DNA of 60,436 bases from a virus. The stretch covers positions 1 through 60,436 of IMG/VR virus record IMGVR_UViG_3300005466_000005. One strand, given 5' to 3'. A program made the translations under genes and the position numbers. This document shows, piece by piece, positions 1-60,436 of this stretch. Every line of letters starts with the position of its first letter. Positions within the stretch are counted from its first letter, which is position 1. The notes under the pieces are model-generated. The model saw only the letters and a program-made list of their open reading frames with translations, was not told where the DNA came from and ran no database searches.

Positions 1-60
1 CTTGAGTATGGTTCTCTCCAAAACAGGGGGAGGTACAGATGAGGATGACCCATTGAGGGC
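1..60. repeat. Terminal direct repeat (first copy), circular genome junction
   Basis: These 60 bases are identical to 60377-60436. The flanking gene reads in one frame across the joined ends, so this is the overlap left when a circular or circularly permuted molecule was assembled, and the unit length is 60,376 bp. A true short terminal repeat in the virion cannot be excluded from sequence alone. Confidence 0.9.
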
Positions 61-850
61 CTACCTATATGGGGCCATCGTCGAGGATGATGACTATAGA
101 CCCACAGGACCTCTCATTGCTAGATTTAGAATCCCCATCCGTGATATTAAGGTGGGGACTCCAACCCCCGTACCCAAGATCAAGTATGTGTTTGAAAGCG
201 GGGTATCGTCCTTTAATCCAAGTAGACATCATTGGTTCATGCTCTTCGAGCGAGGATCGGGGGATTCAGACGCTGGAGAGGACGATAACACCATCTATGT
301 CTGGAACAATAACGACAGAGAAACAGACAATCAGTATTCAGCCATTCGGCCTTTGCCCTTTGGTAGGTCGGATGGCGACCCACTATCAAACGTGGGATGG
401 GTTGTACAGAAGCACGGTCCAACCTACAGCTTTGGTTTTGCAACACGAAAGACAATCCTATGCCAGATGACCCACCCTGCCTCAATAGCCAAGTGGACAC
501 CTGGTCGTCCAATAGAGAGATTTGTACCTTCTTTGGCCGGTGCATCCATCCGTACTATGATGATATACCTATCACACATGTTACAGACCTCTGCTCGTAT
601 GAGGCGTACATTCGGATATAACCAGGTATCAACCCCTAACAAGCTCTTTAAGATAGGCAGCTTTGTTGCAATAAGGGATGAGAACAGTCCAGAGTTAAAG
701 AAGAGTCAGGGTGCTTACGGACAACTTCAAGAGATAGTTTATACTGCCTCCGTAGGCAATGATGATCTGAGAGGCAACCACTTTTGTAACGTAGCACCTA
801 GGCAGTATGTGAAACCAACACAGCAGTTGGTCACAAGCATCCGTCATTAA
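1..850 (+). CDS. Tail hub/baseplate-like protein, C-terminal part
   Basis: This is the 3' portion of the gene that starts at 59343; across the circular junction the codons are continuous and the whole product is 627 residues. The TTG at position 2 is internal leucine 346, not a start. The gene directly follows the tape measure, the usual place for a distal-tail or tail-associated hub protein that closes the tail tube and carries fibres. I recognise no catalytic motif. The segment is mixed beta and rich in aromatic residues, as hub proteins are. The hub role is inferred from position; tailed-virus structural membership is well supported. Confidence 0.75.
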   Translation, partial: LSMVLSKTGGGTDEDDPLRAYLYGAIVEDDDYRPTGPLIARFRIPIRDIKVGTPTPVPKIKYVFESGVSSFNPSRHHWFMLFERGSGDSDAGEDDNTIYVWNNNDRETDNQYSAIRPLPFGRSDGDPLSNVGWVVQKHGPTYSFGFATRKTILCQMTHPASIAKWTPGRPIERFVPSLAGASIRTMMIYLSHMLQTSARMRRTFGYNQVSTPNKLFKIGSFVAIRDENSPELKKSQGAYGQLQEIVYTASVGNDDLRGNHFCNVAPRQYVKPTQQLVTSIRH

Positions 851-894
851 TTAATCCTTTATACGTTTTTGAGTGTTGGTAAGTGTTATAGCCT

Positions 895-1602
895 ATGCCA
901 CAACCACCACCACCACCACCACGACCACAACGACGGACGGAAATAAGGACCAAGAAACAAAACAAAGGCCACTTGTATGCAGCCACATTTGATTCCACTT
1001 CTATAGCAGTTAGAACAAGTCTCACTTATGCCAAAAAGCTCCTCAGTTTCTATAGACAAACCAAAGACCACAGAAAACAGGTCGACGTGGTTAGAGACAT
1101 CAACAGGATCCTGGATTATAACTGGAATGACCAACGAGGGTCCCGCTGGAACTATGAGTGCTCCCACTTCAATGGAGAATTGTTGGTCGCTGATCGTATG
1201 GCACTCGGATGTAACCATAACCTCCAGACTAGTGCTGGACTCGAACTCGAAAACCTCACAAAGGCTGGGGTTGGCGGCAACCTTATCTCATGGGTGGGTG
1301 TAGCCACAGGGGCAACAGAACCAACAAGAGGTACAACACAGCTAGTAGACGAGGTAGATCGTATTCCTGTTAACCCTGATGGCTGGCTTACAGCTTCTTC
1401 CGACCTGCTGTTTACCGGTGTTATCTGTTCTACTAATTTGGACGACGGCTTGTACAAATCCTTTGGAGGATATACAGGCAACAGTGCTGATGACATCCTG
1501 GGGTGGGTTTGTTTGCTGCCTACAGCTGAATACGTACAGCATGTCAAGGGTAGCACCATCATGATAGTATCCCATGTCGAGGAGAGCATAGCCCTTCAAT
1601 GA
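895..1602 (+). CDS. Tail tip-associated protein, function unknown
   Basis: The gene encodes 235 residues with a proline-rich start (PQPPPPPPRPQRR). No family is recognised. It lies between the hub gene and the giant adhesin and overlaps the latter by 4 nt (ATGA), so it is very probably co-translated with the tail tip genes. A CTTTATAC box at about 858-865 lies roughly 35 nt upstream of the ATG and could be a core promoter. The compact C-terminal half (GGNLISWVGVATG and onward) looks like beta structure. Role in tail tip assembly is an inference from place only. Confidence 0.7.
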   Translation: MPQPPPPPPRPQRRTEIRTKKQNKGHLYAATFDSTSIAVRTSLTYAKKLLSFYRQTKDHRKQVDVVRDINRILDYNWNDQRGSRWNYECSHFNGELLVADRMALGCNHNLQTSAGLELENLTKAGVGGNLISWVGVATGATEPTRGTTQLVDEVDRIPVNPDGWLTASSDLLFTGVICSTNLDDGLYKSFGGYTGNSADDILGWVCLLPTAEYVQHVKGSTIMIVSHVEESIALQ

Positions 1603-4600
1603 GTTTCGGTGATTTTGAATACCAAGAAACTACTAGCAATCAACTAGCTCGTATCCTAAAGGGGATGCGTCAAGAGCAGATAATCCTAGATGCAGTACAG
1701 AACCCCATTGACGATGTAGAGGAATATCCAGATGCTAGACAGGTTGAATCAGTAAAGGGGACCAAGGACCACATTGGCGCTGTCACTATCCCTGTATCAA
1801 AAAACTGGCACTATGCTAATGAGCCGAATCAAGATACAAGAGTCTGGTTATGGTTTAGAGAGGGATGGCGTCTACGCGATTACAGTCGTCATGGTAATGA
1901 AGCGTTTGCAGAACAGGTAGAACCATCTCCCGTTCCAGTGAGAAACTACGTCCCTTTACGTAGAAAGCAAAATGATGATGGTACCACGCCGGGCAGACTC
2001 TATGGCATCATTGATGGTGTATCCCAATATTATAGGGTCTTAGATAGTCCAGAGAACAGACTTACAGATCTCTTATCTACCAATAACGAGTTTTGCTTCT
2101 CTTGCTTCTTTTCCCCTTTTGAGTCCTACACCTTTGATGAGGCCGACGATAGACTTCGTTTCATCCAGAAGCTGGATGATGATCAAAGCAACAATGCCAC
2201 CCGTGTAGAGCTGGAGGAGGATGGTACTGTTCACTTTTACTTAGTGTACAAGGGTGCGGCCTATCATGTTGAGACAGCTCCAGGTGTTGTACCCTTAGTA
2301 CAGGTCCCAGAGTTTCAACCAGGTGAGTTCATAGATGAAGAGTTTATGACACAATCCCCTTATGCATGGCAGTGGAATCCCAATGTTGCTGCACCTGATT
2401 GGATGTGGTTGTTCTTCTCATTTGACAAGACAACACGTCAGTTAAAGATCTACAAGATTCAACAAAATGGGATGGCTGCTGCTGCTGCTGCTGCTACTGA
2501 GTTAGTTACCACCACAGCTGCACCGGATGATCAAACCATCCTAGCTAACGTGTCTATGTGGCTACCTGCTAACGAGAATGACCCTACTGCTATAGCCACC
2601 TACGATATAACGGGCAATGAGAATCATGCCATATTTGATACAGACCCCACTCATGCACCCACCTATACTACTGACGGCTTTCTGCATTTTACAGGGGACA
2701 ATCGTATTGCCAGAATTACCAACTCGCCAGAGCTAAACACTTTCACAAACTTTACTATGGCGTTTAAGCTCAGGCTTCATGCTCGTCCGACTGGAGGAGC
2801 CCATGACTTGGTATTTTCAAAAGGCAGTACCAATGCCACGATTACAACTGGTGGATTCATGTTCTTTATTCATCAAGCTGCTCCCACTAACATACATGTT
2901 GATTTCATAGACAACACTGGTGAATACATGTTCATTGAGGCAACAGGAGCCATAGCCGCCTTAGATACCTGGTATAATGTCATCTTTACCTACGACGGCA
3001 CAACGTTCAGGTTTGAGGCTGGATCTTTTACGGGCACTCCTTGGGTGGATGCAGGTAAAATATTCACCAATTCATCAGACCTAAAACTAGGCAGTGCTAC
3101 ACATTCCTTTCAGGGGGATATTGCAGATGTTGTGTTTGTAAAGGGTGAAGCTTGGGATACAACAAAGAAGAATAAGTACAAGGCCCGAACTCCTGGATTT
3201 CGTACAACGGATTGGCCTGCCTATAAACCACCACCCCCTCCCGAACCTGATACACCCCTTCCTGTTGTTAGACCCGTTGAGAAAGTCTATGAGCTTTTAC
3301 TACCAGATACTGTAACTGTAAAACAGCTTAACAATCCTGCTACTGCTACACCTTTTGTATCCATCTATAACGTCCCAGGTGGTACTCCAGCCACTACTCC
3401 TGAAACCCTCAAGTACGACTGTCCTGATGGGACCTCAGGAGGAGGTAGTACATCTCCGGTCACAACCATATACAATCTGACTGCTGCTAGCTCCACAGGA
3501 AATATAGAGTGGGGTAGTGGTGAGCGAGGCTATGTACAACGTATCAATGTTGCTGGTTCGGTCTTTATTGGAAAGAACCCAACAGACATGCAGTTTTACG
3601 TGAAAAATGGAGGTAGTGCATCAGGGGGTACGGCATACTGTGCTCTCTTCCGTAATGATGGAACATATACAAAGTTTGGGAGTGGTATAAACATCAATAG
3701 CATATCAACATCCTCCTGGGTACCGATAACAGGTACCTCGTTTGTAACCCGTACTAACATGGCAATGGGTGACGGGGTGGGGGTTGTGTGGGAAGGTGGG
3801 TCTTCGGGTACTCTGAATGTACAACGTGGTGGACAAAATGTCCATTATGATAAGGATGGTTCGAATAATCCAAGATCATGGCAGGACCACCTAGAAACTG
3901 GCTCTGTGTATGGGTCTGATAATGATGAGTTTTCCATAGCTGGTGTAGTAAAAGATGGAGGCATCACAACAGCTGGAGCAAACCCCTATGCAAAGTTAAC
4001 GTTGTCTCAATATGTACTGGGTATCTCGCAGACCAATTCCACATGTGAGGGGATCTTACCCACCCGTGTGATATGGAGGGTTAGGAGAGTGGGGTCTGCT
4101 GCATCCGCTACCCTCAAATGTTATATCATTAATTCATCAGGAACGGTGCTTAAAACCATTGGTTCAGCCATATCTTTCAACTCCATTTCTACCACACTTC
4201 AAGACCTGGAGTTTATTGACAGAGATAATGCCGTGGCCTGGGCTGATACCTATATGGTTGCATTGGCCTTTGATGTCAAGACAGGTATTAACAACACCAC
4301 TGTCTACTTAGAGGTCAATTACAACATTGGCACAGGCTCAGGTCAGGTTGAGGGTACAGCTATTAAGGCAAGGATGTATAATGGAACCTCAGCTTATGTA
4401 GATGTTTCACCGGTGTGTGATTGGGCTGGTAAGATCTATGTTGGTGGCTCATCCTTCACTGCCTACAAGCAATTTACACCCACTAGTTGGACTATTGCAG
4501 AGAAGGTCAATTCAAGCACTTCGCCTGTATCAAAGCTCTATGGTCAGAAATTTTCTAAACTCAAAGCAACAATGAAAAAGGTAGGTAGTCCCACAGGCCC

Positions 4601-5648
4601 AATCCGTGCAAAGGTATGGGATAACAGCGGTGCTGAAAAGGCCAACTTCCCAGTTCCTATAGATGCAAGCAGTCTATCTACAAGTGTTGATACCGATTAT
4701 GTGTTTACTTTTCCAACAAATGCTTATGTGTCCACCCTAAATGATAGAATTGGCTTGGAGTACTTCGGGGCTACCTCCACCGATTATGTGCTTGTCAAGA
4801 TAAACACGGATGCGGCTGCTGGAGCTGCTGGAGATACAACAAAATCCATCCTCTCTGCTTGGGTGTCCGGTACTGGATGGGTTGATGAGCAAACACTTGA
4901 TATGGCCTTTGAGATATTTACTGGGGGAGTCCCTGACCTTGTAAGTAGGTCTAAGGCAGCAATAAGATGTGATTCTATCTTTTCTATCCTAAACCGTAGG
5001 AAGGTTACCAGGGCTGTCATCCCTCTCAAGAAGGTGGGGGCCCCCACTGGTAACTACTTCATCAGGTCTGTTAGAGGCTCTGATGGCAGTAATCGTGACC
5101 TGCTTGGTTCTGGGGATATCTCTTTGTTATCCACATCTACATGGACGTATAAGGATGTGTCAAACTACAATGCTACATTCTTCATAGGAGAGTCAGACAA
5201 AATAGTTGTAGAGTATGAAGGGGGTGACTCGTCTAACGGCTTGATAGTACAGGTCCAACAAGACAGCACCTATGATGATGCTGACACTCGATATGAGGAC
5301 TTTGACTCTGTAAACTGGAATACAACGGGCTATGATACCTGGGATATGGGAGCCACCCTATACGTGGGAGGAGACACCTACATCCCCGATGCTGGTACTC
5401 CCTACGTACCACCTCCCGACTTTTATGACCATGATTGGCTGATAGGGTCTGGTGCCTTTGTTAAGGGGGGACCACACACCTCATTCTATGGGATGCGGAT
5501 ACGAGACTTTAAGGTAGAGACTTCCATCCCCTCTTTAGAAGACATTGATACCCTGTTTGACAACAAATACTCTAGAAGGGGAGGTAAGGGGGAAGTCGCT
5601 CTCATAGGCTACACTACATACAACTCGGAGACTGAGCCACCTGTATAA
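1599..5648 (+). CDS. Giant tail adhesin with LamG-like domain and repeated beta modules
   Basis: This 1349-residue protein is probably a receptor-binding tail protein. Residues about 320-545 form a LamG/concanavalin-like jelly roll (SMWLPANEND at the start, a central LDTWYNVIFTYDG, then LKLGSATHSFQGDIADVVF). A proline-rich linker follows, and then at least four copies of a beta-sandwich module of 130-180 residues. Its signature is KKVGxPTGxxxxxV, a serine-rich turn, then DRIxLEYxG. The same module ends the protein at 12492-13856. A short poly-alanine run (GCT codons near 2476-2495) precedes the LamG domain. Such modules are known in archaeal and viral surface proteins and probably bind glycans; binding is not shown here. 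The 4-nt overlap with the preceding gene supports the start. Confidence 0.8.
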   Translation: MSFGDFEYQETTSNQLARILKGMRQEQIILDAVQNPIDDVEEYPDARQVESVKGTKDHIGAVTIPVSKNWHYANEPNQDTRVWLWFREGWRLRDYSRHGNEAFAEQVEPSPVPVRNYVPLRRKQNDDGTTPGRLYGIIDGVSQYYRVLDSPENRLTDLLSTNNEFCFSCFFSPFESYTFDEADDRLRFIQKLDDDQSNNATRVELEEDGTVHFYLVYKGAAYHVETAPGVVPLVQVPEFQPGEFIDEEFMTQSPYAWQWNPNVAAPDWMWLFFSFDKTTRQLKIYKIQQNGMAAAAAAATELVTTTAAPDDQTILANVSMWLPANENDPTAIATYDITGNENHAIFDTDPTHAPTYTTDGFLHFTGDNRIARITNSPELNTFTNFTMAFKLRLHARPTGGAHDLVFSKGSTNATITTGGFMFFIHQAAPTNIHVDFIDNTGEYMFIEATGAIAALDTWYNVIFTYDGTTFRFEAGSFTGTPWVDAGKIFTNSSDLKLGSATHSFQGDIADVVFVKGEAWDTTKKNKYKARTPGFRTTDWPAYKPPPPPEPDTPLPVVRPVEKVYELLLPDTVTVKQLNNPATATPFVSIYNVPGGTPATTPETLKYDCPDGTSGGGSTSPVTTIYNLTAASSTGNIEWGSGERGYVQRINVAGSVFIGKNPTDMQFYVKNGGSASGGTAYCALFRNDGTYTKFGSGININSISTSSWVPITGTSFVTRTNMAMGDGVGVVWEGGSSGTLNVQRGGQNVHYDKDGSNNPRSWQDHLETGSVYGSDNDEFSIAGVVKDGGITTAGANPYAKLTLSQYVLGISQTNSTCEGILPTRVIWRVRRVGSAASATLKCYIINSSGTVLKTIGSAISFNSISTTLQDLEFIDRDNAVAWADTYMVALAFDVKTGINNTTVYLEVNYNIGTGSGQVEGTAIKARMYNGTSAYVDVSPVCDWAGKIYVGGSSFTAYKQFTPTSWTIAEKVNSSTSPVSKLYGQKFSKLKATMKKVGSPTGPIRAKVWDNSGAEKANFPVPIDASSLSTSVDTDYVFTFPTNAYVSTLNDRIGLEYFGATSTDYVLVKINTDAAAGAAGDTTKSILSAWVSGTGWVDEQTLDMAFEIFTGGVPDLVSRSKAAIRCDSIFSILNRRKVTRAVIPLKKVGAPTGNYFIRSVRGSDGSNRDLLGSGDISLLSTSTWTYKDVSNYNATFFIGESDKIVVEYEGGDSSNGLIVQVQQDSTYDDADTRYEDFDSVNWNTTGYDTWDMGATLYVGGDTYIPDAGTPYVPPPDFYDHDWLIGSGAFVKGGPHTSFYGMRIRDFKVETSIPSLEDIDTLFDNKYSRRGGKGEVALIGYTTYNSETEPPV

Positions 5649-5708
5649 TTCCCTAGTAGCAGTAATCTCTTTTATGGACGCGCAGGCTCTTAATGGTGTT
5701 AATCAACA

Positions 5709-6632
5709 ATGAGTAGTACAGCAGGCCTTCTAACAGATCCTAATGAACCAATCTCACCATGGCGACATGATGCTACTATGGTGTTCTGGGGCACTGGTGC
5801 CCAGATTCTTGCTATCCCCTCTATCTCTGAAGTCCGGTTTGCAATATGCACGCAAACGGGTTCAGGCTTCATCATAAACACAGCTTATGTACGTTCTGCT
5901 GATAAGACGCAGTGGATTCCCATCTTCGATAAACACCTTCATGATGCAGATACCTCCGCAGCAGGGGGGAAACTAGCTGCCATCTTCATAGCTAACCAGG
6001 GTAAAGTAAAGAAGTTCCAAAGATGGCAGACATCTCAATGGAGAGGTAACACGAAGCACGCCTCCTCTCCAGCTCCAGCACCTGTGAACTTAAACAACAC
6101 ATTCTATACGGATATCAGCACATCCACCACCGATGAAAGCTATAACAACATATTTGATTCTGATGGGTTGAAAGCTGACCTTACAAAACCCATCTCATGT
6201 TCTGTAAAAGCACAGTTCTCACATGCTGCTGAGATTGTTGGTAGGATGGGGTCCAACATAGAGGATGCTCAAAACTCTGTGGCCTTTGGTAATAAGGTGT
6301 GGTGGGAGTTCTGTGACTTGCATGGTACAAAGGTTATGGGAGGGGTGGGCAACTCTCTAGGCGTAACAGTACAGGCCACACCCGCCGATGTGGTACCATC
6401 CCCTAATAGAGCTCGTGGATTCAGATATGACTACACACCCATAAACCAGGTCTTTTTCTCAGACAGTGATGGAGGGACACTTACCATCACTTCAAATATA
6501 CCCAGTTCGGGACAGTTCCCATCAGACAACCTGTTTAAGATGGGGGTCATTACGAAGAACGCATCACAGGTAAAATCCCTGTTTCTGTGGCATGTAGAAA
6601 TGACGTTCGAAGTTGCGGATACGTGGTTATAA
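5709..6632 (+). CDS. Putative tail/receptor-binding structural protein
   Basis: The product is 307 residues, predicted mostly beta, with no recognised motif. It follows the adhesin in the tail tip region. A CTTTTATG box near 5669-5676 lies about 36 nt before the ATG, leaving a short leader. An alanine/proline-rich hinge (SSPAPAPVNLNN, residues about 118-130) separates an N-terminal attachment-like half from a C-terminal beta half ending MTFEVADTWL. The last 6 bases overlap the oppositely oriented HNH gene. Function is inferred from neighbours only. Confidence 0.65.
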   Translation: MSSTAGLLTDPNEPISPWRHDATMVFWGTGAQILAIPSISEVRFAICTQTGSGFIINTAYVRSADKTQWIPIFDKHLHDADTSAAGGKLAAIFIANQGKVKKFQRWQTSQWRGNTKHASSPAPAPVNLNNTFYTDISTSTTDESYNNIFDSDGLKADLTKPISCSVKAQFSHAAEIVGRMGSNIEDAQNSVAFGNKVWWEFCDLHGTKVMGGVGNSLGVTVQATPADVVPSPNRARGFRYDYTPINQVFFSDSDGGTLTITSNIPSSGQFPSDNLFKMGVITKNASQVKSLFLWHVEMTFEVADTWL

Positions 6633-7079
6633 TGTGCAAAACCGTATATACCTACCATGAGTATCACGATTACGTGGTCCCCTCGCCTTATTTGCCTCAC
6701 CTATCTTACGTCTATGCTCTAAGGAAAAGACCCTGCCTTTCAACTTCTCAGAGCGTTTCTTATTTGCTTCAAGTGACTGTGGTACACCTTTCTTCTTTGC
6801 CGAGATCTTCATACCAACTTCAGGACTACGCTTCACTCCTAAATGATGTAGACGTGGATGGTCCCTATGCATCATTGCCTCCAAGTTCTCAGGTCGATTG
6901 TCTGTCTTTACATGATTCCTATGATGAATTCTACCCCATAACAACAGACAGGCGTTATGCTCTTGTTCCCACACGACAATGTGTTCAAACACACGACCGT
7001 ATCTGTCAGCCCTTGGATGTCCTGATACATGGATGCGTTTATAACCGTTTGATGATAATGATTCTTTGTTCTTCCTCAC
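6627..7079 (-). CDS. HNH homing-type endonuclease with NUMOD3-like repeats
   Basis: This 150-residue protein has the HNH signature VFEHIVVWEQ...IHHRNHVKTDNRPENL (residues about 30-67). Two basic NUMOD3-like DNA-binding segments follow (SPEVGMKISAKKKG and SLEHRRKIGEANK). These belong to free-standing homing endonucleases that spread by cutting alleles lacking them. It lies on the minus strand between two plus-strand tail genes and overlaps the stop of the upstream one by 6 nt, as a mobile insertion would. It is intact, with no frameshift or stop. Confidence 0.88.
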   Translation of the reverse strand: MRKNKESLSSNGYKRIHVSGHPRADRYGRVFEHIVVWEQEHNACLLLWGRIHHRNHVKTDNRPENLEAMMHRDHPRLHHLGVKRSPEVGMKISAKKKGVPQSLEANKKRSEKLKGRVFSLEHRRKIGEANKARGPRNRDTHGRYIRFCTL

Positions 7080-7117
7080 AAAAGGACAGAGATGGCCATC
7101 TCTTTATATTTTTTGTC

Positions 7118-7136
7118 TGGGAGGTTAGATTATAAC
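7118..7136 (+). promoter_or_regulatory. Strong ribosome binding site deciding a start
   Basis: The purine run GGGAGGTT about 9 nt before the ATG at 7137 matches the archaeal anti-Shine-Dalgarno core. It argues for this ATG over the in-frame ATG at 7092. A TATA-like TTTATATT lies just upstream (about 7103-7110). Confidence 0.6.
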
Positions 7137-7769
7137 ATGGCTATAAGCAGCTGGAATAAACGCGCCGTACATATGCGTATCAAGATAAAGAAGACAGATA
7201 TGCGAGCCTGGTCACCTGATGCTGGTATCAACGTCTTACAGTATCCACCTCAAACCCCTTTCACTCAGCTGATAACTCACGCTAACGGCCTTACTTCAAA
7301 GATAGACACTTACTCCACAGGCATTGGAGAGATGAATGTTAACCTCTCCACCTCGGGTTGTCACTTTATCCCCACCGAGCGTCGCTATGAAGAAGACATT
7401 GAGAAAGCCGTGGATGGTATGGATATCCTAACCAAAAATGTCAATGAGACAAATGAGCCAAGACATGTAAACAGAGGTAAGAACAAAGGACTAGGACTTG
7501 AATTCATGGAGCATACAACCTATGTGGACAATCCTACGCTAGACGCAATAGACCATGTGCGCTCTATCATGCAGAACAGGAGGACCATCTTTATGAGCCA
7601 GTCACAATACAAGGACGTAGAGCGTATCATGATGCGCAGACCTCAAATCTTTGGCGTCCCTAGCAATGCTCAGGCAAACCCTAACCGTTTCCTAAAAGAA
7701 GCGAAGGGGGGAGAACGCAATACCCTCACAGGAGAGAAGGTCTATGAGACGGAAGTTGGGACGTATTAA
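7137..7769 (+). CDS. Putative tail protein, unknown function
   Basis: The product is 210 residues with no recognised family. It begins after a good GGGAGGT ribosome binding site, which favours this start. The N-terminal half is beta-like and basic (RAVHMRIKIKKTDMRAW); a helical C-terminal half holds repeated charged segments. It sits between an HNH gene and the phosphoesterase-fold tail protein, and the next gene starts 6 nt after its stop, so it belongs to the tail tip operon. A structural or small adaptor role is a guess. Confidence 0.62.
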   Translation: MAISSWNKRAVHMRIKIKKTDMRAWSPDAGINVLQYPPQTPFTQLITHANGLTSKIDTYSTGIGEMNVNLSTSGCHFIPTERRYEEDIEKAVDGMDILTKNVNETNEPRHVNRGKNKGLGLEFMEHTTYVDNPTLDAIDHVRSIMQNRRTIFMSQSQYKDVERIMMRRPQIFGVPSNAQANPNRFLKEAKGGERNTLTGEKVYETEVGTY

Positions 7770-7775
7770 TCCATC

Positions 7776-9212
7776 ATGCCCGCATTCTCTGAAAACGACA
7801 TTAAGCAATACAAGACTGCCAAGACCGTCGGTGCCGTTACATCTTTGGGAGGAGCTATCACAGCCACCGAGGTCGGAGATGGTACACCCTTTGGTATGTT
7901 CGATCTTGTCACTCAAGAACAAGCGGACAACGGGATCACAGAATACAGGATTGTAGCCTTCAAAAACATAAACACAGCAGAAGATTGTCTTAATCCCCGT
8001 GTTGGAGTCATCAGCGATTCTTCATCCCCAAATACAACGTTTGCAGTAGGCTGGATGCCGACAGCTATCTCAGCAGCCACAGAAGAGTTAACATCTGAAA
8101 CAGATTCACCCACCGGCGTGGTATGGTGTGAGTCTGCTAGGCTTCAAGACTTTGCTCTTCTTAACTCTAACATCCCTAGAAACGGTGGCTATGCCTTCTT
8201 AGCATTGAGAAGAACCGTCAAGGCAGGGGCACAGCCCTTCAAGAAGGATCGTACTAGTATTGTCTTCTTATGCGATAACCTAGATGTTGGAACTCCTACA
8301 CCCACTGGTCCCCCTACACCACCTATTGTAGACGTGGGGGTTGTTGGAGAGATAGACATCAATGACATCTGGAAGAAAATATTTGAGAACTTTAAGCTTC
8401 GTAATATGTCTCTCTTCTTTACCTGTGGCAATAACATCGGTGGTACCCTTACGGACCCAGCCCACACAGCTACAGACTTTACATCCATGTTTGGCGAGAT
8501 TATGAGGAAACTATGTTGGCCTGTATTCGGACAGAGGGATAGACGTCCTGTGGTAAGAAACACATTGCGCTCTTTCTTTGGAGTACCCAAGACCTTTTAC
8601 ACAAAGACACATTACAACATCCACTTTACAATGCTAGACACATCTGACCCCTCTGTCCATTCCTATGAGGAGGGTTCTGCTCAGTATAACGAGCTCAAGA
8701 CAGCACTAGAGAATGCTAAGCTAAACCCGCAAATAGACTGGCGTATAGTCATAATGAATAGAGCTGCCTATGCTGCTGGTACTACACCCGATCGCAAAAA
8801 GTTCCTAGATGAGACTTTGCAGAACGTGTGGGCTCCCCTATTTGAGGCAAACATGACCCATATGGTTGTACAAGGCACATATGCTAACACACAGATAGCC
8901 CACGTCTTACGACACAATCCTGCTGACCCAGCCACCCCAGAAGAGATATTGACGGGGCAAGCTCCTAACTACTCGTTTACTGGTGCAGGATTTGATAGAG
9001 GTGTTTTGTACGTCCTCACAGGGTCGGGAGGCTTCCCCTTTGATGTTATTAACGACCCACCCTCTTGGATTAGGTATGCACAGTCCATACATTATGGAGG
9101 CTTCCGATTCCGCTTTGATAGCAGCGGTCAGAACAAGATGCTCATAGGTGACTTTATAGACCAAAACGACAAACTAATACCTGATGCTCGTTTCACAATC
9201 ACGAAGCTATAG
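7776..9212 (+). CDS. Tail protein with degenerate calcineurin-like phosphoesterase fold
   Basis: The product has 478 residues. Residues 1-170 resemble a virion attachment module (ITEYRIVAFKNIN). A proline linker (TPTPTGPPTPP) leads to residues about 205-425, which follow the metallophosphoesterase (purple acid phosphatase-like) plan: FFTCGNN, CWPVFGQRD, YNIHFTMLDTSD, WRIVIMNRAAY, WAPLFEANMTHMVVQGTYANTQ and GVLYVLTGSGG. In active members these read GD, GNHD, GH and GHxH. Here all metal ligands are replaced (GN, GQRD, MN, GTYA). The domain is therefore probably a non-catalytic binding domain for a phosphorylated or sugar ligand on the host surface. The fold assignment comes from my motif reading and has not been checked by structure prediction. 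Confidence 0.72.
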   Translation: MPAFSENDIKQYKTAKTVGAVTSLGGAITATEVGDGTPFGMFDLVTQEQADNGITEYRIVAFKNINTAEDCLNPRVGVISDSSSPNTTFAVGWMPTAISAATEELTSETDSPTGVVWCESARLQDFALLNSNIPRNGGYAFLALRRTVKAGAQPFKKDRTSIVFLCDNLDVGTPTPTGPPTPPIVDVGVVGEIDINDIWKKIFENFKLRNMSLFFTCGNNIGGTLTDPAHTATDFTSMFGEIMRKLCWPVFGQRDRRPVVRNTLRSFFGVPKTFYTKTHYNIHFTMLDTSDPSVHSYEEGSAQYNELKTALENAKLNPQIDWRIVIMNRAAYAAGTTPDRKKFLDETLQNVWAPLFEANMTHMVVQGTYANTQIAHVLRHNPADPATPEEILTGQAPNYSFTGAGFDRGVLYVLTGSGGFPFDVINDPPSWIRYAQSIHYGGFRFRFDSSGQNKMLIGDFIDQNDKLIPDARFTITKL

Positions 9213-9223
9213 CGATAGGAAGA

Positions 9224-9691
9224 ATGGTATCCTGTAAGATGTCTACTGCAGCAAAATCCCCAAACAGCAAGGTCAGCCCCGCCGATATCATCGATGTTAG
9301 AATAGTAGAGGAACAAGAGGATGGGGAACCCCCGCTTGTAGCAGAATATCCCGCCCCCGCAAGAGATTCATTAGTCGACGACTACGACTACGACACAACC
9401 AATAACACTTCTCTCACACCCTTTGAACATGCTGCTCAATCCCTCTACGATGAACTGCGAAAAGCATACAACTTAGACCCAACAGGTAAGATGAGGGCCG
9501 TAGCCGTAGTAGTAACAGAAGACCAAGGCAAAACCTGGGTTGTCAAGGCTGATTCCACCGAGGGTCAGATATATAGAGACAAAGAACAATGGAGTAAAGT
9601 CTATGTCGAGTCAGAGGTAGTCAAGACCAAAGAGGCTTATCAACAAAAGCACCGTGACACCAGCAACAACAACAAAGCTAGCCCCGTATAG
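9224..9691 (+). CDS. Acidic small protein, unknown function
   Basis: The product is 155 residues. An in-frame ATG at 9239 (MSTAAKSPN) is an equally plausible start; an AGGAAG purine run favours 9224. The first 60 residues are acidic and probably disordered (VRIVEEQEDGEPPL, DDYDYDTTNN). A compact alpha/beta part follows (MRAVAVVVTEDQGKTWVVKADS). It is the last gene of the tail tip run and may be a chaperone or minor structural part, but no family is recognised. Confidence 0.6.
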   Translation: MVSCKMSTAAKSPNSKVSPADIIDVRIVEEQEDGEPPLVAEYPAPARDSLVDDYDYDTTNNTSLTPFEHAAQSLYDELRKAYNLDPTGKMRAVAVVVTEDQGKTWVVKADSTEGQIYRDKEQWSKVYVESEVVKTKEAYQQKHRDTSNNNKASPV

Positions 9692-9717
9692 TATAGCTAT
9701 CCTCACTAACAATGTGT

Positions 9718-9757
9718 AACATCTCTTATAAAGGAGTGTTGCTAACACTAAGTAGGA
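9718..9757 (+). promoter_or_regulatory. Promoter region with AACATCTCT element, TATA box and hairpin
   Basis: The 9-mer AACATCTCT (9718-9726) runs directly into TTATAAAGG, a TATA-like box. A perfect 5-bp inverted repeat GTGTT-GCT-AACAC (9736-9748) follows, and AGGA lies just before the ATG at 9758. The 9-mer, in either orientation, recurs in four other intergenic regions of the genome. Confidence 0.5.
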
Positions 9758-10099
9758 ATGTATAACGTCCAACAAAAAACCCAAAGTAACAAGATAGCAA
9801 GACAAGCCCGTTTAGGCTTTACAGTACTAGCGATCGCAACAATCTTTGTAGCCTGTTTTATGGCTACTCAAGCAGTCATGACAGCTGTCTATGGTCTACC
9901 ACTACCACTTGAGGCTACAGGCTCGGCCTACATAGGAGCAGGAGCAGGGGCCGCCACTACTATTACGACCGACGATGATCCATTATCATCAAAAGAACCA
10001 CAAGGTCAGATGATAGATGCCTATGTTCAAAACATCAAAGAGCAGGTGTGTCCAACACTAACAGTAGAGGCAGACTATTTGGAGTGTCTTAATTTCTAG
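9758..10099 (+). CDS. Small single-span membrane protein
   Basis: The product is 113 residues. A basic N-terminus (KTQSNKIARQARL) precedes one hydrophobic segment (residues about 20-45, FTVLAIATIFVACFMATQAV). An alanine/glycine-rich region follows, then an acidic tail with two cysteines (VCPTLTVEADYLECL). Either an N-in membrane anchor or an uncleaved signal is possible. It has its own promoter elements upstream. Function is unknown. Confidence 0.6.
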   Translation: MYNVQQKTQSNKIARQARLGFTVLAIATIFVACFMATQAVMTAVYGLPLPLEATGSAYIGAGAGAATTITTDDDPLSSKEPQGQMIDAYVQNIKEQVCPTLTVEADYLECLNF

Positions 10100-10118
10100 A
10101 TAGAAATAGAAGAAGAAG

Positions 10119-10379
10119 ATGACAGTCCCTTGTACCTTTTGTAACAAGAATGATGCCATGGTCAAGTGTAGAGACTGTGATGGTCCTGGTGCCTGTTATA
10201 GTTGTACTGTCACAGGACCAACAGGGGGATTCTGTGCTGAACATCTGGCTCGATTTATGCAGGTTCATCACAAGACTCATGAACAAGAATATGAAGACAT
10301 GGACTGGGAGATAAACTATAGGGATGAAAAAGAGGGAGCCGTGAAAGGCAGGTTTATATCAAAAAAGTTTCTGGGGTAG
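10119..10379 (+). CDS. B-box-like zinc-binding protein
   Basis: The 86 residues carry regularly spaced ligands (CTFCNKN, CRDCDGPGACYSC, GFCAEHL, then HHKTH), a pattern like treble-clef or B-box zinc domains. The acidic, aromatic C-terminus (EQEYEDMDWEINY) may be an interaction tail. It follows the membrane protein by 19 nt. Protein or nucleic acid binding is likely from the family pattern, but the partner is unknown. Confidence 0.65.
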   Translation: MTVPCTFCNKNDAMVKCRDCDGPGACYSCTVTGPTGGFCAEHLARFMQVHHKTHEQEYEDMDWEINYRDEKEGAVKGRFISKKFLG

Positions 10380-10399
10380 CTGGATCAGCAGTAGCTAAT

Positions 10400-11443
10400 C
10401 TAGTCTAGCTCTTGTACCACCATCCAGTGGATTGTTGGTGGACTGCTTTTCTCAAATCCATCTATTCTTTGTTGTACTTCAAAGTTGCCTGTTGCCTTAC
10501 TCTTGAAGTTGTTAACATCGGTACCTTCTACTAGTTTCTTCCATTGTCCTGCATCGCCTTCTTTAAACCATAGTTCTACCTTGTTTGTAGCTTGGTCCCA
10601 TACATTACATTGATAGCAGGTTTTGCCTAGGAGACTTCCAACCTTCTCACCTTCAATAACACAGCTGTCTGTGCTTGGGTGTTTTTTCTCCGTGCCTAAA
10701 CAGGATTGTCCTGAGGTCATTTCTATACCGTTGTCAAACCATCCGTTAGTGTTGTGGTCTCCTCCTATCTTGATTGTCCAGTTATCTGAGTGCTCTAGCT
10801 TGGCTGGGAATGTGGTTTTGGCTATAGCCTGATGCTTCTTGTATGGAATCCCTTTTGTGTTTCTTTCTATTGTTTCATCGCTTGGTTTACCACTTGCATA
10901 GTTTCGTGTGGTTGGACCCCTTACTGTTGAGCCTAGTTGTTTGGATCCGGCCTTCATGGGGTATGGTCCTACAATTGTCTCAGTTGGATTGTCTACCCCT
11001 TTAAAGTTCTCATTGTGGTTTTCGCCGTCGTCGTTATCATCAGTGTCTGTATCAAAAAAGGTTGATACAAGCTCTGGATGTCTCTGGAAATACTTGATAA
11101 AGTTGTCTGCTGCCTCTGTGGTCTTAAAGTTTGTTGCTACATTCTTGGCTCCATCAGTTACTTTGAACTGGTCTGGAAAGTCTTTCATCACTGTTCTAAC
11201 CCAGACTTTGGGGTCCATGTTGGCACCCCATCCTCCCTTCTTTACGGTTCCTTCTGTTGGTGGTTTGGTTGGGTCGGTGGTGGTTGGTGGTTCTGGATCT
11301 GGGACTATGGGTCCTACAATCTCTGTGAACTTTAGGTTAACATCGCCGTCGACTTTGAAGGTTCTACCTCCTACTGTGAATGTTGCACTGATTTTATTGT
11401 CATCTGCTGTTGTTGTTGTTGCTGGTGTTGGTGCTGTTGACAT
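10400..11443 (-). CDS. Jelly-roll carbohydrate-binding-like protein (paralogue 1)
   Basis: This is a leftward gene of 347 residues from the ATG at 11443, or 350 from the ATG at 11452. A CTTTTATC box centred near 11470 lies 27 nt from the 11443 start, which favours a leaderless message. The threonine/proline-rich first 80 residues are low complexity. The C-terminal half (about 170-347) shares landmarks with the next two plus-strand genes: a VELWFKEGDAGQWKKL strand corresponds to VYIDEGYLTNNWQPL and IWMDAGNNNGWKRL in those proteins. All three look like concanavalin/jelly-roll modules. It probably binds glycans on the virion or host; no lyase residues can be identified. Confidence 0.62.
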   Translation of the reverse strand: MSTAPTPATTTTADDNKISATFTVGGRTFKVDGDVNLKFTEIVGPIVPDPEPPTTTDPTKPPTEGTVKKGGWGANMDPKVWVRTVMKDFPDQFKVTDGAKNVATNFKTTEAADNFIKYFQRHPELVSTFFDTDTDDNDDGENHNENFKGVDNPTETIVGPYPMKAGSKQLGSTVRGPTTRNYASGKPSDETIERNTKGIPYKKHQAIAKTTFPAKLEHSDNWTIKIGGDHNTNGWFDNGIEMTSGQSCLGTEKKHPSTDSCVIEGEKVGSLLGKTCYQCNVWDQATNKVELWFKEGDAGQWKKLVEGTDVNNFKSKATGNFEVQQRIDGFEKSSPPTIHWMVVQELD

Positions 11444-11527
11444 TGTGAACATCTCCCAAAGCAGAAGATAAAAGGGTATCCGTAGTCCCTTTAATGCTTG
11501 TGTTTAAATCCTATCTGTAACCTTTTC
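11444..11527. promoter_or_regulatory. Divergent promoter between jelly-roll genes
   Basis: On the minus strand CTTTTATC (11467-11474) lies 27 nt before the ATG at 11443. On the plus strand TTTAAAT (11503-11509) lies about 22 nt before the ATG at 11528. Between them AAAGGG and CCCTTT (11471-11476 and 11487-11492) form a 6-bp inverted repeat spaced by 10 bases, a possible operator. AACATCTCC (11448-11456) matches the shared intergenic 9-mer at 8 of 9 positions. Confidence 0.5.
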
Positions 11528-12481
11528 ATGGCACGGGGACCAGATAGCATAAAAATACTGTATGAGAGCAACCGGGACAATCCACAGTCCTGGTACTTTC
11601 AGGGCGAGGTAGACTCCCGCATGAAGATAAGAGCAGGTGGAGGTGTAATTCTCCCTCAAAACCCCGATGGTTCCTATTGCCTATCACAAAATCAGGATGT
11701 GTATCTTGCCATTGAAACCAATGATAAGGGCGGCATCATATCCAAAAACCAGCTAGTTTCTAGCGCAAAGGGATTCATGCGCAACAATAGGGACTGGCGT
11801 TCTACAGAGATGCACGGATATTTCTTGGTGGATGCTTCTAACGATAACCCTGATGCATCCCTCATTTTTACTACTCATACAGCTGACCCCTATGCCTCAT
11901 TACCAAACACTTGTCTGGGACAGGGTTATCATTTCCAAGTGTTTAGGGATGGAACTACACGATTTGCAAAGAGTTTGTGGTATCCATCCGGCTTCTTATA
12001 TACCCCTAAAAAGTCATTGCTTACATCTCTAGATGGAAGGTGGGTGGGCTTCAAGTTCATCTGTGTTGTTGTACGAGAGGGGGTAGTAAAGCTTGAAGTC
12101 TATATAGATGAGGGCTATCTTACAAATAACTGGCAGCCCCTAGACACCATAACAGACCAGGGAGGCTGGGGTGGTCAAGGTCTATCTCTGGACGTAGAGG
12201 AAAGACATTACAATGCTTGTGGTGGGACCACTGACCAAATACTGGACATGGGTGCTCCCAACGTTGCTTTTGCTTGGCGTGGATTTTTGGATGAGGACGG
12301 GGGAATATGCTTTGATAAGCTAGGGGTAAGAGAGATAGGACCCAAACAATCCATCACTGACTTACCTGTACAGAGAGCCTCAGGATTTGGCTCCCAAAAA
12401 GTGAAATTCGGTGTACAGCCTGAGAAGCCGGCCTACTGGTATGGTGATACAGCAAACTTTGCCACTGAGGATAGGGACTGA
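11528..12481 (+). CDS. Jelly-roll carbohydrate-binding-like protein (paralogue 2)
   Basis: The product is 317 residues from the ATG at 11528. An in-frame ATG at 11498 exists, but TTTAAAT sits about 22 nt before 11528 and fits a leaderless start there. The sequence is beta-rich (WYFQGEVDSRMKIRAGGG, VVVREGVVKLEVYIDEG, NVAFAWRGFLDEDGGICFDKLGVREI) and aligns by eye with the gene to its left and the one to its right. This points to local duplication of one glycan-binding jelly-roll. It is likely an accessory virion protein. Confidence 0.65.
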   Translation: MARGPDSIKILYESNRDNPQSWYFQGEVDSRMKIRAGGGVILPQNPDGSYCLSQNQDVYLAIETNDKGGIISKNQLVSSAKGFMRNNRDWRSTEMHGYFLVDASNDNPDASLIFTTHTADPYASLPNTCLGQGYHFQVFRDGTTRFAKSLWYPSGFLYTPKKSLLTSLDGRWVGFKFICVVVREGVVKLEVYIDEGYLTNNWQPLDTITDQGGWGGQGLSLDVEERHYNACGGTTDQILDMGAPNVAFAWRGFLDEDGGICFDKLGVREIGPKQSITDLPVQRASGFGSQKVKFGVQPEKPAYWYGDTANFATEDRD

Positions 12482-12491
12482 TTAAGTAGAG

Positions 12492-13856
12492 ATGCCAGTC
12501 ACCGACACCTACGGAACCTATTGTATTTATGCCTCTGGAAAGCAGGGGACCAGCTACGTAAAGGATGAGCACTCCTCAAGCAGCTACAGGTGGGATGTTG
12601 CTAACCTGGGTGCTAACAACTACAAGAGTCTAGAGCTTCATGTTTACATAGCTTGGAGTAATCCCTCTTCGGACGAGTGGGGAGCACAGCTCGGAGGAGG
12701 ACGTCATTCTGACGGAACTAACCCACGTTGCTATGTTCTTGGTATTGATAATAAAAGCGGTGCCACGAGACTGAGGGTTGAAGACTCACATCCCAACTAT
12801 GATGAGGTAGGTAATGGTAGCGCAGGTAGAGGGTTAAACAGCACACCATGTGGTGGTTCTTTCATTAAAAGGAATGTTTCTGGTGGTGTTCTCTGTGAGA
12901 TCTGGATGGATGCTGGTAACAACAACGGCTGGAAAAGGTTGCTATCAATCGTGGAAAAGAACAAGAACTGGCAACAGCCTCCCTCGGATCATCAGATTGT
13001 TTTCAGGATGGATGAAGGGGATTTGGACAGCATCAACCTATCAAAGTTCTGCTATAGGGAAATTTTGGACAGCGATCCAACTACAGCCCTTGGTGGAAGT
13101 GGTACTGGTACACCTCCTACTACAAATCCTCCGTCTGGTGGTGGGGGGACAGGAGGAGGAGCTGACCCTGATGATGACGATGATAATACCGGCGGTGACA
13201 CCGGAGGAGAGACAGGGGGGGAGCCCGAACCCCCGCCCGATCCTGCGGAACCCGACCCCGTGGTACCAGAGATATTCACGGTGCAAAAGGTCTTCTCATA
13301 TGAGTGGAACGTTATCACACCGGCCACCTTCTGTAATGATGCAGAGCCTACCCAGTCTAGGGAGTTAATCCCCTGGTATACTGCTGACGGTACTGCTCTA
13401 GACGATTACTGGGATCTGTACGGAGGTAATCCAAAACAGGTCATCACTCGTGTGGGGTTATTGGTAGCCATCGATAAGAGCGCAGTAAACGGCCAGATAT
13501 TCAGACAATATGTGCCTACCATGAAGAGGGTTGGTGCACCCACAGGTGACGTGTTCTTGAAGATCTACGATGATAAGGGAGACTTGGTATACACATGTCC
13601 CAACTCTATTGTAGCTAACAGCCTAGGGTTGGTTAACACTCAACCAATCTTCCAGGACTTTCGCTGCGAAACTCAAATAAAGCTAGGGTACAGGATTGTT
13701 GTACAATATGAAGGAGGAGACGCAGCCAACTATGTCCGGGTCCACTTTAACCGAACAGACGGCAGTGACGGACTCAAGACAATACTTACCTACTGGGTCA
13801 ATGGCAAGTGGACAAACGATCCCAACCTGGACTGGCCTATCATCCTCTCTATTTGA
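12492..13856 (+). CDS. Jelly-roll protein fused to an adhesin beta module (paralogue 3)
   Basis: The product is 454 residues. Residues 1-195 are a jelly-roll like its two neighbours (SLELHVYIAWSNP, LCEIWMDAGNNNGWKRL, LDSINLSKFCYREI). A glycine/aspartate/proline linker (about 200-255, DPDDDDDNTGGDTGG) follows. The C-terminal 140 residues are the same KRVGAPTGDVFLKIYDDKG...RIVVQYEGGD module found several times in the 1349-residue adhesin. It therefore joins two binding modules and is probably a tail or head fibre. Its 3' end is overlapped by the SWIM-nuclease gene. Confidence 0.68.
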   Translation: MPVTDTYGTYCIYASGKQGTSYVKDEHSSSSYRWDVANLGANNYKSLELHVYIAWSNPSSDEWGAQLGGGRHSDGTNPRCYVLGIDNKSGATRLRVEDSHPNYDEVGNGSAGRGLNSTPCGGSFIKRNVSGGVLCEIWMDAGNNNGWKRLLSIVEKNKNWQQPPSDHQIVFRMDEGDLDSINLSKFCYREILDSDPTTALGGSGTGTPPTTNPPSGGGGTGGGADPDDDDDNTGGDTGGETGGEPEPPPDPAEPDPVVPEIFTVQKVFSYEWNVITPATFCNDAEPTQSRELIPWYTADGTALDDYWDLYGGNPKQVITRVGLLVAIDKSAVNGQIFRQYVPTMKRVGAPTGDVFLKIYDDKGDLVYTCPNSIVANSLGLVNTQPIFQDFRCETQIKLGYRIVVQYEGGDAANYVRVHFNRTDGSDGLKTILTYWVNGKWTNDPNLDWPIILSI

Positions 13857-14604
13857 TGACTGTCTTAAGCTGATATGGGAGACAGCCTACCGCAAGAACA
13901 GGGCTATATCATTTGTAAAAAAAGACAGGGTGTTTCAGGTGTCAGCCACCTCCTTTGCGGTGGAGGCTCGCAAGTATCTCAAGACGTTAAAGAAACCTAG
14001 CAAGCTTCACATTGTTCAAAGACGACTTAATGCAAAACCCTATGATCTGGCTTGTGACTGCTACTATGCTGGTTATGATCCATCACCGTTTAATGCCTGT
14101 GCTCATGTGTTGGCTGTATTGCTATCACTAAGTTTAAAGGCTGGTGATACATCTTTGTTGTCTATGAGAGATGTTGATCGTAAGAAGAAACAAGAGGCTA
14201 AAGCGCTAGAAGCTATGACAGTTGGCAACGAATATTCAGACCACTACCAGCAAAAGATAAGGGTAGGCGACATTCTAAAAGCTGATGGATGGATAGGTGT
14301 GTTCTTTGAGCAAGAAGTCTTATGTGATAATCCTCATACAGGTATCCCAAACAAGTATCCCTATGTATTGGATGTCTATGCTATCAACTACATCAACGAC
14401 AGGTACCACAAGATAGGGATTGAGATAAACAGAGAGCAGACTGGTGGTGGACATGGTTCGAAGATTACAATCCCCAAAGACAGAAATAGAGCCCAAGACT
14501 TGTGGGACCAACACAAGATCAAAGTTATCCCTTTCAACGTGGCCCACCTCAAGTCAGCATCAGATGAAGACATTCTAAGGGAGATATATCAACACCTTGG
14601 TTAG
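13801..14604 (+). CDS. SWIM zinc finger fused to PD-(D/E)XK-like nuclease
   Basis: This reading gives 267 residues. The start is uncertain: the ATG at 13801 overlaps the previous gene by 56 nt, and the frame is open further upstream. The SWIM signature CxCx(n)CxH is complete (CDCYYAGYDPSPFNACAHVLAVLL). The C-terminal half has a nuclease-like core, YVLDVYAINYINDRYHKIGIEINRE, followed by a basic DRNRAQDLWDQHKIKVIPF helix-strand, as in PD-(D/E)XK enzymes. SWIM domains bind DNA or protein. A DNA-processing role beside the adjacent resolvase is inferred. The nuclease family and activity need structural confirmation. Confidence 0.68.
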   Translation: MASGQTIPTWTGLSSSLFDDCLKLIWETAYRKNRAISFVKKDRVFQVSATSFAVEARKYLKTLKKPSKLHIVQRRLNAKPYDLACDCYYAGYDPSPFNACAHVLAVLLSLSLKAGDTSLLSMRDVDRKKKQEAKALEAMTVGNEYSDHYQQKIRVGDILKADGWIGVFFEQEVLCDNPHTGIPNKYPYVLDVYAINYINDRYHKIGIEINREQTGGGHGSKITIPKDRNRAQDLWDQHKIKVIPFNVAHLKSASDEDILREIYQHLG

Positions 14605-15178
14605 ACCACTTTCTTATATACCAACCAAAGACCCATCACATTGGGCTTATGGTATGACTGATCACGAATACCTAAGCAAACTACAAGAACAAATAACAGA
14701 TGTTTATGAGAAGAGTCAAGAAGTAGTAGTCAAGTCCACCAAATACAAGCCTGTAGCAGGACGTCGTAAACTGCCAGAGGGAAAGAAGGCTAGAGCAGAG
14801 AACAAAGGAAGTACAGAGTTTGAGATGGAACTAGTTCACTATCTCACTAATAGACTAGAAGAGGATGAACAACATGGACATGTATTCCGTTCCCCTGCAT
14901 CAAAGACTCCTGTAGACGTATGGGCAATCATAAACGGAATAGAACGAGAGTTTTCAGGCTCGTATGTAAACTGTTACCAGTGTAAGACCACAAGGGACAC
15001 CAAACCACCCAGGATAAACAAGAAAGAGTTTGAAGACTTTAGGACCTTTTGCGCCAAGATCAATGCCAAGGCTTACTGGGTCGACAGGTGGAAAAAGAAC
15101 AAGAATGTGTATATTCGTAGGATAAGGGGTATAGACATCTCTGGTGAGTTCTATCCCGTCAACGAAAACTTTAGCTAG
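14597..15178 (+). CDS. hjc: Holliday junction resolvase, archaeal Hjc-like
   Basis: The product is 193 residues from TTG 14597; ATG 14654 is an alternative. The core from about residue 70 matches Hjc: KGSTEFEMELVHYL, then RSPASKTPVDVWAI, YQCKTTR, a lysine-rich INKKEFEDF helix and AYWVDRWKK. The nuclease triad (E, D, Q/ExK) is present, with Q in place of E in the last motif, a known variation in this superfamily. Hjc cuts four-way DNA junctions and in a tailed virus would clear branched DNA before packaging. It overlaps the SWIM-nuclease gene by 8 nt, so the two are probably co-translated. Confidence 0.8.
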   Translation: MVRPLSYIPTKDPSHWAYGMTDHEYLSKLQEQITDVYEKSQEVVVKSTKYKPVAGRRKLPEGKKARAENKGSTEFEMELVHYLTNRLEEDEQHGHVFRSPASKTPVDVWAIINGIEREFSGSYVNCYQCKTTRDTKPPRINKKEFEDFRTFCAKINAKAYWVDRWKKNKNVYIRRIRGIDISGEFYPVNENFS

Positions 15179-15186
15179 CTAGCTAA

Positions 15187-15468
15187 CTAACGGCTCCACA
15201 TCACCAAGTCACATATAGAGCACTTGATGCTTACCATCTTCTTACCACTAAACACGGGGTGACACTTGGTAGGATAGCCACATTCGTGACACCAGATTGG
15301 GAAGCGCTCAAAGTTCCAGGTCTGCCATGTAGGCCACCATCTCCACTTGTGTTGGGCCATCATGTCTTCAATCTCTTCAATGTGTTCGGCTATGGCTTCC
15401 TTCTTCTGGAGGTAACTACGCTTTTCTAGTTGTGGTGATACCTCTAAGAGGGTCCAAGCCTCTTGCAA
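15187..15468 (-). CDS. Zinc-ribbon protein with N-terminal helix
   Basis: The 93 residues begin with a charged helix (EKRSYLQKKEAIAEHIEEIEDMM), pass through a tryptophan-rich stretch (KWRWWPTWQTWNFERFPIW) and end in a CHECGYPTKC...CSICD four-cysteine ribbon. It is the last of a leftward set of three (starts near 15468, 15898 and 16119) separated by 0-5 nt, an operon of zinc proteins. DNA or protein binding is likely; function is unknown. Confidence 0.62.
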   Translation of the reverse strand: MQEAWTLLEVSPQLEKRSYLQKKEAIAEHIEEIEDMMAQHKWRWWPTWQTWNFERFPIWCHECGYPTKCHPVFSGKKMVSIKCSICDLVMWSR

Positions 15469-15472
15469 TTGA

Positions 15473-15898
15473 TCAAATGTCAGATTGTGCTTTTTGTGCC
15501 ATGAGTCGCTTGATGTCGTCTAATATCAACTCCATCACATTGAGTTTGGCAGATATCTCCCTGTCTAGGGGAGTAAGGTATTCAGATGGTAATCGCACTT
15601 GTTCTGGTGGATGGGTTGTAACTTTGAGGGTTGCAACATCCTCTCTCTTTTGGTACTCTCTTTTTACAAACTCAGTCATCTCACCCTCCATCTTTTTACG
15701 ATGATCCATTCCCACTGGATTGGCAGGACAGATATACCAGTGAGGTGCATCAAAACCTCTCTCAAACGCTTGGACATTTCCAAACTTGTCAACCCTGTGC
15801 CATGTCCCTATGTCTTCATCTTCTTTAGGATGATAGAAATCACCCCTGCCACATTTCTTACATTGTAATGCTTGGAATCCGGAGGCTGTATTAGACAT
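15473..15898 (-). CDS. Zinc-binding protein with C-terminal helix
   Basis: Translation from the ATG at 15898 gives MSNTASGFQALQCKKCGRG. The frame is open to a TTG at 15928, which would add a poly-serine lead (GAGGAG repeats on the plus strand at 15902-15922). Ligands are CKKCGRGDFYH and HWYICPANPVGMDH. The C-terminal third is a charged helix (LDREISAKLNVMELILDDIKRLM), suggesting dimerisation. It lies in the leftward zinc protein operon; the role is unknown. Confidence 0.6.
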   Translation of the reverse strand: MSNTASGFQALQCKKCGRGDFYHPKEDEDIGTWHRVDKFGNVQAFERGFDAPHWYICPANPVGMDHRKKMEGEMTEFVKREYQKREDVATLKVTTHPPEQVRLPSEYLTPLDREISAKLNVMELILDDIKRLMAQKAQSDI

Positions 15899-15924
15899 CG
15901 ACGAGGAGGAGGAGGAGGAGGAGG

Positions 15925-16119
15925 TCAATCTGTGAGCCTCACACCCTTAGTGTTGGCTATGAATGTATGACCACATGTCTGACATTGTTTTTCTACAAAT
16001 GTGTATGATATGAACCCCCCCAACAACTTCACTGTCCTACATCCTTTCCAGGCTAATCCCTTGGGTGTGTTGTGTAAACATTTTGCTTTAGGTGTTGAAT
16101 CAAATTGACTACTACTCAT
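15925..16119 (-). CDS. Small zinc-binding protein
   Basis: The 64 residues carry CLHN and CQTCGHTF, a possible zinc site. A CTTATAAC box (16151-16158) lies 35 nt upstream on the minus strand, and the leader carries the shared 9-mer AGAGATGTT. That leader also contains a five-codon frame (ATG TTA ACA AAA TGA) whose stop overlaps this start by ATGA, so translational coupling is possible. It is the first gene of the leftward operon. Confidence 0.6.
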   Translation of the reverse strand: MSSSQFDSTPKAKCLHNTPKGLAWKGCRTVKLLGGFISYTFVEKQCQTCGHTFIANTKGVRLTD

Positions 16120-16192
16120 TTTGTTAACATCTCTCTATCTATCCGATACTCTTATAACAGCGTGGTAGCTTATATACTTGCTATCTACCGCG
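16120..16192. promoter_or_regulatory. Divergent promoter with shared 9-mer
   Basis: Leftward, TATA-like TTATAAG (minus strand, about 16151-16158) and AGAGATGTT (complement of 16126-16134) precede the gene starting at 16119. Rightward, CTTATATAC (about 16169-16177) lies about 20 nt before the ATG at 16193, so that message would be leaderless or nearly so. Confidence 0.55.
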
Positions 16193-16423
16193 ATGCCAAG
16201 AACAAATCCCTCAGAGCTAACAATCCTCACATGTCTGAGGTGTAAGTACCAGTGGGTGTCAAGAAAGCATAACAGTAATACCTCACCACCCAAACGATGT
16301 CCCAAGTGCAAAACAAACAAATGGAATACACCTTTTGAGAGAGAAGAACAATCTCGTAAGATGCTCAAGTGGCATGCTCGTCGTAGGGTAGGGAATGTCG
16401 CTAAAAAACCACAAAAAGGGTAG
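16193..16423 (+). CDS. Zinc-ribbon protein
   Basis: The product is 76 residues from the ATG at 16193, chosen because a TATA box lies about 20 nt upstream; an in-frame ATG at 16178 would lie inside that box. CLRCKYQW and CPKCKTNKW form a classic four-cysteine ribbon, followed by a basic tail (KWHARRRVGNVAKKPQKG) typical of nucleic acid binding. It is the lone plus-strand gene in a leftward region and converges on an HNH gene. A DNA-binding regulator is possible. Confidence 0.62.
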   Translation: MPRTNPSELTILTCLRCKYQWVSRKHNSNTSPPKRCPKCKTNKWNTPFEREEQSRKMLKWHARRRVGNVAKKPQKG

Positions 16424-16448
16424 GGGTCTAGTTACACTTTTAATGGAC

Positions 16449-16862
16449 TTAAAAAACTGTTCGTCTAATCCTTCTAAGGTTTCGCCTCCTTTCTTTAGTT
16501 GATGCCAATTGTGAGTGACATGTCAAACACATCCATTGGGATATACCTACCTTATACCAAAGAGGTGAACCCTTCTTTTGTACATAGGTTGACAAAGATC
16601 CACATTCTAAACAAAAACGATCGGACATATCCTTCCTTGGGTTGTGTATATGGTTGTGAAGATACTGAGATACTGGCTCTAAGTTTTCAATCCTGTTGTC
16701 AGTCTTATCCCCGTTGATGTGATGTATCTGAATCCAAGGAAGTAAACAACATCTATTCTCTTTCTCATAAATCCATCTGTGTTTGAGAAAGGGCTTTTTT
16801 AGTTCCTTGTCATACAAAATTACATAGCCACGATTATTTATTCTCTCGTTATATCTATTCAT
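16449..16862 (-). CDS. HNH endonuclease with extra zinc motif
   Basis: The 137 residues have the HNH core FLKHRWIYEKEN...IQIHHINGDKTDNRIENLE (residues about 25-65). A cysteine pair (CLECGS) and a later CLTCHS complete a structural zinc site, and an arginine-rich end (KERRRNLRRIRR) follows. It is one of three minus-strand HNH genes, here tail-to-tail with the zinc ribbon at 16193. It is probably a homing nuclease. An oligo-T stretch (16886-16891) lies upstream, between it and the methyltransferase remnant. Confidence 0.85.
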   Translation of the reverse strand: MNRYNERINNRGYVILYDKELKKPFLKHRWIYEKENRCCLLPWIQIHHINGDKTDNRIENLEPVSQYLHNHIHNPRKDMSDRFCLECGSLSTYVQKKGSPLWYKVGISQWMCLTCHSQLASTKERRRNLRRIRRTVF

Positions 16863-16896
16863 TGGCTTACTTCCTGACTACCTAAAACGCACTTTT

Positions 16897-17271
16897 TTAC
16901 CGAGTTCTGTCAACCAGCAACGGTTCTGTACTTCGTGTTTCTATGTACACACCTGGTATCTTGTTCTGTAGTTCGTAGTATTGATCCATAGTAAAGTCTC
17001 GTCCCTTGATAAACAACACATTGCCTATGGGATGAGGGTCGTTGTTCTTGTTGAGTACAGGGTTGTAAAAGTTAAGCCTCCCCTTTATCACAAAGATGGT
17101 ACCCTCTGGGTCAGAAAAGATCTCTTGTTGAAACCAGTTGCTTTCAATGCGAGCTGGCAGTAGCATGACATAGAAATTCCTGGGATGATAAGCATAGGAT
17201 ATGTTCATCTTTGTAATCCATGCTAGATCAGGGTAGCTACACTGGTATTTAGCCTTGTCGGACGGACCCAA
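16897..17271 (-). CDS. Dam-like N6-adenine methyltransferase remnant (C-terminal half)
   Basis: The 124 residues from a TTG match only the second half of phage N6-adenine methyltransferases: FYVMLLPARIESNWFQQEI, GTIFVIKGRLNFYN, HPIGNVLFIKG. The catalytic N/DPPY motif expected just before the first block is not seen; the position reads CSYPDLAWI. The upstream frame is occupied by another gene (overlap 23 nt), so the cofactor-binding half is absent. It may be an inactive fragment, or a subunit with a new role. Activity is doubtful. Confidence 0.5.
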   Translation of the reverse strand: MGPSDKAKYQCSYPDLAWITKMNISYAYHPRNFYVMLLPARIESNWFQQEIFSDPEGTIFVIKGRLNFYNPVLNKNNDPHPIGNVLFIKGRDFTMDQYYELQNKIPGVYIETRSTEPLLVDRTR

Positions 17272-17683
17272 TTACTAACTTCTGTCTATGAGTCTCAGAC
17301 ACCCGAAGCATACACTTTGCGTTTTGCTCTATCTGGTTCAGAGTGGAGGTATCCTTCACACTCTGGATGTACTTTACAATCTCGTCTCTCCTATCACGAG
17401 AGGCGAAAGTCTCAAATAGTGTGGACTGCCTATAATGAGTACCTCTGTTTACAGGCCCTTGGGTACTTTGGGTTAAATTGGACAATCTGAGCGGGTCTAT
17501 ACGTTCGCCGTCGTGGGCCTGCTCATTTTTTTGTAATGCGACTCTATCCTTGATCATCGCCCTAAGCTCTCTTGATACGTTCTGATCCCCTACCATCTTC
17601 TTAAACTCCTGGAAAGTGTCAAAGTCTGCTACAAACGAGTACACCGTTGGCGCACTTGTGATGTCTGGATTCTTCTTAGTCAT
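17249..17683 (-). CDS. Small protein with possible RHH-like N-terminus
   Basis: The 144 residues begin with a strand-helix-helix pattern (PTVYSFVADFDTFQEFKKMVGDQNVSRELRAMIKDRV) that could be a ribbon-helix-helix DNA-binding domain; the match is modest. The rest is helical and basic. It heads a leftward pair with the methyltransferase fragment. Its promoter contains seven tandem CTTA units between the TATA box and the start, and it faces the operator-bearing promoter of the nuclease gene at 17813. A local regulator is plausible. Confidence 0.5.
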   Translation of the reverse strand: MTKKNPDITSAPTVYSFVADFDTFQEFKKMVGDQNVSRELRAMIKDRVALQKNEQAHDGERIDPLRLSNLTQSTQGPVNRGTHYRQSTLFETFASRDRRDEIVKYIQSVKDTSTLNQIEQNAKCMLRVSETHRQKLVIGSVRQG

Positions 17684-17690
17684 CCTATCT

Positions 17691-17718
17691 CTTACTTACT
17701 TACTTACTTACTTACTTA
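17691..17718. repeat. (CTTA)7 tetranucleotide repeat in a promoter/leader
   Basis: Seven perfect CTTA units run into CTTATATAAG (17715-17724), a palindromic TATA box. Read leftward, the order is TATA box, TAAG units, AGAGATAGG, then the ATG at 17683. The repeat therefore fills the 36 nt between box and start. Slippage would change the transcript start context and leader length. Confidence 0.75.
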
Positions 17719-17767
17719 TATAAGTTGTCTAGTATAGTACAAGGTCTCCAAGTCTCCAGTTTCAGGC

Positions 17768-17812
17768 AAGGGATACGTATCCCTTATATGAGGGGATACA
17801 CTACCCTCACCC
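17768..17812 (+). promoter_or_regulatory. Operator-promoter: 18-bp palindrome abutting a TATA box
   Basis: AAGGGATACGTATCCCTT (17768-17785) is a perfect 18-bp palindrome. It overlaps TTATATG (17784-17790), and a further half-site GGGATAC follows at 17793-17799. The TATA box centre lies 26 nt before the ATG at 17813, so the message should be leaderless. A repressor here would block the TFB/TBP site. This is the best candidate control switch in the genome. Confidence 0.7.
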
Positions 17813-18112
17813 ATGAAAACAAGAATAGATGGAGGCGACCTACATCGTCAAGCACTCAAAAACACAATACAAAGGTACCAAGATGAAGGGTGGAAAGTCG
17901 TTGATATGAAAGGCAGAGTCCCTGATCTTGTAGCCATGAAAGACGGCAAACTTGTTTGTATTGAGGTGTTGGGTAGGCAGCAAACAATACGAGGGCTAAA
18001 ACATAACTGGACCTATAGGCAAAAGATGAGGGCCTACCTAGAACTAGGCTTTGATGATGTGTTAATAGAAACCTTCGACTATGAATATGGAAAACCTAAA
18101 CGACTAGCTTAG
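17813..18112 (+). CDS. Small PD-(D/E)XK (VRR-NUC/Hjc-like) nuclease
   Basis: The 99 residues contain a nuclease core: DLHRQALKNTIQRYQDEGW helix, VPDLVAMKDGKLVCIEVLGR (the D...ExL/K-type motif; the third position is not lysine), and a closing strand. The fold is like VRR-NUC or archaeal resolvases. The start is set by a TATA box exactly 26 nt upstream (leaderless). The 18-bp palindrome shows it is tightly controlled. It probably begins the early rightward operon. The missing lysine leaves activity uncertain. Confidence 0.68.
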   Translation: MKTRIDGGDLHRQALKNTIQRYQDEGWKVVDMKGRVPDLVAMKDGKLVCIEVLGRQQTIRGLKHNWTYRQKMRAYLELGFDDVLIETFDYEYGKPKRLA

Positions 18113-18177
18113 ATCAGGGCCATCTTAAACCGTTAGAGGTGGGCTTGAACCCCCTATCGTAGCGCTTTTAACAACTG

Positions 18178-18204
18178 CTTTATACAAACTAAGGAGAGAG
18201 ACAC
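18178..18204 (+). promoter_or_regulatory. TATA box and GGAGAGAG leader
   Basis: CTTTATAC (18178-18185) lies 23-24 nt before the ATG at 18205. A purine run AAGGAGAGAGA sits between them and could serve as a ribosome binding site if transcription starts early. The rest of the gap (18113-18177) holds an imperfect GTGGG...CCCCC hairpin and a TTTT run that may end the nuclease message. Confidence 0.5.
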
Positions 18205-19386
18205 ATGACACTTAACAACACATCAATTGAATGGTCGCAAGACAAGAAGCTCAAAGAAGAATTCGATTACTTCTATGAGGTGGCTTTATCCACAGCACAA
18301 AGCGAAGACCAGTTCGAACGCAACAAAGAGATAATGAGAGCCTCAATCATCCGCATATCGACTTTGATGGCAGCCAAATACTGTGAGTATAAAACCCCAG
18401 AGATGATAGAGACCCTACCATCTACTTTCACATCCTTCTTACACACAAAGAACATCCGTCAGTATGACATACTTGTCTACGACACCTTCAAGACCACAGC
18501 CTGGCATGATGCACTAAAAGGCATAGAACAATCTTATAGTATCTCTAAGAACGACTATAACAATGTTCTAGGGTCTAAGGGTTCAACCAATACAACAACC
18601 GATGAGGCCACCAAAGAACATCTAGATATGCTAGACAAGGTGCTCAAGTGGGCTCAAAAGAACCCAGAACTAATCCCAGATAATCATAAGAGAGACCATA
18701 TCGAGTCCTTGGACAAGACAAGAAACGTACTGCAGAAGGCAGCCATTGAAACAGGTGTTGCTATCTATCCCAAAGACACAGAGGTAGAACAGACACGAGC
18801 AGCCAGTATGGAAAAAAGGTTAGACCAACTACGTACACCCAAATACAGGATAGAGGATGTTCACAAGAGAAGACAAGAGATAGTCAAAGAAGGACTCAAA
18901 GCCGTCATAACCGTGTTTACAGAAATGCATGATAAGACCGTGAATGAGATACCCATACAATCAGATGAAGAGGCTTACATGATCCGTGACGGGTTTGTAG
19001 ACTTGGCAAATAATTACACCTCAATGTCAGATGATAAACACAGAATGGACTTTGCAGGTTGGGCCAAAACCTTGGAAAACATACAAAACTATGGAGCAGA
19101 GCAAGGCCTCAAGATGTCAGGCGTAGAGATAACTCCCAAAGACATTGAGATGATTGACGAGAACACACTACCAATAGACTACTATCCCAAGTACGATAAG
19201 GTAGGATTGTCCTACATCTCAAAGGAACACCTAGACTCAAAAGGCGTCATCATTGCCAACTGTTTTATCAACATGATGAACCGGTTTGCATGGCAGGCTG
19301 CTGGTGCTAAACTATTCTCTTATCAAGCCAAAATTAGAGGGATAAGAGCCATAGCAGTCTCACACAAGCTGATGGGTACCAGATAA
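18205..19386 (+). CDS. Large helical protein of unknown function
   Basis: The 393 residues are strongly alpha-helical and charged. No family is recognised: there is no Walker motif and no tyrosine-recombinase or polymerase signature. A loop rich in threonine (STNTTTDEATKE, about 126-138) divides it. The C-terminus is basic (KIRGIRAIAVSHKLMG). It is the longest gene of the early-looking operon and lies between a nuclease and a C2H2 finger, so a role in DNA metabolism or host takeover is plausible but unproven. Confidence 0.55.
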   Translation: MTLNNTSIEWSQDKKLKEEFDYFYEVALSTAQSEDQFERNKEIMRASIIRISTLMAAKYCEYKTPEMIETLPSTFTSFLHTKNIRQYDILVYDTFKTTAWHDALKGIEQSYSISKNDYNNVLGSKGSTNTTTDEATKEHLDMLDKVLKWAQKNPELIPDNHKRDHIESLDKTRNVLQKAAIETGVAIYPKDTEVEQTRAASMEKRLDQLRTPKYRIEDVHKRRQEIVKEGLKAVITVFTEMHDKTVNEIPIQSDEEAYMIRDGFVDLANNYTSMSDDKHRMDFAGWAKTLENIQNYGAEQGLKMSGVEITPKDIEMIDENTLPIDYYPKYDKVGLSYISKEHLDSKGVIIANCFINMMNRFAWQAAGAKLFSYQAKIRGIRAIAVSHKLMGTR

Positions 19387-19392
19387 CAGAAG

Positions 19393-19608
19393 ATGAGCTA
19401 CAATCGTATTGTCAAGTTAAAGAGGAGGAGGACACACGAAGAAATGGCAAACGGTCACCTGGTCAGAGGCGTCACCTACTGTGTTGTTGGACTAAGATTC
19501 CCAAACAACACCACATACCAATGTAGTATATGCAAAGAGCAGTTTAAAGCATACAAGAAACTCAAGCTTCACAAGCAGGACGCTCACGCTTACGACGGCA
19601 ACGACTGA
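19393..19608 (+). CDS. Single C2H2 zinc-finger protein
   Basis: The 71 residues have a basic N-terminus (KLKRRRTHEEM) and a classical finger, YQCSICKEQFKAYKKLKLHKQDAHAY (CxxC, 12 residues, HxxxxH). The closing (D/E)(A/V)HAY pattern recurs in the fingers at 25728 and 25914, so the three are paralogues. C2H2 fingers are frequent in archaeal viruses and usually bind DNA. It begins 6 nt after the preceding gene. Confidence 0.75.
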   Translation: MSYNRIVKLKRRRTHEEMANGHLVRGVTYCVVGLRFPNNTTYQCSICKEQFKAYKKLKLHKQDAHAYDGND

Positions 19609-19658
19609 CATCAATCTCAAAGTTTAATAACATGTCTACGCCATATATGTGCGTATAG

Positions 19659-19674
19659 AGAGATGTTACAACAA
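19659..19674 (+). promoter_or_regulatory. Shared 9-mer AGAGATGTT before a start
   Basis: AGAGATGTT (19659-19667) lies 7 nt before the ATG at 19675, with CATATATG (19642-19649) about 29 nt before that ATG. GAGATG may act as a weak ribosome binding site, or the whole element may be a promoter-proximal signal; the same 9-mer is found before other starts. Confidence 0.45.
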
Positions 19675-20067
19675 ATGGAGAGTACAAAAAACAAGAAGGG
19701 AAGAGGAGCCAACAGCGATCACATTCTACAAAAGCGAAAGAACGCTACCATCAAACCCAAGAAGGGACAGATGGCAAGCACAGTTGTAGCAAAGGTGATG
19801 TATGACTTTGACACTGATACAGGATTCTGGAAAGCCTTAGTCACATGGAAGCAAGCCAGTATCAAGGAAGTCAACCTATTTGCCTCTGACCTTCTAGAGA
19901 TAGTCAAGCAGGTAAAGAGGCTGGTATGTGATGGTCTAATAGATCTCATGGGTAGGGTACAGGAGGTAGATGTCATTTTCAAGCTCCCTATGATAGACCA
20001 CAAGATTACAGTCACATTCAAGGAGGCAATGAAGACCGTGGAATGGGAGGAGCATCCTATATTATGA
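19675..20067 (+). CDS. Basic protein of unknown function
   Basis: The product is 130 residues from ATG 19675, or 134 from the ATG at 19663 that lies inside the shared 9-mer. A lysine-rich, probably disordered N-terminus (ESTKNKKGRGANSDHILQKRKN) leads into an alpha/beta domain (VVAKVMYDFDTDTGFWKALVTWKQ). The ATGA overlap with the next gene indicates coupled translation. No family is recognised. Confidence 0.58.
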   Translation: MESTKNKKGRGANSDHILQKRKNATIKPKKGQMASTVVAKVMYDFDTDTGFWKALVTWKQASIKEVNLFASDLLEIVKQVKRLVCDGLIDLMGRVQEVDVIFKLPMIDHKITVTFKEAMKTVEWEEHPIL

Positions 20068-20216
20068 GAGTCACAGAAGGCTTCAAAGAGAGGGCCATGT
20101 CACCACCCTGCTGGTATGACAAACACGGTGAGTGTGTCCTATTTGATGGATGCGCCTGTCCATGTCACAGCATTGAAAGCCACAAACTCTCATCAAAGAG
20201 ATACATAGGTGGATGA
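20064..20216 (+). CDS. Cysteine/histidine-rich micro-protein (50 aa)
   Basis: The ATG overlaps the previous stop and the stop overlaps the next ATG (both ATGA). The 50 residues include PPCWYDKHGECVLFDGCACPCH, giving five cysteines and several histidines, so zinc binding is likely. The coupled overlaps on both sides are the best evidence that it is a real gene. Confidence 0.6.
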   Translation: MRVTEGFKERAMSPPCWYDKHGECVLFDGCACPCHSIESHKLSSKRYIGG

Positions 20217-20431
20217 TTCATGATATGAGTATGGAGAAAGGTTCTGAAGAGTTTAAGCTAGAACGCAAGCCAAAGCCTGACATAAAGATGTGCGATGTTT
20301 GTATGGGATATGGAAAGGCTACATCCATACTGTACGATACATCTGTATCACAAACCTCCCCGTTTTTTGACTGTCAAACCTGTCACGGTTGGGGCTGGGT
20401 AATGGTGAAAAGATACAATGCTAATGAATAA
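20213..20431 (+). CDS. DnaJ-type zinc-finger-like protein
   Basis: The 72 residues contain CDVCMGYGKATS and CQTCHGWGW, two CxxCxGxG-like knuckles as in the DnaJ cysteine-rich domain. The spacing suggests one zinc site. It overlaps both neighbours (ATGA upstream, 14 nt downstream). A chaperone-adaptor or nucleic acid-binding role is possible; no J domain is present. Confidence 0.62.
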   Translation: MIHDMSMEKGSEEFKLERKPKPDIKMCDVCMGYGKATSILYDTSVSQTSPFFDCQTCHGWGWVMVKRYNANE

Positions 20432-21047
20432 ACAAACAAGCCTCAAGATACAGTCTGAAGCCTACGACATAGTTAGACAGTCCTTGTGGAGAGCGGCTGA
20501 GGTAACAAAGGAAGAAAAAAAGAAGAAAGGACTAGAGCGGATGCTCGTTGCTTTGGATGAATCCCTCTTTTTTAACACACAGATGCTACACGACATTATC
20601 CAAGGGAAGGATGCACAGTTTGTATGCAAGATAAGACCCGATGGTATGGTGTTAATGGGCCACCAGCATCAAGCAGTCTATTTCTCTATGGACTGGGAAG
20701 ATATCCACCGTCTATCAGCAGACATCAAAGCCTTCCAGGAAGAGCTTGTAAAAGAAAAAGACTTGATAGTAGCCAAGCAGGAAGAGAACCTCTTACAGAT
20801 CAAAGAAATGTTAAACCAGAGGCTTATCACTGAGAAGGATGCAGACCGCTATCTCCGAGCGTTTGAGCTACCCGACTACGTCACCCCTGAATGGCTCAAA
20901 GACCACGTCATGACCAAAGAAGAACACGAGAGATTAGCCAACAAAAAGCTAGTACAAAGATGGGAAAAGTACAGCCAGCTCAAGTCACCACCTGTACCAC
21001 CACCTGTACCACCACCGGTACCAAAGGAGGATTTGAAGAAGAAATGA
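20418..21047 (+). CDS. Helical protein with proline-valine repeat tail
   Basis: The product is 209 residues (a second ATG at 20424). It is helical throughout, with a likely coiled coil (IKAFQEELVKEKDLIVAKQEENLLQIKEML, residues about 100-130). A triple PPVP repeat (KSPPVPPPVPPPVPKED) comes before a lysine-rich end. No family is recognised. Translation is coupled to the next membrane micro-protein by ATGA. A scaffold or adaptor role is a guess. Confidence 0.58.
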   Translation: MLMNKQTSLKIQSEAYDIVRQSLWRAAEVTKEEKKKKGLERMLVALDESLFFNTQMLHDIIQGKDAQFVCKIRPDGMVLMGHQHQAVYFSMDWEDIHRLSADIKAFQEELVKEKDLIVAKQEENLLQIKEMLNQRLITEKDADRYLRAFELPDYVTPEWLKDHVMTKEEHERLANKKLVQRWEKYSQLKSPPVPPPVPPPVPKEDLKKK

Positions 21048-21157
21048 GTGACTTTATAATCGCACTCTTGATAGTGGTAGGAATGATCATAACAACTCCA
21101 ATTATTTGGGAGTTGCTTGACCAACGCAGAAAGAAGATAGAGGGGGGTTTGAAATAA
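21044..21157 (+). CDS. Membrane micro-protein (37 aa)
   Basis: The 37 residues are one hydrophobic span (FIIALLIVVGMIITTPIIW) and a basic tail (DQRRKKIEGG). The start overlaps the previous stop (ATGA) and its TAA overlaps the next ATG (TAATG). Its place in an otherwise soluble operon suggests a membrane tether; function is unknown. Confidence 0.58.
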   Translation: MSDFIIALLIVVGMIITTPIIWELLDQRRKKIEGGLK

Positions 21158-21321
21158 TGACCGATACCACATTCCGCAAGATAATGATACTGCCTGACAC
21201 CGAAGCAGCTAGAGCCTTTGTCAAGCAGTGGAAGGAAGAACATCCCACCGCTACCAACGTGTCTATCGACCTACAGAAACATTGTGAAGGAAAACAGATC
21301 ACCATAGACTACGACGAGTAA
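21157..21321 (+). CDS. Small hypothetical protein (54 aa)
   Basis: The 54 residues start at an ATG overlapping the previous stop. The pattern (FRKIMILPDTEAARAFVKQWKEEHP, then ATNVSIDLQ and KQITIDYDE) looks like a small alpha/beta fold. It is the last gene of the operon before an oligo-T stretch and hairpin. No family is recognised. Confidence 0.52.
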   Translation: MTDTTFRKIMILPDTEAARAFVKQWKEEHPTATNVSIDLQKHCEGKQITIDYDE

Positions 21322-21344
21322 TAAAGCCTAAACAACCACCCCTA

Positions 21345-21384
21345 CTTTTTTATGAGGTGGAGTGCTACCTCTATTTATTAAACA
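21345..21384 (+). promoter_or_regulatory. Terminator/promoter region before the terminase genes
   Basis: CTTTTTTATG (21345-21354) may both end the upstream message (T6) and act as a TATA box about 36 nt before the ATG at 21385. GAGGT...ACCTC (21354-21371) is a 5-bp hairpin with an 8-base loop. Confidence 0.5.
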
Positions 21385-22017
21385 ATGGTAGGCAGTCCAA
21401 ACCAACTATCAAGACAAGAGGCAGCCCAACTTAGAGACCAAACTTTTACACTCTACATCAAGGGCTACAATGGTGCAACAATCCACAAGACAATAAACAA
21501 CGAACGACAACAAAAGGGTCTAAGACCTGTCAATAAGGCTACTGTTCACAAGTGGGTTAGAGACCTTAACAGAGAGGGAAGCAAGCACTATCTGTCTTTG
21601 CTTAAGGATAAGACTGCCTACATGGTTTTACATCGTTCCAAGCTCTTGGCTTTACAACTTTACAGAACAATGCTACATGACAAGATAGAGGCTATGGGTG
21701 GTATATCATCCATTAAGGCTGAAACACTCAACCGCATGGTACAAACCCTAACCCAGATCACAGTTACAGAGTCACGTCTTGAGCGAGAGATCCCCTCCTT
21801 GTTCACATCATCCCAGGAGACCCTAAATCCAGACCAAGTTAACGACCTAGAGCAGGAGATCTTGGCCGACCTACCCAAGGACTTGAGGGAGCAATTCATG
21901 AAGAATCAAACCAGAAGACAGCGACAGATAGAGCAGATTATAGGAGAAAAGGGCAAAGTAACAGAGAGCGACCTCATTGACCTCGATCAATATCCAAAAG
22001 ATACGTACGTTATATGA
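21385..22017 (+). CDS. terS: Terminase small subunit
   Basis: The 210 residues have an N-terminal helix-turn-helix (LRDQTFTLYIKGYNGATIHKTINNERQQ...KATVHKWVRDLN) that would recognise the packaging site. A long central helix for oligomerisation follows, then an acidic C-terminus that usually contacts the large subunit. It directly precedes and overlaps the large terminase gene, which makes the call secure despite low family conservation. Confidence 0.75.
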   Translation: MVGSPNQLSRQEAAQLRDQTFTLYIKGYNGATIHKTINNERQQKGLRPVNKATVHKWVRDLNREGSKHYLSLLKDKTAYMVLHRSKLLALQLYRTMLHDKIEAMGGISSIKAETLNRMVQTLTQITVTESRLEREIPSLFTSSQETLNPDQVNDLEQEILADLPKDLREQFMKNQTRRQRQIEQIIGEKGKVTESDLIDLDQYPKDTYVI

Positions 22018-23575
22018 GAGCAAAGGATATGCTCCAAGCGATCAGGTAGACCCAGCAAACAGCAACATCACACTCAAGCAGCTAAAGCAGATTGTGTCGA
22101 TGCCATTGTGGTGGACTGATAAAGCCACCCATGAAAAGATGGCTGAGAAATACCCTGATTCCTGTTGTTTCCATCACTTCCTTGGTCTAGAAGAAAAGCA
22201 TGGACAATACAAGGTCCCCCACCCTGGTCTCATAAAATGTTTTAGAGACTGGGACTCCTACCGCGCTAACGTAGTTTGGAAGTTTGGAGGAATGGCTGTC
22301 ACAACTTCGGGAGAATACTACCTACCACACAGGGCTATAGCCTCCCAAAATGTGTCAGTCCGCAACTCCAAAATCGGTATAGTGGTGGGCCCTAGAATGA
22401 AGCTAGCAAGTGATATGCTTGATGATATGCGTGACAAATTCCGAAGAAAACAGGGGATAGAGTTCACAGGAAACAGTACAGAGATTCAATTCCCACCACC
22501 CAATAGGGTAGCCTTAGAAGTCTTCCCATCTAACGTCCATATCTCATCCATCAGAGGCCAAAAGAACATGTCTAGTCTGTGGTTTGATGAGTGCGACCAC
22601 ATCTCAAAGGCTCAGATAACAGATATGCTTGATGCCCTTCAAAGATATCTTCTCAAATCAAGATGCCAGCTAATCCTCGTTTCTACTCCTAAAGCACCAG
22701 ATCATATGTTAGACATCATATCCAGGAAATACTCACACCTCTATCACATAGAAAAATACACTGTCCTAGACTGGGGTATACCTTGGTGTTACACACAGGA
22801 AGAGGTGGAGGAGTTCAAAAAGTGGTCTTCCTTCCCTAGGGAGTTTATGTGCGAGCTACAGGGACAGATAGGAAACGTATTCGATCCAGAGTGGATTGAC
22901 AGAGCCTACAAGATGGGGTTAGACCATATCAAACTAGACCCTAGGATGGAGCCCTTCTATCCAGACAGAATAGATGACCCCATCCTAGAAGATGAGGCCA
23001 TTATACAATATGTAGACAAAAGCTACAACATGCCTATATATCCAAAAGGAATAGGCAGTGACCCAGGTCACGGGTCATCAGACCATGCGACAGTGATAAC
23101 AGCAGTACGGGACAACTTTATCGACGTGGTCTACGCCAAGAAATTCAGGAGATCATCTCCATCGGGTATGACTCAGCTCACCAAAACTCTAGCTACGGTG
23201 TACAGAGGCAACAAGATTCATGTTGATGGAAATAATGCCGGAGCCATAACAGATCTAAAGATAGAGTTCCATGAGGACAACAAGGAAAACAAGTATGATA
23301 ACCTCACAAAGTGGAGGGACCCAGCTATCCAGCGTTACAAGGTGGTCCCCGTCAACTTTAGATCAATGCACAAACTGCTATTACAGACAGCCGTCTACCT
23401 AATGGATAAAGGCAAGATACGAATCCATCCCATCTTTAAAGACCTGAAGGTAGCACTACAAACAGCCACCGCAGTAGAGTTTGACCTAGACAAGGAAGAA
23501 ACAACTTACGACGACTTACTAGACGCATTCATGTTATCATTGCTGTCCCACAACCTGGGGATTAAGAGGGTGTAG
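21977..23575 (+). CDS. terL: Terminase large subunit (ATPase-nuclease)
   Basis: The 532-residue packaging motor starts at TTG 21977 (41-nt overlap with terS), with ATG 22100 as an alternative. The ATPase half shows Walker B SSLWFDECDHI and coupling motif LILVSTPKAP. The nuclease half shows three acidic motifs: GIGSDPGHGSSDHATVI, KIHVDGNNAGAI and TTYDDLLDAFMLSL. The usual GxxxxGK(T/S) Walker A is not evident; the equivalent place reads VVWKFGGMAVTT, a divergent loop. This kind of motor cuts and translocates DNA into the prohead. Confidence 0.9.
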   Translation: MTSINIQKIRTLYESKGYAPSDQVDPANSNITLKQLKQIVSMPLWWTDKATHEKMAEKYPDSCCFHHFLGLEEKHGQYKVPHPGLIKCFRDWDSYRANVVWKFGGMAVTTSGEYYLPHRAIASQNVSVRNSKIGIVVGPRMKLASDMLDDMRDKFRRKQGIEFTGNSTEIQFPPPNRVALEVFPSNVHISSIRGQKNMSSLWFDECDHISKAQITDMLDALQRYLLKSRCQLILVSTPKAPDHMLDIISRKYSHLYHIEKYTVLDWGIPWCYTQEEVEEFKKWSSFPREFMCELQGQIGNVFDPEWIDRAYKMGLDHIKLDPRMEPFYPDRIDDPILEDEAIIQYVDKSYNMPIYPKGIGSDPGHGSSDHATVITAVRDNFIDVVYAKKFRRSSPSGMTQLTKTLATVYRGNKIHVDGNNAGAITDLKIEFHEDNKENKYDNLTKWRDPAIQRYKVVPVNFRSMHKLLLQTAVYLMDKGKIRIHPIFKDLKVALQTATAVEFDLDKEETTYDDLLDAFMLSLLSHNLGIKRV

Positions 23576-23930
23576 GTCCAGCAGGAGGAGAGATGGAAAC
23601 CATGTCTACATACTTTGAGCCCCGAATCTCTGACTTGATACTCTTTTGTATCTTTATATCTCCTCCCTCCCTGGCTATCTTGGCAGCTCTCTTCCTTGCA
23701 TATCTCTCAGAACCAGTCATACCGTTCCTAGGACCTTCCCTACAAAATTGCTTACAACAGGGGCATCTCTGTCGCTTCCCCTTCTTGGATGGATCCCTTT
23801 CCCAGTAAGTCCCACAGCCTCTGCAATACACATGAGTCTTGTACCTATCACGTAGGTAGCCAGCACCTTTCTTGGTCTTCTCTCTTTGTGCATCACACAG
23901 ATCAGAAGTACATCTCAAGTGCAAATACAA
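23562..23930 (-). CDS. Basic zinc-ribbon protein
   Basis: The 122 residues include YCRGCGTYWERD and CPCCKQFC and are very basic (KKGKRQ, RKRAAKIAR), so they probably bind nucleic acid. The 3' end overlaps the end of terL by 14 nt in the opposite direction. It is the last of four leftward genes starting at 24677. Function is unknown. Confidence 0.6.
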   Translation of the reverse strand: MYLHLRCTSDLCDAQREKTKKGAGYLRDRYKTHVYCRGCGTYWERDPSKKGKRQRCPCCKQFCREGPRNGMTGSERYARKRAAKIAREGGDIKIQKSIKSEIRGSKYVDMVSISPPAGPTPS

Positions 23931-23933
23931 AGG

Positions 23934-24230
23934 TTAAAAGTCCCCCGTTCTCCACTGCGGTGGCATCTTCTTGCAGTTGTAGCATTCAAAGCCCTTTGGG
24001 TCTACTACCGTGGATACGAATACACCACACTCAGAACATTGGTATGTTCTAGGCACTTGGACCTTGACCTTTGGTCTGAAAGCCTGTCCATCTAAAAGGG
24101 TGTTTATTATAGCGTCCATAGAGTCACCCCACTTACCACGTAATATGAGGGCATCGTAGGTCTCAGGCGACACGGCTATCATCTTGTAAGCCTTGCCACC
24201 CTTGCTCTTCTTAACTGCCTTTTGAGTCAT
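23934..24230 (-). CDS. RHH-like domain fused to a zinc ribbon
   Basis: The 98 residues begin with KMIAVSPETYDALILRGKWGDSMDAIINTLLDG, a strand-helix-helix pattern like a ribbon-helix-helix repressor. They end with a zinc ribbon (YQCSECGVFVS, ECYNCKK). It overlaps the upstream gene by 20 nt. A virus-encoded transcription regulator is a reasonable inference. Confidence 0.62.
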   Translation of the reverse strand: MTQKAVKKSKGGKAYKMIAVSPETYDALILRGKWGDSMDAIINTLLDGQAFRPKVKVQVPRTYQCSECGVFVSTVVDPKGFECYNCKKMPPQWRTGDF

Positions 24231-24516
24231 TATCTACCTTCAAACCTCTTTGTTTTAGCTCTTCGATGGTCTGCTCATATGTGTTGATTGCTCCTAGCAC
24301 AGCCTCATCTATTGAATGATCACTTCTATCATAGGTTACCGTGACTCTGGCTCCTTTACTCGTCTGCTCTATGTTTACCTTGATGTGGTCATTGATTAGT
24401 TCGGTCTTTATTGGACGCGGCTTCAGCTCTTCATATTCATAGCGATGTGCATGACAATAATAGCTGTCCAACATCTGTGCGTTCGCACAGCTCTGGACTT
24501 TGCAATACTCTGTCAT
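24211..24516 (-). CDS. Small protein with N-terminal zinc-like motif
   Basis: The 101 residues start with CKVQSCANAQMLDSYYCHAHRYEYEE, a cysteine/histidine cluster resembling small zinc knuckles. A strand-rich part (IKVNIEQTSKGARVTVTYDRSD) and a C-terminal helix follow. AAGGAGGGAT lies about 12 nt before the ATG on the minus strand, a strong ribosome binding site. It is co-transcribed with its neighbours and unrecognised. Confidence 0.6.
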   Translation of the reverse strand: MTEYCKVQSCANAQMLDSYYCHAHRYEYEELKPRPIKTELINDHIKVNIEQTSKGARVTVTYDRSDHSIDEAVLGAINTYEQTIEELKQRGLKVDNDSKGS

Positions 24517-24677
24517 TGTGCTAGTCTATCCCTCCTTACGTTTACAAGGTCCATGATCTCGTCATAGAGACATGGCTCATCTATTGCGTCCTCAAATTCG
24601 TCAAGTCCTAGGCCTAACATGTCGCTGTCATCTTCTACTGGCAATCTTCTTGGTTGGGTTAAATTGGTTTTATCCAT
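24513..24677 (-). CDS. Acidic micro-protein (54 aa)
   Basis: The 54 residues (MDKTNLTQPRRLPVEDDSD... then DEFEDAIDEPCLYDE) are strongly acidic and helical. Its TGA overlaps the next ATG (ATGA). The start lies 27 nt from the centre of the TATA-like TTTATATTG (minus strand, about 24702-24710), so it should be leaderless and is the first gene of the leftward unit. The acidic character suggests a partner-binding or DNA-mimic protein; that is speculation. Confidence 0.58.
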   Translation of the reverse strand: MDKTNLTQPRRLPVEDDSDMLGLGLDEFEDAIDEPCLYDEIMDLVNVRRDRLAQ

Positions 24678-24701
24678 TTTAATAGTTATAACACATGGTA
24701 C

Positions 24702-24743
24702 AATATAAAGGTTTAAAGAGAGATGTTGCCTTAGATAGGATGG
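24702..24743. promoter_or_regulatory. Shared bidirectional TATA box and 9-mer
   Basis: AATATAAAG (24702-24710) reads as a TATA box on both strands. It is 27 nt from the leftward ATG (24677) and about 36-40 nt from the rightward one (24744). AGAGATGTT (24719-24727) follows on the plus strand and begins a three-codon mini-frame (ATG TTG CCT TAG) ahead of the real start. Confidence 0.55.
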
Positions 24744-25406
24744 ATGGGAAGTAACGTGGATTCACCATACGGACCATGGGAGGACTTTGACTCCAGGTTC
24801 AAGGGTGGTGTACATCAAAAGACCGGCGATACAGAGTCTTACGAGGTCATTGATGCTAACACCCTCAAAGCAAAATACAACGAGCAACGGGCGCAGGTAG
24901 TAAAGGCTGATGGTAATACAGCTCAACTATTGCTTCATAAACAAGCAACAAAGAAGACCAAGGCCCTTACTACGGATAAAGCTCTCTACAAGGATTTTGA
25001 AAGGATAATAATCTACTGTCCTGGCTGTACAAGCTATGGAGGTAATCACAGGATGATGCCACACAAGCTAGAGACCTTGCTTTCAAATCCTAATGCATAT
25101 GCAGAGCTAGTGGGAGGTCTGTCATTTGACGACAGCACCGTTTTTTTACACTGTACCAGATGTAACCTAATGCTTTTGCCTTCCGTCGACGAGGTCGAGA
25201 AACTAGATGTGAGAGAAGAAGATGAGTATGAGATATCATCCCTTGCTGACGTGACAAAGAGGACACAAAAGGCTGTGATAGCTGGACAATCCAACAGATA
25301 CAACAAGGCCAAGACAAAGAGAGAAGAGATCTATAACAGGCGTAAGCGCCAGGCACAAGAACAGCTGTCTAAGGACTATGAACATCAAGGGGTGAAGCCA
25401 GAGTAA
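24744..25406 (+). CDS. Zinc-binding protein of unknown function
   Basis: The 220 residues have a central cysteine pair (IIIYCPGCTSYGGNH) and a later pair (FLHCTRCNLMLLP), a zinc ribbon split by about 40 residues. A helical basic end follows (NKAKTKREEIYNRRKRQAQEQL). The ATG at 24740 gives a stop after four codons, so 24744 is used. It starts the rightward run of zinc proteins and overlaps the next gene at TAATG. Confidence 0.6.
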   Translation: MGSNVDSPYGPWEDFDSRFKGGVHQKTGDTESYEVIDANTLKAKYNEQRAQVVKADGNTAQLLLHKQATKKTKALTTDKALYKDFERIIIYCPGCTSYGGNHRMMPHKLETLLSNPNAYAELVGGLSFDDSTVFLHCTRCNLMLLPSVDEVEKLDVREEDEYEISSLADVTKRTQKAVIAGQSNRYNKAKTKREEIYNRRKRQAQEQLSKDYEHQGVKPE

Positions 25407-25633
25407 TGGTCTTCATCACAATAGGCGACGCCGACAAACAAGGCAATCAGGTAACCTATGACTGGTACATATCAAAGGATAAGACACCATCAGGGGTAAC
25501 AGGTGTCCCACCTAGAGAAATAATCAAACACCAGAACATCAAGATGGAGTTTAGAACGATGAGGGATGCACAGACCTTCTTTGACATTATCACGATGGCC
25601 GTAGACCACTGGGAGATTGAAGACAAAGTCTAA
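25406..25633 (+). CDS. Small alpha/beta protein
   Basis: The 75 residues (VFITIGDADKQGNQVTYDWYISKDK...) have no recognised motif and look like a compact alpha/beta fold with a C-terminal helix (MRDAQTFFDIITMAVDHW). Both ends share bases with neighbouring stop/start codons (TAATG), so translation is coupled. Confidence 0.55.
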   Translation: MVFITIGDADKQGNQVTYDWYISKDKTPSGVTGVPPREIIKHQNIKMEFRTMRDAQTFFDIITMAVDHWEIEDKV

Positions 25634-25728
25634 TGAAGATGGTATGCATACAGTGCGGCTATCACTGGCAAGCTGATGGAGACCATGAAGGGATTATGTG
25701 TCCACAATGCGGCGAGGTAATGCCCTAA
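25633..25728 (+). CDS. Rubredoxin-like zinc-ribbon micro-protein (31 aa)
   Basis: The 31 residues contain VCIQCGYHWQADGD and CPQCGEVMP, a minimal CxxCG...CxxCG ribbon as in rubredoxin-like proteins. It lies between two TAATG overlaps, which supports expression. It is too small for catalysis, so nucleic acid or protein binding is likely. Confidence 0.6.
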   Translation: MKMVCIQCGYHWQADGDHEGIMCPQCGEVMP

Positions 25729-25913
25729 TGTCAGCCCCTCCAGCCCTATCTAGAACCCAAGGCCGATTCCTAGAGAAGAAAGGCTTTATCGAGATTATAC
25801 AGAAACCCTACCCAGATGGCAAGGGTGTATACTACGAATGTCCAAAGTGCGGTGACAAGTTCAACATGTACAAGCGTCTCAAGAAACACAGGAAGGAAGT
25901 GCATGCCTACTAA
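25728..25913 (+). CDS. Single C2H2 zinc-finger protein
   Basis: The product is 61 residues from the ATG overlapping the previous stop (TAATG). An upstream in-frame ATG at 25698 would overlap the whole 3' part of its neighbour and is less likely. The finger YYECPKCGDKFNMYKRLKKHRKEVHAY closely matches the one at 19393. Probably a sequence-specific DNA-binding protein. Confidence 0.72.
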   Translation: MSAPPALSRTQGRFLEKKGFIEIIQKPYPDGKGVYYECPKCGDKFNMYKRLKKHRKEVHAY

Positions 25914-26042
25914 ATGTCACAGCAAGACAGAGCGATGTGGAGGTATCAATATAGATTCCCCTATGTTTGTACCATATGCGGCAAAAGATTCAGAAACAGA
26001 CCAGCAGTCCGACAGCATAAAGGAGATGAGCACGCCTATTGA
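25914..26042 (+). CDS. Single C2H2 zinc-finger micro-protein (42 aa)
   Basis: The 42 residues are almost entirely one finger, YVCTICGKRFRNRPAVRQHKGDEHAY, with a basic face (KRFRNRPAVRQHK). It starts directly after the stop of the previous C2H2 gene, so the two are tandem paralogues. Small single-finger proteins of this kind are typical of archaeal viruses. Confidence 0.7.
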   Translation: MSQQDRAMWRYQYRFPYVCTICGKRFRNRPAVRQHKGDEHAY

Positions 26043-26221
26043 GTTATAGTAGTCAGTGGCCCAAATGTGGTCACTACGACATGGAGCATAGTGAGAGCAT
26101 GAACGTAAAATGTAAGGAGGATGCTATAGGATTTTGTTCAATATGTAAGCTAGATGCTTGTGAGTTTCACATGTCAGAGCACCATAGGCACCTAAGTGAG
26201 AGAGAAGGTTTCACTGAATAA
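26039..26221 (+). CDS. Cysteine/histidine-rich small protein
   Basis: The product is 60 residues from a TTG overlapping the previous stop (TTGA). Ligands are spread as CGH, CKED, CSICKLDACEFH and EHHRH, a treble-clef or B-box-like pattern. The TTG start is inferred from the overlap; an internal ATG (MEHSESMN) is possible. Confidence 0.55.
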   Translation: MSYSSQWPKCGHYDMEHSESMNVKCKEDAIGFCSICKLDACEFHMSEHHRHLSEREGFTE

Positions 26222-26226
26222 GCGAT

Positions 26227-26790
26227 ATGAGCGTAAACATGTCATTAGAGCAATGGATTCCCAAACAGCAAGAGTCCCCACAACCCCTAAAAGAGGTAGA
26301 AAGAGCACCCGAGGACTACCTAGCCACATTGCTTGTAAGGGTAGAATCATCATCAGGTGTCTCTAATAGCCTAACACATGACGCTGATTTATCTGAACTT
26401 TGGGACTATTATGAGATGCAGATAAGGAGAGGCAATATGTCCAGGCACAAGATCCCAGCTGAGCATTGTAATCAGCTGTGTAGGAGGGTGACGTTTGCAT
26501 ATCCTTCCTCTGTTATCTTCAGACATCCCAAGCAAACCACATTCGCAAAGCTGCTCATAGCTTTAGGCTATAGATACTGTAAGGACTGTGCTGCCCTCTT
26601 CCCAAAGTCCTTCATTATAGACATGCAGGTGCTTCGTAACACAAAGAGACCTATCTACAGACAGACTGCACCCTATAGGGAAGGGTTACCAATCAAGTGT
26701 CCATGTTGTGGATTAAAGACAGCACATGTGAAAACGCTGATAAGAAAGACCAAGGTAGGAAAACAGCTTTTTAGCAATGAGGGCTACTAG
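26227..26790 (+). CDS. Zinc-binding protein of unknown function
   Basis: The 187 residues have two cysteine clusters (YCKDCAALFPKSFII and IKCPCCGLKTAHV) and several basic helices (YYEMQIRRGNMSRHKI). The first 60 residues are low in structure. It overlaps the portal gene by 14 nt, so it may be a late gene. No family is recognised. Confidence 0.58.
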   Translation: MSVNMSLEQWIPKQQESPQPLKEVERAPEDYLATLLVRVESSSGVSNSLTHDADLSELWDYYEMQIRRGNMSRHKIPAEHCNQLCRRVTFAYPSSVIFRHPKQTTFAKLLIALGYRYCKDCAALFPKSFIIDMQVLRNTKRPIYRQTAPYREGLPIKCPCCGLKTAHVKTLIRKTKVGKQLFSNEGY

Positions 26791-28591
26791 TCCTTTATAT
26801 TCCATGAAAAAAGTAGACGAGTCGGCTCTCAAAGCCTCAAACCCCAGCCCTTATGAATCCAATAATGAGAGGAAGCTCACAAAGGAAGAGCTTAGAGCTA
26901 AACTAAAAAACATGGTAGTAACAAGGATGCGAAACTACTATCAACCTGTTAGCAAGACTGTAGCACCTAACAACAAACCACTTGATTATGAGGACGCTAT
27001 TCACAGACGCCTATTGTTTGCAGGTATTAACCCAGAGGAGTTTATGAAGAAAAACAAGACCAAGCTACCCAAGTCAGATAACGCATTAGACACCATAGAC
27101 AAGTTCACACCTGTGTATGACCCTGACTACATGGCAAGACTACAGAATGCAGCGGAGTTTGATCCTACCATCAAGAAGGCTGCCAGAGTTAAGGCTTGGT
27201 ATGTGTTAGGCAGGGGAAAAGGTATCAAACAGAGAATGGAGATGCATACAACCAGAGAGTTTGAAACCAGAGCCGAGTATGACTCTTACTTTAACGAGCT
27301 ATTCCCTGAGAAGGAAGCAAGGAAGGCAGTATTTGACTATGTAGACAACGTGTGTATAGACTCTAACATCTTTACAAACCTATCAGAGATCTATGAGTTG
27401 TCAATCTATTTTGGCCGTGCTGCTAGCATCAAGATATTCATGAATGACAAGGCCATCAAGGAAAGGGGATGGGATGTCAAAAAACAATACTTTGACAGAA
27501 CACCTATCCTGTTTCAACCCTTGTCTCCTATGCTGATGGGTAACGTCACAGTTAACGAAGACACCTGGCTACCCACCTACTTATGGTACAATGATTCCAT
27601 ATTTGGCAAGGACAAGAACGACCAGGTAATAGCAGGAGGCTGGATCAAAAGCGATAGGATGATCTACATGGCAAGAAGAGATATACATCTTATCGCTAAC
27701 AAGCTAAGGTATGGACTCAGCGACCTCCAGCCCGTTCTACCTCTATCAGAGCTCTGTCGTCAGATATATTCCAACGTTCTCGGTGAGGCCGTCTCTAACC
27801 TTATCCTACCATCATTGTTCTTGGTGTTCGACTCACTCGACGAGGACAGCATGCAAGCAATCATCGACAACTACCAGCAAGGCGGGATCATGGGTAGAAA
27901 CAAAGATGTAGAGGTAGAACCTTTAGACTTTAACGTAAACCTACCAGCTATCATAGACCTCATGAAAGCGCTTCAAAGGATGGTATATGCTGCACTTGAA
28001 GTCCCCTACTTGTTTGGTGGTGATGAAGGAGAATTTAATAGGAGTGTCGCTGAAACAGTAACAGATGTGTGGCAAAAGACAACGTTGGACCCAGAGCGAG
28101 ATGATATTCAATCTATCTACGACGGGCAATTCACTGGACCCCTTGTATCAGACTACATGGACAAGTACTACAACGGACAGTATTACAACTGGAACGCAGA
28201 ACGACTCAAGTTCGTGCTCAGGTTTAAGAAAATAGACTTTGCAAATGTGTTCGACAAGGCACAGTCAATCAAGCTATTGATAGACGCTGGTGTTGTCACA
28301 ACAAGACAAGCTCAGTTAATGCATGATTCAGAGAGCTATCCAGATGACCAAGCTATATCAATAGAAGCATTGCAGTCCATGTTAAAGAACAACCCAGAGT
28401 TACAGGAGCAAGTGCTGTCATACATAGGCCAGCTTCGTAACATCAAGGCCATGTCACAGGCAGGACTAGCACAAGACGGAGGACAACAAGAACAAGTAGA
28501 CCCACAACAGAAGGCAAACCAAGAGATAGACCAAGCAATAAAGAACCAGAAGGCTGACAGTTTAGAAAAGGTAGTAAACAACAGGTTTTGA
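26777..28591 (+). CDS. Portal protein
   Basis: The product is 604 residues from ATG 26777, with ATG 26804 as an alternative. Portal features are the long stem/wing region (SDRMIYMARRDIHLIANKLRYGLSDLQPVLPL), the helix pair around LPAIIDLMKALQRMVYAALEVPYLFGGDEGEFNRSVAE, and a glutamine-rich C-terminus. It follows the terminase module and precedes the capsid genes, as expected. The portal forms the dodecameric DNA gate at one capsid vertex. The order of motifs is convincing even without a close relative. Confidence 0.85.
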   Translation: MRATSPLYSMKKVDESALKASNPSPYESNNERKLTKEELRAKLKNMVVTRMRNYYQPVSKTVAPNNKPLDYEDAIHRRLLFAGINPEEFMKKNKTKLPKSDNALDTIDKFTPVYDPDYMARLQNAAEFDPTIKKAARVKAWYVLGRGKGIKQRMEMHTTREFETRAEYDSYFNELFPEKEARKAVFDYVDNVCIDSNIFTNLSEIYELSIYFGRAASIKIFMNDKAIKERGWDVKKQYFDRTPILFQPLSPMLMGNVTVNEDTWLPTYLWYNDSIFGKDKNDQVIAGGWIKSDRMIYMARRDIHLIANKLRYGLSDLQPVLPLSELCRQIYSNVLGEAVSNLILPSLFLVFDSLDEDSMQAIIDNYQQGGIMGRNKDVEVEPLDFNVNLPAIIDLMKALQRMVYAALEVPYLFGGDEGEFNRSVAETVTDVWQKTTLDPERDDIQSIYDGQFTGPLVSDYMDKYYNGQYYNWNAERLKFVLRFKKIDFANVFDKAQSIKLLIDAGVVTTRQAQLMHDSESYPDDQAISIEALQSMLKNNPELQEQVLSYIGQLRNIKAMSQAGLAQDGGQQEQVDPQQKANQEIDQAIKNQKADSLEKVVNNRF

Positions 28592-28600
28592 GGGATAGGT

Positions 28601-28753
28601 ATGTGTGATCACAAATACAGATACTTTGTATTCAAGACCGGAAAGGATGTGTCGGATTGGTGGCAGCAATACTGTGATGAATGCGGACGACTGTTAATGA
28701 GCTCAGAGGAGCCACTATGGTGTTCTTTAGTAAAAGAGGATAGAGATACTTAA
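28601..28753 (+). CDS. Zinc-binding micro-protein (50 aa)
   Basis: The 50 residues (MCDHKYRYFVFKTGKDVSDWWQQ...) carry CDH and YCDECGRLL plus a later cysteine, a compact zinc site. It begins 9 nt after the portal gene and ends one base before the protease start, so it belongs to the same unit. Role is unknown. Confidence 0.58.
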   Translation: MCDHKYRYFVFKTGKDVSDWWQQYCDECGRLLMSSEEPLWCSLVKEDRDT

Positions 28754-28754
28754 T

Positions 28755-29867
28755 ATGGTTAAACAAAACGTCAGAAAGAAAGACAAACCAAAGATCTGTC
28801 TAGACAAGAACCTACCCTATGATCCTACTACCCAGCTTCACGCTTATCAGATAGCCAAGGCAAAGAACCTACGCAACATACCAGAAGCTAACATCGTCGA
28901 TAAGATGTCACTAGCTCTGGTGCGTGCAAAGTTCCACAAGATAGGAGATACACTTACAGTCAAATTCCTCAATGGAACCCAAGCACAAAAGGACAGAACA
29001 ACAGAGATGGCTAAAGACTGGGAGAACTATGCTAACCTCAAGCTAGAGTTTCAATCCAACATATCAGGTAACGCCGACATACGTATCGGTTTTAAGTGGC
29101 GCAATGACGTAGGCTCTTGGTCTTACATAGGCACCGACATCTTTAACATCCCACAACAAGAAGCTACAATGAACTTTGGATGGTTAGACGTCAATGGTAG
29201 AGACACCACCGAGTATAGTAGAACAGTCAAACATGAGTTCGGTCATACTCTTGGATGCATACACGAACATCAGAACCCTAGCGCTAACATACCCTGGGAT
29301 AAGCCTGCTGTCTACCGTTATTTCCAGGGACCGCCTAACAACTGGAGCAAGGAAGACGTAGACAATAACCTGTTTGCTACCTACGATTCTAGCAAGTCAC
29401 AGTTCTCTCAATTCGACAAGGAATCAATAATGCTCTATGCTATAGATAACTCCCTCACCATAGGCGATTATGAAGTAAAGGGTAACACCACCTTATCAGC
29501 TATAGACAAGTCATTCATAGGCACGATATATCCAAAGGTAGACCCAACAGCCCCAGACTCTGACCATATTATCAACCTTGGAGATACGAAGAAGGCTTCG
29601 ATTGGCGCATACTTGGAGGAAGACTATTACGAGTTTGAGCTAAAGAGCGACCTTGCTACCAGAGTTAACATCTACACAGAAGGATCCACCGACGTTGTAA
29701 TGTCGCTTGTACGCGCTGACACTATGACTGTCATAGCATGGGATGATGATTCAGGACAAGGTACAAACGCCAAGATAATCAAAACCTTGAACAAGGGCAA
29801 ATACATCATTAGGGTAAGACACTACTCTCCAAAGAAGATAGGCGACTACTCTATCACACTCACATAG
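28755..29867 (+). CDS. Astacin-like zinc metalloprotease with PPC domain
   Basis: The product is 370 residues. The catalytic site HEFGHTLGCIHEH (about residues 157-169) is the canonical astacin HExxHxxGxxH(E) motif, and a Met-turn is present as SIMLYA (about 225-230). The last 100 residues look like a prepeptidase C-terminal (PPC) beta domain (INLGDTKKASIGAYLEEDYYEFEL to IIRVRHYSPKKIGDYSITL). No signal peptide is seen, so it may act inside the cell or ride on the virion and digest the host S-layer on entry or exit. Such enzymes are unusual in prokaryotic viruses. Confidence 0.85.
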   Translation: MVKQNVRKKDKPKICLDKNLPYDPTTQLHAYQIAKAKNLRNIPEANIVDKMSLALVRAKFHKIGDTLTVKFLNGTQAQKDRTTEMAKDWENYANLKLEFQSNISGNADIRIGFKWRNDVGSWSYIGTDIFNIPQQEATMNFGWLDVNGRDTTEYSRTVKHEFGHTLGCIHEHQNPSANIPWDKPAVYRYFQGPPNNWSKEDVDNNLFATYDSSKSQFSQFDKESIMLYAIDNSLTIGDYEVKGNTTLSAIDKSFIGTIYPKVDPTAPDSDHIINLGDTKKASIGAYLEEDYYEFELKSDLATRVNIYTEGSTDVVMSLVRADTMTVIAWDDDSGQGTNAKIIKTLNKGKYIIRVRHYSPKKIGDYSITLT

Positions 29868-29872
29868 CAAGG

Positions 29873-30121
29873 ATGATAGACGAGACGATGACCGATTCAA
29901 AAAATAATGATAACGGTAAATGGATTCTCCTTGACGAAATCCCAATTGACAGGTTGGTATTAGGACGATTGGATCCAAAGACCGGAAAGATAATAGCAGA
30001 GTTGGTATTAGGACGATTGGATCCAAAGACCGGAAAGATAATAGCAGAGATTGTCTACCGGTATGAAGCACCTTCGTTATTGCCGGATCCACGAAAGAAT
30101 GCGTCAAATGGAGCGTGCTAA
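29873..30121 (+). CDS. Small protein with an exact 16-residue tandem repeat
   Basis: The 82 residues contain LVLGRLDPKTGKIIAE twice in a row, coded by a perfect 48-bp tandem duplication (29954-30049). The start is acidic (MIDETMTDSKNNDNG). It follows the protease by 5 nt and overlaps the HNH gene tail-to-tail by 18 nt. No family is recognised. Confidence 0.55.
   Translation: MIDETMTDSKNNDNGKWILLDEIPIDRLVLGRLDPKTGKIIAELVLGRLDPKTGKIIAEIVYRYEAPSLLPDPRKNASNGAC
29954..30049. repeat. Perfect 48-bp tandem duplication
   Basis: Bases 29954-30001 and 30002-30049 are identical. The unit is 16 codons, so the frame is kept. Zero divergence means the duplication is recent, is maintained by slippage, or is an assembly artefact. 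Confidence 0.9.
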
Positions 30122-30439
30122 CTTGAACAAACGCTTGAAGTTGAATCCTTTGATCTCATATCCCTTGTATGTGCGAGTAGATGAGTCATGGTTACAGAAG
30201 CATACACCTCCAGGTCTATCTAATGATGTAATCCTTGAGTGTGTCGCATGGTCATACACCTCAATGTTCTCCATAGAATCATCTAGTTTGTCTCCGCTTA
30301 TGTGGTGCACATCCTCACCGTCGTACAATTGCCTACCTAGTTTGATTGTCATATTATATCGTGAGCGTTTAATCCAGCCGTTCTTATTGGCATTAGGATG
30401 GTTAGGTCTTTTGATATACATGTATCCATTCTTAATCAT
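30104..30439 (-). CDS. HNH endonuclease
   Basis: The product is 111 residues from the ATG at 30439; a longer frame to 30487 adds an unlikely hydrophobic lead. The core YNMTIKLGRQLYDGEDVHHISGDKLDDSMENIEVYDH is a clear HNH domain with the usual N-D-x-x-N-I end. It is minus-strand and overlaps the 3' end of the preceding plus-strand gene by 18 nt. TTTATATG on the minus strand just upstream may be its TATA box. Confidence 0.85.
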   Translation of the reverse strand: MIKNGYMYIKRPNHPNANKNGWIKRSRYNMTIKLGRQLYDGEDVHHISGDKLDDSMENIEVYDHATHSRITSLDRPGGVCFCNHDSSTRTYKGYEIKGFNFKRLFKLARSI

Positions 30440-30518
30440 GGATATTGTAAGATATACGAAACATATAAACGGAATACTAAAAGACACTCAAATTAAAGCC
30501 ATGTTCTATAACATTGTT

Positions 30519-30686
30519 CTAGTCTTTATCTGTGGACGCAAGCCCCCTCTCAATCAAGCGCAATATGAATCGACTACGTGTCACATCTCCCCTCAAGGCA
30601 TCTATCTTATCGAGCATCACCTTGGGCAATGATACACCCACAGGATAGTTATTGCGTGCTCCCAGTGCAAGCTTCTTATATGTCAT
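30519..30686 (-). CDS. Ribbon-helix-helix DNA-binding protein (55 aa)
   Basis: The 55 residues contain YPVGVSLPKVMLDKIDALRGDVTRSRFILRLIERGL split as strand, helix, helix, a textbook ribbon-helix-helix (CopG/Arc/MetJ) pattern with the VTRSRFI helix turn. RHH dimers bind short palindromes. It is the best candidate for a ligand of the 18-bp palindrome at 17768-17785, though that pairing is only an inference. It is transcribed leftward between an HNH gene and a zinc protein. Confidence 0.72.
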   Translation of the reverse strand: MTYKKLALGARNNYPVGVSLPKVMLDKIDALRGDVTRSRFILRLIERGLASTDKD

Positions 30687-30742
30687 AACTTTGATAACTA
30701 CATCACTATGCTAAAAGCCTTTATAGTAACGGTATTGAACCA

Positions 30743-30916
30743 ATGCCACGAGTAGACTACACTAAACAAGCCTGGTGTCGCAAGTGTGCTACATCTTACG
30801 ACTTTGAACATCTTATCCCTCCCCATCTGGTATGTCCAAGAGGACATCACGTGAGGCTAAAGGCAAGAAATCAAAAGCCCGCCTCTAAGAACATCGATAA
30901 CTTTAAACGATATTGA
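30743..30916 (+). CDS. Zinc-binding basic protein (57 aa)
   Basis: The 57 residues contain WCRKCATSYDFEH and CPRGHHVRLKARNQK, a CxxC...CxxxH ribbon with a basic tail. CTTTATAG (30718-30725) lies about 21 nt upstream, so the message may be leaderless. Nucleic acid binding is likely. Confidence 0.6.
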   Translation: MPRVDYTKQAWCRKCATSYDFEHLIPPHLVCPRGHHVRLKARNQKPASKNIDNFKRY

Positions 30917-30971
30917 AACCCTAACTACGTTGAGCGATACCTGCCAACAGGGTTTACTCAGTTTCATTCAT

Positions 30972-30995
30972 GGGGATGTACACCTTAGCATCCCC
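30972..30995 (+). terminator. Hairpin before the tail-fibre gene
   Basis: GGGGATG and CATCCCC form a perfect 7-bp stem with a 10-base loop, followed after about 15 bases by CCTTTTAACC (31008-31017). It may end the zinc gene message or shield the fibre promoter. The remaining gap bases (30917-31048) show nothing else. Confidence 0.5.
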
Positions 30996-31048
30996 GTGTT
31001 CTAAGTTCCTTTTAACCTTCTATCCTCTCTGATAGCTGTTAATTAACT

Positions 31049-34000
31049 ATGAGTAGTGGATATCAAGAACCAGCGGGTGGAACGGCCTCACCTAGTTCTG
31101 GTACAGCAGTAGGCTCTAAACCAATTAGAGCATGGCTTAAAGTCCTCCGTAACGTGGATGTGACAGCAGAGCCAGATTTTGGTACTAATTTCATCCCACG
31201 TATAAAAACACCTATAGAGATCTTATCCACTGCCCTACGCATTCAGAACCCTGCTCAAACCTTCTATACCAACCTAGAGTCTGCTGCCCTCCTCAGCAAC
31301 CAGTCCATCAAGATTCCTATCATCACCGCTACAGAGTCAGGCAACAAGAAAGACGAGGTAGTTCTTCTTAAACAAACCCAGTCCTTAGAGAACAAAAAGT
31401 TTCCCACCTACTACGACGTTACAGAGACTGCAGAACCTTCCAATCCAGCTGCTGGTACTCTACGTATATACGCTAACTCCACTACTCATGAGCTAACCCA
31501 AAGAGATAGTACTGGTACAGAGAAGAAGATATCTGATGGTACTGGTGGTGGAGGTGGAGGAGCCCCCACAAATGTTCCCTACTTAACACTAGCTAGCGAT
31601 GGTACACTCACAGTCGAACGTGTATTAACAGCATCTGGGCGTGTGTCCATTACAGATGCAGGAGCCAATAGTACCGCTACCTTAGATATCGTAGCTGGGT
31701 CCATTGTCGACTCACAGATAGGAACTCACACATCCACCAAGATCACAATCACTAGCAAGTCACAGCTCAACTCTAACATCTTATACGGAGATCAGAATAA
31801 TGCCCTTGGTTCTAACTATGTAGACATAACTGAGAGGGCAGCACCTTCCAACCCTGGTGCAGGAGTGCTTCGAATCTATGCCAATTCCACTACCCATGAG
31901 CTAACCCAGCGTGATTCAACAGGAGCAGAAAAGAAGTTTAGTGATGGCTCTGGTGGCGCTGGTGGTGCTCCAACCACAAGCACATACCTGACTTTATCTA
32001 GTGATGGCTCTCTATCTGCTGAGCGAGTACTAACAGCTTCCACACGTGTAACCATTACAGATGCTGGAGCTAACAGCACAGCAACCCTAGACATAGGTTC
32101 AGGCTCTATAGTCGATTCATACATTGGGTCACACACCTCTACGAAAATTAGCATCACAGCCAAAGGGCAGCTCAACAGTGCTATAGTATATAACGATCAG
32201 ACTAATTCATTTGGCGACTTTAACCAGGTGTTTAAAGATAACAGGCTACTCATAAACAATCCAGCTGACACATTCGCCTACACATTAGTTGCAGCGGCTA
32301 TTGCAGCTAACCGTACTATCACTCTCCCTCTGCTTACAGGTAATGACATAGCCGTAACAGAGGCATTTGCACAACCGCTCACCAACAAGACAATAGCAGT
32401 AGGAAGCAACACTGTAACAGGTATAGCAGATACAAACATCTCAGCTCATACCTCGACTAAGATCTCTATCACCGCCAAAGGCCAGCTTAACAGTAGCATA
32501 GTCTACACAGACCAGGCTAACACATTTGGAGCATTCGATCAACTCTTCCCAACCTCTAGATTAAAGCTAGGGGATTCTGATGCTAGCAACGCCTACATAT
32601 TTGCGGGCTCAAACCTAGCTGCTGATAGAACCATAACATATCCACTGTTGACAGGAAATGACGTGCCTGTCTTTGAAGCGTTTGCTGCAACCATCACTAA
32701 CAAGACGATGTCAGGCGCTTCTAACACATTCACTAACATTGGAGACAGTGCTATCGCCTCACACACGTCTACTAAAATCACGATAACAAGCAAGAGCCAG
32801 CTTAATTCAAACATCCTTTATTCAGATGTAGATAACGCACTAGGTGCTCACTATGTGGATATAACAGAGACAGCAGCACCTGCTAACCCTGGAGCTGGTG
32901 TATTGCGTGTTTATGCTAACTCCACAACACATGAGATAACACAGAGAGACAGTGCCGGTGTAGAAAAGAAATTCTCAGATGGAACGGGCGGTGGTGGAGG
33001 CGCACCTACCTCATCTCAATATCTTACACTGGCTAGCGATGCTACATTATCAGCTGAGCGAGTGCTTACTGCATCATCCCGTGTTACGATAACAGATGCT
33101 GGTGCAAACTCTACAGCAACTCTGGATATAGGCACAGGATCCGTAGTTGATTCTTACATCGGCAGTCATACATCGACAAAGATCAGCATAACAGCAAAGG
33201 GGCAACTCAATTCAGCCATAGTCTACAATGACCAAGCTAATTCATTTGGTGACTTTGCTCAAACATTCAAAGACAACCAACTCAAGATCAATAATCCTGC
33301 TGATACATTTGCCTATACTATCATAGCAGCTGCAATCGCTGCAAATAGAAACCTCACTCTACCACTTCTTATAGGTAACGACACAGTAGTAGCAGAAGCC
33401 TTCGCCCAAACCTTAACTAACAAGACAATCGACTTTGCAAGTAACACAGGGACAAACATAGGCGACTCGGCTATAGCTAGCCATACTAGCACCAAGATAT
33501 CCATCACGGCTAAGGGTCAGCTTAACTCATCCATTGTATACTCAGACCAAGCAAACACATACGGTGACTTTGACCAGAACTATAGAAGCTCGAGGCTTAA
33601 GGTAGCCAATCCAGCTAACACATTCTACTATTTGGTAGCAGGCTCAGCCATTGCAGCTAACAGAACTATAACACTGCCATTGCTCACCGGTAATGATGTA
33701 GCTGTAACAGAAGCCTTTGCACAACCGCTCACAAACAAAACGATTGACTTTGCAAGTAACACAGGTTCAAACATTGGTGATTCAGCAATTGCTTCTCACA
33801 CCTCAACTAAGATTAGTATAACGGCTAAGGGTCAGCTAAACTCCTCAATAGCCTATGTGGATCAGGCAAACGTCTTTAGTGACAACGATCAATCATTAAG
33901 GTCTAACCGTCTAAGAATAGCAAACCCTGCTAACACATTCTTTTATTCATTTACAGCAGCAGCCATTGCAGCTAACAGAGTCATAACACTGCCGCTGCTT

Positions 34001-36625
34001 ACAGCAGGCGACACTATGGTTACTGAGGCTTTTGCACAAGCACTGACTAATAAGACAATCAATGCCTCATCAAACACAGTAACTAACATAGGAGACAGCG
34101 CCATAGCCGCTCATACAAGCACCAAGATAACAATCACAGCCAAAGGCCAGCTCAATAGCGCCATTGTATATACGGACCAGGCCAACACATTTGGAGCATT
34201 CGACCAGTTATTCCCCACATCACGTCTAAAGCTTGGAGACTCAGACGCTTCCAATGCTTATATCTTTGCAGGGTCAAACCTTGCAGCTGACAGGACAATA
34301 ACATATCCACTTCTCACTGGCAACGATGTCCCAGTGTTCGAGGCGTTTGCTGCAACTCTTACTAACAAGACCATGTCTGGGGCATCAAACACTTTTTCAA
34401 ACATTGGCGATTCAGCCATCAGCACCCACACATCAACCAAGATAACAATCACAACAAAATCACAGCTTAACAGCCAGATCTTGTATGGTGATCAGAACAA
34501 CGTCATAGGAGCTAACTACATAGAGATTTCTGAGATGGCTGCACCAGCTTCTCCCGCTGCTGGTAAGTTGAGACTGTGGGCTGATTCAACAACCCATGAA
34601 TGGTCCCAGAAGAACAGCAGTGGAACGGTTGTTAAGATGTCAGATGGTTCAGGTGGTGGTGGAGGGATTACTGCATCAAGCTCCGACGTCCTAACCAACA
34701 AGACGATAAGCCCCACGTCAAACATCTTACCCTACCTTTCGTCTAATGCTTATTCCATATACCAGGATGGTGGAGCAGTAAAAGCAAGAAACAATCTAAC
34801 AGGAGCTATAACATCCGATACCAACATCGATCCACTACTTGTTACTATCCTAGCATCAGGTAACCCATCAGTTGAAATCCAGACAGGATACTACAACCTG
34901 TCAGGTGGATTCTCAGGGTTTAACATGGTTACAAACGCTACAGTAAAAGCACCTGAATGGGCTACATTCAATCTTCCTGGGGGATATGCCGGTTCAGTAT
35001 TCAAGTTCTCTCCAAACGACGACAACATATACAACGCTTCTGTCGAGGGCATTTTTATGGACGAGCTCGCAACCAGGGCGTATGATTGGACTGCCTTTGA
35101 GTTTGCTCCTATCTATGGTGGGGTCAACAATAAGGGCGGTGTGGTTGCATGTCGTGTAGAAAACTGTAGGGTATGGCGCGCCAAGTATGCCATACGCTTC
35201 TCAACGAATGGACTAAGCTGGGGTTCTGACAACATATTTAGAAACATACTGGCTGAAGCATGTGAGTACCTTGTCTACTATGAACATGCCAACACCTATA
35301 CTGCCGACGCTTCAGGATTCCACACTGCAAAGTTTGAGAACGTAACCTTACAAGCAACTGCATCAGCCCCCCAAACACAAGGAGGTATTATAGGGGTGTT
35401 GGGAGACTGGAACCAGTTCCAAGATTGCAACATTTGGGACTTGCAGGCTTCTAACTCCTCTGCATCTTCTATGACTATATCTGCTAATGCACGAGGCACC
35501 AAGATATTGGGCGGTCTCTTAGCCCATAGGCTGTTCACAGATAGCGGTGTTAGAACCGACATAGATGATGATTGGACTGGATTACAGAAAAAGAAGCCTG
35601 CCACATTCTACGATACTGTAACCATCCGTAAAGATGCATTTGCCCCACTCCAACTCTTCAGACCTACAAACGCAGCTTTTGCTTCTATGGCATTCCAGTA
35701 TAACATGCTTGATGCAAACTCTGCTCTGCTTACCATGGGAGAGATAGCAGCAAACATGGATGTGTCCACACTTGATGCTGAGACATCGTATGTTGAAATC
35801 CAGTATCTAAAAGCCGGAGCTATGGGTAGGGGTGTTGTATTTGCAGGTGATAATATTTGGATTGGACCAAACACCAAGCAACTTCGCCTTGCAACAACAG
35901 GTTTAACAGGTATAAGAACATGGACATATCCTGATAGTAGCGGAGTTACTGTTGGAGAAGCAAACACCCAAACTTTAACCAACAAAACTTTAACTAGCCC
36001 TGTTATATCTTCAATCACCAACACAGGTACTCTCACACTTCCAACCAGCACTGATACCCTCGTTGGAAAAGCCACAACAGATAACCTTACAAACAAAACA
36101 ATGCATGGCGTTAACTGGCGAGTTACAGCCAAATCAGCTGATGCTACCCTTGCTGCTGATGAGAGTATAATCCCTGTTGATGCTTCAGGTGCCAATCGTA
36201 CTATGACCCTCCCAGCTGCAGCATCTAGTACAAACAAGATCTACATCATATCGAAAACTGACAGCAGTACTAACACCGTGACTATAGATGGTGCATCATC
36301 AGAAACCATCAACGGAGCACTAACCTTCGTTCTAACACAACAATACCAGTCTGTGATGATTTGGTGCAATGGTAGTGCTTGGTTTACTCAGCCCAACAGC
36401 ACAGAAAGAACCGGTAAGGCCGTCGCTTCTGGAACTGGCTCCCAAACAGTGTTTACAATCTCACATGGGTTGGGATCAACACCATCAAACGTATTTGTTG
36501 ATTGTTCATCTCATGCCATTGGAAGAACGTATACTGTTGACTCTACAACCATAACGGTTACCTTTACTAGTGCCCCTTCATCAGGGACTAACAATGTGAT
36601 CATTTACTGGAGAGTTATAGCATAG
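31049..36625 (+). CDS. Giant repetitive tail fibre with pectate-lyase-like beta-helix
   Basis: This 1858-residue fibre is built in stages. The N-terminus (about 1-130) probably attaches to the virion. Residues about 130-1200 repeat modules such as SHTSTKISITAKGQLNS, NRTITLPLLTGND and AFAQTLTNKTI, at least eight times. Residues about 1240-1530 look like a right-handed beta-helix (VACRVENCRVWRAKYAIRF, FENVTLQATA, QFQDCNIWDLQ). The C-terminus ends in a compact domain (QTVFTISHGLGSTPSNVFVD). It most likely binds and perhaps processes host surface glycans. Protein-identical repeats are coded by different synonymous codons. Confidence 0.85.
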   Translation: MSSGYQEPAGGTASPSSGTAVGSKPIRAWLKVLRNVDVTAEPDFGTNFIPRIKTPIEILSTALRIQNPAQTFYTNLESAALLSNQSIKIPIITATESGNKKDEVVLLKQTQSLENKKFPTYYDVTETAEPSNPAAGTLRIYANSTTHELTQRDSTGTEKKISDGTGGGGGGAPTNVPYLTLASDGTLTVERVLTASGRVSITDAGANSTATLDIVAGSIVDSQIGTHTSTKITITSKSQLNSNILYGDQNNALGSNYVDITERAAPSNPGAGVLRIYANSTTHELTQRDSTGAEKKFSDGSGGAGGAPTTSTYLTLSSDGSLSAERVLTASTRVTITDAGANSTATLDIGSGSIVDSYIGSHTSTKISITAKGQLNSAIVYNDQTNSFGDFNQVFKDNRLLINNPADTFAYTLVAAAIAANRTITLPLLTGNDIAVTEAFAQPLTNKTIAVGSNTVTGIADTNISAHTSTKISITAKGQLNSSIVYTDQANTFGAFDQLFPTSRLKLGDSDASNAYIFAGSNLAADRTITYPLLTGNDVPVFEAFAATITNKTMSGASNTFTNIGDSAIASHTSTKITITSKSQLNSNILYSDVDNALGAHYVDITETAAPANPGAGVLRVYANSTTHEITQRDSAGVEKKFSDGTGGGGGAPTSSQYLTLASDATLSAERVLTASSRVTITDAGANSTATLDIGTGSVVDSYIGSHTSTKISITAKGQLNSAIVYNDQANSFGDFAQTFKDNQLKINNPADTFAYTIIAAAIAANRNLTLPLLIGNDTVVAEAFAQTLTNKTIDFASNTGTNIGDSAIASHTSTKISITAKGQLNSSIVYSDQANTYGDFDQNYRSSRLKVANPANTFYYLVAGSAIAANRTITLPLLTGNDVAVTEAFAQPLTNKTIDFASNTGSNIGDSAIASHTSTKISITAKGQLNSSIAYVDQANVFSDNDQSLRSNRLRIANPANTFFYSFTAAAIAANRVITLPLLTAGDTMVTEAFAQALTNKTINASSNTVTNIGDSAIAAHTSTKITITAKGQLNSAIVYTDQANTFGAFDQLFPTSRLKLGDSDASNAYIFAGSNLAADRTITYPLLTGNDVPVFEAFAATLTNKTMSGASNTFSNIGDSAISTHTSTKITITTKSQLNSQILYGDQNNVIGANYIEISEMAAPASPAAGKLRLWADSTTHEWSQKNSSGTVVKMSDGSGGGGGITASSSDVLTNKTISPTSNILPYLSSNAYSIYQDGGAVKARNNLTGAITSDTNIDPLLVTILASGNPSVEIQTGYYNLSGGFSGFNMVTNATVKAPEWATFNLPGGYAGSVFKFSPNDDNIYNASVEGIFMDELATRAYDWTAFEFAPIYGGVNNKGGVVACRVENCRVWRAKYAIRFSTNGLSWGSDNIFRNILAEACEYLVYYEHANTYTADASGFHTAKFENVTLQATASAPQTQGGIIGVLGDWNQFQDCNIWDLQASNSSASSMTISANARGTKILGGLLAHRLFTDSGVRTDIDDDWTGLQKKKPATFYDTVTIRKDAFAPLQLFRPTNAAFASMAFQYNMLDANSALLTMGEIAANMDVSTLDAETSYVEIQYLKAGAMGRGVVFAGDNIWIGPNTKQLRLATTGLTGIRTWTYPDSSGVTVGEANTQTLTNKTLTSPVISSITNTGTLTLPTSTDTLVGKATTDNLTNKTMHGVNWRVTAKSADATLAADESIIPVDASGANRTMTLPAAASSTNKIYIISKTDSSTNTVTIDGASSETINGALTFVLTQQYQSVMIWCNGSAWFTQPNSTERTGKAVASGTGSQTVFTISHGLGSTPSNVFVDCSSHAIGRTYTVDSTTITVTFTSAPSSGTNNVIIYWRVIA
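32516..32731 (+). repeat. Fibre repeat copy A (72 codons, synonymous twin at 34181)
   Basis: These 72 codons encode the same protein as 34181-34396 except for one Ile/Leu change, but by my alignment about 45 codons differ silently, including serine AGC versus TCC and arginine AGA versus CGT. Confidence 0.8.
34181..34396 (+). repeat. Fibre repeat copy B (synonymous twin of 32516-32731)
   Basis: This is the partner of copy A. The two are near-identical as protein yet diverged across most third codon positions, so the duplication is old and protein sequence is strictly conserved, or silent divergence is favoured. Confidence 0.8.
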
Positions 36626-36628
36626 TAA

Positions 36629-37348
36629 ATGGCAACCCGTTTATATTTTAGGTCCGCTACAAGTGGACTTTCAAACCTCCCCACCACTGAACAATCTGCC
36701 TTAACCGCATCCAAATCAGTAGATGCTGCTACAGTCAATAGAACGTTATCAGAAACGATAGGCACGGGTCAAACATCTCTATCGATGACAACCAACGCCG
36801 TAAGCACACTTCAAACCCTGTATTTTGGTAGATTTGTTTCACTTGCGTTAAACATGGCTTCTCTTCCTGCACAAACATGGACCTACAATTTTGCTACAAT
36901 GCAAGACAGTTCTTTTGCTAACTTTCCAACATCATCAACCAACTTGCCTGTATATGTTTGCTGCTATGTATGGAGACCGTCTACCACATCTAAGTTGGGT
37001 AACGTTTTAGATGGTGATAGTGCATCAGCCTATGACGAAATAGCCGGAGGGAGTGAGAAGGTTGGCCATGGAACGTTTTCAGGCGCAGCAGTAAACAGCA
37101 TGCAGGACGGTGACGTGCTAGTTTTTGAGGTGTGGTTTAGAATCACACACAATAATGCAACTGCGAGAAACGTCTCATGGTATTATGATGGCACAACCGC
37201 CAACACAGTGAAGAACACGACGGTATCAAATCACGCCTCCTTTATAGAATCACCTCAGGACTTTACCTTTTCTAGTGGTGGCAGTCCAACGGTCATGACA
37301 CCAAACGCAGTAGTTGCAGTCCATCCAAAACCCATAAAAGTTGTCTAG
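36629..37348 (+). CDS. Fibre-associated structural protein
   Basis: The 239 residues begin 3 nt after the fibre gene. The composition (serine/threonine-rich, beta-patterned, with SATSGLSNLPTTEQSAL near the start) is typical of tail or head fibre parts. NNATARNVSWYYDGTTANTVKNT looks like a jelly-roll strand pair. Possibly a fibre cap or a second adhesin. Confidence 0.65.
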   Translation: MATRLYFRSATSGLSNLPTTEQSALTASKSVDAATVNRTLSETIGTGQTSLSMTTNAVSTLQTLYFGRFVSLALNMASLPAQTWTYNFATMQDSSFANFPTSSTNLPVYVCCYVWRPSTTSKLGNVLDGDSASAYDEIAGGSEKVGHGTFSGAAVNSMQDGDVLVFEVWFRITHNNATARNVSWYYDGTTANTVKNTTVSNHASFIESPQDFTFSSGGSPTVMTPNAVVAVHPKPIKVV

Positions 37349-37359
37349 TTGTTGTTGTT

Positions 37360-37400
37360 GTTGTATGTATATCAGAGTGGTAATCACCACAACATAATAT
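37360..37400 (+). promoter_or_regulatory. Intergenic palindrome and TATA-like box
   Basis: A short GTT repeat (about 37348-37362) leads to GTATGTATATC (about 37363-37373), roughly 31 nt before the ATG at 37401. A perfect inverted repeat GTGGT-AATC-ACCAC (37377-37390) follows and could be an operator or hairpin. Confidence 0.42.
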
Positions 37401-37979
37401 ATGACAATCACACACTTAGGCAACAACCTCTATCTCTATAGAACAAGCGATGGCGACTTACGCTCAAACATACCCATCAGCAACAATGCTATCTGCATTG
37501 ACATCACCACCGGCATTATATCACAGTATGCTTTCAGCACCTGGAATGATGTATCATTTGGGGCCCGCAGTGATCAGCTCTTTATGGCTATAACAAGACA
37601 GCAAACCTTCACAAACATTGGTACATCCTATGTTGACGTGTTTGCTGCTCTCTATAATGGATTCCCCCACGGACTGGACACAACAGGCTTCACACGCTTT
37701 GGTGTTGTCATCTTGTGGAACAAGAACGGTGGAACAGGTAGACATGATATGAGACTTGTTGAGGCTGCCACACCTACTAACGTGGTAATCAACACAGAAG
37801 GAAGGACCGTGGCTAATAGTGGTGCTGATGGGTTGGTGAACGGCACAACCAAAGACTATGATATTGCTATTCCAGCAGCTTACAAGAACTGGATAGGTGA
37901 GGTCAAACTACAAGCCAAGTCCACAGTTGCTACGGATGACCCTATCTTTGACGCCTTTTTGCTGTACCTGAGAAGGTAA
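37401..37979 (+). CDS. Fibre-associated structural protein
   Basis: The 192 residues are beta-rich (HLGNNLYLYRTSDGDLRSN, TRFGVVILWNKNGGTGRHDMRLVE, WIGEVKLQAKSTVATDDPIFDAFLLYLRR). The last part resembles the small beta domain seen at the ends of viral fibres. It is probably expressed with the fibre genes, though it has its own upstream box. No specific family is recognised. Confidence 0.62.
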   Translation: MTITHLGNNLYLYRTSDGDLRSNIPISNNAICIDITTGIISQYAFSTWNDVSFGARSDQLFMAITRQQTFTNIGTSYVDVFAALYNGFPHGLDTTGFTRFGVVILWNKNGGTGRHDMRLVEAATPTNVVINTEGRTVANSGADGLVNGTTKDYDIAIPAAYKNWIGEVKLQAKSTVATDDPIFDAFLLYLRR

Positions 37980-37990
37980 TCTAATCCGCA

Positions 37991-38023
37991 ATCTTTTTTA
38001 TGACAGACACCAGTCATTTTCCT
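37991..38023 (+). promoter_or_regulatory. CTTTTTTATG promoter for a leaderless gene
   Basis: CTTTTTTATG (about 37993-38002) is centred 27 nt before the ATG at 38024, the same geometry as at 44456-44486 and 46836-46867. This favours 38024 over the ATG at 38000 that lies inside the box. The T6 run may also terminate the upstream message. Confidence 0.5.
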
Positions 38024-38473
38024 ATGGCAAACAGCAGTAATAAACAACCACCGGCTACAAACGTGCCTTCAAACAACGATAAAGATAATCAGCTTCAAGC
38101 AGCAGAAGACCTAATCAAGTCTAACAAGAGCATGGCTCAGCAGCTCATGGATGCACTAGCTCAAAACACAGAACTAAAGGAAGAGCTCTTAGATAGAGAA
38201 GCCCGTCTTATGGCTACTCAGGACGCTATCAACCAGGTGCTCACAAACGTCGACAGAGACTGCAACAGCTTATACAAGGAAGTAAACAAAAACCTAGTAG
38301 TCATAGCTGATGTAGTTAAGAGCCTAATAGAACCAGCTTTGCAGCAGAACTTCCAGGCAATAAGAACACAGATTCCTCACAACCAGAAGGTACAGTTATC
38401 TTCGCGATTCAGACAGGGTGAAGGACTTGCACAACTAGACATGAGCCAGGACAATAGGCTACCACCCAAATGA
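38024..38473 (+). CDS. Coiled-coil protein, possible assembly factor
   Basis: The product is 149 residues from ATG 38024 (157 from 38000). An asparagine-rich lead (ANSSNKQPPATNVPSNNDKDN) precedes a long coiled coil (LQAAEDLIKSNKSMAQQLMDALAQNTELKEELLDREARL) and further helices. It sits just upstream of the capsid protease-scaffold. A head-assembly or minor capsid role is inferred from place; the family is not recognised. Confidence 0.58.
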   Translation: MANSSNKQPPATNVPSNNDKDNQLQAAEDLIKSNKSMAQQLMDALAQNTELKEELLDREARLMATQDAINQVLTNVDRDCNSLYKEVNKNLVVIADVVKSLIEPALQQNFQAIRTQIPHNQKVQLSSRFRQGEGLAQLDMSQDNRLPPK

Positions 38474-38513
38474 GTGATAATATCCTTAAATCATTAGCTA
38501 CCCATTGAACCAT

Positions 38514-38939
38514 ATGGCAACATCCAAATACGCTAATAAAACAGACAGTCAACTCAAAGAACTAGCAGCAGCACTCCAGTCAGCCGCAGACTATTGTGTA
38601 CAACAACAAGGAACATTTTGGGGACAAGGCTTTACCGAGGGAGCAGACATGTTTGCAAAGAACGGAGAAGACCTAGCAGAACAATCACAAGCAGTCAACG
38701 ATGAACTCCAAAAAAGAAGAGAAGCAAACATGTCTGATGCAGAGAAGAAAGCACTCAAAGAAGAACAAGGCGGCGAAGAAGTATCAGTCTTACCTCCAAA
38801 CCTAGCTCCAGCAGACCAGCCCACCCCAGCAACACAACCAGTCGAACTTAGCACTGAGGCCCAAAAAAAGGAAAAGGAAGGAGCCCCGCAATCAACTGGT
38901 GGTTCATCAAAAGCAAATCCAGGGACAGGTAGAGAATAA
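38514..38939 (+). CDS. Helical, low-complexity assembly-region protein
   Basis: The product is 141 residues from the ATG at 38514 (a TTG at 38505 is in frame). The N-terminal half is helical (SKYANKTDSQLKELAAALQSAADY). The C-terminal half is proline/glutamate-rich and probably disordered (PAPADQPTPATQPVELS-type). A canonical A AAA AAG slippery heptamer occurs in frame (about 38863-38870), but the -1 frame stops within 25 codons, so a shift would only change the tail. Function is unknown. Confidence 0.52.
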   Translation: MATSKYANKTDSQLKELAAALQSAADYCVQQQGTFWGQGFTEGADMFAKNGEDLAEQSQAVNDELQKRREANMSDAEKKALKEEQGGEEVSVLPPNLAPADQPTPATQPVELSTEAQKKEKEGAPQSTGGSSKANPGTGRE

Positions 38940-39025
38940 TAACGTCGTCTCAGTCGGAGTCGGAGTCGGAAACAACAACCACAACAGCTTTCACCTGGCA
39001 AGAACTCCGTATAATCGAAACACTG

Positions 39026-39241
39026 ATGACAATGGAGGTCAACAGACTCAACGAAAAATATGCAATGAGCCAGATCCTAGACGACACCCCTTACCTGGAT
39101 TATCCAACAAAGAGGTACCTCGAACGACTTGAGTCGATCATAAACAAGGTCTCCTACCTACGGGATCAAATACAGGAGAATGCTCGTTTAGTCCGAGGCG
39201 GCAACGCCAACGATCCAAACAAACCCCCATCCTTTTTTTAG
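39026..39241 (+). CDS. Small helical protein in the head module
   Basis: The 71 residues are two amphipathic helices (NRLNEKYAMSQILDD, YLERLESIINKVSYLRDQIQENARLV). The same frame is open back to 38933 and reads plausibly (SSQSESESETTTTTAFTWQELRIIETL) but has no ATG, GTG or TTG, so either the start is 39026 or an unusual codon is used. Placed directly before the protease-scaffold, it may be a head-assembly helper. Confidence 0.5.
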   Translation: MTMEVNRLNEKYAMSQILDDTPYLDYPTKRYLERLESIINKVSYLRDQIQENARLVRGGNANDPNKPPSFF

Positions 39242-39268
39242 TCCACAACCCCTTTTCTCTTTTTATAT

Positions 39269-40798
39269 ATGCCTAATCAGCAAGAAGAAGCTTCACAGAT
39301 TACAGGCTACTCCTTTAACCCATACATAGACCTAACCCCAGAAGAGTATGGTCGTCTCTCAGCCATGACCCGTAACTCCAAGAATGTCATCTATGTCAAG
39401 GGCTTCCTGGTTAACACCAAGAAGAACAATAACGGGTGGCGCATTACAGATAACAGCTACATAGCCCAGAACAAAGGCATTGCAGCTGGTAGGTCCATCA
39501 ACTTTGGTCCCAAGATGTTGGGGAAGGCACACCATCCCAACTTTTATCATGACCTAGATGTATCAAACAAAACACCAGAAGAAGCACGCAAAGAGTTCCT
39601 AGCATACCAGGAGTGGAGCAGGATCGGTGACATCTTACGCATTGACTACGACAACACCAAGGACCAGTGGAACTTCTATGGGGCTATCTCTCATCCTAAC
39701 ATTATTGAGGCTATCCAGAAGAAGGAGCTTGAGCTACCACGGTACGTATCTCCATACTTCTGGAATCTAAACGACCCTAATGACACAGGAGACGAGATCC
39801 GTGAGGCAGAATTATTTCATGTTAGTTTTGTGGACGACCCAGCCTACGGGCCAGAGGTAGCCACCATAGACGCTACATGTCCATCTGAAGATGGTAAGGC
39901 TTGCGCTGCTCAGGTGTTCGGGTTGCCAGCTGCTGGGAATAAGAAAGTAGCAAAGGCAGGTAAGCCCCCATGCATGTGTGGCTTGATGGCTTCATACACC
40001 AACAAACTAGATAGTTCATTTTATGTTAAAGACCCCCAAGGAAAACAGATACAAGATATGAGTGATCCAAATCCTCAACAATCACAACAACAAGAGAATA
40101 ACACTACTTCTAACACAACCAACAACAAGAACAAGGATGAACTCGCAAGAGAGGCAGCCCTCAAAACCATGCAAGAGTATGACAAGAAAGCTAATGCAGC
40201 CAAAGACTTAGACACTAAAGGCAATACACAACAACAAGAGAATGACCCCAATAACCCAACAATCCCAGTTCAATACCAAGATGCACTTAACCTAGCAATA
40301 GAGAAAGACAGAGCAGAACAACAGAAAGGCTTCTCAAAAGCCCTCAAAGAAAAAGACGACAGAATAGCAGAGCTTGAAGCACAGGTAAACAAGTATGTAG
40401 AGCAAGGTAGAGAAAGCATACTAGACAGCTACATTGACAAGAACACATTCAAAGATGAAGCTGAATACAAGAAAAGGAGGGAGTTCTACAGCAACCTTAC
40501 CAAGGAACTCAAGATGTCTAATGAACAACTTGAAGAGCTCATGAAAGGCCACTATCAAGTTCAAGAAGTCAAATACCTGGCTAACAAGAAGGGGAAGGGT
40601 GCCGGTGTAGACTCGGAGTTAAACACAGACCCATTCGGCTTTAAAGACAAAGAAGAACAATCCGCCTTTGGCAAACTATCCTCATCATCAAGTTCTAGCT
40701 CACCTTCAAAACAAGGATTAGCAGCAGGTTCTACTATAGAAGACAACGAAGATAACGAAAACAACGATTCAGCCCTCGCAGTGGCTAACGCCTTTTAG
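39269..40798 (+). CDS. Capsid maturation protease fused to scaffold
   Basis: The 509 residues combine a prohead protease-like N-terminus (residues 1-215) with a scaffold-like remainder. The protease half shows NVIYVKGFLVNTKK, a histidine motif GKAHHPNFYHDL and a serine motif ELFHVSFVDDPAYGPEVATI, the layout of HK97/S78-type proteases. The remainder is asparagine/glutamine-rich with a long coiled coil (KALKEKDDRIAELEAQVNKYVEQGRE) and an acidic end. The enzyme would cleave scaffold and capsid protein during maturation. A cysteine cluster (CMCGL, about 231-235) joins the halves. Confidence 0.8.
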   Translation: MPNQQEEASQITGYSFNPYIDLTPEEYGRLSAMTRNSKNVIYVKGFLVNTKKNNNGWRITDNSYIAQNKGIAAGRSINFGPKMLGKAHHPNFYHDLDVSNKTPEEARKEFLAYQEWSRIGDILRIDYDNTKDQWNFYGAISHPNIIEAIQKKELELPRYVSPYFWNLNDPNDTGDEIREAELFHVSFVDDPAYGPEVATIDATCPSEDGKACAAQVFGLPAAGNKKVAKAGKPPCMCGLMASYTNKLDSSFYVKDPQGKQIQDMSDPNPQQSQQQENNTTSNTTNNKNKDELAREAALKTMQEYDKKANAAKDLDTKGNTQQQENDPNNPTIPVQYQDALNLAIEKDRAEQQKGFSKALKEKDDRIAELEAQVNKYVEQGRESILDSYIDKNTFKDEAEYKKRREFYSNLTKELKMSNEQLEELMKGHYQVQEVKYLANKKGKGAGVDSELNTDPFGFKDKEEQSAFGKLSSSSSSSSPSKQGLAAGSTIEDNEDNENNDSALAVANAF

Positions 40799-40840
40799 TT
40801 CCTAATAGGCACGAGGACAAACTAGGAGCATAGAAACATC
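40791..40840 (+). promoter_or_regulatory. Promoter for the decoration and capsid genes
   Basis: CCTTTTAGTT (40791-40800), overlapping the previous stop, places a transcript start near 40821. ACTAGGAGCA before the ATG at 40841 can serve as a ribosome binding site. High-level capsid expression from here would fit. Confidence 0.45.
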
Positions 40841-41299
40841 ATGGCATTAACCGCACGAGTTCAAAGGCACGTAGCTGGCGACTGGGATGATAGTGAAGGC
40901 ACTATCCACTCCCGTAATAAGGAGGCAACAGCCCCAGCAATCGTCAGAGGCGCAGTCCTATCCGCTAATGGTGGTACACAAGTGAGAATTTGTGTAGCAG
41001 CCGACAAAGGACCAATCTATATATGCAAGACAGCCAAACCCCTGAATCAAACATACGTCGACTGCTTGTATGGTGAGCACGTCATCTTTTACGTCATTTC
41101 TGACGGTATCATACCAGCAAACGGGTTGTGTGAATGTGGAGCAACGGGCAAGATCAAAGCTTCCGCAGGTACAAACCCAGTGGTTGCGATTTACGTGAAA
41201 CACGGGACAAAGAGTAACGATCCAGTAACACCGCTAGCAGCATCAGCAGACGGCGACGTAATAGGTATTAAAATCATCAAAGACGGAGCTGAATCATAG
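40841..41299 (+). CDS. Head decoration-like protein
   Basis: The 152 residues are beta-rich (APAIVRGAVLSANGGTQVRICVAADKGPIYICKTAKP, then GLCECGATGKIKAS) and resemble small capsid decoration proteins that sit between protease and capsid genes. The start has a purine-rich site. It would stabilise the HK97-type shell after expansion. The assignment rests on size, fold impression and place. Confidence 0.65.
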   Translation: MALTARVQRHVAGDWDDSEGTIHSRNKEATAPAIVRGAVLSANGGTQVRICVAADKGPIYICKTAKPLNQTYVDCLYGEHVIFYVISDGIIPANGLCECGATGKIKASAGTNPVVAIYVKHGTKSNDPVTPLAASADGDVIGIKIIKDGAES

Positions 41300-41303
41300 A
41301 CAA

Positions 41304-42608
41304 ATGACTCTAAACTATAGTCAAGCATTAGCAGAACTAGCACAAAAAGGAAAGTGGGATCCAGCAGGAGAAACCACATGGTTATCATCAGTTGACAAAT
41401 GCGTCTACATTGGTGAAAAGTTCGACGTAGAAAAAGGTACCGAAGTTCCAACATTCCGAAAGAAGATAGCCGATGCAGCCTTGTACAACAATATACAGGA
41501 CGACTTAGCTGCACAGAGACTCCCAAGACATGAACTCAAACAGAGAGGGATTGAAGCAGGTGTCTACAAAACAGATGATATCTACAAAGCATTTGACACA
41601 AGCGTCCATGATGTAGTAAACGTCTACGCCACTGACTACGTACCACGTCTCCAGAAAGGGATGAAACTATCAGAGATCAACGCAGAACTAAAGCAAAGAG
41701 GTTTAGGAGCAGCAACCCTTTCAGGTGATACCTTTGCAACTTTGAGAAACACACAAACCGAGTTCAAGAAGATCCGCTATTTAGAAAGACAGTCCCACAT
41801 ATTGAGAGACCTTGTGTCATCTATGCCAACTAATTCCCTTGATCCAGTACGTTTCGCAACATTCGAGGGCAGTGATAGTATCAAAGAAAAGGTAGGAGAG
41901 TTCGAGACACCTACGACTGGATTAGGCCGATACACAGAACACAGCTTCACCATTGACAAATACATCGGCGGGTTCAACGTAGCTCCATCGTTCTTCCAAT
42001 ATGATATGGGTAGATATGACAACATCATAGGCGACCACCTCAGAGACCAAGTCGGCGAGATAGACGAGATTCGAAACAAACGAGTCTATGAAATCATGGT
42101 AGGCTCTGGAGTCACCACAGTTGCAGCAACAGGTTCATGGTCTGTAAGAGCTTCAGGCTTAAACACAAACGATCCATTAAAGGACATTAGACCAATCCTA
42201 TACACAGCTAACACAGCAGGCAGAGGCGCAAAGATGAACTTTATCGCAATGAACCAGAATTTGTTAGGCACAGTACAAGGAAATACCTTCCTTAGACCAG
42301 CAGTTAACCCGAACGACACAAACACCACAACAGGAATGCCCACCTTGGTAGCAGAAGATAACGTAATCTTTGGTCCAGGCTACTTGGTAGGACTTCCAAA
42401 CCTTAGAGTAGGAGTTGACAACATGCTTACAGATGCAAACTCCGTCGTTGTAGGTTCTAGTGAAGCCATCATATTCTCTGAGGGACCTTCCTCGTCTAGG
42501 TCATTTGTAGACCAGAGATCCGAAGTCTTGATGAGACAAAACAAATGGTGGTTTGGCGTCTACTTATACGACGACCAACTCATCAAAAGAATAACTGGTG
42601 CAGCCTAA
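41304..42608 (+). CDS. Major capsid protein, HK97 fold
   Basis: The 434 residues include an N-terminal helical arm (about 1-130) that is probably the delta/scaffold domain, then the HK97 E-loop and spine helix region (TTGLGRYTEHSFTIDKYIGGFNVAPSFFQYDM, IIGDHLRDQVGEIDEIRNKRVYEIMVGSG). A P-domain and A-domain follow (LVGLPNLRVGVDNMLTDANSVVVGSSEAIIFSEGPS) and the chain ends at LYDDQLIKRITGA. It starts 4 nt after the decoration gene. The position after the protease-scaffold settles the call. Confidence 0.85.
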   Translation: MTLNYSQALAELAQKGKWDPAGETTWLSSVDKCVYIGEKFDVEKGTEVPTFRKKIADAALYNNIQDDLAAQRLPRHELKQRGIEAGVYKTDDIYKAFDTSVHDVVNVYATDYVPRLQKGMKLSEINAELKQRGLGAATLSGDTFATLRNTQTEFKKIRYLERQSHILRDLVSSMPTNSLDPVRFATFEGSDSIKEKVGEFETPTTGLGRYTEHSFTIDKYIGGFNVAPSFFQYDMGRYDNIIGDHLRDQVGEIDEIRNKRVYEIMVGSGVTTVAATGSWSVRASGLNTNDPLKDIRPILYTANTAGRGAKMNFIAMNQNLLGTVQGNTFLRPAVNPNDTNTTTGMPTLVAEDNVIFGPGYLVGLPNLRVGVDNMLTDANSVVVGSSEAIIFSEGPSSSRSFVDQRSEVLMRQNKWWFGVYLYDDQLIKRITGAA

Positions 42609-42610
42609 GG

Positions 42611-42796
42611 GTGGCACTAGAAGGTATAGCCGTCGAAACAGGAAACCTCATCGGTGGTCTAATCGCTCTGATCATCGGTGGTATCCTTATGGCCGTCAAC
42701 AACCAGATACAACGACCATACAACCTCATCCTGTTAATAGGCGGGGCAATAGTAGCAATCATAGGCATCGTCCTAATCATCCTGGCGTTTATTTAG
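42611..42796 (+). CDS. Small two-span membrane protein
   Basis: The product is 61 residues from GTG 42611, 2 nt after the capsid stop; the frame is open further back inside the capsid gene, but that part is shadow. Two hydrophobic spans (GNLIGGLIALIIGGILMAV and LILLIGGAIVAIIGIVLIILAFI) flank a short loop. It resembles small holin-like or membrane-anchor proteins. It is the first of several small membrane proteins up to 46796. Confidence 0.6.
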   Translation: MALEGIAVETGNLIGGLIALIIGGILMAVNNQIQRPYNLILLIGGAIVAIIGIVLIILAFI

Positions 42797-42823
42797 CCTT
42801 TAGCCAAGCCTAAACCACCGCTT

Positions 42824-42887
42824 CTTTTTTATCTAACAACGTTTTACCTCTTTCTTGAGAGAGTTCTTGCATTAGACTCTCTCACGT
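42824..42887 (+). promoter_or_regulatory. Promoter with hairpin starting at the predicted transcript start
   Basis: CTTTTTTATC (42824-42833) predicts a transcript start near 42855. A perfect 9-bp inverted repeat TGAGAGAGT/ACTCTCTCA (42856-42864 and 42876-42884, loop 11) begins there and ends four bases before the ATG at 42888. The message would begin with a hairpin, which could protect its 5' end or control translation. Confidence 0.55.
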
Positions 42888-43016
42888 ATGTATATGTACT
42901 CCCGTAAAGAGCTGCTTGTGATGCTAGGAAGCCTGGCAGATGACACAGCCGCGGGAGTTACGCTTTTAAGTGTTGGATTTGTCATAAATCTGCGCACTTC
43001 ATTGGCTACTACCTAA
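42888..43016 (+). CDS. Possible membrane micro-protein (42 aa)
   Basis: The 42 residues (MYMYSRKELLVMLGSLADDTAAGV, then TLLSVGFVINLRTSLATT) are well-behaved: a basic helix, an acidic turn and a hydrophobic span. The frame sits right after a promoter and hairpin. Without other evidence it could instead be part of the leader of the next gene; ATG 42894 is an alternative start. Confidence 0.42.
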   Translation: MYMYSRKELLVMLGSLADDTAAGVTLLSVGFVINLRTSLATT

Positions 43017-43099
43017 CGGAGCGCGTGACCTTACAAGCCCGACACAATTGAACAGAACAGAACAGAACAACATCCTTAATTCCCGCTCCCCTTGTGACC

Positions 43100-43939
43100 A
43101 TGTCTGTCAACAAGCACGCAACTTTTTTATCACAAGGGGGGTTTAGTTCCCATATTAGCAGCATGGTTAGAGCACTTAAACGACTAGAGCAATCAGACGC
43201 AGACAAACAAATCAATGTTATTGAATCAGACAGAGTTATCTTAGAGAGAGCAGCCTATGAGAAAGCAGGCTACGTCTACCCAGAAGATGACTTTCGTAAC
43301 CGCAGAGAACGAGAATTTTTGTACTTCAAAGACCTATTCCCAGACCGTTATTGGTGCTGGATTGACCAGGTTTGGCGTGTGCTAGATGAGCGCGACGGCC
43401 AAGAGTACATCATGTACCATGCCTATCACTATGTTGACCAGGAGATCAAAAGCCCTGATGGTCACTCAAATACCGTCACACACGAGTTTGATGACTATTA
43501 CGGGTTCTGGCATAGACCCATCGTTAAGGTAAAGTCCTTCCATCCAGACGGGACAGTAAACGAGGTAAGCCTGCAAAAGCTAGAGAAGGTATACACTATC
43601 AAGTGGAGTAAGAAAGCCCTGGATGCAATCTTGGATGCACTCACCATGAAAGGAACTTGCAATCAATTCGCACTAGGGCTAGCCGCTACAGATGCATCCC
43701 TTACTACGCCACCCACTCATTCAACACAGGTCATAAAGAATAGGGAAGATTTCTCTAACTACTCCTTTGATGAAACAACGCAGCTAGGTAGGTCACAGCT
43801 ATCAACGTCTGTCCCATCCATGCAAGATATTCAAAGGACATTAGACCTGAGAAGACAAGCACTCGCTAAAGCCGCTAAACTTGCACAGGCAACAACCGCA
43901 CCAACAACGACGACGACGATGGCGAGCAGTAGCAAATAA
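43100..43939 (+). CDS. Head-region protein of unknown function
   Basis: The product is 279 residues from ATG 43100 (GTG 43094 is in frame). A mixed domain rich in aromatic residues (YFKDLFPDRYWCWIDQVWRVLDERDGQEYIMYHAYHY) is followed by a helical end and a threonine tail (TTAPTTTTTM). The AACAG pentamer is repeated in the leader (about 43050-43066). It lies after the capsid gene, so it may be a head-completion or minor virion protein. No family is recognised. Confidence 0.55.
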   Translation: MSVNKHATFLSQGGFSSHISSMVRALKRLEQSDADKQINVIESDRVILERAAYEKAGYVYPEDDFRNRREREFLYFKDLFPDRYWCWIDQVWRVLDERDGQEYIMYHAYHYVDQEIKSPDGHSNTVTHEFDDYYGFWHRPIVKVKSFHPDGTVNEVSLQKLEKVYTIKWSKKALDAILDALTMKGTCNQFALGLAATDASLTTPPTHSTQVIKNREDFSNYSFDETTQLGRSQLSTSVPSMQDIQRTLDLRRQALAKAAKLAQATTAPTTTTTMASSSK

Positions 43940-43985
43940 CTTACTTCTCTTAACTACTCGTTGGTGATATAGTAAAAGACGGAAT

Positions 43986-44408
43986 GTGGTTGAAAGTGGA
44001 GCGGGTGATAGCATTGCACAAATTATACAGAACTGGTCTAACATTGGGAATCTTTTCCTTGCCTTTGTCATCGCTGGCCTGGTCCCTGTCTTGAAATACA
44101 TCTCCAGAAAATACACTAGGTGGAAAGATCTAAGAGATGCAGAGCAAGCAGCCAAAGAGAAGGATGCCATCATTGGTATTGCAAAGGAGGCTCAGCAACC
44201 CCTAGCAGAAAGGATAGCCAAGGTGGAAGAGGTCTCAGAGAAACTATCAAGGCAAAACGATGTAATGCTTGATCACCTTAACATCATAGAGCAGCTGTTA
44301 CAGTCGGGTCGTATATCATTTCAACGCAACGGCGGCAGCGGCAGAGTATCAAAACACTTTGACCACTCAGTAGGTAAGGGCGACAAGAGCGATTACCACC
44401 CAAAATAG
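43986..44408 (+). CDS. Membrane-anchored coiled-coil protein
   Basis: The product is 140 residues from a GTG. One hydrophobic span (about 21-38, GNLFLAFVIAGLVPVLKYI) is followed by a basic stretch and a long coiled coil (DLRDAEQAAKEKDAIIGIAKEAQQPLAERIAKVEEVSEKL), then a glycine/basic tail. The layout resembles holin-like or spanin-like phage proteins but no family match is clear. Confidence 0.55.
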   Translation: MVESGAGDSIAQIIQNWSNIGNLFLAFVIAGLVPVLKYISRKYTRWKDLRDAEQAAKEKDAIIGIAKEAQQPLAERIAKVEEVSEKLSRQNDVMLDHLNIIEQLLQSGRISFQRNGGSGRVSKHFDHSVGKGDKSDYHPK

Positions 44409-44455
44409 AGCAAGACTCGAACCGTTGCAAATCCGTTAGTTATTCCCCAATTCTG

Positions 44456-44485
44456 CTTTTATCCCTTATCAACAAACACAACATC
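44456..44485 (+). promoter_or_regulatory. CTTTTATC promoter of a leaderless gene
   Basis: CTTTTATC (44456-44463) is centred 26-27 nt before the ATG at 44486, exact archaeal geometry for a leaderless message. Confidence 0.55.
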
Positions 44486-45022
44486 ATGGTAACCAATGAG
44501 GGGCGCAACAACATTATTAGTCTGGCAGTGATTGCCGGCTTCTCAATATTGATCGTCGCCTTCATCTTCACCTTCGTAGGAAACATGGAGAAAGCAACAA
44601 ACACGGTCACAGTTCAGGTCTCAAACATAGAAAGGAAGGTAGTCGACGGGATTCAGAACGTAACAAACGCAAACTACAATCTCACTTCGGCAGTCCAAAA
44701 CCTGGCACAAGTGTTCTTAGAAGAGAGGCAGGTAAACAAGGACAACCTAGCTCAGTTTATAAACTTGCAAAATAACAACACGGCTTTGATGGTGGACACA
44801 ATCAACCAGATGTCTAGGGACAACAACGTAACCCGTGCTAACCAGACTAACATGTTTGTAGCAGCAATAGAAAAACAGATTAATGCATCATTAACATCAC
44901 AGAACCTCACAAAGGAGAGGATAGCCATAGAGACAGAAACGAATGAGAGACTAGACAACCTGACTCAGTTCTTCCTCAATGTCACCCTAACACCCACCAT
45001 CAACAACAACATCACACACTGA
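44486..45022 (+). CDS. Membrane-anchored, heavily sequon-bearing coiled-coil protein
   Basis: The 178 residues have one N-terminal span (about 11-31, ISLAVIAGFSILIVAFIFTFV) and then an extracellular-type helical rod. The rod carries ten N-x-S/T sequons (N58, 65, 97, 114, 119, 133, 140, 158, 165, 175) and almost no cysteine. Archaea N-glycosylate such sites outside the cell, so a surface-exposed glycoprotein anchored in the host membrane is likely. A leaderless promoter fits the start. Exclusion of other viruses or an exit structure are possible roles. Confidence 0.62.
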   Translation: MVTNEGRNNIISLAVIAGFSILIVAFIFTFVGNMEKATNTVTVQVSNIERKVVDGIQNVTNANYNLTSAVQNLAQVFLEERQVNKDNLAQFINLQNNNTALMVDTINQMSRDNNVTRANQTNMFVAAIEKQINASLTSQNLTKERIAIETETNERLDNLTQFFLNVTLTPTINNNITH

Positions 45023-45095
45023 TGATGACAACAGTCCACCACTAGTAACCCATTCTTTTTTATGCTAGCAACATCTAGATTTTGTTATATACAAG

Positions 45096-45761
45096 ATGAG
45101 TTCTAACACATACAAGAACCTACGCCTCTTTTTCATCGTGTTTTTTGCCTCAGCGTTCGTGCTGGGGATAATCAACTTTGTATCAGCCCAAACAACAACC
45201 ACCAATACTATGTCTGAAAAGGTCAATGAGGTACAAGATCAGGTCGCATCCAACACAGGCCAAATAGATGCCACAACTGTAGTATCTGGAGTAGGTGTGG
45301 TGGGTGCTGGAATTGCAGTAGCAAAACAACTCCTGGACCAAAAGACAAACAAAAAGCGAGATCGCACCACTGACGGGGATGCAGGGAGGTTTATCATCCT
45401 GCAATCAAAGTTCTATCAGGCAAAGAAACTATACCCAGAACTTTCAGACTCAGAACTGTTGGATCTTCCGGTGTCTAACAACCCCTTTGCAACACAAACA
45501 TTCGGACAGGCATTCACAACAGAGGCCGATTTGTGGGCCGATGGTAACGCCTCATATTGGGGGTTTCCCAAGCCAAACATGTCTGTACCTACCCGAACAA
45601 CAGTAGATGCAGTGAAGGCTTCAACAGCTGCACCACCCACCCAACCTCCACCGCCAAAGGGACCAGATAACACGCCGTCGTCATCGTCGTCACAAACACC
45701 ACCAACACCACAGTCAGCGGCATCATCATCATCATCATTATCAACAACGGTAGGGAAATAA
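45096..45761 (+). CDS. Secreted or anchored protein with signal peptide
   Basis: The 221 residues start with a signal (NLRLFFIVFFASAFVLGIINFVSA|Q), the A|Q junction being common in archaeal exported proteins. A short coiled segment and a second hydrophobic patch (VVSGVGVVGAGIAVAKQLL) follow, then a charged middle domain and a proline/serine-rich tail. The chain ends STTVGK, the same six residues that end the gene at 46867. Probably surface-exposed. Confidence 0.6.
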   Translation: MSSNTYKNLRLFFIVFFASAFVLGIINFVSAQTTTTNTMSEKVNEVQDQVASNTGQIDATTVVSGVGVVGAGIAVAKQLLDQKTNKKRDRTTDGDAGRFIILQSKFYQAKKLYPELSDSELLDLPVSNNPFATQTFGQAFTTEADLWADGNASYWGFPKPNMSVPTRTTVDAVKASTAAPPTQPPPPKGPDNTPSSSSSQTPPTPQSAASSSSSLSTTVGK

Positions 45762-45766
45762 CGAAG

Positions 45767-45871
45767 ATGAGTTACGGAAACGAATGGGTTGTAATAGTCC
45801 CAATCCTTTTTCTAGCAGTCGCTGGCATCTGCTGTGTTTTTGCATTCATGGGAAGGAAGAACAAGAAATGA
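45767..45871 (+). CDS. Membrane micro-protein (34 aa)
   Basis: The 34 residues are a single span (WVVIVPILFLAVAGICCVFAF) and a basic tail (GRKNKK). It begins 5 nt after the previous stop, and its stop overlaps the next start (ATGA). Co-translation with both neighbours is likely. Confidence 0.55.
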   Translation: MSYGNEWVVIVPILFLAVAGICCVFAFMGRKNKK

Positions 45872-46029
45872 AGTGGTTCCAAAAGATAGGACATACACAA
45901 CATAGGTGGAAACTCATGAACGAGTCCTTGAACTTTCAGGCTTACAGATTTGAGTTTCAATGCATTGATTGTGGAGCCCTGTCGACTGAAATACGTAACC
46001 CTGATAAACCATTTAAGGTGACCAAATAG
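45868..46029 (+). CDS. Small protein with a cysteine knuckle (53 aa)
   Basis: The 53 residues (MKWFQKIGHTQHRWKLMNESLNF, then FQCIDCGALSTEI) carry one CxxC and two histidines. ATGA overlap with the membrane micro-protein upstream. A longer in-frame reading exists but would overlap that gene. Function is unknown. Confidence 0.52.
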   Translation: MKWFQKIGHTQHRWKLMNESLNFQAYRFEFQCIDCGALSTEIRNPDKPFKVTK

Positions 46030-46034
46030 AGCAG

Positions 46035-46250
46035 ATGGACTTTGTACAAAAGAATGCGCTAATCGACCTCATATTCTACTGCTTTGGTATGACTATCTGC
46101 CTAGGGCTAATGTATCTTACTTATCCATATATCTGGCTGGATGATGGTGAAGGCTTTTTGTATCTTATAGCCCTTGGCGTGTTGACCATCATAGCAGCGT
46201 TTGGATTGAAAGCGATATGGTTTAAGATTAAGGTGGTGTTATTGCCGTGA
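46035..46250 (+). CDS. Small two-span membrane protein
   Basis: The 71 residues have two hydrophobic spans (DLIFYCFGMTICLGLMYLTYPYIWL and FLYLIALGVLTIIAAFGLKAIWF) with an acidic loop (DDGEG). It lies in the membrane protein island. Its stop overlaps a GTG of a possible further gene (GTGA). Confidence 0.55.
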   Translation: MDFVQKNALIDLIFYCFGMTICLGLMYLTYPYIWLDDGEGFLYLIALGVLTIIAAFGLKAIWFKIKVVLLP

Positions 46251-46387
46251 GTATCGGAAAAAAAGAAAAATGGGTTAGGACTAAGAAACTGGTTGATTGG
46301 ATTGAGGAGTATTCTCTCCCTGTGCTGGTTGGCTGCTTACTGGTTGGACTGGTTGTTCTACTGGTTTGGAACCCTCTTCGGTCCTAA
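46247..46387 (+). CDS. Possible membrane micro-protein overlapping an antisense gene
   Basis: The product is 46 residues from a GTG that overlaps the previous stop (GTGA): a basic start (SIGKKEKWVRTKKLVDWIEEY) and one span (LPVLVGCLLVGLVVLLVW). It overlaps by 107 nt the 3' end of the minus-strand gene at 46281, whose C-terminus there is low-complexity P/Q-rich sequence. Either the two genes truly overlap tail-to-tail or one end is shadow coding. Confidence 0.38.
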   Translation: MSIGKKEKWVRTKKLVDWIEEYSLPVLVGCLLVGLVVLLVWNPLRS

Positions 46388-46796
46388 TCTCTTGTATCCT
46401 TTCTTTGATAGCATTGTCTAGTTGACCAGATTTTACTGCTCTCATCACAGCTTTTTTCTCTACCAACTTTACTATTCCGTTGGTTCCATCAGACACTGCA
46501 TAGGCCCATCCGGCTGTCATAAACCAGGCTATAAGTAATCCAACACTACCAGCCCATTGATTAATCATTTCTACTCCTGCCGTTACCAAGGGTAATGATA
46601 CGACTATCGCACCACCAAACGCAACCAATGCCTGATAGAAGAACTTTCTATCAAAAGCCTGTACCTCACCTGACATCACTTTGTCATGATACTTTGCCCA
46701 TGTTCTGTAACCTACTCCGGCTACACATGCAGACAACGATAAGATGACACCTATGCTACCAAAAATAGCAGCTATATCTATGGTTTCTATTGCCAT
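46281..46796 (-). CDS. Three-span membrane protein, holin-like
   Basis: The 171 residues have hydrophobic spans at about 8-28 (AAIFGSIGVILSLSACVAGVG), 53-73 (FYQALVAFGGAIVVSLPLVTAG) and 80-98 (AGSVGLLIAWFMTAGWAYA). A charged helix and a proline/glutamine-rich tail follow. Three spans with a charged C-terminus fit class I holins, but no family is proven and archaeal viruses may exit in other ways. CTTTTTTAG on the minus strand (about 46819-46827) lies roughly 27 nt before the ATG. Confidence 0.55.
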   Translation of the reverse strand: MAIETIDIAAIFGSIGVILSLSACVAGVGYRTWAKYHDKVMSGEVQAFDRKFFYQALVAFGGAIVVSLPLVTAGVEMINQWAGSVGLLIAWFMTAGWAYAVSDGTNGIVKLVEKKAVMRAVKSGQLDNAIKERIQEIRTEEGSKPVEQPVQPVSSQPAQGENTPQSNQPVS

Positions 46797-46813
46797 GTTT
46801 CTACTAAGGAGCC

Positions 46814-46866
46814 TCCTCTCTAAAAAAGGAGAATCCCTTTTATGTCATTACTTGTCACATCAAGAC
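46814..46866. promoter_or_regulatory. Divergent pair of TATA-like boxes
   Basis: On the minus strand CTTTTTTAG lies about 27 nt before the ATG at 46796. On the plus strand CCCTTTTATG (46835-46844) is centred 27 nt before the ATG at 46867. Both genes should have leaderless messages. Confidence 0.6.
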
Positions 46867-47220
46867 ATGAGCAATGCACTAAGCGGCAAGATCATAAAAA
46901 AGATCAAGTTCACAATCCCAGTTAACAACGCCCCAGATGTCCACATCACTGACATAGTATCAGGCAACTCACTTGATGAGATAGAAAGTATAGCAGTACA
47001 GCTAGCCAACGACTATGCACGTAAGAACCAAGATATCAAGGACGCAAAGAAGCCGGTCCGATTCGTTGTAGAGGATGCAGCAGGTCATGACTACCTTAGT
47101 TGGATGAATGGTATCTTTGAGATTATCACTGACAAAGCAGAAGACAAAAATGATGAAACCGGTACACCCGATAACGTCAATCAATCAAAGTCTAATGCTA
47201 GCACTACTGTAGGCAAATGA
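46867..47220 (+). CDS. Small acidic assembly-region protein
   Basis: The product is 117 residues from the ATG at 46867, fixed by its TATA-like box. Strand and helix elements (KIIKKIKFTIPVNNAPDVHITDIV, DEIESIAVQLANDYARKN) lead to an acidic tail ending NASTTVGK. The terminal STTVGK is shared with the gene at 45096. It overlaps the next gene by ATGA. Function is unknown; tail or head completion is possible. Confidence 0.55.
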   Translation: MSNALSGKIIKKIKFTIPVNNAPDVHITDIVSGNSLDEIESIAVQLANDYARKNQDIKDAKKPVRFVVEDAAGHDYLSWMNGIFEIITDKAEDKNDETGTPDNVNQSKSNASTTVGK

Positions 47221-47741
47221 CCTCCCAAGAACAACAGAACCAAACCCCTGAGGAGATTCGTAAGAACACTCAGGAACGTATTGCAGAACTAGCAGCACAG
47301 CTCCAACAAATAGATGATACAGAAGGGGCTAAGGCTAGAGAACTCTTAAACCTATATGGCGCATTACATGCTGACCCTTCAGGTAACGCAAAGGACGAGA
47401 AGGGTAGAACAGCAGCAGAAGTTTATGAAGAATACCAAACATTATCAGGTGAGATAGCGATGAGCAGAGCCCCTCTTGAACAACAGCTTAACGACTTTAG
47501 TAAAGGGTTGGGCATGGTAGCAGACTACAACACCTTGAGAAAATTGGCTAAAGAAAGGGCAGAGGCTTCAGCAAGAAACTGTCAAGAACCATTTAAGGAC
47601 ATGACAGAATTTAGCAACCCACAGCTAGACAAGATAAGAAGCGACTTACAAAAGAACCCATTACCTGGGGGAGATAAGGCCAGTATAGATGACGGAACCG
47701 GTGGCGAGCAGCCAGCCGCTCCACAAGAGACAACTCAGTAA
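47217..47741 (+). CDS. Helical assembly-region protein
   Basis: The 174 residues are mostly charged helix (EEIRKNTQERIAELAAQLQQIDD, YEEYQTLSGEIAMSRAPLEQQL) with an acidic, proline-containing tail. It is coupled to the previous gene (ATGA). It converges with a minus-strand connector gene over a T5 stretch (47755-47760) that can terminate this message. A scaffold or chaperone role is possible but unproven. Confidence 0.52.
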   Translation: MTSQEQQNQTPEEIRKNTQERIAELAAQLQQIDDTEGAKARELLNLYGALHADPSGNAKDEKGRTAAEVYEEYQTLSGEIAMSRAPLEQQLNDFSKGLGMVADYNTLRKLAKERAEASARNCQEPFKDMTEFSNPQLDKIRSDLQKNPLPGGDKASIDDGTGGEQPAAPQETTQ

Positions 47742-47759
47742 TACCATCGTCATTTCTTT

Positions 47760-48344
47760 TTACTCAAACTCTCCTGGTACAAACTCGTCAGGATCAAACT
47801 GTTCGGGTGTATCAGGTTCTCTCCTCATTTCATATTCTACTTGTAGTCTAAACCACCAGTGATGCCAGTTTGTATCTCCACCGTTATTGGGTTGATAGTC
47901 TTCCTCTAGTCCCACAACAGAATGAATCCCTTCTGGTTGAAAACGTGTGGGATAGTCTGATATCCAGTTTTTAACATACCTGACAGCATCCTCTAACAGG
48001 TCTGATATCTGGCCGTCCTGCGTAGCTTTGACATCGTAAGCATACACATGGATGACTGGTCTAGAGATGAAACGCATTTGCACCATACCTATCTCTAGGT
48101 CTTGATACAATGTACGACTGCTTTGTACCCTTATCACGACTGGCCTACCCATTGCCTTGTCAGCAGGAAAGTCGTTGTTGCTAGAATCAAAGTAGACGTC
48201 TTTCTTGGTTGCATCGTATCTTATTGCACTTGGACCTGTCTTGGTCACATCCCACGTAGCCTGTAGCTTTTTCTTGATTATGTTACCAACGGAGTAGCGT
48301 GATACGCCTGTACCGCCATCTGGGAAGGAAGGGATAAGAGGCAT
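47760..48344 (-). CDS. Tail completion/terminator-like protein (minus strand)
   Basis: The 194 residues match the layout of tail terminator or head-tail joining proteins: SVGNIIKKKLQATWD start, a central VIHVYAYDVKATQDGQISDLLEDAVRYVKNWI helix, and a beta end (HWWFRLQVEYEMRRE). It lies beside the connector gene and just before the tail tube, the expected neighbours, but both genes point leftward. It would close the tail tube where it meets the head. Specific family uncertain. Confidence 0.62.
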   Translation of the reverse strand: MPLIPSFPDGGTGVSRYSVGNIIKKKLQATWDVTKTGPSAIRYDATKKDVYFDSSNNDFPADKAMGRPVVIRVQSSRTLYQDLEIGMVQMRFISRPVIHVYAYDVKATQDGQISDLLEDAVRYVKNWISDYPTRFQPEGIHSVVGLEEDYQPNNGGDTNWHHWWFRLQVEYEMRREPDTPEQFDPDEFVPGEFE

Positions 48345-48348
48345 ATCT

Positions 48349-48786
48349 CTATTTTATACTCTTGAAAGGTCTTATCGATGTATCAGGGTTTAGAGTCTTG
48401 GCAAGGTAGTAAGAGGTTGGACTGCTGAAAACGTTGATGACATCTGTAATCCCTCCACCCGGAGAACCTGGACCACCGCCAGAGTCCAACAAAGTTTTAA
48501 GCTTTGACATAGCCTGGTCTCTAAAGGCTTTCATTCTGTCCAGGTTGCCTAGAGTACCGTTGATCATACTACCAGCTAGGTAAGCCGTAATAATCTCAAT
48601 GTCGTCGTAGCCTACCTCACCTACAACCCAGAGATGGTTTGTCTTCATAGTTACCTCTCTAGATGCTGACTGTATGATGTCAGGTACTTGGTCATCAGGG
48701 AAATCACGCTCAGAGTAGGGTGCCCATAGCTTAACCTGTGCAACAGTACAGTATAGCGGAGCATCAGGATCTTCGTTATCACTCAT
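48349..48786 (-). CDS. Head-tail connector-like protein (minus strand)
   Basis: The product is 145 residues from ATG 48786 (TTG 48804 is in frame). It resembles gp6-type connectors: YCTVAQVKLWAPYSERDFPDDQVPDIIQSASREVTMKTNHLW, a two-helix start followed by AYLAGSMINGTLGNLDRMKAFRDQAMSKLKTLL. A glycine-rich loop and a short tail follow. It would sit under the portal. It is 4 nt from the tail-completion gene. Confidence 0.65.
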   Translation of the reverse strand: MSDNEDPDAPLYCTVAQVKLWAPYSERDFPDDQVPDIIQSASREVTMKTNHLWVVGEVGYDDIEIITAYLAGSMINGTLGNLDRMKAFRDQAMSKLKTLLDSGGGPGSPGGGITDVINVFSSPTSYYLAKTLNPDTSIRPFKSIK

Positions 48787-48808
48787 ATCTTTATACAGAG
48801 GCAATAGT

Positions 48809-48848
48809 CCCTTTTAGCCTAAAAAGAGCATCGGCTAGTTAGATAAGA
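48809..48848. promoter_or_regulatory. Near-palindromic bidirectional promoter
   Basis: CCCTTTTAGCCTAAAAAGAG (48809-48828) reads as a TATA-like box on both strands (CTTTTAG rightward, CTTTTTAG leftward). It is about 35-37 nt from the ATGs at 48849 and 48786 and divides the leftward connectors from the rightward tail genes. Confidence 0.55.
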
Positions 48849-49781
48849 ATGGCTCCACCAGTTTACAAAATTGCCACTAACAAAGACTACACTAAACAGC
48901 TACAATACTACTTAGAGGACGCCTACAAGGTCGCTAACGTAGATGAACAATGGCTTAACTTCGGATATGTCCAAGGTTTCCAAGCTACAGAAGCACTTGA
49001 TAGAGAAGTTATCAGAGAAATAGGAAACGAAGATATCGCCTTTGACTTGAAGATGGGGACCACAGGCTCCGGAGAGTTGAGGTGGCGGATGGTCGATCCA
49101 ACCTTCGCACAATACTGTATGAAGCTTGCATCCGGTGCAGGTACACCTGACCAATCCTTCCGTATTTTAGAAGCATGTAAAATAAACGCAGCTGAGAAAT
49201 TCGCAGAGGCACAAGGCTGCTATCCTACCCGTTTTTCACTCACCTATGCTAGATTCATAGACTTGTCAGCATCCGTGTTTATCGGTAACATAACAGACTG
49301 GATTAACGAAGCTGCTTTAGACGTTATAGAAGGATCAGGACAAACATACGCTGTACCAGTAACAGCTTCACCTTGGTCCAACCTCAGCGGTGCAACACAA
49401 GAGCCATTCAAGATTAACTGGGGTTCTGGACTTGTAAGCTACGATAACCTATCATTTACGATGGATGTCAACAGAGGTCTAGCAACTAGCCAACCATCAG
49501 GATATGATACTGTCAAAGATGCAGCCATAGCTTCAAGAGAGATTACTGGCACCTGGACAACCCCAATGACTGACAACGACTTGGTAGCAAAGTTCAAAGC
49601 CCATACACCCGGTACAGTTGAAATCACCTTGAAAGCAGGAGCAACACCATGCAAGCTAAACATTCAGAACTTTAAGCTAAACACGATGCCCAGAGTCACA
49701 GAGTTAGGCAACACTGGTATCAGAGCTTGGACCTTTAACTGGCAAGCACAGACAGGAGATATAAGTAACTACGTTCCATAG
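48849..49781 (+). CDS. Major tail tube protein
   Basis: The 310 residues are beta-rich with the tail tube pattern: an N-terminal KIATNKDYTKQLQYYLED helix, FGYVQGFQATEALDREVIREIGN, a central NLSFTMDVNRGLATSQPSGYDTVKDAAIASREITGTWTT, and a last strand RAWTFNWQAQTGDIS. It comes directly before the tail chaperones and tape measure, the canonical place. It should be abundant, and it has its own promoter. Confidence 0.75.
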   Translation: MAPPVYKIATNKDYTKQLQYYLEDAYKVANVDEQWLNFGYVQGFQATEALDREVIREIGNEDIAFDLKMGTTGSGELRWRMVDPTFAQYCMKLASGAGTPDQSFRILEACKINAAEKFAEAQGCYPTRFSLTYARFIDLSASVFIGNITDWINEAALDVIEGSGQTYAVPVTASPWSNLSGATQEPFKINWGSGLVSYDNLSFTMDVNRGLATSQPSGYDTVKDAAIASREITGTWTTPMTDNDLVAKFKAHTPGTVEITLKAGATPCKLNIQNFKLNTMPRVTELGNTGIRAWTFNWQAQTGDISNYVP

Positions 49782-49817
49782 GTAAGTAGCGGGCACAGAT
49801 AGTTCAATTTTAGAATA

Positions 49818-49927
49818 CCCTTGGCCAGGGAGATGTGGGGAAGGTCCACAATGTGTCAGGCTTAACCCTCTCCACTTAGAGAGATGTTTATCTCTAATCC
49901 CTTTTATGCAATTTTCCAGACTTAGCT
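49818..49927 (+). promoter_or_regulatory. Hairpins, shared 9-mer and promoter before the tail chaperone gene
   Basis: The gap after the tube gene holds CCTTGGCCAGG (near-palindrome, about 49819-49829), a TGTGG/CCACA hairpin (49834-49850), and AGAGATGTTTATCTCT (49880-49895), which contains the shared 9-mer in a 6-bp hairpin. CCCTTTTATG (49899-49908) follows, centred about 24 nt before the ATG at 49928. The first parts probably end the tube message and the last starts the next. Confidence 0.55.
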
Positions 49928-50701
49928 ATGTATATGCCATCTAACACTAAACAGCAGCAGACAGCTGAGACATTTACAAAACCATTAGACCAGGATCTGG
50001 TGGATCCTCAAGACTCTTTAGACGAGGAAGAGGCTAAACTCCATAATGAGGAAGAGAAGTTCAGGGCCTCAGGTAAACCAGACAACTATGTCCAAGTTCG
50101 TGAGATCTTTACAGAAGGCGATGCCGACCCCATCAACGAAGCGCTAACAGAGAAGGAACGACAACGGATAGCAGGCTACACCCCCATCCAATACCAGCAA
50201 GAACTCGACAAGGAAAAGATGGCAAAGATAGGTTACATGATATGGCAGTCAAAGCAGCTATTCTACACAGCCTTCAGACAGATTGGCTGGAACGAAGAGA
50301 AGCAAATGATGGAGTGGGAGCAAAGAGATTATACCTACCACAAGCTTACATCCGGACAAAAGTTAGAGCTAAAGAAAGATGAAGGACGCATCAAGTCCCT
50401 GGTCAACAAAAACAACCTGTTTGAGAGGGGGTTTGTCAACGATTCTTTGTACAACTTTATCACAAGCAGAGAGGAGGACGTAGATGTGGAGATTGAACAA
50501 CTGCGCAATGACCTTGTAAACAAGAAGTTTGAGTTCTACTTTTACGAGAAAAATACAGATATCCTTGATGACATCGGCTACGTAGACAAAAGGGATCTAG
50601 TGGAGGCCGCCGAATATAGGGAGACTGGTGTCCCTTTCTCACGGAAACTGGCCTCTTATCGTACTATGTCCGAGTCAGACGGGGCGAAAGCCAAGAAGTA
50701 A
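49928..50701 (+). CDS. Tail assembly chaperone (G-like)
   Basis: The 257 residues are acidic and helical (DSLDEEEAKLHNEEEKFRASG, QRIAGYTPIQYQQELDKEKMAKIGYMIWQ). It lies between tail tube and tape measure, the place of lambda gpG. Near its end the codons GTC CCT TTC form the slippery heptamer C CCT TTC (50632-50638). A -1 shift there would join it to the next frame. The chaperone coats the tape measure during tail assembly. Confidence 0.75.
   Translation: MYMPSNTKQQQTAETFTKPLDQDLVDPQDSLDEEEAKLHNEEEKFRASGKPDNYVQVREIFTEGDADPINEALTEKERQRIAGYTPIQYQQELDKEKMAKIGYMIWQSKQLFYTAFRQIGWNEEKQMMEWEQRDYTYHKLTSGQKLELKKDEGRIKSLVNKNNLFERGFVNDSLYNFITSREEDVDVEIEQLRNDLVNKKFEFYFYEKNTDILDDIGYVDKRDLVEAAEYRETGVPFSRKLASYRTMSESDGAKAKK
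50632..50638 (+). promoter_or_regulatory. -1 ribosomal frameshift heptamer
   Basis: C CCT TTC fits X XXY YYZ in the reading frame of the chaperone gene. The -1 frame is open only from 50620, so the site lies inside the usable window, and the shifted frame continues without a stop to 51417. Confidence 0.6.
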
Positions 50702-51417
50702 TAATAGCCGACCTAACCGCTGACTTAGAGAAGAAAGGATCAGACGACGTGTGGGCTGTAATGGCTGCAATCCCTGACGTGGAGGAGTATTTTGCTATCT
50801 TTGACGACTACCTAGACTTTGACATAAAGCCCTGGGATGATCACGGATATGACCAGGGTGAGATGATACCAGAAAGAAAGGTAGCTCTCCGATACTTATC
50901 ACTAGCTATGAACATCCATAAAACAGACCCAGCACTATTACCAACCAATTTCCTGTCATTCATGTCTGAGTATCAAAAGCCAGAATTCAAGGAGCCTGAC
51001 AATCTACCGGCTAATGTCAAGAGATGGAGACAACAGCGCAGAGCCAGTGACAAGAGATACTCTGATCTTAGATCAGAAGTGGTGGTTTCAACATCACCAG
51101 ATAAAAATCAGACCGGTTCCTCGTCAACAAACAAGCCTCCAATGACACAACAAAATCAGACCGGTTTGTCACGCAAGTCATTAGAGGGCTTTAACTGGAA
51201 TGTAAGGAAAGGCTCATCTACAAGCGACGTCATCGAAAAGACAGACATCATACCCAAGGGTCCAAACCGATACATACAGACCACAACCCGATCAGTGTTT
51301 TGGGACGTACCAGATGAAGACTCTATCCACAAAGAGACATGGGATGTAAGCAGATACACATCACCAGAAGATATGGCACGCATTAACAAGAAGGGGCCAA
51401 AGGGTGGAGCCAAGTAG
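50638..51417 (+). CDS. Tail assembly chaperone extension (GT-like, via -1 frameshift)
   Basis: This frame has no good start before GTG 50749 or ATG 50761, yet codes plausibly from the overlap onward (ADLTADLEKKGSDDVWAVMAAIPDVEEYF). It is best read as the T part of a G-T fusion made by a -1 slip at 50632-50638; the fusion would total about 496 residues. The T part has an acidic helical domain and then a serine/glutamine linker. Independent initiation at 50749 cannot be ruled out. Confidence 0.68.
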   Translation, partial: LTETGLLSYYVRVRRGESQEVIIADLTADLEKKGSDDVWAVMAAIPDVEEYFAIFDDYLDFDIKPWDDHGYDQGEMIPERKVALRYLSLAMNIHKTDPALLPTNFLSFMSEYQKPEFKEPDNLPANVKRWRQQRRASDKRYSDLRSEVVVSTSPDKNQTGSSSTNKPPMTQQNQTGLSRKSLEGFNWNVRKGSSTSDVIEKTDIIPKGPNRYIQTTTRSVFWDVPDEDSIHKETWDVSRYTSPEDMARINKKGPKGGAK

Positions 51418-51425
51418 CCCTTTTA

Positions 51426-51869
51426 ATGCTTGTTCAAGCACAATCTCACGATTCTAAATTGTCTTATGCTGGAGTAACACAAACATCCTTCGGAGGGGGA
51501 TCTGGGGCAAATGTAGGTCTCAAGATAAACCTTAACGACGTAGCTAGAGCTTTCTTTGACGTAGGCAAGTTATCAAAGATATTAGACGAGGTAGGACAGT
51601 TTGTGGAGGATAGAGCCAAATCCGGCGCACCCTTCCTCACTGGTGAACTCCGTGACAGTATAGGACATCAGACAACAGGTATGAAAGTAACAATATTTGC
51701 AAAGGCCGACCATGCTGCACCTGTAGAATACGGACATGTTACCAAGTCCGGATCTTTTGTAGCAGCTAGACCGTATATGCAGCCAGCTATAGAAGACGGC
51801 TTCCCCTTGCTTCAGACAAAAATAGTAAGACATGCAGAGAGTGTCCTTGCAGGACGAGGCGGAGGCTGA
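51426..51869 (+). CDS. HK97-gp10-like tail completion protein
   Basis: The 147 residues match the HK97 gp10 family: ILDEVGQFVEDRAKSGAPFLTGELRDSIG, then HAAPVEYGHVTKSGSFVAARPYMQPAIED. Proteins of this family sit in the neck or tail end. The gene begins 8 nt after the previous stop within CCCTTTTAATG, whose ATG is the start. Its place between chaperones and tape measure is unusual, since gp10 genes usually precede the tail tube gene. Confidence 0.75.
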   Translation: MLVQAQSHDSKLSYAGVTQTSFGGGSGANVGLKINLNDVARAFFDVGKLSKILDEVGQFVEDRAKSGAPFLTGELRDSIGHQTTGMKVTIFAKADHAAPVEYGHVTKSGSFVAARPYMQPAIEDGFPLLQTKIVRHAESVLAGRGGG

Positions 51870-51870
51870 C

Positions 51871-52002
51871 ATGATCTTTGGATTTGAAATGGCCTTTATC
51901 ACGTTTGGGGTCTTGGCTGTCATTGGTCTTACAGTATACCTCCTACATGATATGGGAAAGAAACACGATGATGATGATGATAACGAAGGTGTTCCATATT
52001 GA
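51871..52002 (+). CDS. Membrane micro-protein (43 aa)
   Basis: The 43 residues are one span (FEMAFITFGVLAVIGLTVYLL) and a strongly acidic tail (HDDDDDNEGV). It begins 1 nt after the previous stop, and its stop overlaps the tape measure start (TTGA). A membrane protein so tightly linked to the tape measure suggests a function at DNA injection or assembly; this is inference. Confidence 0.55.
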   Translation: MIFGFEMAFITFGVLAVIGLTVYLLHDMGKKHDDDDDNEGVPY

Positions 52003-55000
52003 GCGCCTCAGGTAAGGACTTTACATATGGACTTAGTCTCCAGGTCAAGGGGGCTGAGCAGGTAAGTGCAGCACAAAGGCTGCTTGACCAATTTTATGCG
52101 TCTCTTACTAAGGGAGTTGGAGAAATAACAAAGTTCTCCAGCTCTTTCTCAAAGGGTACGAGTGATGTTGCAACCTCTACCCAGAAATTACAACAATCTA
52201 GTAACACATTAACCCAGGGTCTTAATCAACAAAGGACAGCCTACCAGGGTATCTCACAGGTACAGACTCAATACAAGACTACAACAGACCAGACAGTACA
52301 GTCTCAAACCAGGCTGGGGCAGGTTACTCAAACCCTACAGAATGCTTTCAACCAAGAGAAAACCGCTCTGATGGGAGCATCCCAATCAACTCAACAGCTA
52401 AAGACATCAACAGATCAGATGCTTACTAGCCAGGGCAAAGTGTCTACCACGATGGGTCAAAACGTACAGCAAATGAACCTGTACAAGACAGCCCAACAGC
52501 AAAGCCTAGCAACAACACAGCAGCTTAACACGGTAACTGAAAAGACCGTTTCAACAATGGACCGGCTGAAGGCTTCTGCTGGTACGCTTACCCTTGGAAT
52601 TACTACTCTAACAACTGGAGCTTTCAACCTATACAACACATACGACAACCTCAATGATGTACAGCTAAAACTCGAAACAATGAGGATCAAGGAGGAGGCT
52701 TCAGTAAAGAAGGCAGCCGATGCACAGCGCAAATATAATGAAATGCTCAAGGATGGCAAGAGCACACAAGCAGAACTGGAAAGCCAGCTCAAACAGGTAG
52801 AAATAACAAGAGATAGAGCCACCCTTGCTACAGCAAAGCTGCAAGATGCTCAAGAAGATTTGGACAGAGCCTGGAAAGATTTCTACATCAATGTGTTACC
52901 AGCTTCTATCCAAACCTTAGGTGGTGGTGCTGCTGCTATAGGCACCTTTGCCACAGCTATGCGTAATACAAAACCTGCAGCTGATTCGGCTAAGGCGTCA
53001 ATATCTACTTTGGGACAGGCCGCCACAACTGCAGGGGGCGGTCTGACTACCGTAGCCGCTGGAGGATCTAGACTTATACCCATACTGGGTGGGGTGGGTG
53101 CAGCCATCGTGGCAGTGGGTGCATCTCTGGTGGCAATAAACCAGAACTTTGGTGGCTTCCGTGATATAATGAATAATGTGGGTGAGGCTATCGGTACAGC
53201 TGTCCCACAGTTTGAAGGTATTCTCAACCTGATCAAAGGATTCGCAGGACAGATAGGCCTCTCAGGCGAAAAGACCGAAGAATGGCAGAAGGCCATGACC
53301 GAAGGTCTAGAAATAGTAGGCCAACAATGGGAACAGATCAAGGCAGTAGCCATTCCCATACTATCAACAGTGGAGGAAGGGCTCAATCAGTGGGGCTTTG
53401 CAGTACAGAAGGTTGTACAAAACTACCAGGATATGGCTAACTCCACGGCAAAGTTTATTGGAGATATACAAAGAGGCTGGGATACTCTTGTTAATGGAGC
53501 CAACAACTTAGGCAGTCAGATAAAGACAGCCATAGATACGGGATTAGCATTCCTTACAAACCCAGCCACATATACTAAGGCGTTTGATGGACTGCTCACT
53601 AGCGCAGTAGAGGCAGGACAAAACGCCGTCAACATCCTAACTTCAATCATAGGTAAGATCGGTGCTTTCGTCTTTGGTTCTGATACATGGGGCAACCTTA
53701 CAAAGGGGGCTTTAGAAGCAGCACAAAACAGTGTGAAAATAATCCAATCTGTGTTAGGAGGTGTAGCATCATGGTTTGATGAAAATGTAGTCAAGCCTAT
53801 CTCCCAGAAAATAGCAACACTGCCGGTACCAACTGATCCCAACTACCAAAAGGAATTAGATTATTCCCAACGTGTCCAGACAGCGATGGGAGGAGCCGAA
53901 CGGGGCAAAATACCTGGTGCTCAATACAACACAATCCAGAGGGCTTTGGACACAGCCGGACAGCCATCAACTTATACTCCACCCCCACCGGCCCAAAAAG
54001 GACCACCCATCACCGGTACATCAGGTCAGGCATATCCCACAGCTAAACCACAACAGACAACACCATTTGCTACTCCTCCCGGTTTAGGATCCGCACCAGG
54101 TCAACAATACAAAGATTTGCAAATGGTCTATGCACAACTTGCAGCCGAGACAGATAAAGCCACAGCCGCCCAGAAAAACTTGAACAATGAGGAAGGCTTA
54201 GGCACCAAAATAAAGAATGCACTTCTAGGTATAGTAGGCAAACAAAACGTAGCTACTGGAGAGGCCGTAACCGCAACAGGCGCAGTAGCAAAAGCCACTG
54301 GCGAACTGTCAAAATCAACTGTGGACTTTATAACTGGTTATCAAGAACAGGGAGAAGTCTTAGACAAAAACGTAGAGTCCTTGCAAAAGACAGCTGGGGG
54401 TGTGACACGTCTCAAAGAACAGTTGGCAGATGGTGCAATACAGGCTGTATCCTTCGCACAAGGCTTTAAGGAAGCAGAGAAAGAATTCTTAAACACACAG
54501 CTTACTACATCCAAACTATCTGGTGAGGTCGCCTTCCTATCAAAGAACTTGGGTGATGCTGGAGCAATTGCAGTAAGGACAGCCGCAGGCTTTGTACAGG
54601 GCGCCAAATCCGTCTTTGATTGGGCCGGTTCCTTTGACACCCTCAAAGGGTCTATGTCAGGATCCAGACAGGCTCTTGAAGATGTAGCCCAAACAATGGG
54701 TGTTAAAATCCCAGAAGGATTTGCTGGTGGTACTGAAGCATTAAAGGAATTCATATCCCTCACCAAGGCAGCAGGTCCAGAGTTTCAGTCCTTTATCGAC
54801 AATGTAAACAAGGCAGGTGATAGCATAGCACAAAGCTTAGGCGAGGCTCTCCGTAAGGGTAATGACGAATTTAATGACGAGATCGACAAGCTAGAGGAGG
54901 ATTGGGGATTCAAGTTTAACAACGCTCTCAAGAACGCACTAGAAGGTCAAGCCGGACCAGAGGCAATAGATAGTCTAATCACGGATTTAAACACCGCTAT

Positions 55001-58000
55001 AGCCGCAGTAGGTCCTGCCATAGCCAATCCTGGTGTTTGGGACAATATTAGAGAAGGCTTTACCGAACAGATTGAGGAAACCTTTGATGACTTTGCAGAA
55101 AACGGCGGAGAGGCCGCACAGACAGCAGTACAAGCGATAATCGACAAACTAAACGAACCACTAGACACCAGTAACCCAATGGCTATCTCAGAAAGGATAG
55201 CTGAGGTCCAGGCTATGATTGTTGCACTAAAGAACCAGAGCGGCACATCTTTGCCTGGTGTTGTTACGGACCTCAACTCTGTCAACGACATAAACTTTGA
55301 TGATGCCATTAAACAGATAGACAATCTTAACAACGCTCTTAAAACACTCGGTTCCGGTGACGCTGGTGCTGGTGCAGCTGCCAAAGCCGTAGGAGATGCA
55401 GGTGATATATCCGGCGGTGGTGGTGGAGGCTCCGGTGGCGGTGGTGGTATTGCTTCTGGATCCTCAGGTGGTGCCGGTGCTGGTGGCGGTGGTGGTAAAG
55501 GCGGTACTGCTGGAAAAGACTCAAAGAAAAGTGCTGGTAAAGCCAATCTTCCCATCGATATTGCAGCATTTCAAGCTAACTTGGATGAAGCTACCGCTGC
55601 ATTCACCGAATTCATGACTACACTGTTTACTAACGCTGCTGGTATTCCCAACGGTGTTATGGCTGGCATCTTGCCTATTGTTGAGATGTTTAACACCCAA
55701 GTTGTTGCTCCTATTGTTCAGTTATCTATTGGCACTTTGGGTCCTGGTATAGTCCTGGGTTTTGACTCAGCCAGAGCACCTATCGAATCCACTCTCACAG
55801 CAATAAGAGACGCTGCTGCCGGAACGTGGACTACCATCATATCAGACGCTCAAGGACTTGGTCCTGGTATCGCAGCAGGTTTTGCAGCAGGTAGAGATCA
55901 ATCAGCTCCCCACATATCGGGGTTAGCTGAGGACTTTGCTTCTAATGCAGTAGTCCCAATCGAGACTATGGCCGACGGATTAGCCGAAACGATTGGATCA
56001 GCATTTGAAAAAGGAAGAGATAGAGCTACTACAGCACTAGGAGATATTGAGAAGGCTGCTAACACTGCAAAGTCGGCAGTCGAAGCAATTGGCTCAGCTG
56101 TAGAAAGTCTACCAGATCACAAGACTATCACTATCGATATTGTTACTAATGGTTCGGTTCCCAATGTAAACGCCTCCGGTTTTGAGGGGGTCGTTGGTGG
56201 TAGACCAGGAGGCACAACATTCACAGCTGGAGAGGCTGGACCCGAACTTGTATCTATTATTCCATTAACTAGGCCGTTTACTGGCCCTGGCTCTCCAAGA
56301 GGTGGAGCCGCCCCTGGCTCTCATGTATTTGCGGCAGAAGGATTCCAGGGGTTAGTAGGAGGAGGTGTCACCCCCGACTATGCAACATATAGACATGGGA
56401 ACTTGGCAGGACATATGCCTAACTCAATCACAATCGCTGATGTAAACATCGCTATGGTAGGTGGTAGACCAGTGTCCTCAGTTGGTGGAGTGCTAGGAGG
56501 TATCCCCGTCACGATTGTGTCTGGTAATTCTGGTTGGGTTACTGGTGGTGGTATTACAGGTGGGAATGGTGCAGGAGGAGGCTCCTCAGCTGGTGGAGGT
56601 TCATCCGGAGGCCAGACAGGCGGCTCAAACATACAAAGACAGATAGATGTAATGGAGAATGGCCAACGCCTCTACTACTACCAGAATGGTTCAGACATCA
56701 GAACTAACATGAATGCCGAGCAGATAACCAGGTATGTTGGTTCTACTGCTGGATCTGGCGGCGGAGGAAATGGGACTGCTGGTGGTGGTAATGGCGGCAC
56801 TGGTGGCGGTGGTAATGTACCCGCTGGTGCCAAATATGGTGATTATGACTCAGGTGCTATTCAAACATCTGGTGGGTCAAAGTGGTCTACTAATCCAGGT
56901 GACCCATCTACTTGGAAGGTTGTACCAATGACTGATGATCCAAGCAAATGGAAAGTAGTCGACGCTTCGGGTAGGAACGTAGCTGCTGGGTTTGGGGCAG
57001 AAGATGAAGCTAGAGGATATATCGAAGACAAGAAAGCAGGTAAGGGCTACAATGACACCTCCTCACCTGACTATATCCCTGGTGGCGGCACTGGTGGCGG
57101 CGGCTCACCAACATTCCCCAATAACCCACCCTCAGGCGGCTCAGGTGGCGGCGGTTCAGGCCAAGGCGAAGTATACACCGTCCCCTCTGATGTCAGGACA
57201 ACAGACCCCAATCCAGGAGACGATGATGAAGGCAGATGGGATAATGTAAACACAAGCGACCCCAACACGTGGCGAGTAGTTAGGATGATCAATCCTATGC
57301 CTGGAACTAACACATATAGATGGAAAGTCGTTAATGATGAAGGCAAAAACATAGCTATCAGATTCAACACCCGAGCAGAAGCACAAGCATATATCGACGC
57401 TCATAAAAGGGCAAAGGCTAATGGAACTTACCAAATACCCACTACAGGCGGAGGTACATTAAACGTAACAGGTGATAATGGTAGTCCAGGCTCTGGCGGC
57501 GGCACTAGTGGAACTGGCGGTGGTACCGGCGGCGGCACTAGTGGTACTGGTGGCTTCGACTTTGACAACCAACAACCAGGACCGGGTGAATACTCAACAT
57601 CCACCGGATATGTAGTACCTGACTACGTACAGACCCCAGGTCATGGGACTACTGGCACATCACCTGTATGGCAGAACCCTAACATGGATCCCAGGACCTG
57701 GAAAGCCACTGAGATGACAAGTAGGGGCTATGAGGGTAAGTGGAAAGTGGTAGACTCTGCGGGTATTAACATAGCAGCCAACTTCAATTCTAGAAATGAA
57801 GCTGAGGACTTTATTGCCGATCACATAACAGCCTATTATCCGGAGGGTGCATTACCACAACCAGGGACGGGTGGCACAGGCGGTACAGGCGGTACAGGTG
57901 GCGGTACAGGCGGCGGTACAGGTGGCGGTACAGGCGGTACTGGTGGACAAACACCAGGAACTGGTACCGGCGGCAGTGGTGGTACTCCTACAACTGGAGG

Positions 58001-59342
58001 AGGAGGCGGTGGTGGAGGCTCAGGCCAAGGTACAACTAGAATCCAGGTCCAAGAAAACGGACAGTCCTATTTCTATGAACGTGATGCTAATGGCGCAGTT
58101 CGAACAAACATGAGTCCGGCACAGATAGCCCAGTATGTTGGACCTAATGCTCCGGGTCCTACTACTGGTACCGGCGGTACTGGTGGCGGTACACCGGGCA
58201 CAGGCACAGGTCCAAACATTGGTGGTATACAATTCCCACCAGGGTTTCCCTTCGGACCTGATACACCCATTGGTCCCGGTGGTGGGCCTGTCATTGGTGG
58301 TATAGAATTCCCACCAGGGTTTCCGTTTCATAATACTCCTGGTGCCTTCCCAGGCGGTGGTACCGGTGGACCTGGTATATATCCTGGGTTGTTAGCAGGT
58401 ATGGGATTACCATACTCTATGATATCACCCAGAGTTACCACAGACACAAGTATCCCAACACAGTTCAACGGATTCTCCGGCTCCGGTTATATAGGCACAG
58501 AGGTGGGTGCTGGAGGTAGGGGTAGGGTATCCACAATCCCTGGAGGGACGGGTGTACCCTTCGGATGGCCTTATGGTTCTGGTTCGATAACTACAGGTAA
58601 TCCAAACCAAGGGTCAACAACTGTAACAGCCAATGGTATAACTCAAACCCAGTCCTGGAGTCAATCTTCCAATATTGTCAGTGGTGGAGACATCGTAGGA
58701 AAAGGCAACAACATCAATGTTCAGTATCAAAGCAACACAGGAAACAACGTAAATGGTATTAACTTCCCACCCTTTGGAGGTGGGTCTGGTACCATAGGTG
58801 GAATGGGCAACCCATTAGGAGGCGCACAATACTATGACTCTTCAGTAGTAGAAAATGCAGAAGGGACAGAAAGGCATCCCGTCTTTAGAACCAACATGAA
58901 CCAAGCACAGATGGTTAGACTCTTGGCTATGATGCAAGCTAGTGGACAAGAAATACCTACCTATACATCTGGAGAACCAGCTCTAACAGGATTCAGATAC
59001 AACGGAGCTGGATGGACTGGCAGTAGACCAATAGCTACAGCCCGCCAATTAAGAACAGGTAGAGATAACCACATACCTATCTGGGATGTTGGCAGTCCTG
59101 CCTTCCCCTCTGACTTTGGCACCATGCGAAACAATATGGGTGTCACTGGGAATATAGGAGGACATCATCCATTCCCAGGAGGGTTTGACTGGACTGGTCT
59201 CATAGATAAACTAACCAGTAATATCATGGGGGCATTGCAGGCAGCATTGGCAAAGGTAGCAATAAACATCAACCTCAATAACAGCAGTATAGGCGATGCA
59301 GCTACCAAGTTGATGATGCGACGTATATCTGGAGGGTTCTAG
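51999..59342 (+). CDS. Tape measure protein with modular glycine-rich extension
   Basis: The 2447 residues start at a TTG overlapping the previous stop. Residues 1-300 are coiled coil with QTxxQxxL repeats. Hydrophobic segments near 305-320 and 360-380 (LGGVGAAIVAVGASLVAI) are typical of tape measures and may insert into the host membrane. Near 1400-1425 is the usual tape measure end motif (FTAGEAGPELVSI). After it come about 1000 extra residues. These include three copies of a W(K/R)VV...G.NIA..F....EA..(Y/F)I domain (about 1626, 1750 and 1891), NGQxxYYxxNGxxxRTNM repeats, and long GGTGG linkers. The extension may form a tail-tip structure. Confidence 0.82.
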   Translation: MSASGKDFTYGLSLQVKGAEQVSAAQRLLDQFYASLTKGVGEITKFSSSFSKGTSDVATSTQKLQQSSNTLTQGLNQQRTAYQGISQVQTQYKTTTDQTVQSQTRLGQVTQTLQNAFNQEKTALMGASQSTQQLKTSTDQMLTSQGKVSTTMGQNVQQMNLYKTAQQQSLATTQQLNTVTEKTVSTMDRLKASAGTLTLGITTLTTGAFNLYNTYDNLNDVQLKLETMRIKEEASVKKAADAQRKYNEMLKDGKSTQAELESQLKQVEITRDRATLATAKLQDAQEDLDRAWKDFYINVLPASIQTLGGGAAAIGTFATAMRNTKPAADSAKASISTLGQAATTAGGGLTTVAAGGSRLIPILGGVGAAIVAVGASLVAINQNFGGFRDIMNNVGEAIGTAVPQFEGILNLIKGFAGQIGLSGEKTEEWQKAMTEGLEIVGQQWEQIKAVAIPILSTVEEGLNQWGFAVQKVVQNYQDMANSTAKFIGDIQRGWDTLVNGANNLGSQIKTAIDTGLAFLTNPATYTKAFDGLLTSAVEAGQNAVNILTSIIGKIGAFVFGSDTWGNLTKGALEAAQNSVKIIQSVLGGVASWFDENVVKPISQKIATLPVPTDPNYQKELDYSQRVQTAMGGAERGKIPGAQYNTIQRALDTAGQPSTYTPPPPAQKGPPITGTSGQAYPTAKPQQTTPFATPPGLGSAPGQQYKDLQMVYAQLAAETDKATAAQKNLNNEEGLGTKIKNALLGIVGKQNVATGEAVTATGAVAKATGELSKSTVDFITGYQEQGEVLDKNVESLQKTAGGVTRLKEQLADGAIQAVSFAQGFKEAEKEFLNTQLTTSKLSGEVAFLSKNLGDAGAIAVRTAAGFVQGAKSVFDWAGSFDTLKGSMSGSRQALEDVAQTMGVKIPEGFAGGTEALKEFISLTKAAGPEFQSFIDNVNKAGDSIAQSLGEALRKGNDEFNDEIDKLEEDWGFKFNNALKNALEGQAGPEAIDSLITDLNTAIAAVGPAIANPGVWDNIREGFTEQIEETFDDFAENGGEAAQTAVQAIIDKLNEPLDTSNPMAISERIAEVQAMIVALKNQSGTSLPGVVTDLNSVNDINFDDAIKQIDNLNNALKTLGSGDAGAGAAAKAVGDAGDISGGGGGGSGGGGGIASGSSGGAGAGGGGGKGGTAGKDSKKSAGKANLPIDIAAFQANLDEATAAFTEFMTTLFTNAAGIPNGVMAGILPIVEMFNTQVVAPIVQLSIGTLGPGIVLGFDSARAPIESTLTAIRDAAAGTWTTIISDAQGLGPGIAAGFAAGRDQSAPHISGLAEDFASNAVVPIETMADGLAETIGSAFEKGRDRATTALGDIEKAANTAKSAVEAIGSAVESLPDHKTITIDIVTNGSVPNVNASGFEGVVGGRPGGTTFTAGEAGPELVSIIPLTRPFTGPGSPRGGAAPGSHVFAAEGFQGLVGGGVTPDYATYRHGNLAGHMPNSITIADVNIAMVGGRPVSSVGGVLGGIPVTIVSGNSGWVTGGGITGGNGAGGGSSAGGGSSGGQTGGSNIQRQIDVMENGQRLYYYQNGSDIRTNMNAEQITRYVGSTAGSGGGGNGTAGGGNGGTGGGGNVPAGAKYGDYDSGAIQTSGGSKWSTNPGDPSTWKVVPMTDDPSKWKVVDASGRNVAAGFGAEDEARGYIEDKKAGKGYNDTSSPDYIPGGGTGGGGSPTFPNNPPSGGSGGGGSGQGEVYTVPSDVRTTDPNPGDDDEGRWDNVNTSDPNTWRVVRMINPMPGTNTYRWKVVNDEGKNIAIRFNTRAEAQAYIDAHKRAKANGTYQIPTTGGGTLNVTGDNGSPGSGGGTSGTGGGTGGGTSGTGGFDFDNQQPGPGEYSTSTGYVVPDYVQTPGHGTTGTSPVWQNPNMDPRTWKATEMTSRGYEGKWKVVDSAGINIAANFNSRNEAEDFIADHITAYYPEGALPQPGTGGTGGTGGTGGGTGGGTGGGTGGTGGQTPGTGTGGSGGTPTTGGGGGGGGSGQGTTRIQVQENGQSYFYERDANGAVRTNMSPAQIAQYVGPNAPGPTTGTGGTGGGTPGTGTGPNIGGIQFPPGFPFGPDTPIGPGGGPVIGGIEFPPGFPFHNTPGAFPGGGTGGPGIYPGLLAGMGLPYSMISPRVTTDTSIPTQFNGFSGSGYIGTEVGAGGRGRVSTIPGGTGVPFGWPYGSGSITTGNPNQGSTTVTANGITQTQSWSQSSNIVSGGDIVGKGNNINVQYQSNTGNNVNGINFPPFGGGSGTIGGMGNPLGGAQYYDSSVVENAEGTERHPVFRTNMNQAQMVRLLAMMQASGQEIPTYTSGEPALTGFRYNGAGWTGSRPIATARQLRTGRDNHIPIWDVGSPAFPSDFGTMRNNMGVTGNIGGHHPFPGGFDWTGLIDKLTSNIMGALQAALAKVAININLNNSSIGDAATKLMMRRISGGF
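57868..57962 (+). repeat. GGTGG-coding minisatellite in the tape measure gene
   Basis: GGCGGTACA-type 9-base units repeat in frame (Gly-Gly-Thr), with GGT/GGC exchanges between units. Similar shorter tracts lie at about 55410-55510, 56755-56820 and 57500-57550. Copy number is likely to vary between strains. Confidence 0.75.
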
Positions 59343-60436
59343 ATGTCCTTTATAGACACACCCTATGACGAAGTAAAAGAGATAACAGCTGGCGAGCTTG
59401 CTTTCCAGAATGGATACACCAAGCCACTCAAATTCCGCATCAAGGTACAGGACCCCTACGAAGATGAGACCCTCATAACCTATGACTCATGGGATGCAAA
59501 CAGAGGGCAGGGTGTCTCCCTCACAGATGTAGGAGTAACACAGGGGATGACGATGGCAGGGGACTTTGTGCTTTCTATGAACGATTCTAGAGACAGGATT
59601 GTAGACGATGAGAAAGTAAACCCAGGCTGTATAGTAACAGTAGAGGCAGGTAAGACTCCCACCAAGATGGTAGAGATCGCTTACGGGATCTGCTACGTCA
59701 AGGAGATGGAGCGAATGAAAACAAGGTATAGGCAATTCACATTAGAGGGATTGGGGTGGGGGTCTTTACTCTCTTATACACATGTCAACTTCCAGAGGAT
59801 AGCACCACCCGTAAAGGTCACAAGCAGAAACCAACTCCTCAACTTTGAAAAGCTCTACAACCTCGATGATGTCAAACACATTGCTCACCAGGTAGTAACA
59901 GACTTGTTCGAAGATCCTTTACTTATGCCGTTTGGAGGTTTGTCCCTCAAGGATAGAGGGCATTTTGACCTGTCTGGTATATCCAAACTAGTCACCGACT
60001 TTTTACCTACAATTAACTACCCCATTGTCGTAGCAGCTGAGGTGCTCAAATCAATACAGGCTATGACAGGTACCATTGCTAACATTGAAGGCCATAACCG
60101 TGTCAAGTTTATGCATCCTAATTCCATGATATCAGGACACACCATCCGCTCAGACTTCGATGAGAATGACCTAGGCCTAGGTGAATGGACCTCATACTCT
60201 GATGGAGAATGGAGTTATAGAAACAGCATACTACCAGGAGACAACTTTGCTAACCGTCTGATTGCTAGAGCAGAAAAGATAGACGATATGACAGGTAGTG
60301 TATATGCTACTGCTGCAACATCTTTGTTTAACAAGGACATTGCCCAACGTCTACCACCTACCACTGTCTTATCAAACTTGAGTATGGTTCTCTCCAAAAC
60401 AGGGGGAGGTACAGATGAGGATGACCCATTGAGGGC
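59343..60436 (+). CDS. Tail hub/baseplate-like protein, N-terminal part
   Basis: The gene starts at the ATG directly after the tape measure stop (MSFIDTPYDEVKEITAGELAFQ) and runs off the window end, continuing at 61-850. The first 130 residues (AFQNGYTKPLKFRIKVQDPYEDE, then YRQFTLEGLGWGSLL) look like a beta-sandwich found in distal tail or hub proteins. Residues about 230-330 include a helical insert and IANIEGHNRVKFMHPNS. Full length is 627 residues. Together with the tape measure it should form the tail tip base. Confidence 0.75.
   Translation, partial: MSFIDTPYDEVKEITAGELAFQNGYTKPLKFRIKVQDPYEDETLITYDSWDANRGQGVSLTDVGVTQGMTMAGDFVLSMNDSRDRIVDDEKVNPGCIVTVEAGKTPTKMVEIAYGICYVKEMERMKTRYRQFTLEGLGWGSLLSYTHVNFQRIAPPVKVTSRNQLLNFEKLYNLDDVKHIAHQVVTDLFEDPLLMPFGGLSLKDRGHFDLSGISKLVTDFLPTINYPIVVAAEVLKSIQAMTGTIANIEGHNRVKFMHPNSMISGHTIRSDFDENDLGLGEWTSYSDGEWSYRNSILPGDNFANRLIARAEKIDDMTGSVYATAATSLFNKDIAQRLPPTTVLSNLSMVLSKTGGGTDEDDPLR
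60377..60436. repeat. Terminal direct repeat (second copy)
   Basis: Exact copy of bases 1-60. Collapsing the two copies joins the 5' part of the tail hub gene (from 59343) to its 3' part (ending at 850) without a frame change. Confidence 0.9.

Follow-up and report, generated by a model that had tools for sequence, protein, structure and literature searches.

A viral tail fibre whose repeated modules are conserved in protein and saturated at silent sites

The window, the whole stretch of DNA analysed here, covers the 60,436 nucleotides of IMG/VR record IMGVR_UViG_3300005466_000005 (positions 1 to 60,436). Its first 60 nucleotides (1-60) are identical to positions 60377-60436, so that the contig closes on itself; the genome is probably complete and circularly permuted, with a length of about 60,376 bp. 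Matches to PHROGs identified a terminase large subunit (21977-23575), a minor tail protein (48849-49781) and a tape measure protein (51999-59342). The gene under study, an open frame encoding 1858 aa at 31049-36625 on the plus strand, is placed in this tailed-virus genome together with the terminase and tail genes. It was assigned as a tail-fibre gene on the basis of PHROG matches that include a virion structural protein and of a C-terminal model resembling tailspike beta-helices. Just upstream, the product of 28755-29867 gave weak matches to matrixin/astacin metalloproteases and to a PPC domain. A 1349-aa protein (1599-5648) with a weak concanavalin-like (LamG) match is possibly another surface or adhesion protein.

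No DNA relatives of the virus were found in INPHARED, and no close relatives were found in IMG/VR when the terminase, the protein of 26777-28591 and the fibre N-terminus were searched. Among public phages, the terminase matched only the Nitrososphaera provirus Pro-Nvie1, with 25% identity over 82%. Although this is the best match, the provirus is far from being close kin of the window virus, and its annotated tail fibre gene, known here by annotation, measures only 564 bp. Terminase matches were also present in 2 of 398 Nitrososphaerota genomes, the only group covered by that search, with identities of 25-33% over the terminase matches. Judged from these sequence matches, the virus probably infects ammonia-oxidising archaea.

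The fibre is built in the order unique N-terminus, partial B module, B1-A1-A2*-B2-A3-A4-A5-A6*-B', predicted beta-helix and a tip with LTNKTL-type modules, with A units of 105 aa and B modules of 135 aa. All of these features lie on the plus strand. Alignment of the B modules placed the partial copy (B0) at 31400-31723, followed by B1 at 31724-32128, which shares 84% amino acid identity with B2 (32759-33163). From the module map, A1, consisting of a connector and a payload, occupies 32129-32443, and A3, A4 and A5 occupy 33164-33478, 33479-33793 and 33794-34108. The two A*-type units, A2* (32444-32758) and A6* (34109-34423), are those directly preceding a B module, B2 and B' (34424-34672, the end of the repeat shaft), respectively, and they are identical at 100 of 105 residues. 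Within them, the almost identical 72-residue payload (32516-32731 and 34181-34396) starts just past the connector (HTSTKIxITAKGQLNSxIVYxDQ) and ends at the linker preceding the next connector. GC3 ranged from 0.30 to 0.47 over the units and was 0.46-0.47 in both A* copies; it was uninformative, and the idea that foreign modules could be marked by their composition was rejected.

The repetitive shaft is followed by a predicted right-handed, tailspike-like beta-helix domain (34742-35509), a layout characteristic of tail fibres and tailspikes, with the beta-helix taken from a model of moderate confidence. The AF2 model showed pLDDT values mostly of 50-88 over this region, falling below 50 in short stretches near its end. 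In Foldseek searches the domain matched AlgE4 in the PDB with an E value of 1.1e-3, phage tailspikes more weakly, and phage appendage proteins among viral structures with an E value of 3e-5. These fold matches are borderline. The model belongs to the same fold class as tailspike-type right-handed beta-helix fibres (AlgE4-like, Sf6, CBA120 TSP2 and Kp7 fibres) but gave low global TM scores against them, and no sequence match of the fibre to any solved structure was found. The AF2 model of an A* unit, with a pLDDT of 61, was too poor for use. The LTNKTL-type modules of the tip (35921-36115) are common to many viral fibres.

The two 72-residue payloads were confirmed to be identical at 71 positions, the sole difference being Ile/Leu, as had been noticed when the sequence was read on its own. 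As also described there, 45 of the 71 identical residues use different codons, with switches between codon families of serine (AGC/TCC) and arginine (AGA/CGT). At the DNA level the copies differ at 51 nucleotides (76% identity) and their longest exact run is 20 nt. If codons are assigned to the residues at random according to the codon usage of the fibre gene, 43.5 ± 3.9 silent differences are expected. The silent sites of the payload are fully saturated, and the copies differ neither more nor less than by chance. The codons had been described as scrambled; the silent differences are real, but they show no excess over random expectation.

The statement that other modules of the fibre follow the same trend held as well. 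Silent codon differences numbered 61 against 61.4 expected for the whole A2*/A6* unit, 73 against 72.6 for B1/B2 and 53 against 49.2 for A1/A3. In silent identity, almost all repeat pairs within the fibre lay close to the random level or on it, except for a long alignment at +555, which was slightly below (127 against 141, z = -2.0). No recent DNA identity was found between any pair of repeats of the window fibre.

A codon model, fitted on a bounded grid, gave for the A* payload a dS of at least about 6 (2dlnL of 4 at dS 6.3) and a dN/dS (omega) of at most about 0.003, the near-zero dN resting on 72 residues. With silent sites saturated and dN near zero between units, the copies have the signature of ancient repeats, which fits the proposal that purifying selection of great strength has acted on an old duplicate pair. 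Serine offers a further indication of age. Its two codon sets and their selective context have been described (PMC6872785). In the A units, TCN/AGY switches numbered 47 of 87 against 35 expected, and between viruses they occurred at 1.05-1.15 times the random level. At such a low omega, a single-step model predicts almost no such switches, since they need two changes. Their occurrence at or above the random level implies either double substitutions or brief excursions through other residues, both of which argue for great age.

In order to place the fibre among others, 80 further IMG/VR fibre loci (L039-L118) were collected by means of the LTNKTL stretch, out of 258 related stretches. Modules were compared within and between fibres over 117 fibre ORFs, all from metagenomic contigs and with pairs that are not independent. 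An isolate control with the LTNKTL consensus gave no match, possibly through low-complexity masking. Between viruses, fibre modules with 70-95% amino acid identity showed a median ratio of observed to expected synonymous differences of 0.98-1.01. Conservation of the protein with saturation of the codons is thus the normal state of fibre modules between viruses, and tandem modules of this kind are found in modular phage and archaeal-virus fibres with LTNKTL-type repeats, as in the window fibre. For the LTNKTL consensus, protein-identical and codon-saturated stretches reached up to 124 aa between viruses. Within fibres, the per-fibre median ratio was lower, at 0.89, than the 0.99 obtained for modules of different viruses (p = 3e-5, uncorrected for shared modules). 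Most of the surveyed fibres retain some DNA similarity among their own copies, whereas the main pairs of the window fibre retain essentially none. The A2*/A6* region, with 107 aa, is the longest within-fibre stretch in the survey combining at least 95% amino acid identity with saturated codons; the next measures 70 aa.

The only near relative of the window fibre is a 4377 bp fragment (L018), in which the order B-A-A-B'-beta-helix reproduces the layout of the window fibre. The B' modules of the two are 91% identical in protein and are not saturated, with 34 silent differences against 47.8 expected (P = 4e-4). With serine positions left out, the best estimate for this orthologous pair was a dS of about 1.2 and an omega of about 0.01. 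B2 was closest to the B module of the relative (37 against 44.2, P = 0.045). Codons are also held in common between the last A unit of the relative (LA2) and the connectors of A4 (9 against 17.8, P = 6e-4) and A6* (12 against 18.5, P = 0.01), both P values being uncorrected for 36 comparisons. Connector and B modules are conserved at 81-91% in the relative, but the payloads differ completely and the A* payload is absent there. The two payloads of the relative are in turn nearly identical to each other in protein and codon-saturated. Since B' and the connectors are unsaturated while the payloads differ, the array must have been replaced in one lineage or in both. Judging from this one relative, we infer an exchange of payload arrays in the form of cassettes, whose copies would already have been mutually saturated upon arrival in at least one lineage.

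The reading that we consider likely is that the modules are old, that their protein is held by purifying selection while silent sites have drifted to random, and that payload cassettes are exchanged from a pool. The gene product would serve a tailed virus, probably one infecting ammonia-oxidising archaea, as its receptor-binding tail fibre, in which the observed array of A and B modules would form a shaft ending in the predicted beta-helix and the tip. Measured by the silent-site clock, the modules would be very old, with the protein fold presumably kept nearly fixed by purifying selection while ordinary drift randomised the silent sites, as their saturation suggests. A conserved connector and an exchangeable payload appear to make up each A unit. 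Turnover of the A array probably proceeds by replacement of payload cassettes from a pool that related viruses share, so that copies within one fibre could resemble independent draws from that pool, as the single relative points to. Four points count against this explanation. Only one informative relative is available, a 4.4 kb fragment. In other viruses, the A* payload was matched at no more than 67% identity, and only over a part of it. Orthologues usually diverge more slowly than paralogous repeats within proteins (Persi et al. 2016, PMC5120217), and the window fibre presents the opposite case. Finally, the main repeat pairs of the window fibre lack the residual DNA similarity that within-fibre copies show in most surveyed fibres.

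Polyubiquitin-like arrays, too, consist of protein units that are nearly identical, maintained by purifying selection, and carry many silent differences. The window fibre resembles them in both respects; ubiquitin, however, is conserved across species, whereas no other virus was found to carry the A* payload.

The main caveat is ascertainment. Short-read assembly tends to lose fibres that contain long exact repeats; if their genes are broken or collapsed in this way, intact sequences would be recovered only where the repeats have diverged, and part of the pattern could arise from this. The longest exact internal DNA repeat in the surveyed loci was 62 nt, below the usual assembly k-mers and read lengths, and this ceiling may be an assembly limit instead of biology. 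Such a bias would account for missing young duplicates but not for the 95-99% protein identity of saturated copies, and partial DNA identity is present in many surveyed fibres. We regard it as a possible but doubtful explanation.

The sequence-only reading had offered an old duplication. The copies are indeed old, but duplication in place is too simple an account in view of the cassette exchange suggested by the relative. In its strict form, a 345-aa block (B-A-A*) would have been duplicated long ago and then kept by purifying selection, and no modules would have been imported. It finds support in the collinearity of B1-A1-A2* with B2-A3...A6* at +345 aa (81% identity) and in the equal saturation of every part. 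In contrast, B' and the A connectors are less silently diverged between the window fibre and its relative than any paralogues are, and their payloads differ, which implies at least one replaced array and makes this history unlikely. A stronger form of the exchange model, in which payloads from a shared pool are inserted time and again between conserved connectors of the fibre in this archaeal-virus lineage and copies coexist only once their DNA has diverged below a recombination threshold, is judged quite improbable; if true, identical protein in different codons would be the stable state.

The other proposal made from the sequence was that DNA identity between repeats is selected against. Identical repeats would recombine and delete shaft modules, and homology-breaking synonymous changes would be favoured. 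Several observations are in line with this idea. Exact matches between the repeats of the window fibre do not extend beyond 20 nt, the two payloads of the relative, identical at 42 of 44 residues, differ by 32 silent changes against 25.4 expected, single pairs in one surveyed fibre (L068) reach z = +2.5, and both known fibres of the lineage are fully saturated. Nevertheless, the silent differences of the payload do not exceed random, and the repeats of the window fibre share 77 12-mers against 41.6 ± 13.5 in codon-permuted versions, an excess. The same permutation applied to 54 viral fibre genes gave a median observed/expected ratio of repeated 12-mers of 1.78, and significant depletion was detected in none of them. 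About 2.5% of the surveyed pairs had z > 1.96, as chance predicts, and copies inside one fibre are more similar in DNA than copies between viruses. Codon draws, codon permutation, k-mer counts and exact-run length were all without signal. Moreover, a small ORF that lies upstream of the fibre, at a distance of about 1 kb, contains an exact in-frame tandem duplication of 48 bp (LVLGRLDPKTGKIIAE twice, 29953-30049), a fresh DNA repeat within the same virus. Repeats of high nucleotide identity, named at the outset as speaking against the pattern, were encountered in related viral fibres, but none in the window fibre. Nothing indicates selection against DNA identity; as an explanation it is very unlikely, and for this lineage, whose two known fibres are fully saturated, it is unsupported.

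A distance effect, in which adjacent copies would be more diverged, was not observed within 10 fibres (median rho 0.07, p = 0.80); when pairs were pooled, nearer copies were, on the contrary, slightly more similar in DNA (rho 0.22, p = 0.016). A chimeric assembly of fibre segments from two strains, which could supply two codon versions of one module, has a negligible chance of being correct, as the copies offer an assembler no exact run above 20 nt to join on and the reading frame is intact over 1858 codons.

Receptor-binding fibres are usually regarded as fast-evolving, yet the modules described here are among the most constrained measurable sequences, and the comparison between viruses indicates that strong constraint is common for such modules. 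Repeated modules of viral fibres cannot, then, be presumed to be recent duplications, and codon-saturated ones are overlooked by repeat finders that operate on DNA.

Antisense ORFs overlap both A* copies, and codon scrambling would alter the protein encoded by them. On a Nitrososphaerota MAG contig (L025, 5398-5892), a protein is encoded whose N-terminus is signal-peptide-like and which contains a module resembling the A* payload (VYTDQANTFGAFDQLF), a hint that host surface proteins and viral fibres may share modules.
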